IMG/VR virus record: IMGVR_UViG_3300043434_000548
Location: 1-24,764 of that record
Source: a virus
Length of the DNA stretch: 24,764 nucleotides
Strand: one strand, 5' to 3'
Positions 1 to 24,764 of this stretch are shown in pieces. The notes under the pieces are model-generated. The model worked only from the letters and a program-made list of their open reading frames with translations, searched no databases and was not told where the DNA came from. Position 1 is the stretch's first letter, and every line of letters starts with the position of its first letter. Both the position numbers and the translations under genes were made by a program.

Positions 1-689
1 CGATGCACTTGCCGCATCAAGTCCTGGAAGCTGGAGCTCATGATCTCACCGTCCAGTACCATGGGTTCAGTAAAAGTGCCTGCTACTTTGCTGATTTGTT
101 GTTTGACTAGTTCAAAGTTTACAAGTTCCTTACCATTACGACTAAACTGATCAACACGGCCATCTGGATAAACAATAGTGATGACACGGACCCCATCAAG
201 TTTGACTTCAATGATCTTAGTTCCTTGAACTTTAGTCTCGTGATTAGCACTATCGTGAGCAAGTTGACAGCTAAAGACAGGTACAATATATTCCGCATGA
301 CCTTTTACCATTTTGTTGATAGTTGTTTCGCTGACACCACAGCGCAGATCCTTGATCAGAATGCGTCGATACCAGCCGTTCCATTGTTCTTTAGTTGCTT
401 GCGCCGTTAGCTGAGTAACCACATCACGTGCCGAGTTGCCCGTGCATGCACGATTAATAAAAAGCTCTGCGGCATTATAAAATGAAGCCCAGTCCAGTCC
501 AGGCCCATCTTCATCAGTTTTTTCCTTGATTTGCTTGAGACCAAAAGTAACCATGCTGTCTAGTGCTAGTCGGCAACCTTCGAAAAATTCAGTGTTACCT
601 GCACTGGCTTCTCTAGCGACCACAGCCTCTTTGACAAGGCGACTATTATCAGATTCCAATTCTGCAGTAATTTCCCAGGGTTTTTTCAT
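1..689 (-). CDS. ATP-dependent DNA ligase, T4 gp30-like (5' part, runs off left edge)
   Basis: Reading the minus strand from the ATG at 689 gives 229 uninterrupted residues and then the window edge. The reading contains the hallmark motifs of nucleotidyltransferase-type DNA ligases. Motif I is EVKLDGVR with the adenylated lysine at residue 163 (T4 ligase uses Lys159). Motif Ia follows as FSRNGKE, and motif III is VLDGEI near the cut end. Residues 113-127 (KDLRCGVSETTINKM) match the segment before the catalytic core in T4-type ligases. The enzyme seals nicks using ATP through a lysine-AMP intermediate, in phage replication and repair. Phage ligases of this type are usually near 480 residues, so about half is present. 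An AAAGGTG ribosome site lies 5 bases before the ATG, and a perfect sigma70 promoter lies just upstream. The assignment is firm; calling it gp30 rests on the resemblance to T4. Confidence 0.93.
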   Translation of the reverse strand, partial: MKKPWEITAELESDNSRLVKEAVVAREASAGNTEFFEGCRLALDSMVTFGLKQIKEKTDEDGPGLDWASFYNAAELFINRACTGNSARDVVTQLTAQATKEQWNGWYRRILIKDLRCGVSETTINKMVKGHAEYIVPVFSCQLAHDSANHETKVQGTKIIEVKLDGVRVITIVYPDGRVDQFSRNGKELVNFELVKQQISKVAGTFTEPMVLDGEIMSSSFQDLMRQVH

Positions 690-692
690 ATA

Positions 693-699
693 CACCTTT
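693..699 (-). promoter_or_regulatory. Ribosome binding site of the ligase gene
   Basis: The minus strand reads AAAGGTG followed by TAT and the ATG at 689. The spacing fixes this ATG as the start, and no other in-frame start lies between it and the promoter. Confidence 0.75.
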
Positions 700-721
700 G
701 ATTGTGTTAGTACATGCTGAC

Positions 722-750
722 ATTATACAATAAAAGTGATTTATTGTCAA
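722..750 (-). promoter_or_regulatory. Perfect sigma70 consensus promoter for the ligase gene
   Basis: On the minus strand TTGACA (750-745) is followed by a 17-base spacer and TATAAT (727-722), an exact match to the bacterial sigma70 consensus at optimal spacing. Transcription would begin near 715, giving a leader of about 25 bases that carries the ligase ribosome site. The TGA stop of the upstream minus-strand gene (749-747) is embedded in the -35 box, so the promoter is packed directly against the preceding gene. In T4-like phages such strong host-type promoters are the early class; that timing is inferred. Confidence 0.9.
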
Positions 751-1199
751 TTATTTGCGTTAATAAATTTGAATCGCAATAGCAGTGATATCACACTGGC
801 AGGTAAGCCAAAATCAACGTCACTGTCTTCTAAAAGATGTAGTTTTCTTTTTAAATCAAATAGTTCATTGGTTAAAGTAAACAATGCAGGCTTAAGCTCA
901 TAATGATCTTGCTCGTGCGAATAGTTGAAATATTGTTCCAATTGCACCAATCTAGCTTTAGCACGTTCGATCTCTAACGTCAGTTCATCCCCGCCCAGTT
1001 CCAGCCATTTTGATCTAACGGCATATTCTAACTGTAACCTGCCGTTGGTCAGACCAACTAATTCAGTGTCTAAGTCGTGGAATTGTTCAGAAGAAATGTT
1101 ATCTACAGCAGTACTCAACGCCGCAGATTCCAATTCTGCTAACTTTTTAATTACTTGTCGTAAACAGTTAACTGAAGTATTAATCCCAGGTGTGCTCAT
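747..1199 (-). CDS. Unrecognised small helical protein (150 aa)
   Basis: I do not recognise this protein. It is 150 residues, rich in Leu, Glu, Lys and Ala with heptad-like spacing in the middle (roughly residues 50-120), suggesting alpha-helical or coiled-coil structure. No signal peptide, membrane segment, Cys cluster or catalytic motif is visible. Its ATG at 1199 lies inside the end of the upstream DUF465-like gene in another frame, giving a 20-base overlap. That overlap points to translational coupling and a shared transcript, because no good ribosome site precedes it. Its stop codon sits in the -35 box of the ligase promoter. The overlapping arrangement and a long open frame in compact phage DNA make it a real gene. 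It may act with the small coiled-coil protein encoded before it. Confidence 0.75.
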   Translation of the reverse strand: MSTPGINTSVNCLRQVIKKLAELESAALSTAVDNISSEQFHDLDTELVGLTNGRLQLEYAVRSKWLELGGDELTLEIERAKARLVQLEQYFNYSHEQDHYELKPALFTLTNELFDLKRKLHLLEDSDVDFGLPASVISLLLRFKFINANN

Positions 1200-1389
1200 T
1201 CATCATCTCGTGTCGTCGTCTATACATTCTGGATAGCTCGTCTTTAAGTCTGAGTTTTTGTTTTTTCAAATCTTCCGCTTCAAACTCATTCCAGCTTGGT
1301 TGTTTGAGCATAGCGTCCAGTTTTCTAGCTAATGTAGTATGTTGGTTATCCAGTGCACGGATGTGATGTTCTAAGGAATCGATGTCCAT
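1180..1389 (-). CDS. DUF465/YdcH-like small coiled-coil protein (69 aa)
   Basis: The best start is the ATG at 1389, because AGGAGGT lies 3 bases upstream; a TTG 18 bases further out has no ribosome site. The 69-residue product is charged and helical. The segment LKKQKLRLKDEL (about residues 41-52) is the signature of the DUF465/YdcH family of short bacterial proteins, and the N-terminal half has the expected leucine/isoleucine-spaced helix (LEHHIRALDNQH). The molecular function of the family is not established. The gene heads a two-gene minus-strand operon overlapping the next gene by 20 bases. A TAAATA box on the minus strand at 1412-1417 is a candidate late promoter. Family assignment rests on motif recall and is fairly secure; the role in the phage is unknown. 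Confidence 0.8.
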   Translation of the reverse strand: MDIDSLEHHIRALDNQHTTLARKLDAMLKQPSWNEFEAEDLKKQKLRLKDELSRMYRRRHEMMNEHTWD

Positions 1390-1392
1390 AAT

Positions 1393-1399
1393 ACCTCCT
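1393..1399 (-). promoter_or_regulatory. Strong ribosome binding site deciding the DUF465-like start
   Basis: The minus strand reads AGGAGGT, a full Shine-Dalgarno match, followed by ATT and the ATG at 1389. This selects that ATG over the upstream in-frame TTG at 1407, which has no comparable site. Confidence 0.85.
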
Positions 1400-1400
1400 G

Positions 1401-1429
1401 TTGACAAATATTATTTAATGTCGTATAAT
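1401..1429 (+). promoter_or_regulatory. Perfect sigma70 consensus promoter for the HNH gene
   Basis: TTGACA (1401-1406), a 17-base spacer and TATAAT (1424-1429) exactly match the sigma70 consensus. Transcription would start near 1436, about 20 bases before the HNH ATG. The promoter lies in the 5' leader region of the divergent DUF465-like gene. It is the second perfect consensus promoter in the window, which suggests a designed early class. Confidence 0.9.
1412..1417 (-). promoter_or_regulatory. Candidate late-type TAAATA promoter box for the DUF465-like operon
   Basis: The minus strand reads TAAATA followed by ATA, the same nine bases as at 14807-14815 before a virion gene. A start about six bases downstream would leave a short leader containing the AGGAGGT site at 1393-1399. 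The box lies within the spacer of the opposing sigma70 promoter. It resembles the T4 late element TATAAATA; activity is inferred. Confidence 0.45.
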
Positions 1430-1443
1430 GAAAATTCTAATGT

Positions 1444-1449
1444 TAAATA
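1444..1449 (+). promoter_or_regulatory. Candidate late-type TAAATA box immediately before the HNH gene
   Basis: TAAATA ends six bases before the HNH ATG. If it works like a T4 late promoter, transcription would begin at or next to the start codon and give a leaderless message. No Shine-Dalgarno sequence is visible before this ATG, which is consistent with that but does not prove it. Confidence 0.4.
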
Positions 1450-1455
1450 ACAACT

Positions 1456-1998
1456 ATGTGCGACACTTTATTACTCAATCATGACGGACAGCCATTGAAC
1501 ATGCTGCCTCCCAGTGTTATCGACTGGCAGACTGCTATCAAATTGGTTTTTTTAAACAAAGTAGTTGTGGTTAAGAATCACGACGACTGGGTTGTTCACA
1601 GTCAAAAAATGGCAATGCCGGTTCCTAGCATCATTATGACTAGGCGCTATGTGCGTTCACGCAATCGTGTTCAGCTTAGCCGAAAAATGATCTATCTACG
1701 TGACAACTATACATGTCAGTACTGTGGTGAACAGTTCACCGGCAAAGATCTAACATTGGACCATGTAAAGCCCAAGAGTCTAGGCGGTGGTGGTGGCTGG
1801 AACAACTTGGTGACTTGTTGCGGTACTTGTAACTGGTTAAAAGGCGCAAAAGTTCTGGAGCCATTGTCTAAGCCGCGCGAACCCAGCTACTGGCAAATGG
1901 TTAAAGTGGCTAAAAATATGCCATATACCATGCGTGATCCAGCATGGGCACAATACCTTGGTTTTGATGATGCGAAATTAAAACACGCAACAGGATAA
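1456..1998 (+). CDS. HNH endonuclease (180 aa)
   Basis: This is a stand-alone HNH nuclease. The zinc ribbon cysteines are at residues 87 and 90 (CQYC) and at 122 and 125 (CGTC). The metal-binding and catalytic segment LTLDHVKPKS has Asp102-His103, followed by a glycine-rich turn and WNNLVTCC with Asn117, then CNWLKG. The N-terminal 75 residues form a conserved beta/helix segment seen in bacterial and phage HNH proteins of about this length. Such enzymes make metal-dependent DNA cuts; in phages they may be free-standing homing endonucleases or recombination/packaging helpers, and which applies cannot be told here. The gene stands alone between a perfect sigma70 promoter and a strong terminator. 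It has no visible ribosome site. Confidence 0.9.
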   Translation: MCDTLLLNHDGQPLNMLPPSVIDWQTAIKLVFLNKVVVVKNHDDWVVHSQKMAMPVPSIIMTRRYVRSRNRVQLSRKMIYLRDNYTCQYCGEQFTGKDLTLDHVKPKSLGGGGGWNNLVTCCGTCNWLKGAKVLEPLSKPREPSYWQMVKVAKNMPYTMRDPAWAQYLGFDDAKLKHATG

Positions 1999-2014
1999 AT
2001 CAAATATTATCAAG

Positions 2015-2040
2015 AAAAGGAGCCATATGGCTCCTTTTTT
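2015..2040 (+). terminator. Rho-independent terminator after the HNH gene
   Basis: Bases 2015-2038 form a perfect 24-base palindrome. The stem AAAAGGAGCC pairs with GGCTCCTTTT around an ATAT loop, and a run of six T closes the element. It lies 17 bases after the HNH stop and would separate early HNH transcription from the late virion operon. The palindrome may also stop transcription coming from the right on the minus strand. Confidence 0.92.
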
Positions 2041-2085
2041 CATGCCCAAACTGCCTTTTAGTAAACTACATACATTATTCGCAAA

Positions 2086-2091
2086 TAAATA
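2086..2091 (+). promoter_or_regulatory. Candidate late-type TAAATA box before gp25
   Basis: TAAATA sits in the context AATAAATA, close to the T4 late element TATAAATA. It ends five bases before the gp25 ATG, so a transcript starting at the usual distance would be leaderless. There is no Shine-Dalgarno sequence before this ATG. This would be the main promoter of the baseplate operon. Confidence 0.55.
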
Positions 2092-2096
2092 TTGTT

Positions 2097-2477
2097 ATGA
2101 GAAATTTTAAAGGCTTTAGCACTGTAGGTAAAACTCATGGTAGTTTTAAGCTATATGATATTGAGTTAGTAAAACAAGACTTACTCAACGAATTTTACAC
2201 CAAAAAAGGCTCCAGATTGATGAGTCCGCAGTTTGGCAGTATGATCTGGGATCTATTATTTGATCCCTTAACAGAAGAAACCTTGGAATTAGTAAAAGAG
2301 GACTGTGTTAGAATTGTTAGCAGAGATCCTAGGCTAGAGTTATTGGACGTGTCTACTTACGAAGAAGAACACACCATACAAGTTATATTACAATTGCGAT
2401 ACGTACCAACCACCACTTTAACAGAATTGGTGTTAACATATCAACGCGATATATCAGCACAGCAAAATCAGGAATAA
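2097..2477 (+). CDS. Baseplate wedge subunit gp25-like (126 aa)
   Basis: The protein matches the gp25/GPW family of baseplate wedge proteins, the lysozyme-like fold shared by contractile tails and type VI secretion (TssE). Supporting features are the length (T4 gp25 is 132 residues), the segment TKKGSRLMSPQFGS around residues 35-48, and the motif RDPRLELLDV around 76-85, the place of the conserved EPR motif. Here the first residue of that motif is Asp. gp25 holds the sheath-initiating end of the wedge together with gp6 and gp53 in T4. It is directly followed by gp6, three bases after its stop, which is a typical pairing. The start is placed at the ATG at 2097 because no later methionine precedes the conserved core; there is no ribosome site. 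Confidence 0.92.
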   Translation: MRNFKGFSTVGKTHGSFKLYDIELVKQDLLNEFYTKKGSRLMSPQFGSMIWDLLFDPLTEETLELVKEDCVRIVSRDPRLELLDVSTYEEEHTIQVILQLRYVPTTTLTELVLTYQRDISAQQNQE

Positions 2478-2480
2478 ACG

Positions 2481-5400
2481 ATGTCAAAAATAATACGTCA
2501 AGAAAATTTATACGGGGCAGAAGACTGGTCTGTGGTGTACAACAGTTTCAAACACGCCGAGTTCAAGAGCTACGATTTTGACACACTGCGAACTGCAATG
2601 ATGTCGTACATGCAGACCAACTACGCAGAAGAGTTCAATGATTACATACAAAACAGTGAATTTATTGCTTTGCTGGATTTAGTTGCATACGTAGGCCAAA
2701 ACTTGGCTTTTCGCATGGATTTAAACGCCAGAGAAAATATTTTAGACACCGCGGAAAAACGTGAAAGTGTGCTACGTATTGCACGTATGCTAAGTTATAA
2801 ACCCAAGCGAGTTCGACCTGCTCAGGGACTATTGAAAATTGTCAGCGTAATAACAACAGCTCAGGTATTGGACAGTACAGGAAATAACCTTGCCAATCAG
2901 ATCGTAACCTGGGGCAGTGATCCCAGTGAGGTTGGCTATGAACGCTTTGTTAAAATTTTAGATGCGGCACTTAATAATTTAAATCCCATAGGAACGCCTG
3001 TTCAGCGTTACGTAGATTCCGACTCTGGTACATCCTATGAAACTTATGACTTTGATAATTCGGACAAATTAACGAATGTTCCACTGGCGGTGTCGGCAGA
3101 TGGTATGAATCTAACATTTGAAATGGTACCAGTTAAACTAGAAGACGACGGAGCTATCACACAAAAAGAGCCCGATTATAACAGTGCATTTAGTATGCTG
3201 TATAGAAACGATGGCAGAGGAGTAGGAAGCACAAGAACAGGTTTCTTCTTGTTTGCCAAGCAGGGTTATACAGTAACAGAAACAAGAAACATTCCTTCAC
3301 CGCAGGTTAATATGAGTATAGATCTAACTAATACTGCAAACATCAGCGAAGAAGATTTTACAGTTCAAAGCGTGGATGCGGAAGGCAATATTCTCACAAC
3401 TTGGAAGAGAACAGATACCTTAGATTATACCAACCTTGTAACTAATAATTTCGGCAAAGAAAAAAATGTCTATGAAGTATTGTACAGCGATGCCGATATA
3501 ACAAGTCTTAAGTTTGGTGACGGTAGCTTTACTAATGCACCCAGTGGTTTACTGCGACTATGGTATAGAATATCTCAGAATGACTATGTAAGAGTCAAAG
3601 CAGGTGACATATCCAATGCAAAAATGGAAATCAAATACAAGGATGAAAATGGTAATACACAATCCCTGTATCTTGTATTAGAATTGCAGGATAATATGAT
3701 CACTGGTTTGCCTGCAGAAACCACAGACGAAATCAAAACAAACGCGCCCGAAGCATTTTATAGTAAGAATAGAATGGTTACGGGTGATGACTATAATGGT
3801 TTCCTAACCACACTAAACAACGATATAATGTTGATGAGGGCAGAAAATAGAACATTCAGTGGACATAGCCGCAATGTAGATTTAAAGGATCCTACTGGAA
3901 AAAGTAGACCTTTGGTTGAGTTTGCAGACGATGGTTATCTGTATAGACAGGAAAGCAACAAAACAGTTTATGTAGCTGATAATTCAGGAATTAGAAACAT
4001 AGACTTTTTAAACAATAACATAGAATCACAGTTAAGTGACGTGGGTCTGTTGAACTTCTATTATGGAAAATTAAACATTGCCGGTGAACTTAGCACCACA
4101 GAATATCCTACAATAAAATTAGGCGAAACACAATATTATACGACACTGTCTACTAATATAAACGCCGGCGATAATATTAATACAGTACTAGCAAATAACA
4201 TAAACACCGCAGATCCCTATGACAGTTTTGCCATAGACGGTGGTATGATTAAAATTGATGATGAATTATTCACTTATAGCAGTATTACAAATAACCAGTT
4301 CAATGGTTTAACAAGAGCGGCTCAGGGTACAGTTGTACAGAATCATCAAGCAGGCGCGGCCATCACAAGAATGAATGATATACGTTGGCGAGTTGCATAT
4401 TATGACCTAACCAGCAGTAATGGTTATTTTACAGACAGTAATTCTGGAAATGTTCCGCAACAATTGGGTTACAGTTCCGGTGATATTTTAAGAAACGTGC
4501 GACCCGGCGCTATGGTTAAACTGGAAGACATAGATGGATCATATGTTTGGGCATCCGTAATTGATATCAAAGGCGACGGACTTGGTGTGGAAAATTCTCA
4601 GGGAGACTACACGGGTCTTTTAGTTACCGGTGATGGTCCAGTGGAATTATCAAGGTCTGTTACAGGCAATAGATTACTAACAGAAATATTACCTGCGTTT
4701 CCTAGAGTATTTGATGACGGTGTTAGAACTTTGATGATGAACAAATTAGACACGCGTCAATCATTTGCACTGTCATTTGACAATACTGTACCTGCATGGA
4801 CACTGGTAGACACAGACACGATTGACGAAACAGCAGATTTTGACTCTGACAGTTTAGATACGTCTTGGGTAGTTATAGTAAAAAGAGAAACTTCAGGCTG
4901 GAGTATAATTACACGACAACTTGAATATATCTTTGGTAGCAGAGAACTGATTCGTTTTTACAATATTAATTTCTTACCGGCGTTTAATACCAATTATAAG
5001 AACATAAGCAAAGACGACATCAGTGTTATAGCTACGGATGCGAATAATAAACTTGTTACCAAACAAAAATATAGAATAACGGGCTACTATGTCTACGACG
5101 ATGGGTATACAGATAACAGTAAAGTAAAAGTAAGTCCTCTTGATCTTGACGGTGATTTTTTACCTGACGAACCAGAAGGATTCTCTAATGTTGTCGAAAA
5201 TAATACTCTGGATTTAATCTCCTATGAAGAAGGGGAGTTCTCTTATATCGTTCCTGCAGAATCTGGAAACACTGATACGGTATTAAAAACGGTGTCCGGC
5301 AAAGACGGTTTAATTTTCAAATGGAATCACGTGGTAAGTCAGGAACAAACAGCCAACCCAAGTTTGACTAACATCATAGATGTTTATGTTCTAACTAAGT

Positions 5401-5927
5401 CATACAACAACGATTTTGTCGCTTGGAAGAGAAAGAATAACAAGTTCTTGGACATTCCTCTGCCGCCTACCACAGAAGAGATACGCAGTAGTTTTAGAAA
5501 TTTAAGTTCTTATAAAATGATGACAGATGAATTAATATTCCACCCTGTTAAATTTAAACCGTTATTTGGTGCGCTAAGTGCGCCGGAATTCCAAGCACAG
5601 TTTAAAATAATTAAAAATGCAAAAAGTAGAAGCACAGACAATGAAGTTAAAAGCAAAGTGCTGTCTGCGATAGATGCGTTTTTTGAGCCTGGTAACTTTG
5701 ATTTTGGTGAAACATTTTATTTTACAGAATTGGCTGCATTTATACATAGCAGGCTGCCCACAGAAGTAAACAGTGTTGTGTTGGTGCCTATAAGTACTGA
5801 TGGTAGATTCGGTACATTGTTCCAGATACAACCGGACAGAGACGAAATGATTACCAGTGTAGCAACAGTCAACGATATTATCGTTATCAATGAAATTACA
5901 GACAGCAATATTAGGATTGGAAGATGA
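2481..5927 (+). CDS. Baseplate wedge subunit gp6-like, enlarged (1148 aa)
   Basis: Residues about 20-115 carry the conserved gp6 N-terminal helical region of T4-like phages, including NSEFIALLDLVAYVGQNLAF, RMDLNARE and KRESVLRIARMLSYK. The C-terminal region (about 1080-1148) has the beta-rich ending VVLVPISTDGRFGTLFQI typical of the family. gp6 dimers form the backbone ring of the baseplate wedges and join neighbouring wedges. The protein is far longer than T4 gp6 (660 residues). An insert near residues 554-628 contains an IKIDDELFTY...GLTR...GT...H motif also found in the next protein. AGGA seven bases before the ATG is a clear ribosome site. The gene overlaps the next one by ATGA, implying coupled translation and stoichiometric assembly. 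Confidence 0.9.
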   Translation: MSKIIRQENLYGAEDWSVVYNSFKHAEFKSYDFDTLRTAMMSYMQTNYAEEFNDYIQNSEFIALLDLVAYVGQNLAFRMDLNARENILDTAEKRESVLRIARMLSYKPKRVRPAQGLLKIVSVITTAQVLDSTGNNLANQIVTWGSDPSEVGYERFVKILDAALNNLNPIGTPVQRYVDSDSGTSYETYDFDNSDKLTNVPLAVSADGMNLTFEMVPVKLEDDGAITQKEPDYNSAFSMLYRNDGRGVGSTRTGFFLFAKQGYTVTETRNIPSPQVNMSIDLTNTANISEEDFTVQSVDAEGNILTTWKRTDTLDYTNLVTNNFGKEKNVYEVLYSDADITSLKFGDGSFTNAPSGLLRLWYRISQNDYVRVKAGDISNAKMEIKYKDENGNTQSLYLVLELQDNMITGLPAETTDEIKTNAPEAFYSKNRMVTGDDYNGFLTTLNNDIMLMRAENRTFSGHSRNVDLKDPTGKSRPLVEFADDGYLYRQESNKTVYVADNSGIRNIDFLNNNIESQLSDVGLLNFYYGKLNIAGELSTTEYPTIKLGETQYYTTLSTNINAGDNINTVLANNINTADPYDSFAIDGGMIKIDDELFTYSSITNNQFNGLTRAAQGTVVQNHQAGAAITRMNDIRWRVAYYDLTSSNGYFTDSNSGNVPQQLGYSSGDILRNVRPGAMVKLEDIDGSYVWASVIDIKGDGLGVENSQGDYTGLLVTGDGPVELSRSVTGNRLLTEILPAFPRVFDDGVRTLMMNKLDTRQSFALSFDNTVPAWTLVDTDTIDETADFDSDSLDTSWVVIVKRETSGWSIITRQLEYIFGSRELIRFYNINFLPAFNTNYKNISKDDISVIATDANNKLVTKQKYRITGYYVYDDGYTDNSKVKVSPLDLDGDFLPDEPEGFSNVVENNTLDLISYEEGEFSYIVPAESGNTDTVLKTVSGKDGLIFKWNHVVSQEQTANPSLTNIIDVYVLTKSYNNDFVAWKRKNNKFLDIPLPPTTEEIRSSFRNLSSYKMMTDELIFHPVKFKPLFGALSAPEFQAQFKIIKNAKSRSTDNEVKSKVLSAIDAFFEPGNFDFGETFYFTELAAFIHSRLPTEVNSVVLVPISTDGRFGTLFQIQPDRDEMITSVATVNDIIVINEITDSNIRIGR

Positions 5928-8900
5928 GCGAAATAAACAAAAAACCAGGTCAGACCAAAGCACGTAAAATAAAAAACGAGGCTTTGTTACCCAGTATCCT
6001 GCAAACAGAACCCAACAAAAAAATGTTGGGCGCTACGCTAAATGCTATGACGTCCAAGGGACAGATGTTGCCATTCAAAGAGACTCATGGACATAGAACT
6101 GCACCCAGCGGCGCGGACACGTTCTTCAAACAGGAATCTGATCCTGTTAGAAGAGAGTCCATGGCCAATACTGCAATTATTGCCAACGATGATTCGGGTA
6201 ACTTCTTATCAAAGACATCTTATCTTGATCTAGAAAATTATTTTCGAGTAAAAGGATTGCCGCTTAAAGATGGCGTACAGTTAGACAGTGATATACTTAC
6301 ACTGGAATTGCCCATAGATTATAGAAGATTAGTTGATTATCAATTATATTATTGGGTTGACCATGGGCTACCTGCAATACGATTGCACTTAGACACTGCA
6401 AAATATACTATCTCCACAGATATTTTAAGTAAGCCATTTGTAACGGTCAAAGATGATCTAACTGGCAAAGAATTAGAGTTTGCGTCAGGTCAGACGGTAT
6501 ATTTTACAGGCGAACAGGAACAGCGTTATCTAACCACAGATTTAGACAAACCCAAGTTATTCTATATAGTAGGAATTGGCTCTGCCATACGCTTGCTGGA
6601 CGTAGGTGCATTTGATGAAAGATTACCTACTGGTTATTTTAAAAAGAGACCCTGGGATAAGTTAGAACTGGCCATAGATCCACCATCAATAAGATGGGAC
6701 AGTGAAAACTGGGACGGTAGTAGATTTTCTATAGGTTCGCCAGAGTATGTAGTTATGCGTAGATTCACTCCTGATGCCAATCACTGGAGTTCTTTTGATC
6801 GCTGGTATCATATAAGTGCCATCCATGCTGTAACACGTTTCTTGGATTTAGACATAGAAGATATTGCAAGAAATGACAATCAAGCACGTAGACCAATTAT
6901 ATCATTTAACAGTGGCATAAGGTTGTATAATTGGCCACGCCGAAGTCTAGGTGAAGTAAAAACATTATTATCTGGTGCCAGGGAAGACTATCAAACTAGA
7001 ACAAATATTGTAGATTCTTTGAATTACAAATTGAAAAATGGCGACAAAGTTATTTTTGAAAAGACTCAGGGAATTTGGCGTGTCAGCAATATTGGTACAG
7101 GTGCGCAGTTCACACTTACACAAAACAGTGCAGACTATGACGGTGTTATGCTAACCGCTCTAACAAGTAGGTTATATTATAGGGCCATATATAAAAATTC
7201 TATCTGGCAATTGGCACAGAATAAAGTTGAGCCCAATCAAACACCATTGTTTGAGTTTTTTGACACCAACGGAACTAACCTGGAAAACGTAGAAAACGCA
7301 AACTTCCGTGGAGGCGTCATACTGGGCTTTATGCCAGGACCTACCTATGACATAATATTAAACAAATATGTTACTATTAGTAATATTGACTATGATGCCA
7401 TAGATGAAACTAAATCCGGCGCAGTGGGCGCAAACCAAATCAAATTTACCACAGACATTGATCGAGATTTTGGTTATTTTAATTCTGTAACAAAAACAGA
7501 TGTCAGTATGAAAGGACCCTGGGCATACAGTAAAGCCGCAGGTAATTTACCATTTTATATCCCGCGCCAGGGTCTGGATTTGTCACCACAGTTACAAGAT
7601 CTAACCTATGAAGAATATGAAGACGAAGCGTGGAGTGTAGAGATAATACCAGCCGTAAATGGGTTCAATGAATTGCACGTATATCCCAACAACAATGGTG
7701 ACGTGGATTTATATTATAAACTAAACGGCCTTGCCCTAACAAAATTCACAACTAAAACGTCAACAAACAATGTGGAAAGTTTTATTCCATTGGTTTCCGG
7801 CGGCATATTCAAAATTTATTGTCATGGTTTAGAGCATCCCTTGGCACTACACGGTACCGGTATGGTTAACAATGTGCTTGGTCCCGTGGATATCGCAGAA
7901 CAAGTCATATCCAACAACGGTATCACAAACGGTGTCATTACATTAGACCTAAGCGAAACCTACAATAACGGCACTGAATATGTGGTCAACGAATTCGGTC
8001 AGGATCGTGTAAGATTATACTGGAGTTATAATAATAGTATACGAACAGCCATAGTCAAGCCCATAGAAAAATGGCGCTTTATCAATAATGCGTACTATCT
8101 TGACAAATCTAGTCCAGTGTATCATGACTATGATTATAATATCACCGACTCTACAGCATATGATGCTGGCCTAACCTTTAAACAAAAATTAACTGGCACA
8201 GTAGCTTTATCTAATAAAGCGACAACCGGTGACAAGATAGGCTTAGAATCTTTTATAACAAACAACACAGATAAAACTGCCCCTATAAGTTTAACGATTA
8301 ATCCGCTAAACCAAACTATAGATACATTGAATTATTATTCACTGTACCAACACGGAAGAGTCTCATTGTCTGCTAGTCCAACTGCCAGGGAGTCCACAGA
8401 TCCCGGCGCAGTTTATTACGACATTAATAATATTAATCTTAGATTCAATGGCGGAACATTGATCAAGCACAATAATCCACTGGCCAAAACAGCACTGGTT
8501 GCCGCAGCCATGCCCTTTGATCTAACAGACATATTAATCAAACAGGGCAAACATTATGATACATTCATGACAAGGTTAATAACCGAACTAAAACAAGTTA
8601 TTAATAACTACGACACAGAAAAGTATACGCAATTACAATTAATTGGATTGGCCCTGGATTCTATATATGTAAACCAAAAGGACAATGATAATTTTTGGTA
8701 TCATAGTAATATGATTGGCTGGGGACAAACAGTAAACACAGTTGACATAGCATTGACTTCTAATCTAGAATTGTCTCTATTATCCAGCATAGGAGAAATA
8801 TCACATGTAGCAGGCAAAGAACGATTAATGCACATTGTCGCAGATGGTCGTGTACTTAACAGAAGTGTTGATTATCAACTGGTATCAGAATTAGAAGGTT

Positions 8901-11900
8901 ATTATACAAAAGTTATCTTTGCATCTGAATTTGCAAATAAAACTGTAACCATTAATTATTGGCCGGATACTTTTAATAGCAGAGTGCCTGCCAGTTTGGC
9001 AAAAATTGGTTTATCTGCATGCTACGTGCCTGAAATTTACAGGGATTCTAGTTATTCCGGTGACGTATATTTTATCATTAGGCATGATGGATCTAAATAT
9101 TATTTAGAAGACGGCGCCAGCGAAGTCAACGGAAAATTGTATCCTGTTGACACCTTGGACCAGTTATTGTTTGAATACGAAAAAGCGATATGGAGTAGTA
9201 TTGCTCGAGACATAGAAATAAATTCATTTAAGAATTTATATAAGAATATCCCCGGTGCTTTCCGTACTACTAGATACACTTATGGTGAAGTACTGGAATT
9301 AACCAGTATAGAATCATATGCATGGATGCAAGATAATAATATTTTTACATTTAAAAATACGACCTATGATCAAACGAATCCATTTACATACAACTATCAA
9401 ATAGGAACCGGAGACGACGATACTACAATTACAGGTACTTGGCGCGCAGTTTACAAGTATTACTTTGACACAGATCGTCCACATACGCATCCCTGGGAAA
9501 TGTTGGCACACACCGTTAAACCAACATGGTGGGACGCTCATTATAGTTGGACTGACGAAGTTAAACGTAACAAATTGATTACAGCATTGGCTACGGGCAA
9601 TAGAGCAGAACCTGGTACGACTCCGGATATAAATGTCTGGCTGGCAAGAAGTACTGGATTTGACGAAAGTTTTACATTTCCTGTTGATTATACCACCGGT
9701 GAATTATTGGCACCAACACAAGTAGCTTGGCTGGCAGAAGTTTTAGACTATTCTGAAGAACACTGGCAACCTGGCGACATCAGTCCCTATGAACAAGTAT
9801 TTTTAAGTACTCAGCGCGGAGTAGCGGCGCAGGCGAAAACTTTGTACATGACTTCACCTACTACGTTTGTCAATGACAAATGGGTTCCAGGTAATGTTAA
9901 GATCAATGAGTTCGGACATAGGCTGGACAAAGAAACTGGATTCTGGCTATCGCCAAACATAGAGCATGTCTATCATAGACAAACAAACAACGACGGTTCT
10001 ATTAATTTCACAGCAGGTATAGAAAGTCTCTTTGCAGAATTTTGTATACTATACAACAGAGATTTCGCCACAGAGGTAGTCGCAGTATTGAATAACACAG
10101 AAATAAACAAGGAATTCTTACTTAGTGGTTTTTCAAATAATAACAATGTTAGAATGCAAAGCACAAGTACTCCTAACCAAACAACCAGTTTGTTTGTACC
10201 CGAAGAAAGTTATACAGTACGAACACTGCACCATTATCCAGAAAATGAAGATTTTTATTCTGCAATGAGAATAGTCTGGGACGGCAGTGCCTGGGCTGTT
10301 TATGGATTTACCAACGAAAATTCTTTGTTCAGTTATTTTGTACCAGTTGATGGTAGCTCCACAGTATCTCAGACTGTGGGTAATTTTACAATCAAAGAAA
10401 AAACAAATTACAATAAAAAAGATGTAGCTAAACTTAGGTATGGTACATTGTTTACAACTAGACAAGATTTATACGATTTTATTATCGGTTATGGAAAATA
10501 TCTAGAAAATATTGGTTTTGTTTTTGAGGACGTTGAAACCGGCGATGTTAGAAATTGGCAGTTAAGCGCCAAGCAATTTATATTCTGGAGCAATGATCCG
10601 CTGGAAGCAGGTAACTATATTGACTTAAATCCTGCCGCTGACCGCATAGTAATTAAAAAGAATACAACACAATTGTCTAATTTACTGGGGTCTAATATCA
10701 ATGTTGGACAAATCGTTGACAGACTAAGCCAACCTATGTTCAGCAACGACATACTAGTTAATAGAGATGATGCGGATTCCATAGTAATAACACCAAGAAG
10801 TGCAAATAAACCTGTATATGGAATTAAACTTATATTTGTAACCTACGAAAGTGTATTACACTTGTCCGGGCGCAGTGCGTTCAATGACATATATTTCTTA
10901 CCTGAACAAGCTACGTCTAAAAGAAGTTATGTTTTGGCCGGTAAGAAAACCGACGCATGGACCGGAAAATATGATACTCCTGGATATATCATAAGCGGTA
11001 CTGATATTATTCCTAATTATGATACCATGGCGGATACAGGTAGAACTTTACTGGACGTAGAGAATGTATTGCATGACACCGACATGTTAGAAGCAAGCAG
11101 GGGTCAATTTGGACTTAATAGAAATCCAGAATTGAGACAATTATTCTTACAAGAGCAAAGCGAAACCTTGTTCAAAACAGGTATAGCGTTTACCAAAGGC
11201 ACACAGCAAGTTTTTAATGCACTGGAGCCATTAACACACAAAGACGGTTCTAATACAATCGCTTATGAGGAATACATGGTTCGTACCGGTGAGTTCGGCA
11301 ATACTAGTAACATAGATTTCTATGAATTTGAAATTACTCAGGCAGACCTTGTAAAAGATCCTCAGATTATAAAATTCCAAGTAGATGATCTTGAATCAGA
11401 TCGTATAATCTACGTAGGTGATCGAGGCAGCCGCTGGGTACACAAACCCTATGGTAAAAATCTAAGATTTAATACTTTTAATAAGAACTATAGTATATTC
11501 AATACTACAGGACCTGTAATCAACGGTGACACTGATTATATTGTAAGTTCTGTTGATACTTTGACGTCCATGTATGCAGACTTTGAACAATTATGGAGCA
11601 TACCTGCATATGACGCTACTGCATCATATAAGAAAAATGAACAAGTGCGAATCAATGGACGCCTGTATGTTGCAAACAAAATTGTGTCGCCAAATACATG
11701 GACAGTTAATCAAGCATATTTCTCTCCGATCAATGAACCATATCTACCCAACGTTTTTGTTGAAAAATATGACACTGGATCAACATGGCAAGTATTGCAG
11801 TTAATGGATTTAGATATAGGTATCACAGAAGCATGTCCTGGACCCAGTGATACCAGCAAAGCACGTATAGCAACAAATAAAAATCATGGATTGGTCAAGG

Positions 11901-14797
11901 ATGATCTAGTATTGTTAGTAAATGCGGACAATGGAGCCAGCAGTGTAAACGGTGTTTGGCGAGTAGACGGCATAGAACAAATTGGTCCAAGCCATTATTT
12001 TTATATAAACACAAACATTCCAGGTACTATTAAAACAGGCAAAGTTTTTGTATTCAGACCGGTTAGATTTAAAACAGAAGAAGAATTAAACGCTGCAAAA
12101 GCCAGCGGCAAGTATGTTTGGAATAAAAAATTTAATCCAAGAGATAATGCACTGGGTACAGCAAACATAATCCCTCCACTGACAGCCAGTGGATATAGTA
12201 CAGTGTATCCTGTGGCCATTGTGGATGATGCAGTTGGTTCGGACAATACTATTGGATTCGGCAATTATAAAGTTTATCAGTTATCCAAAGACGAAGACAA
12301 CAATGACATAGCCACAGTGGTTAAATCACAGAGTTTACCTGTAGATCCCGGCAACATTGAGCATTTGGTAATTTATAACAAACTCAGTGGAAAAACTTTG
12401 GCCAAAGTTGACATCTTCGATCCTAAGAAATTTAAGCTACCACAGGTATTTTTAGACGACATAGATATTGTAAACCGAGTAGATCCTGCAAAATATACAC
12501 AGTCCAGCGATCCCAGCAAAAACTTGTATATCAGCACAGCTTGGTATGATGCCAATATTGGAAGACGTTGGTGGGATACCAGTACCGCACAGTTCGAAGA
12601 CTACGAAAGTGGTACCGACATAGATCGTTCTAAGTATTGGGGTAAAACAATCAATGATAAAAATCCTGATATCTATGAATGGACAAAGAGCACAGTGCAT
12701 CCCAGTCAATGGGAATCACAGGTAAAAAATAAAAAGGACATGTTTGGTGACACTGCCAGTGGCGAAGCGTACTTTAATGTTAGTACCGGTGTAAAAAATT
12801 ATTACTGGACAGAAAAAACAGAACAGACCAATGGGCAAAACTTTACAGTCTACTATTTTTGGGTTAAAAATAAAACAGCTATCCCAAAACAAAGTAAGAA
12901 ATCCAGAGTTTATTCTGCGTCACAGCTAAGTGCAGTTCTATTAAACCCCAGTGCAGCGGGTATACCATGGTGGGCTCCAGTTAGCAACGATTCTATGATT
13001 ATCAAAGGTGTTTCGGATCTGATCACAGATGCTGGCACAGTAATACAGATAAAATTAAAATCAAAAGGCGAGGAAAAGAATCAGCAATGGTTGTTTGTTT
13101 CCGATAATAATCCATTGTTTATTATTCCAGAATGGATGCACCTGCGAATGAGGGACAGTCTTGCAACATTTGTAACATTAAAGTATCAGGAAAATAACCA
13201 AGTATTTTATACTAACAAGAGAGTGCCAGACCTAAACAACTTGCATCCTTACAATAGAGTGGGTAATTCTATTAGACCGTACATGCAATCTTGGTTTAAG
13301 GATCCTATAGAAGCTAGACGCACATTTATTAAGAAAGTAAACCAGTTACTACTAACCATGGACTTAACCAACGGACTGGAAAACTGGGATCAACGTTTGT
13401 CACAGACAAATTATACACTGGGTGATCAAGTAATAGACATGACAACTACATGGTATTACGCTGATTATAAGAGCAGTAAATATGACGATAAGAAATCTAT
13501 TACAAACGTTTTTGACACACAGGCGGATCTATTAAATGCAAACGTTTATCAGGGAGAATATGTTAAAGTAACAGGACAAAATGTTATATATGAAAAGCAG
13601 TTAGACGGCGGCTATGATGTTGTCTTTAGATACAACGGAACCATACAATTTGTAGATGATCTGTATAAAAATGTATATTCAGAAGTCTGGGGAGATACAC
13701 CCTGGGACTACGATCTTAATGCACAGATCAGTGTTATAGTTGATGCATTACGTTATAACATATTTGTTCAAGAGTATAGGGTTAATTATGTTAATGCAAC
13801 CTGTGCTATGTTGCGTTATGTGTTAAGTGAGCAGTTAGATGTTGATTGGGTACTTAAGGCCAGCACAGTGTTATCTACTAATGTAGCAGTGGCATCTTTT
13901 ACTAGAGACCACGAATTACAACGAGATAATTTAGCAGTTTTAAATACATTCTACAAGTCTGTTAAAGCGTTTAGGGATAAGACCAGAGGCGGTGATATAT
14001 CAAAGAATCAGTTAGAAGACAATAATATTGCTGTTGAAGAATTCCCTGTACTTAACATACAATTAAACTATAACAGGCATGATTTTGGTAGTACAGAACA
14101 GTTAGGTACTACCTTGGACGGTCTGAGATTTGTTAATGTAGGCTGGGATGATGACCAAGCTAAATGGGATAATTTACCTTTTGATCCTGATCAGGCTGAC
14201 AACAGCGCACTAATTGAAAAAATATATAAGGGATACAGTGGTATACCTGCAGGTTCATTGGATAAGTTAATCACAGGTTCAGTTAAAGGCAAGTACCACA
14301 GAACAGGTCTTGGTGAAGAAGTTGTTTACAGCAATGTTACAGATAATCTGATACTGAACATCACACATGAAAATACTACAGTAAGAGAGCATTACCATAA
14401 TAACACCATGGCTGCCACAGTGTTGCTAAATGAAACTTCTTTGACCACTGCGATAACTGGAGAAGTTAACTTTATAGCACTTTCTGACATGTCAAATGTA
14501 CCAGATGCCAGCTATGAAAACATGCAGGCCATCTGGGTAAATAATGAAAGAATAGCGTATGCAATCAGAGAGGAATCTGGTATATCGGGTCTAGTACGAT
14601 GCACTGCGGGGACAACCATGCAGGATCACAGTATAGATTCTCCGGTGTATATAGAAAATTCTCGCACAAAATTGCATGGTTATATACCTTTGCAGAGTTT
14701 AAATAATACTACACAATTCTATAATGATCCTGGTAAGTCTCTTGCTGACAGTGAAAACTTGACGGCAGTAAATATCATGAATTATAGTACTAGTTAA
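5924..14797 (+). CDS. Giant virion structural protein, probable baseplate component (2957 aa)
   Basis: This single open frame of 2957 residues takes up more than a third of the window. It resembles the very large structural proteins encoded after gp6 in marine T4-like phages, some of which are annotated VrlC. A recognisable example is PNQTPLFEFFDTNG at residues 437-450. Most of the protein is beta-rich with many Tyr, Asn, Asp and Trp residues and no membrane segment or signal peptide. Residues about 1893-1942 look like a small carbohydrate-binding-type fold (ASYKKNEQVRINGRLYVANK). Residues about 2835-2911 hold an IWVNNERIAY...GLVR...GT module shared with the gp6 insert. By position it could stand in for gp7, the T4 wedge protein of 1032 residues; that is inference. 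AGGA lies seven bases before the ATG, which overlaps the gp6 stop. Confidence 0.8.
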   Translation: MSEINKKPGQTKARKIKNEALLPSILQTEPNKKMLGATLNAMTSKGQMLPFKETHGHRTAPSGADTFFKQESDPVRRESMANTAIIANDDSGNFLSKTSYLDLENYFRVKGLPLKDGVQLDSDILTLELPIDYRRLVDYQLYYWVDHGLPAIRLHLDTAKYTISTDILSKPFVTVKDDLTGKELEFASGQTVYFTGEQEQRYLTTDLDKPKLFYIVGIGSAIRLLDVGAFDERLPTGYFKKRPWDKLELAIDPPSIRWDSENWDGSRFSIGSPEYVVMRRFTPDANHWSSFDRWYHISAIHAVTRFLDLDIEDIARNDNQARRPIISFNSGIRLYNWPRRSLGEVKTLLSGAREDYQTRTNIVDSLNYKLKNGDKVIFEKTQGIWRVSNIGTGAQFTLTQNSADYDGVMLTALTSRLYYRAIYKNSIWQLAQNKVEPNQTPLFEFFDTNGTNLENVENANFRGGVILGFMPGPTYDIILNKYVTISNIDYDAIDETKSGAVGANQIKFTTDIDRDFGYFNSVTKTDVSMKGPWAYSKAAGNLPFYIPRQGLDLSPQLQDLTYEEYEDEAWSVEIIPAVNGFNELHVYPNNNGDVDLYYKLNGLALTKFTTKTSTNNVESFIPLVSGGIFKIYCHGLEHPLALHGTGMVNNVLGPVDIAEQVISNNGITNGVITLDLSETYNNGTEYVVNEFGQDRVRLYWSYNNSIRTAIVKPIEKWRFINNAYYLDKSSPVYHDYDYNITDSTAYDAGLTFKQKLTGTVALSNKATTGDKIGLESFITNNTDKTAPISLTINPLNQTIDTLNYYSLYQHGRVSLSASPTARESTDPGAVYYDINNINLRFNGGTLIKHNNPLAKTALVAAAMPFDLTDILIKQGKHYDTFMTRLITELKQVINNYDTEKYTQLQLIGLALDSIYVNQKDNDNFWYHSNMIGWGQTVNTVDIALTSNLELSLLSSIGEISHVAGKERLMHIVADGRVLNRSVDYQLVSELEGYYTKVIFASEFANKTVTINYWPDTFNSRVPASLAKIGLSACYVPEIYRDSSYSGDVYFIIRHDGSKYYLEDGASEVNGKLYPVDTLDQLLFEYEKAIWSSIARDIEINSFKNLYKNIPGAFRTTRYTYGEVLELTSIESYAWMQDNNIFTFKNTTYDQTNPFTYNYQIGTGDDDTTITGTWRAVYKYYFDTDRPHTHPWEMLAHTVKPTWWDAHYSWTDEVKRNKLITALATGNRAEPGTTPDINVWLARSTGFDESFTFPVDYTTGELLAPTQVAWLAEVLDYSEEHWQPGDISPYEQVFLSTQRGVAAQAKTLYMTSPTTFVNDKWVPGNVKINEFGHRLDKETGFWLSPNIEHVYHRQTNNDGSINFTAGIESLFAEFCILYNRDFATEVVAVLNNTEINKEFLLSGFSNNNNVRMQSTSTPNQTTSLFVPEESYTVRTLHHYPENEDFYSAMRIVWDGSAWAVYGFTNENSLFSYFVPVDGSSTVSQTVGNFTIKEKTNYNKKDVAKLRYGTLFTTRQDLYDFIIGYGKYLENIGFVFEDVETGDVRNWQLSAKQFIFWSNDPLEAGNYIDLNPAADRIVIKKNTTQLSNLLGSNINVGQIVDRLSQPMFSNDILVNRDDADSIVITPRSANKPVYGIKLIFVTYESVLHLSGRSAFNDIYFLPEQATSKRSYVLAGKKTDAWTGKYDTPGYIISGTDIIPNYDTMADTGRTLLDVENVLHDTDMLEASRGQFGLNRNPELRQLFLQEQSETLFKTGIAFTKGTQQVFNALEPLTHKDGSNTIAYEEYMVRTGEFGNTSNIDFYEFEITQADLVKDPQIIKFQVDDLESDRIIYVGDRGSRWVHKPYGKNLRFNTFNKNYSIFNTTGPVINGDTDYIVSSVDTLTSMYADFEQLWSIPAYDATASYKKNEQVRINGRLYVANKIVSPNTWTVNQAYFSPINEPYLPNVFVEKYDTGSTWQVLQLMDLDIGITEACPGPSDTSKARIATNKNHGLVKDDLVLLVNADNGASSVNGVWRVDGIEQIGPSHYFYINTNIPGTIKTGKVFVFRPVRFKTEEELNAAKASGKYVWNKKFNPRDNALGTANIIPPLTASGYSTVYPVAIVDDAVGSDNTIGFGNYKVYQLSKDEDNNDIATVVKSQSLPVDPGNIEHLVIYNKLSGKTLAKVDIFDPKKFKLPQVFLDDIDIVNRVDPAKYTQSSDPSKNLYISTAWYDANIGRRWWDTSTAQFEDYESGTDIDRSKYWGKTINDKNPDIYEWTKSTVHPSQWESQVKNKKDMFGDTASGEAYFNVSTGVKNYYWTEKTEQTNGQNFTVYYFWVKNKTAIPKQSKKSRVYSASQLSAVLLNPSAAGIPWWAPVSNDSMIIKGVSDLITDAGTVIQIKLKSKGEEKNQQWLFVSDNNPLFIIPEWMHLRMRDSLATFVTLKYQENNQVFYTNKRVPDLNNLHPYNRVGNSIRPYMQSWFKDPIEARRTFIKKVNQLLLTMDLTNGLENWDQRLSQTNYTLGDQVIDMTTTWYYADYKSSKYDDKKSITNVFDTQADLLNANVYQGEYVKVTGQNVIYEKQLDGGYDVVFRYNGTIQFVDDLYKNVYSEVWGDTPWDYDLNAQISVIVDALRYNIFVQEYRVNYVNATCAMLRYVLSEQLDVDWVLKASTVLSTNVAVASFTRDHELQRDNLAVLNTFYKSVKAFRDKTRGGDISKNQLEDNNIAVEEFPVLNIQLNYNRHDFGSTEQLGTTLDGLRFVNVGWDDDQAKWDNLPFDPDQADNSALIEKIYKGYSGIPAGSLDKLITGSVKGKYHRTGLGEEVVYSNVTDNLILNITHENTTVREHYHNNTMAATVLLNETSLTTAITGEVNFIALSDMSNVPDASYENMQAIWVNNERIAYAIREESGISGLVRCTAGTTMQDHSIDSPVYIENSRTKLHGYIPLQSLNNTTQFYNDPGKSLADSENLTAVNIMNYSTS

Positions 14798-14812
14798 ATA
14801 ATATGGTAAATA
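14795..14812 (+). promoter_or_regulatory. Two candidate late-type TAAATA boxes
   Basis: TAAATA occurs at 14795-14800, overlapping the TAA stop of the giant gene, and again at 14807-14812. The second is at a suitable distance for a leader of about ten bases carrying the AGGA ribosome site at 14820-14823 before the ATG at 14831. Confidence 0.5.
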
Positions 14813-14830
14813 ATACATTAGGATAAACAA

Positions 14831-15457
14831 ATGATCGAAGATACGAATATAAACATAGATGGACACGTTAAGATTTGGGACCCAACTACTCAAGAAGTTT
14901 TTGTGGACAAACACAACGCCATCAACCCAGAAACAATGAGCATTATTGTTGCTAACCAACTGGCTGGCAATAACGGAAAATACGTGTTCGAAATGCATTT
15001 CGGTAACGGTGGTATTGTTATCGACGAAACTGGTAATATTACATACAAAGACGTAACAGTGAATCTAAATAACGGAACGGTTGCGTCTTTGTTTAGCCCG
15101 ACCTACTTTAAATTACTAGATTCAACCGATACTAGAAACACTGATTCACAAAAGAATAAGATAGAAGTTGCTCACACTTTGGGTCTGAGTTATTCTGATT
15201 TGATTATCACCTGTACATTAGATCGCGAAGAACCCAGTGCAAGTGATCTAGGAAATCTTGTCAATGTAGATCAACAGGCCATGGATACGGCAGCAGACTT
15301 TGCCGGGGAGTTCGTTTTCAATGAGATTGGCTTAAAGAGTAAGGGATCTGAGCTTAACAACGGTTACTTATTGAGTCACATTGTTTTTCATCCTGTGCAG
15401 AAAAGTGCAAACCGTACAATACAAGTCGTTTATACGTTGCGTATACGTATAACATAA
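14831..15457 (+). CDS. Virion structural protein of unknown role (208 aa)
   Basis: The protein belongs to a type common next to baseplate and fibre genes in marine T4-like phages. It begins with a short strand segment (INIDGHVKIWDPTTQEVFVD, residues 7-26), then the pattern NAINPETMSIIVANQLAG and the motif FEMHFGNGG around residue 57. It ends in a beta-rich C-terminus (IQVVYTLRIRIT). No enzyme motif, signal peptide or membrane segment is seen. Its exact place in the virion is not known to me; baseplate periphery or fibre attachment is the likely setting given its neighbours. AGGA lies seven bases before the ATG. It sits between its own late-type boxes and those of the next gene. Confidence 0.7.
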   Translation: MIEDTNINIDGHVKIWDPTTQEVFVDKHNAINPETMSIIVANQLAGNNGKYVFEMHFGNGGIVIDETGNITYKDVTVNLNNGTVASLFSPTYFKLLDSTDTRNTDSQKNKIEVAHTLGLSYSDLIITCTLDREEPSASDLGNLVNVDQQAMDTAADFAGEFVFNEIGLKSKGSELNNGYLLSHIVFHPVQKSANRTIQVVYTLRIRIT

Positions 15458-15462
15458 AATGG

Positions 15463-15468
15463 TAAATA
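15463..15468 (+). promoter_or_regulatory. Candidate late-type TAAATA box before the tail-fibre-like gene
   Basis: GGTAAATATA lies 20 bases before the ATG at 15489, with AAGGA (15474-15478) between them. The spacing fits a late promoter that gives a short leader with a ribosome site. Confidence 0.5.
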
Positions 15469-15488
15469 TATAAAAGGAATAGCGTAGC

Positions 15489-16424
15489 ATGGCATATGAC
15501 GTAACAAAAACAAACCAACAACGACTGGCAATCATACCTGATAGACAATTAGACTCTACATCCACCAGTCTTAAGTTGTTGGGTAAAAATTTCCCCAGCT
15601 ATGGTGAAGTAATGGCTGAAAATCTAGTTGCATTACTAGAGCATTTTAGCAATCCAACTGCGCCACCAAACCCAATAATTGGACAGTTGTGGTATAAAAG
15701 CACAGAAGACGTTTTATACGTTAACGCAACAGGTACAGCAGATGGTTGGTTTCCAATCGGCGGCAAAAATACAATAGGTGGACCTGCAACAGGTTTTGAA
15801 ACGTCTGCTATCAAAGATGAAAATAACTTAATGCATTCCGCTATCAAGGTCAAAGTTAACAGTGTAATAGTAGCGATCATTAGTTCAGATGCGGCACAGT
15901 ATATACCGCATGCGGACACCGGTTTACAAGGCAGATTTCCGCTAATTGGCGCGGGTATTACTATGAATGACGGAGATTCGGACCCGACCGCAGGTGACTT
16001 TGCAAACTTCCTGATAAGAGGTAGATCTTTGGAAGCAGAATTCGCTGACATGGCAGAGATTTATATTGCTGATGATCTATTAGTCCCAGGTAACATAGTT
16101 AAACTGGGCGGCGAACAAGAGATCACAAAAACAACACAGGAGTTTGACGATCAAGTGTTTGGTATTATATCAACTGCACCTGGTTTCTTATTGAACAGTA
16201 AGATGAAAATGGCAGATTACGCTTATCCCGTGGCATTGAAAGGTCGAGTACCTTGTGTAGTTAAAGGTCCAGTTAAAAAGGGGCAGCGTATTGTTGCTAG
16301 TGACATCCCCGGTGTGGGTATGGCTACTGATCAATCAGACTCTGTGTCAGTGGTGGGACGAGCAATTAGCGCAAAGCATGACGATTCTATAGGTGCAGTA
16401 GAAGTAGCAGTTGGAGTAAAATAA
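15489..16424 (+). CDS. Tail-fibre-like structural protein (311 aa)
   Basis: The N-terminal segment at residues 24-70 is a pattern found in tail-fibre and related structural proteins of marine T4-like phages. It includes STSLKLLGKNFPSYGEVMAE, NLVALLEHFSNPTAPP and PIIGQLWYKS. The C-terminal 60 residues start at GRVPCVVKG (252-260) and continue with VKKGQRIVASDIPGVG. They resemble the C-terminal GRVP-type beta domain of many phage fibres, which in some families is a peptidase-like chaperone module; no self-cleavage residues can be assigned here. It probably takes part in a fibre or tip structure contacting the host. It has a good AAGGA ribosome site and its own candidate promoter, and is followed after one base by the next gene, suggesting a joint assembly. 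Confidence 0.72.
   Translation: MAYDVTKTNQQRLAIIPDRQLDSTSTSLKLLGKNFPSYGEVMAENLVALLEHFSNPTAPPNPIIGQLWYKSTEDVLYVNATGTADGWFPIGGKNTIGGPATGFETSAIKDENNLMHSAIKVKVNSVIVAIISSDAAQYIPHADTGLQGRFPLIGAGITMNDGDSDPTAGDFANFLIRGRSLEAEFADMAEIYIADDLLVPGNIVKLGGEQEITKTTQEFDDQVFGIISTAPGFLLNSKMKMADYAYPVALKGRVPCVVKGPVKKGQRIVASDIPGVGMATDQSDSVSVVGRAISAKHDDSIGAVEVAVGVK
16413..16416 (+). promoter_or_regulatory. Ribosome binding site supporting a TTG start
   Basis: GGAG lies nine bases before TTG at 16426. An in-frame TAA at 16417-16419 rules out any earlier start, and the next in-frame ATG would remove the first of three internal repeats. TTG is therefore the best start. Confidence 0.6.
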
Positions 16425-16425
16425 A

Positions 16426-17427
16426 TTGGCAGTAGAAAAGGGTCAAAAGATAACAGCAATAGATTATAACAATCTAGCTGCTGGTATCAACAAAGTATTT
16501 GCAGATGTATTCCCTAATGCAGCTCCAGCTACTGCCGAATCGGATAGATTAAATCAAGAGTTTGGCTGGGGTAATAGCTCTGCAAATAATGTAGAAATAG
16601 GAATGAAAATAACCGCCGGCGTAGTCAACGAACTAGTGGATCGTGTTAATATCAGCGCCGAGCATGTTGGATCACAATACGAATTAGATAGAGTTATCAC
16701 TGGTCAAAAAATTACAGCGGCAATCTGGAATGATATTGAAACTGTGATCGAGGACATAACTCCCCAGAAAAATGAAGCCGCACTGGGACAAACGGCGATC
16801 ACAGAACTGGGAGCCCTGGCCAAGACAACACCATTTGATGCCAGTGTTGTATTTCAAACTATATTAACTTTTCCAGACTATGACCATGCTAGATATTATT
16901 TTAACAGTGGCGGTGTCGTCAAACTATATCTTGAAAAATCTAGCGGTAATTCTGTAGATGAGTCCTGGGCTTCAGCATATACACGCTTGGGCACAGTGAG
17001 TCTGGCACTTAGAAATACACTGAGCACAACATCAAACGTAATCAGCGAAAATAAAGGTTTTGAACATTTAACTGACGCCAATATGTTATTATTAACATGT
17101 ACGCAAAATGGCAATGGTGGTTATGGCTATGGTGGTTATGGCTATGGTGGTTATGGCTATGGCTACGGATATGGCTACGGATATGGTTATGGCACCAATG
17201 GGTCTAAACGTATCAAAGTATTTGGGAAGATAGTGCCAGAAACAGGCAGTGACTATCAAACTGGTTCTGTAAAACTAATCATCGATGTCAGTTTAGAAAA
17301 TGCTGCGGCACAATTCACCGAAGGCACACATACATTATATATTCAAAGCAGTAAGGCAATCAGTAAATCTTCTGGTACAGTTTCCTTTTCAATAAACAAT
17401 CCACAATTTTCTGGATCTGTTGTCTAA
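16426..17427 (+). CDS. Tip/adhesin-like virion protein with Gly-Tyr repeat (333 aa, TTG start)
   Basis: The N-terminus has three copies of a helix-type motif: KGQKITAIDYNNLAAGINKV at 5-24, IGMKITAGVVNELVDRVNI at 58-76 and TGQKITAAIWNDIETVIEDI at 92-111. Similar segments occur in phage structural proteins. Residues about 120-225 are beta-rich. Residues 231-259 are a pure Gly/Tyr run made of three GGYGY units and then GY pairs. A beta-rich C-terminus (about 262-333) follows. Glycine-rich loops are known in T-even gp38 adhesins, where they contact the host receptor; applying that here is inference. No signal peptide or membrane segment is present. The gene directly follows the tail-fibre-like gene and ends at a terminator, closing the structural operon. 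Host-recognition tip protein is the best guess. Confidence 0.65.
   Translation: MAVEKGQKITAIDYNNLAAGINKVFADVFPNAAPATAESDRLNQEFGWGNSSANNVEIGMKITAGVVNELVDRVNISAEHVGSQYELDRVITGQKITAAIWNDIETVIEDITPQKNEAALGQTAITELGALAKTTPFDASVVFQTILTFPDYDHARYYFNSGGVVKLYLEKSSGNSVDESWASAYTRLGTVSLALRNTLSTTSNVISENKGFEHLTDANMLLLTCTQNGNGGYGYGGYGYGGYGYGYGYGYGYGYGTNGSKRIKVFGKIVPETGSDYQTGSVKLIIDVSLENAAAQFTEGTHTLYIQSSKAISKSSGTVSFSINNPQFSGSVV
17116..17184 (+). repeat. In-frame tandem repeat encoding GGYGY and GYGY units
   Basis: Three perfect tandem copies of the 15-mer GGTGGTTATGGCTAT occupy 17116-17160. Two perfect copies of the 12-mer GGCTACGGATAT follow at 17161-17184. Both unit lengths are multiples of three, so gain or loss of a unit keeps the reading frame. 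The exact identity at DNA level, including third positions, points to recent slippage or expansion. Confidence 0.95.
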
Positions 17428-17445
17428 ACACTAATACCATTATCT

Positions 17446-17475
17446 AAACCTAAAACTCTTAGGTTTTTAATTTTT
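17446..17475 (+). terminator. Rho-independent terminator closing the structural operon
   Basis: AAACCTAA (17446-17453) pairs with TTAGGTTT (17459-17466) around a five-base loop and is followed by T-rich sequence to 17475. It lies 18 bases after the Gly/Tyr protein stop. The stem is AT-rich, so termination may be partial. Confidence 0.75.
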
Positions 17476-17481
17476 GCCAAC

Positions 17482-17487
17482 TAAATA
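17482..17487 (+). promoter_or_regulatory. Candidate late-type TAAATA box for the glycosyltransferase operon
   Basis: CTAAATATT lies just after the terminator and 28 bases before the ATG at 17516. GGAG at 17505-17508 provides the ribosome site. This would start the long operon that runs past the right edge. Confidence 0.55.
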
Positions 17488-17515
17488 TTAACACAGCATA
17501 TAATGGAGCAAATTT

Positions 17516-17869
17516 ATGGATGACAAGCTCAAAGAAGCACTGGAATTTAGTAATTTCAGACTTACACTAAACAATCAAAAACAAAATCTCAAACAGCGTA
17601 TGAATACTATGCTAACCATAGGCTATAATGGTCATATGTTTACATCCAGATTGGAACTGATAAATTTCGTAAAACAGTTACTGGATCTAGGTGTAAAAAA
17701 ATATGTATTCTTAGATGACAATGAAAATCCTGTAATGATCACAGATCTATTAGATTTTCATAGTAGGTTAATGAGCCTATACACAGAAGCGCTCAATGAA
17801 TATTATGTTGAGCATGAAAAAATTAAAAAAATGAGAGATACCAAAAAGCTAGTGGGGCTAAATGTTTAA
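17516..17869 (+). CDS. Small conserved phage protein of unknown function (117 aa)
   Basis: The product is a small soluble protein with a helical N-terminus (EALEFSNFRLTLNNQKQNLK), a central short strand region, and LDDNENPVMITDLLDF around residues 66-81, followed by a charged C-terminal helix. It resembles, from memory, hypothetical proteins encoded near tail genes of cyanophages and other marine T4-like phages; no function is known to me. GGAG seven bases before the ATG is a good ribosome site. It heads the operon after a terminator and a candidate late promoter, and its end overlaps the following glycosyltransferase gene by 8 bases, so the two are probably translated together. Confidence 0.7.
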   Translation: MDDKLKEALEFSNFRLTLNNQKQNLKQRMNTMLTIGYNGHMFTSRLELINFVKQLLDLGVKKYVFLDDNENPVMITDLLDFHSRLMSLYTEALNEYYVEHEKIKKMRDTKKLVGLNV

Positions 17870-18764
17870 TTCTGAATTTGACACTGGTGTATTGTTAATA
17901 GCTTATAATAATCCAACTCTGGATTATACAAAACTGGCCTGCATTGCCGCAAGATCAGTAAAAAAATATATGAAGCACAATCATGTTACTTTGATGACAG
18001 ATTTACCATCATATAGAGAATTGCAAGCAAACATTGGCACAGAGTTAATAAAAATGACTTTTGACAATGTCATTGTCGAAGAAATAGAACATGAACGCAA
18101 TACTAGAAGTCACAGAGATAGTCCATGGACTGAATTCGTAACACAGTTTAATAATAAAAATAAACATACAATCTTTCACAAGAGCCCGTATAAAAAAACA
18201 TTGATGATCGACGTTGATTATTTTATAGGCAACAATACTCTAGATCTTATATTTGAAACTAACAGTGATCTTGCCATGTACAAAGATGCAATCAGTGTTA
18301 GAAACTATGAACCACGTATCTGGGAACAAAAATTGCATCCGGATGGTATTGACATGTGGTGGAGTACAGTTGTTTACTGGAACAAAGACAGTGAAGCTGC
18401 CAGATTGTTTTTTGGTATCTGGGAACATGTCAAAGAAAACTATGATTATTATAAGTGGCTGTACAAATTTCCAGGTAGACTTTTTAGAACAGACTATGCC
18501 GCCAGCATTGCAGTGCATTTACTAAACGGACAAGTTAAAAGTTCATTTACAGATCAACTGCCTGGAAAGGTTATGAGATTCAGTGAACAAATCGACGACA
18601 TAGTTAAATTTGATCAATTAAACGACTATGTTCTTTTGTGTCCAGATCCCAAGGAACCCTGGAAAAATATCTGTAGTAGAATTAAAAATGAGAACGTCCA
18701 TGTTATGAATAAAAAGGCGATCTTAAGGCACGAAAAAGAATTATTTAAATTAGCTTATGAGTGA
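17862..18764 (+). CDS. GT-A-type glycosyltransferase-like protein (300 aa)
   Basis: The protein has the layout of a nucleotide-sugar glycosyltransferase of GT-A fold. It starts with a Rossmann-like strand (DTGVLLIAYNN, residues 7-17). The segment KKTLMIDVDYFIG places a DxD motif at Asp117-Val118-Asp119, which in this fold binds the metal and sugar nucleotide. A second half with WWSTVVYWNKD is the acceptor side in related proteins. Similar proteins occur in cyanophage genomes annotated as glycosyltransferases. Donor and acceptor cannot be named. It overlaps its neighbours by 8 bases on each side, a sign of tight coupling. The next gene product appears to be a diverged paralogue. Fold assignment is fairly secure; catalytic activity is inferred. 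Confidence 0.75.
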   Translation: MFNSEFDTGVLLIAYNNPTLDYTKLACIAARSVKKYMKHNHVTLMTDLPSYRELQANIGTELIKMTFDNVIVEEIEHERNTRSHRDSPWTEFVTQFNNKNKHTIFHKSPYKKTLMIDVDYFIGNNTLDLIFETNSDLAMYKDAISVRNYEPRIWEQKLHPDGIDMWWSTVVYWNKDSEAARLFFGIWEHVKENYDYYKWLYKFPGRLFRTDYAASIAVHLLNGQVKSSFTDQLPGKVMRFSEQIDDIVKFDQLNDYVLLCPDPKEPWKNICSRIKNENVHVMNKKAILRHEKELFKLAYE

Positions 18765-19605
18765 AGGTTACTTAATACCGTTATTGAATGATGACACTGT
18801 CACGCAAGTTGAATTATTGGCTTGCTCGATCAAAGCCATAGATAAAACCAGGCGTGTAGTGGCAGTGGCAAATAAAGAATTTAAAGGACTTCGCGGGGTA
18901 GATAGTATTATAGTCCCCGAAGGCATCTGCGATGATAACACGTTCAACTATTTCTATAGTTTGTTAAAAAGTCCTTTTGATAAAACCATTGCGTTTCTGC
19001 CAGATCAAATATTAACTAAGTTTAATGTTGACGTCTGGGAATCACTTAGGGGTCTTGCCGGAGTTGTAGTACCAAAAAACAAACATAATTTTGCCGGGGA
19101 AACATCACCCGGTAATGCTTACTGGACAGGTTCCATGGAATTAAAATCCTTTGGCATTGCTACCAATCTTAATGCAGTATATTTTAACAAAGACAAAGAC
19201 GCATGTGATATACTAGGATTCGCTTTAAAAATATGCGGATCCTATAATCAGAAAGAAGCCACTGCATGGGCACTGGAAAAACAGCGCGAAAGCCAAGAAC
19301 TTTACTTGCCATATTTCCCCGAGTTTCTCTGGATAGAATGGGTAATGTCCTTTATTAGAAAAACTTCGCAGGATAAGATCATGGAGTTTGATTTTGTAAA
19401 TTCTATAGATCTCAGTATTCAGGAAATGAACCACTGGTCTCCGCATTGGAGTAAAGAGCCATGGTCAAGGTTTTTAAATTATTGGGTAACCGACGAAGCA
19501 GAAATTAAAATAGAAAATTTTATTCAACTTGGTCTCATTAGATATCAGCATACAGGCTGGTTAACAGATAAAATAAAGAAAGTATTCAAGAACAACGATG
19601 AGTGA
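18757..19605 (+). CDS. Glycosyltransferase-like paralogue with degraded DxD (282 aa)
   Basis: This protein aligns by eye with the preceding one. KTIAFLPDQIL (residues 76-86) sits where that protein has KTLMIDVDYFI, and LNAVYFNKDKDACDILGFAL matches its STVVYWNKDSEAARLFFGIW. The first aspartate of the DxD is Leu81, and only the second (Asp83) remains. The usual metal/sugar-nucleotide site is therefore probably lost or altered, and the protein may be a non-catalytic partner, a binding protein, or an enzyme with another metal ligand. No signal peptide or membrane segment is seen. It overlaps the genes before and after by 8 bases. The relationship to a glycosyltransferase fold is supported by the alignment, but function is open. 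Confidence 0.65.
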   Translation: MSEGYLIPLLNDDTVTQVELLACSIKAIDKTRRVVAVANKEFKGLRGVDSIIVPEGICDDNTFNYFYSLLKSPFDKTIAFLPDQILTKFNVDVWESLRGLAGVVVPKNKHNFAGETSPGNAYWTGSMELKSFGIATNLNAVYFNKDKDACDILGFALKICGSYNQKEATAWALEKQRESQELYLPYFPEFLWIEWVMSFIRKTSQDKIMEFDFVNSIDLSIQEMNHWSPHWSKEPWSRFLNYWVTDEAEIKIENFIQLGLIRYQHTGWLTDKIKKVFKNNDE

Positions 19606-20614
19606 GTTCGATTGGTCAAAGCCTGTTCTTGAGTTAAAGGATCAGGACAGTGAACAAGAGGAATTTGATTTACAGCCGCGACTATTAAAACGTAGAGAAA
19701 ACAAACTAAAAAGATTTTACATAGAGTATAACAAACTTACTAGGCACATAGTAGAAATAACACCGGAACACAGGGAAACTACGAATAATATCAGGCATGC
19801 TATATTGGCAACATCCAAAGTAGATCTAGTAGCTGATATTTTTTCTGGCAAATGCCCACTATCAAAAATAAGCGTAATATATGATAACTTGACCAAGAAT
19901 TATGATATCAGTCTAAATGATAGAATGTCCAAAAAAACCGAATTCGATTATGTATTTGCCAGCGCAGATACAATTGGGCCTATTCACTTATACTGCGATT
20001 TAGTTTTTAAAAAAATACGAATTAAAATAGACTATGACAAGTTTAAGAAATATGTATCTTCGGACTGGTCCACAGAAGAAAGCCTTCAGCGAAGCAATAT
20101 AAGTATCAGCATATTCTGCATGGATTCTACAGATAGAACACGTTTGTTCGACAAATTGGTTGTAAATGTATTTGAGTTATGCACCCTGGAAACACTGGAA
20201 TTTAACTGCGCCTGGTTGCCCGACAGTCAGGAAGAATTTGAAAAAATAGCATTTGTATATTATGACAACGATCTGAGACTTACATATTCATTGAATAATA
20301 TGCAACATAGTGTTCTAGAAAATGAAGTTAGTAGACCACAGATAGTTTACAAACAAAAAGAAGACAGTATGATAATTCAAAGTATTATGATGAATACCAG
20401 CAGTTATAAAATCAATGAACAAATCACATTTTATTTTTTCGACAAAGAAAATCCAACAGTGTTATACGACGTGAAAAAAATCCCTAGTGCATCGTTAAAT
20501 AACTACGGCGTTTTAGAGATTGATATAAATTTTAATAGACCCGCCAGTGTGATTACAGACCACTTACATATATACTTAGAGGACAGCGATGTTAGTACCG
20601 ATTACAGATTTTGA
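19598..20614 (+). CDS. Unrecognised protein in the glycosyltransferase operon (338 aa)
   Basis: I do not recognise this protein. The N-terminal 25 residues are acidic and probably disordered (DQDSEQEEFDLQP). A basic helical segment follows (LLKRRENKLKRFYIEYNK, about residues 29-46), and the rest alternates hydrophobic strands and charged turns, suggesting a beta-rich domain. No DxD, Cys cluster, Walker motif, signal peptide or membrane segment is visible. It is translated as part of the operon: its ATG overlaps the previous stop by 8 bases, and its last 26 bases overlap the next glycosyltransferase start. Its position between two glycosyltransferase-type genes suggests it serves the same pathway, perhaps as the acceptor or a binding component, but this is only context. 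Confidence 0.7.
   Translation: MSEFDWSKPVLELKDQDSEQEEFDLQPRLLKRRENKLKRFYIEYNKLTRHIVEITPEHRETTNNIRHAILATSKVDLVADIFSGKCPLSKISVIYDNLTKNYDISLNDRMSKKTEFDYVFASADTIGPIHLYCDLVFKKIRIKIDYDKFKKYVSSDWSTEESLQRSNISISIFCMDSTDRTRLFDKLVVNVFELCTLETLEFNCAWLPDSQEEFEKIAFVYYDNDLRLTYSLNNMQHSVLENEVSRPQIVYKQKEDSMIIQSIMMNTSSYKINEQITFYFFDKENPTVLYDVKKIPSASLNNYGVLEIDINFNRPASVITDHLHIYLEDSDVSTDYRF
20578..20583 (+). promoter_or_regulatory. Ribosome binding site inside the upstream gene
   Basis: AGAGGA lies five bases before the ATG at 20589, within the coding sequence of the 338-residue protein. It supports this start rather than the in-frame ATG at 20625, and so supports the unusually long 26-base gene overlap. Confidence 0.7.
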
Positions 20615-21560
20615 TATTGTTTTTATGAGTTTGGATGAACCAAACGCAGATAAAAATTATGCAGATCTACAAACAAAAGCCCCCTGGGCCAAGCGTATAC
20701 ACGGCGTTTATGGCAGCGATGCATGTCATAAAGCCGCTGCCAAAGTAGCAGAAACAGAACGCTTTATTACTGTAGATGCAGATAATATCGTGCATGAAGA
20801 TTTTTTCAATATTGAATTGGATATGAATAAAATAGGCAAACACGATGTAGTTAGCTGGGCTGGCAAAAATATAATCAACGGACTCGTTTATGGTAATGGC
20901 GGTATCAAAATGTGGCCAAAACATGTGGTAGAACAAATGAAAACTCATGAAGCTGCCGATGATGCCAAAGCACAGGTTGACTTTTGCTGGGATATCTATT
21001 ATCATCAAATGAATAATATCTACTGCGATGTTCATAATAATGGCAGTGCATATCAGGCTTATCGCGCAGGTTTTAGAGAAGGTGTTAAGTTAACACTGGA
21101 CGGTGGTGTTACTGTTGATCCACGATTAATCAAGGAACGAGTGCACGAAAGAAACTATAAGCGTTTGTTGGTATGGTCCAGTGTGGGCGCAGATGTACAA
21201 AATGGTTTATGGGCTATGTTTGGAACTAGACTGGGTGCATACATGACTAATCTGTCCAGAGAAGGATTTGATTTTAAGAATGTTCGTGATTTTAAATGGC
21301 ATGACGCATTTTGGAAAGAAAGTATTCAGCCACAGTTCGCCGGCGGCAATGAAAGATGCCTAGCAACAGGCTGGGTATACGACAAGAAAAAATTGCAAGA
21401 CGAGATATTCAAACTAGGAGAAGTATTACGTAGTAGACTGGGTTTTGAAATCGCAGAATTAGACGTAAACGGTAGTAAGTTCTTCAAGGAAAGCTGGATA
21501 AATCCTCCGCGATTAGGCGCATTAATAAAAGAAACACAAGTAGATAATTCAATAGAATGA
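20589..21560 (+). CDS. GT-A-type glycosyltransferase with DAD motif (323 aa)
   Basis: The N-terminus DFDIVFMSLDEPNADKNYADL (residues 7-27) and WAKRIHGVYG are followed by HKAAAKVAETERFITVDADNIVHEDF. This last segment places a DxD-type motif at Asp63-Ala64-Asp65. The pattern is recognisable from glycosyltransferase-like proteins of cyanophages and other marine phages. The DxD aspartates coordinate the metal and the sugar nucleotide. The C-terminal half is rich in Trp, Arg and Lys and probably forms the acceptor site. Donor and acceptor are unknown. The chosen start has a good ribosome site. It overlaps the previous gene by 26 bases and the radical SAM gene by 4 (ATGA), linking sugar transfer and radical chemistry in one transcript. 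Confidence 0.8.
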   Translation: MLVPITDFDIVFMSLDEPNADKNYADLQTKAPWAKRIHGVYGSDACHKAAAKVAETERFITVDADNIVHEDFFNIELDMNKIGKHDVVSWAGKNIINGLVYGNGGIKMWPKHVVEQMKTHEAADDAKAQVDFCWDIYYHQMNNIYCDVHNNGSAYQAYRAGFREGVKLTLDGGVTVDPRLIKERVHERNYKRLLVWSSVGADVQNGLWAMFGTRLGAYMTNLSREGFDFKNVRDFKWHDAFWKESIQPQFAGGNERCLATGWVYDKKKLQDEIFKLGEVLRSRLGFEIAELDVNGSKFFKESWINPPRLGALIKETQVDNSIE

Positions 21561-22942
21561 CAAACCCATTATATCAATTTAGAGATGAACTAAATTCAGT
21601 AAGTGATAGTTTCTGTATAGCCAAATGGAAACAAGTAACACTGCATTTGCAAACCGGGCATACACATAGTTGTCATCATCCAACCACACACAAGATCCCA
21701 CTGGAGGAAATTACAGTCAATCCCAGTGCATTACATAATACGAGTTATAAAAAGAAACAGAGAAAGATGATGTTAACTGGCACTCGTCCACCAGAGTGCG
21801 AATATTGTTGGCGCGTAGAAGACAGTGGCGCAGATGCCATAAGTGATCGAGTTTACAAAAGCAGTGACAGCTGGGCACGTAAGCATCTCAGTGAGTGTGC
21901 TACCAAGCCCTGGGACTTTGATGTTGCACCCAGTTATTTAGAAGTAAGTTTTAGCAGTGTCTGCAATTTTAAGTGTAGCTATTGTACTCCAGAAGTCAGT
22001 AGTTCCTGGATGGAAGAAATCAAACAACACGGCGCTTATCCCACCAGCAATAAATTTGCAGATATAGAATGGCTTAAAAAGACAGACAAGCTACCCATAC
22101 CGCATAACCAATATAATCCATATGTTGAAGCATTTTGGCAATGGTGGCCAGACATTTATAAAGATCTTCAACATTTTCGCATCACTGGCGGTGAACCCTT
22201 GCTGGCCAAGGATACATTCAGAGTACTTGATTATATCATAGAAAATCCTAATCCAGATCTGGATCTAAGTATTAATAGCAATATGTGTATTCCGGATTCT
22301 GTACTAGATAAGTTCATAGAAAAAGTAAAGCATATATGTGCAGAAGGCAAAGTAAAAAAGTTTAAAATTTTCACTAGCTGTGATGCCCATGGTCCAGCCG
22401 CAGAGTATATTCGTGATGGCTTAGATTATGAACAATGGTTGACTAACATACAAAAAATGTTGGACGCTGTGCCTGAATGCACGTTTACTATAATGAGTAC
22501 GTACAATGCACTGAGTTTGGGCAGTTACCTAGACTTCATGAAAGACGTACTTGTAATCAAGAAAAAATATGGCGGAATTAATGGTAGACGCCATCCTCTT
22601 ATACTAGACACACCGTATCTGCGTTACCCACCGCACCAAGCGATTTTCATACTGCCTAATAGCTGGGCGGATAAGGTAAAAGAACAGGTTGATTTTGCTT
22701 ATGCAAATTTAACAACAGATGAAGAAAATTCTGGATTCGCAGTCTGGGAAGCAGACAAGTTTAAGCGTTTATATGAGTTAATGCTAACTAAAAAAGATGT
22801 AGGTTCTTTGGGTAGTAGAGTGGCAATAGAACACAAAGACTTTGTGGCATTTGTCGACGAGCATGATCGTAGACGTGGCACGGATTTCTTGGCGACATTT
22901 CCTGAATTCACAGAACTTTATAATTATTGGAAACGTAATTAA
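21557..22942 (+). CDS. Radical SAM enzyme with N-terminal Cys cluster (461 aa)
   Basis: The radical SAM signature CNFKCSYC has cysteines at 136, 140 and 143 (CxxxCxxC), which bind the 4Fe-4S cluster that cleaves S-adenosylmethionine. FRITGGEPLL at 208-216 is the GGE motif that contacts SAM. Before the core are further cysteines: Cys20, Cys39 (in SCHHP) and Cys81/Cys84 (CEYC, followed by a conserved-looking WRVEDSG). This matches the N-terminal layout of phage and bacterial proteins often annotated as twitch-domain radical SAM proteins, where extra cysteines may hold a second cluster. Substrate is unknown; related enzymes modify peptides or sugars. It overlaps the upstream glycosyltransferase by ATGA and is followed after two bases by an SGQ-family gene. 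Radical SAM assignment is secure; the reaction is not known. Confidence 0.93.
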   Translation: MTNPLYQFRDELNSVSDSFCIAKWKQVTLHLQTGHTHSCHHPTTHKIPLEEITVNPSALHNTSYKKKQRKMMLTGTRPPECEYCWRVEDSGADAISDRVYKSSDSWARKHLSECATKPWDFDVAPSYLEVSFSSVCNFKCSYCTPEVSSSWMEEIKQHGAYPTSNKFADIEWLKKTDKLPIPHNQYNPYVEAFWQWWPDIYKDLQHFRITGGEPLLAKDTFRVLDYIIENPNPDLDLSINSNMCIPDSVLDKFIEKVKHICAEGKVKKFKIFTSCDAHGPAAEYIRDGLDYEQWLTNIQKMLDAVPECTFTIMSTYNALSLGSYLDFMKDVLVIKKKYGGINGRRHPLILDTPYLRYPPHQAIFILPNSWADKVKEQVDFAYANLTTDEENSGFAVWEADKFKRLYELMLTKKDVGSLGSRVAIEHKDFVAFVDEHDRRRGTDFLATFPEFTELYNYWKRN

Positions 22943-22944
22943 TA

Positions 22945-23688
22945 ATGGATCTAACAGGCAGGATTGCTATTTGTTTTAGCGGGCAGATTAGAACTGGCAT
23001 TGAAAACTCAGAAAGCCTGTTAAAATATATAGGCCATCTGCGTGATACAGTAGATATTTTTATACATACCTGGGATATCGAAACAATGAGCACACACGCA
23101 ACGGAACATGCCGATATTGCTAATGTGGCAGACATACGCAGATCAGTAGAAAAATTCGAGTTTAACGAGATTGTAAAAATATACGATCCCATTGATATGA
23201 GAGTGGATAATTTTGATTTATATCAAAATATTCATTATAAACGTGTGATAATGAGAGAAGGCTATTGCCATGCACAAATACCTATGTTTCAAAGTATTTG
23301 GGAATCAAATCAATTAAAAAGAAATTACGAGTACCTGAGTAACAGTAAATACAATCTTGTTATGCGACTACGATTTGACATAGATTTCGGAGAGGACAGA
23401 ACTCTAGAACAGGATATGAATTATATCGGCACTAAAAAAGACATGCTATATGTTGTTGATTTCGGTAATAAATTCCCCAATGCCATAGAAGATGTGTGCT
23501 GGTTGGGTAGCAGTGAAGTTATTGATACTACCTGCGACTTTGCCATAGAACGAGAATCAAAAAAGAACAGCACAGACTGGCAGTCCCACCATGCAGAATA
23601 TCTTGCAGCAAACAATATTAAAATACGACCCTTTAAGGATAACACAATAAAAATTGTACGAAGAAACATATTAAATACACAAATATGA
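22945..23688 (+). CDS. SGQ/HTWD-motif putative glycosyltransferase-like protein, copy 1 (247 aa)
   Basis: This is the first of three tandem paralogues. It opens with IAICFSGQIRTG (residues 7-18), then VDIFIHTWD (36-44), and in the middle has YNLVMRLRFDIDFG (136-149). These three landmarks recur in phage and bacterial proteins placed with surface-polysaccharide genes, some annotated as glycosyltransferases. The RxRxD segment may be the equivalent of a DxD metal site, but I cannot confirm the reaction. No signal peptide or membrane segment is seen, so it should act in the cytoplasm. It starts two bases after the radical SAM stop and overlaps copy 2 by 4 bases. A clear ribosome site is lacking, so translation probably depends on coupling. 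Confidence 0.7.
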   Translation: MDLTGRIAICFSGQIRTGIENSESLLKYIGHLRDTVDIFIHTWDIETMSTHATEHADIANVADIRRSVEKFEFNEIVKIYDPIDMRVDNFDLYQNIHYKRVIMREGYCHAQIPMFQSIWESNQLKRNYEYLSNSKYNLVMRLRFDIDFGEDRTLEQDMNYIGTKKDMLYVVDFGNKFPNAIEDVCWLGSSEVIDTTCDFAIERESKKNSTDWQSHHAEYLAANNIKIRPFKDNTIKIVRRNILNTQI

Positions 23689-24560
23689 AAATAGCACTTT
23701 GTTTTAGCGGTCAACCAAGGACCTGGGATAAATGCAATCCTACTTGGCAAAAACTTATCAGCAAAATTAAAGACAAATACGATGTAGAAACGATAGATAC
23801 ATTTTGCCACGCTTGGGATTTCAATACTCCACCGCATGCAGTTTTAGCCGCAGATGGTGCCGTTAGTAAACAACTTGTTGATGATTATATAACAATCAAA
23901 GGCGTCCCGCTAAGTGCAGAAGAAAAAACCACATTTTTATCTTCACTTAATCCTGTTAGGTATATGTTTCATGACGAACTGCACAGTAAAAGTCGTGCCA
24001 AAGAACTACGAAAATGGGCTGAGTACCAGCAAGAAAGACACGGCGGCACTTCTCTGGAGTGGGCTGCCAGCCAGTTCTATGCAGTCATGTATAGTGCACA
24101 TTTGAAAAAGCAGTATGAGATAGAGCATGGATTTCGTTATGACATCTGTTTTAGAATGAGATATGATTTATTTTTTGATGATCATCAAATAAATTGGTTC
24201 CTTTCGGACGAAAGCAAAGACTTAGTGTATCCAGAATACAATACATTCTATAGCTGTCACACAGGCAAAGATAACAGCCAGTATCCATTTCATAGAATGG
24301 GCGATATATTTTGGTATGCAGACAGCGTTACCTTTGATAGGATCTGTGATTTTTATCGTTGGTTACCAGTAATAGGGCGCAGGTCCTTTAATGAAAATCA
24401 CGTGTCTACGGAGCATGCATTGTATTTTTATGCAAAGATGTTGCGTATGAATGTAAGACCCATATCAATAGACCCAAAAGTCTATAGACAAAGTGATTAT
24501 ATTCAAAGAAAGTTGGCAGCAGGCCTGGATGGAGGATTAGGCGGTCATGAGCTCATCTAA
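23685..24560 (+). CDS. SGQ/HTWD-motif putative glycosyltransferase-like protein, copy 2 (291 aa)
   Basis: This second tandem paralogue begins at once with KIALCFSGQPRTW (residues 2-14). It has CHAWD at 41-45 in the place of HTWD, and RYDICFRMRYDLFFDD at 151-166 in the place of the RLRFDID segment of copy 1. The middle contains an added helical stretch (ELRKWAEYQQERHGGTSLEW, 107-126) that copy 1 lacks. The aspartates after the RxRxD segment are candidate metal ligands. The ATG overlaps the copy 1 stop by 4 bases, and the stop overlaps the copy 3 start by 14. Function is inferred from operon context and the family's usual company, not from a proven activity. Confidence 0.7.
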   Translation: MKIALCFSGQPRTWDKCNPTWQKLISKIKDKYDVETIDTFCHAWDFNTPPHAVLAADGAVSKQLVDDYITIKGVPLSAEEKTTFLSSLNPVRYMFHDELHSKSRAKELRKWAEYQQERHGGTSLEWAASQFYAVMYSAHLKKQYEIEHGFRYDICFRMRYDLFFDDHQINWFLSDESKDLVYPEYNTFYSCHTGKDNSQYPFHRMGDIFWYADSVTFDRICDFYRWLPVIGRRSFNENHVSTEHALYFYAKMLRMNVRPISIDPKVYRQSDYIQRKLAAGLDGGLGGHELI

Positions 24561-24764
24561 TAAATTTAGAATAGCAGTATGTTTCAGTGGTCAGGCTAGA
24601 CACTGGAAATCCTGTGTTGAAAATATTAAACGATTTTTTGTATTTGATGTTAGTCACCCAGTGACTGGACAGGATATTGAAACAGATTTCTTTATTCATA
24701 CCTGGGATACAAATACTTGGCGTAACCCCAAGGAAGACCACAGCGTATTTCGTAATGAAAAGCA
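24547..24764 (+). CDS. SGQ/HTWD-motif protein, copy 3 (5' part, runs off right edge)
   Basis: An open frame from the ATG at 24547 gives 72 residues to the edge. It starts MSSSNKFRIAVCFSGQAR and continues to a DFFIHTWDTNTW segment, so it repeats the first two landmarks of the preceding paralogues. GGAGG at 24531-24535 lies 11 bases before the ATG, and the gene overlaps copy 2 by 14 bases. The diagnostic RxRxD region lies beyond the window. Family membership is clear from the motifs despite truncation. Confidence 0.8.
   Translation, partial: MSSSNKFRIAVCFSGQARHWKSCVENIKRFFVFDVSHPVTGQDIETDFFIHTWDTNTWRNPKEDHSVFRNEK

Follow-up and report, generated by a model that had tools for sequence, protein, structure and literature searches.

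A fixed-order glycosyltransferase and radical SAM operon beside phage tail-fibre genes

Results

Tail genes, promoter region and extent of the operon

The window, the whole 24,764-nucleotide stretch analysed from the viral record IMGVR_UViG_3300043434_000548, carries baseplate and tail genes on its plus strand (2097-15457), which by PHROGs encode gp25-like and gp6-like wedge proteins, a 2957-AA virion protein and a 208-AA tail protein. The best matches of gp6 are in the jumbo phages SCTP-2, Atu_ph07, RaK2 and PA5oct (31-42%), and both gp6 and the large tail protein are nearest to RaK2/PA5oct/Atu_ph07-type jumbo phages. The gene immediately 5' of the operon, y (16426-17427, plus strand), encodes, as judged by homology, a tail-fibre-like protein with a Gly/Tyr tract; Tandem Repeats Finder locates the coding repeat, with 15-bp and 6-bp units, at 17108-17193 (plus strand). 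Homologues of y were found in 19 of the first loci, each time preceding z117.

Seven complete ORFs and an eighth truncated by the window end occupy 17862-24764, all on the plus strand and either overlapping or spaced by 2-4 bp. The original prediction of eight consecutive, mostly overlapping genes directly after the fibre genes is thus sound (the same placement is seen in relatives), save that the eighth gene (H) is incomplete. Its start at 17862 has to be moved 5', as the operon begins with z117 (17516-17869, plus strand), which encodes a small conserved protein (alignment A5) and stands in the same place in all loci. The window holds just the 5' portion of a longer operon; in a relative (L037) the operon extends at least 9 kb beyond the point matching the window end. 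Median gaps between core genes are -7 to -17 bp, i.e. overlaps, and genes A to H are all under purifying selection (dN/dS 0.01-0.18, window versus L002). Rfam and tRNA searches gave no matches, and most members of the operon are without a match in a Pfam search of its proteins.

Between y and z117 a terminator-like hairpin, AAACCTAA-AACTC-TTAGGTTT with a T-rich tail 3' of it, can be read from the sequence (17446-17466, plus strand); in L002 and L033 an 8-bp stem of different sequence also stands before z. The late-promoter-like motif CTAAATA (17481-17487, plus strand) lies before z117, with TATAAT 3' of it at 17499-17504. Of 82 regions upstream of z, 49 contain HTAAATA, against 8 of 82 shuffled ones; the motif stands before 65 of 89 tail genes and before 11 of 397 inner operon genes. 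TAAATA is common to the regions upstream of z and of the tail genes, and inner operon genes are preceded by it about 20 times less often. When TATAAATA was searched over the whole window with one mismatch allowed, the count equalled chance, the enrichment belonging to the shorter HTAAATA placed before genes. The shared motif suggests that the operon is expressed late, from a late-type promoter of the kind used by the tail genes.

Glycosyltransferases and the accessory protein C

A (17862-18764, plus strand) is by profile and alignment a putative GT8/glycogenin-like GT-A glycosyltransferase with a DxD motif (DVD). Profile A4 matches glycogenin-1 (E 3e-4) over about 100 residues only, and neither A nor B has a Pfam match. 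The dN/dS of A is 0.012 (versus L002). B (18757-19605, plus strand) aligns as a homologue of A in which DxD is lost (LPDQ) in this lineage; B of other phages retains DTD or DVD, so the loss is lineage-specific. D (20589-21560, plus strand) has an invariant DxD (D63, D65) and is assigned to the GT-A glycosyltransferases by alignment, AlphaFold2 (pLDDT 89, pTM 0.89) and Foldseek, which matched it to HddC, TarP and SunS and also to phage glycosyltransferases. The degraded DxD that had been predicted for one of the three front enzymes is therefore that of B.

C (19598-20614, plus strand), previously called an orphan, is nothing of the kind: family search identifies a conserved multi-domain accessory protein, one family that occupies this position in 122 of 129 loci and shares a domain with some A/B proteins, fused into B of L060-L062 and into A of L088/L089. 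The proteins y, B and C diverge fast, while A, D and E have hardly changed. Mirror-tree analysis gave robust co-divergence of B and C (0.5-0.66), while that of y and B was 0.43 over all pairs and 0.09-0.19 among close pairs; y is accordingly regarded as weakly linked to B or C, the signal seen across all pairs being faint in close ones.

The three tandem SGQ-family proteins of the original prediction are indeed one family, to which a GT-A fold can now be added. They are F (22945-23688, plus strand; phrog_13607, homologous to G), G (23685-24560, plus strand) and H (24547-24764, plus strand; incomplete at the window end, 274 AAs at full length in L002). The AlphaFold2 model of G (pLDDT 93, pTM 0.91) has as its top PDB matches in Foldseek exclusively GT31/GT6 GT-A enzymes (probability 0.9-1.0, TM 0.3-0.5), which argues that G by predicted structure, and F and H by homology, are GT-A glycosyltransferases. 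Foldseek TM-scores were low overall (0.2-0.5), hence the structure matches support a fold class, not a reaction. A single sequence family uniting SGQ, D and A/B was rejected, as these are without profile similarity and share the fold class only.

The radical SAM enzyme E and the distal genes

E (21557-22942, plus strand) is, from its sequence, securely a member of the N-terminal-twitch radical SAM family NF033640 (N_Twi_rSAM), scoring 356.8 bits against a curated cutoff of 170 over model positions 1-398 of 398, which bears out its predicted identity. The CX3CX2C cysteines C136, C140 and C143 are invariant in 133 of 133 relatives, as are C20, C39, C81 and C84, the N-terminal candidate ligands of an auxiliary cluster. 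No SPASM C-terminal cysteine motif was found in E, nor any conserved cysteine after C143 in the 133 relatives. Almost all cellular members of NF033640 that were found belong to Bdellovibrionota, about one fifth of whose sampled genomes contain relatives of E; the gene has been exchanged repeatedly between phages and Bdellovibrionota.

In close relatives the distal operon encodes a sugar nucleotidyltransferase-kinase fusion, a cupin, DUF6071/SGNH-like proteins and a carbamoyltransferase, and further distal genes of relatives have AroE-like, aldolase-like and dehydrogenase-like family matches. The carbamoyltransferase, AroE-like and aldolase-like genes, and the fact that some loci (L017, L019, L026) have several radical SAM paralogues in an array, would suit the production of a diffusible or injected small molecule derived from a sugar or amino acid, as was proposed for one cyanophage cluster (PMC7824862), or of a peptide natural product matured by the radical SAM enzyme. 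Such a product is improbable: several glycosyltransferases lie within the core, no export gene was seen among 1171 downstream ORFs and, as regards a peptide, E is without conserved SPASM cysteines. No small precursor-peptide gene was found in the core, where the overlapping genes leave no space for a hidden one, although one might be encoded elsewhere.

Conservation beside fibre genes

An unbiased scan for z117 yielded 39 distinct relatives. Linkage to fibre genes had been set beforehand as the test of the prediction, and it is kept throughout: all 39 loci have the order fibre-z117-GT(A)-GT(B)-C-GT(D) with overlapping genes, and the conserved order and overlaps beside fibre genes uphold the view that the tight coupling reflects one pathway. 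The N-twitch radical SAM gene (NF033640) is downstream of the core in 29 of 36, and some radical SAM homologue in 36 of 36. The Gly/Tyr repeat protein, named beforehand as an obvious candidate substrate, does not fare as well: the tract lies upstream of the same genes in only 11 of 43 distinct loci, for which reason it was rejected as the general substrate.

T4 glycosyltransferases modify phage DNA bases and so protect them against restriction. Phage glycosyltransferases are often DNA-modifying, a point discussed in PMC12619734, and those of the operon might act likewise. We consider this highly improbable, as the operon is linked to tail genes and not to replication or base-synthesis genes, and a set of several glycosyltransferases plus radical SAM, carbamoyl and SGNH-like genes is more than base glycosylation is known to involve.

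Membrane proteins and the host surface

GtrABS phage serotype-conversion systems are membrane-based, with a membrane flippase and membrane-bound glycosyltransferases. Among 1171 downstream ORFs in 99 loci (small ORFs below 80 AAs were excluded from scoring), 1151 lack any predicted membrane helix and a single ORF has at least three, a composition unlike that of GtrABS. No flippase, polymerase, initiating transferase or ligase was seen in this set, nearly all of which is without predicted helices. The scarcity of membrane proteins is compatible with, and does not exclude, the use of host membrane proteins.

Through such host machinery the operon could alter the polysaccharide on the host surface at a late stage of infection, which would exclude superinfecting phages or keep progeny from sticking to debris. 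PMC7029224 proposed host-surface modification for the glycosyltransferases in the pelagimyophage host recognition cluster, and PMC7824862 for cyanophage glycosyltransferase clusters. The sugar-activation genes inside the operon agree with this. The E and D families also occur in Bdellovibrionota chromosomes, sometimes near surface-polysaccharide export or sugar genes (in L121, L125 and L133 the cellular relative of E has apparent ABC polysaccharide exporter genes nearby), so that a cell-surface glycan fits equally well. We nevertheless regard the host surface as the less likely target, given the missing membrane component, the fixed fibre-gene linkage with its late-type motif and the likely futility of a full O-antigen modification during a lytic cycle (PMC11990801).

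Discussion

Proposed function

The operon very probably serves glycan synthesis. A glycosylation operon beside fibre genes is favoured by the core order, the fibre adjacency, the TAAATA motif and the few membrane proteins, as well as by the glycosyltransferase folds, the C-domain fusions, the sugar-tailoring genes and the fast divergence of y, B and C. Virion fibres, glycosylated late in infection, are favoured over the host surface as the target, with belief and doubt in even balance; the precedent of mycobacteriophage virion glycosylation supports the virion. Among the papers searched, none on glycosylated tail fibres was found. The best explanation overall, to which we give an even chance, is that a large contractile-tailed aquatic phage here carries an operon for late glycosylation, with a fibre protein as acceptor.

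In the mechanism we propose, the core z117-A-B-C-D, whose order is observed, would be transcribed with the tail genes from the putative late-type promoter. The distal genes known from relatives (NTP transferase-kinase fusion, cupin isomerase-like, aldolase-like and dehydrogenase-like proteins) may, judging by family matches, supply and tailor an activated sugar. BtrN is a twitch radical SAM enzyme that acts on a carbohydrate, and on this model E would use radical chemistry to alter the sugar or glycan, most likely by oxidising or epimerising it. Sugars would be added one after another by the GT-A enzymes A, D, F, G and H, with B (which has no DxD) and C possibly forming a non-catalytic or acceptor-recognising partner. 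The acceptor would most likely be a tail-fibre protein from the neighbouring genes, and new virions would bear a lineage-specific, fast-diversifying glycan. That widespread large aquatic phages carry a dedicated late virion-glycosylation machine of this kind, with a fixed core and a twitch radical SAM enzyme tailoring the glycan, is a more tentative proposition.

Should the fibre be the target, adsorption organelles would be made of phage-made glycans as well as protein, models of host range and receptor binding would change, and the large sugar clusters in the tail regions of uncultured aquatic phages would be explained. The proposal, if true, would also link a radical SAM enzyme to virus-particle decoration, give the N-twitch radical SAM family its first function and provide a context for DUF6071-type genes. 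That the radical SAM gene was repeatedly exchanged with Bdellovibrionota indicates an unexpected connection, be it as hosts or through gene sharing. With the gene order fixed, the question of the target is directly testable.

Comparison with known systems

The operon, put forward earlier as a candidate for an undescribed system, had in part been anticipated. A 2020 paper (PMC7029224) described glycosyltransferases and radical SAM cassettes in the tail-fibre island of pelagimyophages, and a 2017 one (PMC5332604) reported 12 radical SAM genes in a single T4-like environmental genome; the z117-A-B-C-D core, in contrast, has no match among 50,697 GenBank phage records. The pelagimyophage/cyanomyophage host recognition cluster is a hypervariable island after the large baseplate protein VrlC, with tail fibres, glycosyltransferases (mostly GT8) and radical SAM cassettes; PMC7029224 reports no fixed core in it and favours modification of the host O-chain. 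In the window, too, the gene for a large baseplate protein is followed by those of tail fibres, glycosyltransferases and a radical SAM enzyme, but its phage, going by gp6 and the large tail protein, is nearest to jumbo phages and not to pelagimyophages or cyanomyophages, and its core is fixed. E is a clear member of N_Twi_rSAM (NF033640), here tied to a phage fibre and glycosyltransferase operon.

The jumbo cyanophages P-SSM2 and S-SSM6a have clusters of glycosyltransferases, cupin isomerases, nucleotidyltransferases and carbamoyltransferases (PMC7824862), which, unlike the present operon, are described without radical SAM enzymes or fixed fibre linkage. Moraphages are large aquatic phages with four glycosyltransferase orthogroups in their core genome, for which PMC12619734 mentions no radical SAM enzyme. 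According to the account of Freeman 2023 given in PMC12619734, mycobacteriophage glycosyltransferases glycosylate virion proteins, namely capsid and tail tube. D resembles a Che8 glycosyltransferase at the fold level only. The likeness to mycobacteriophages, as far as that account goes, lies in phage-encoded glycosyltransferases, which there act on structural proteins, whereas here at least six glycosyltransferase genes, a radical SAM enzyme and sugar-synthesis genes stand together beside the fibres.

Conservation of the operon

The glycosylation operon is real and strongly conserved. The IMG/VR virus record that forms the window comprises 24,764 bases, and left of the operon it carries part of a DNA ligase gene, an HNH endonuclease gene, two types of baseplate wedge gene (gp25-like and gp6-like), and genes for a virion protein of 2957 aa and for smaller tail proteins. 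The gp6-like and 2957-aa proteins are closest to those of jumbo myoviruses including SCTP-2, Atu_ph07, RaK2 and PA5oct (24-42% identity). The HNH gene (1456-1998), possibly encoding a homing endonuclease, has the ligase region on one side and the baseplate genes on the other. Genes A to H, seven complete and one truncated by the window end, overlap or are spaced by 2-4 bp; the small gene z117 (17516-17869), which overlaps A, was joined to the set in this analysis.

Viral contigs were scanned with E, A, the fibre gene y, SGQ and z117 as separate queries, the z117 query involving no selection for glycosyltransferase (GT) or radical SAM genes, and near-identical loci were dropped before counting. 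The z117 scan covered the best 80 matches by similarity, very distant relatives lying outside its coverage; among these, A then B directly follow z117 in 39/39 loci with at least 5 kb downstream, and D is at most five genes away in all 39. With at least 8 kb downstream, E (>300 bits) is present in 29 of 36 z117 loci and some radical SAM homologue in every one. An E-profile match occurs in 76 of 80 SGQ loci within the same retrieved stretch (up to 10 kb on each side). Median borders in 87 distinct loci are overlaps (z117-A -7, A-B -8, B-C -14, C-D -17 bp). The original prediction had proposed asking whether the gene set stays linked to fibre genes across phages; it does, and with a fixed core order.

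Comparison with the closest relative, locus L002, revealed purifying selection on all operon genes; dN/dS lies at 0.01-0.02 in A, D and E and above that in B, C, F and y. The last of these, together with B and C, forms a fast co-diverging group, and A, D and z117 a slow one; the link between B and C is robust, those of y with B and with C being weak after removal of distant pairs.

Enzymes of the operon

A and B group together, and their profile matches glycogenin (GT8) at an E-value of 3e-4. A has a DVD motif; B has LPDQ in the lineage of the window and DTD or DVD in other lineages. In D the DxD motif is invariant, and the top PDB matches of its predicted model (pLDDT 89) are the nucleotidyltransferase HddC and the GTs TarP and SunS. 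The predicted model of the SGQ protein G (pLDDT 93), to which F and H are homologous, has only GT31/GT6 GT-A transferases as top PDB matches, one being a metal-independent bacterial GT6. Comparison of sequence profiles detected no similarity among SGQ, D and A/B. C belongs to a diverged family, mostly with two or three matched domains in each protein, and is linked to the GTs because a C domain is fused into B (L060-L062) or A (L088, L089). In locus L037, the copy of G (3690-4562) is interrupted by an in-frame stop at codon 78, and directly upstream lies an additional SGQ paralogue, perhaps reflecting gene replacement under way or a sequencing error.

E, alone among the operon genes, matches a curated family, the twitch domain-containing radical SAM proteins (NCBIfam NF033640; 356.8 bits, cutoff 170). 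Cysteines 20, 39, 81, 84, 136, 140 and 143 are present without exception across 133 diverse relatives, among which no further conserved cysteine was found downstream of C143. Some relatives carry several radical SAM paralogues in tandem.

The distal genes are an inventory for building and tailoring sugars. Downstream of E and SGQ, loci L037 (whose E is 94% identical to that of the window), L043, L045 and L061 have genes for DUF6071/SGNH-like proteins, a further small GT-like product, a cupin, a sugar-1-phosphate nucleotidyltransferase/APH-type kinase fusion, a SnoaL-like protein, shikimate-dehydrogenase-like and GatZ/KbaZ-like proteins and a carbamoyltransferase; the labels "SGNH-like" (where a protein lacks a Pfam match) and "GT-like" (on the small gene) are based on N-terminal motifs judged by eye. 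UDP-glucose dehydrogenase, epimerase, GT7 and methyltransferase genes are found in other relatives. The radical SAM cassette of another phage (L018:6850-8304) includes a fusion of a galactosyltransferase-like GT7 with a laminin-G/concanavalin-like lectin domain.

Virion or host surface as target

The T4 late promoter (TATAAATA) has HTAAATA as its core. This motif lies within 60 bp upstream of z117 in 49 of 82 loci (8 of 82 when shuffled), and precedes 65/89 upstream tail genes and 11/397 inner operon genes. The copy in the window, CTAAATA (17481), is downstream of a terminator-like hairpin (17446-17466), the stem of which is preserved with different bases in L002 and L033. By a simple hydropathy rule, a single ORF among 1171 downstream ORFs (99 loci) has at least three predicted membrane helices, hence no flippase, polymerase or ligase comes with the operon. 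Fibre linkage, HTAAATA, the scarcity of membrane proteins and the divergence of y, B and C tilt the balance towards a late acceptor in the cytoplasm, for instance a fibre.

Other results count against this reading and fit a general role of these gene families in surface glycans. Of the 114 Bdellovibrionota genomes sampled, 25 carry E, and in L121, L125 and L133 the cellular E is near apparent ABC-type polysaccharide exporter genes (assigned by reading the sequence, without family search). Relatives of D occur in 2/8 genomes tested; in one of these, one copy stands amid phage-cassette-type radical SAM genes and another adjoins aminotransferase-like and epimerase-like genes. Synthesis of a glycan is probably the function of the operon; that the fibres are what is glycosylated is an evenly balanced proposition.

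As to a possible fibre acceptor, the Gly/Tyr repeat protein had been put forward as an obvious candidate. Its tract is encoded by a tandem repeat (17108-17193) that differs in length among relatives, so that it could vary via replication slippage. Since the tract is found in only 11 of 43 distinct operon-bearing loci, it cannot be the raison d'etre of the operon; in the lineage of the window the tract may nonetheless serve as an acceptor.

Exchange with Bdellovibrionota

The tree of E requires no fewer than 11 phage/cell changes when well supported branches alone are counted, and 15 in total versus 33.9 with shuffled labels. Bdellovibrionota may be hosts of these phages, or gene sharing between the two may follow a different path. 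Cellular carriers found for the N-twitch radical SAM gene (L116-L157; G001-G115) are almost all Bdellovibrionota. Four apparent phage contigs binned into bacterial genomes (L132, L139, L151, L155) were left out of the cell counts; these occur in MAGs of Neomarinimicrobiota, Pelagibacterales and Bdellovibrionaceae, are phage-like by their z117-A-B-C-D genes or sugar cassettes, and are likely binning errors. On a Bacteriovoracaceae MAG contig (L277, G006:C183), a D-type GT is grouped with several radical SAM genes from the phage-cassette families, and htpG-like and maf-like genes are nearby.

Comparison with known systems

A search of the open-access literature returned no description of the fixed z117-A-B-C-D core, and z117, A, C (445-aa form) and D had zero tblastn matches at an E-value of 0.01 in 50,697 GenBank phages. 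Among GenBank phages, E was found in only two Vibrio phages (24%); SGQ-like proteins were found in some cyanophages. One T4-like environmental genome holds 12 radical SAM genes (PMC5332604), and sugar clusters are present in jumbo cyanophages (PMC7824862). The host recognition cluster of pelagimyophages contains fibres, radical SAM cassettes and GTs of the GT8 type, in the same position as the fibre, GT and radical SAM genes of the window (PMC7029224). Among the glycan islands linked to fibre genes in aquatic myophages, the operon represents a new variant.
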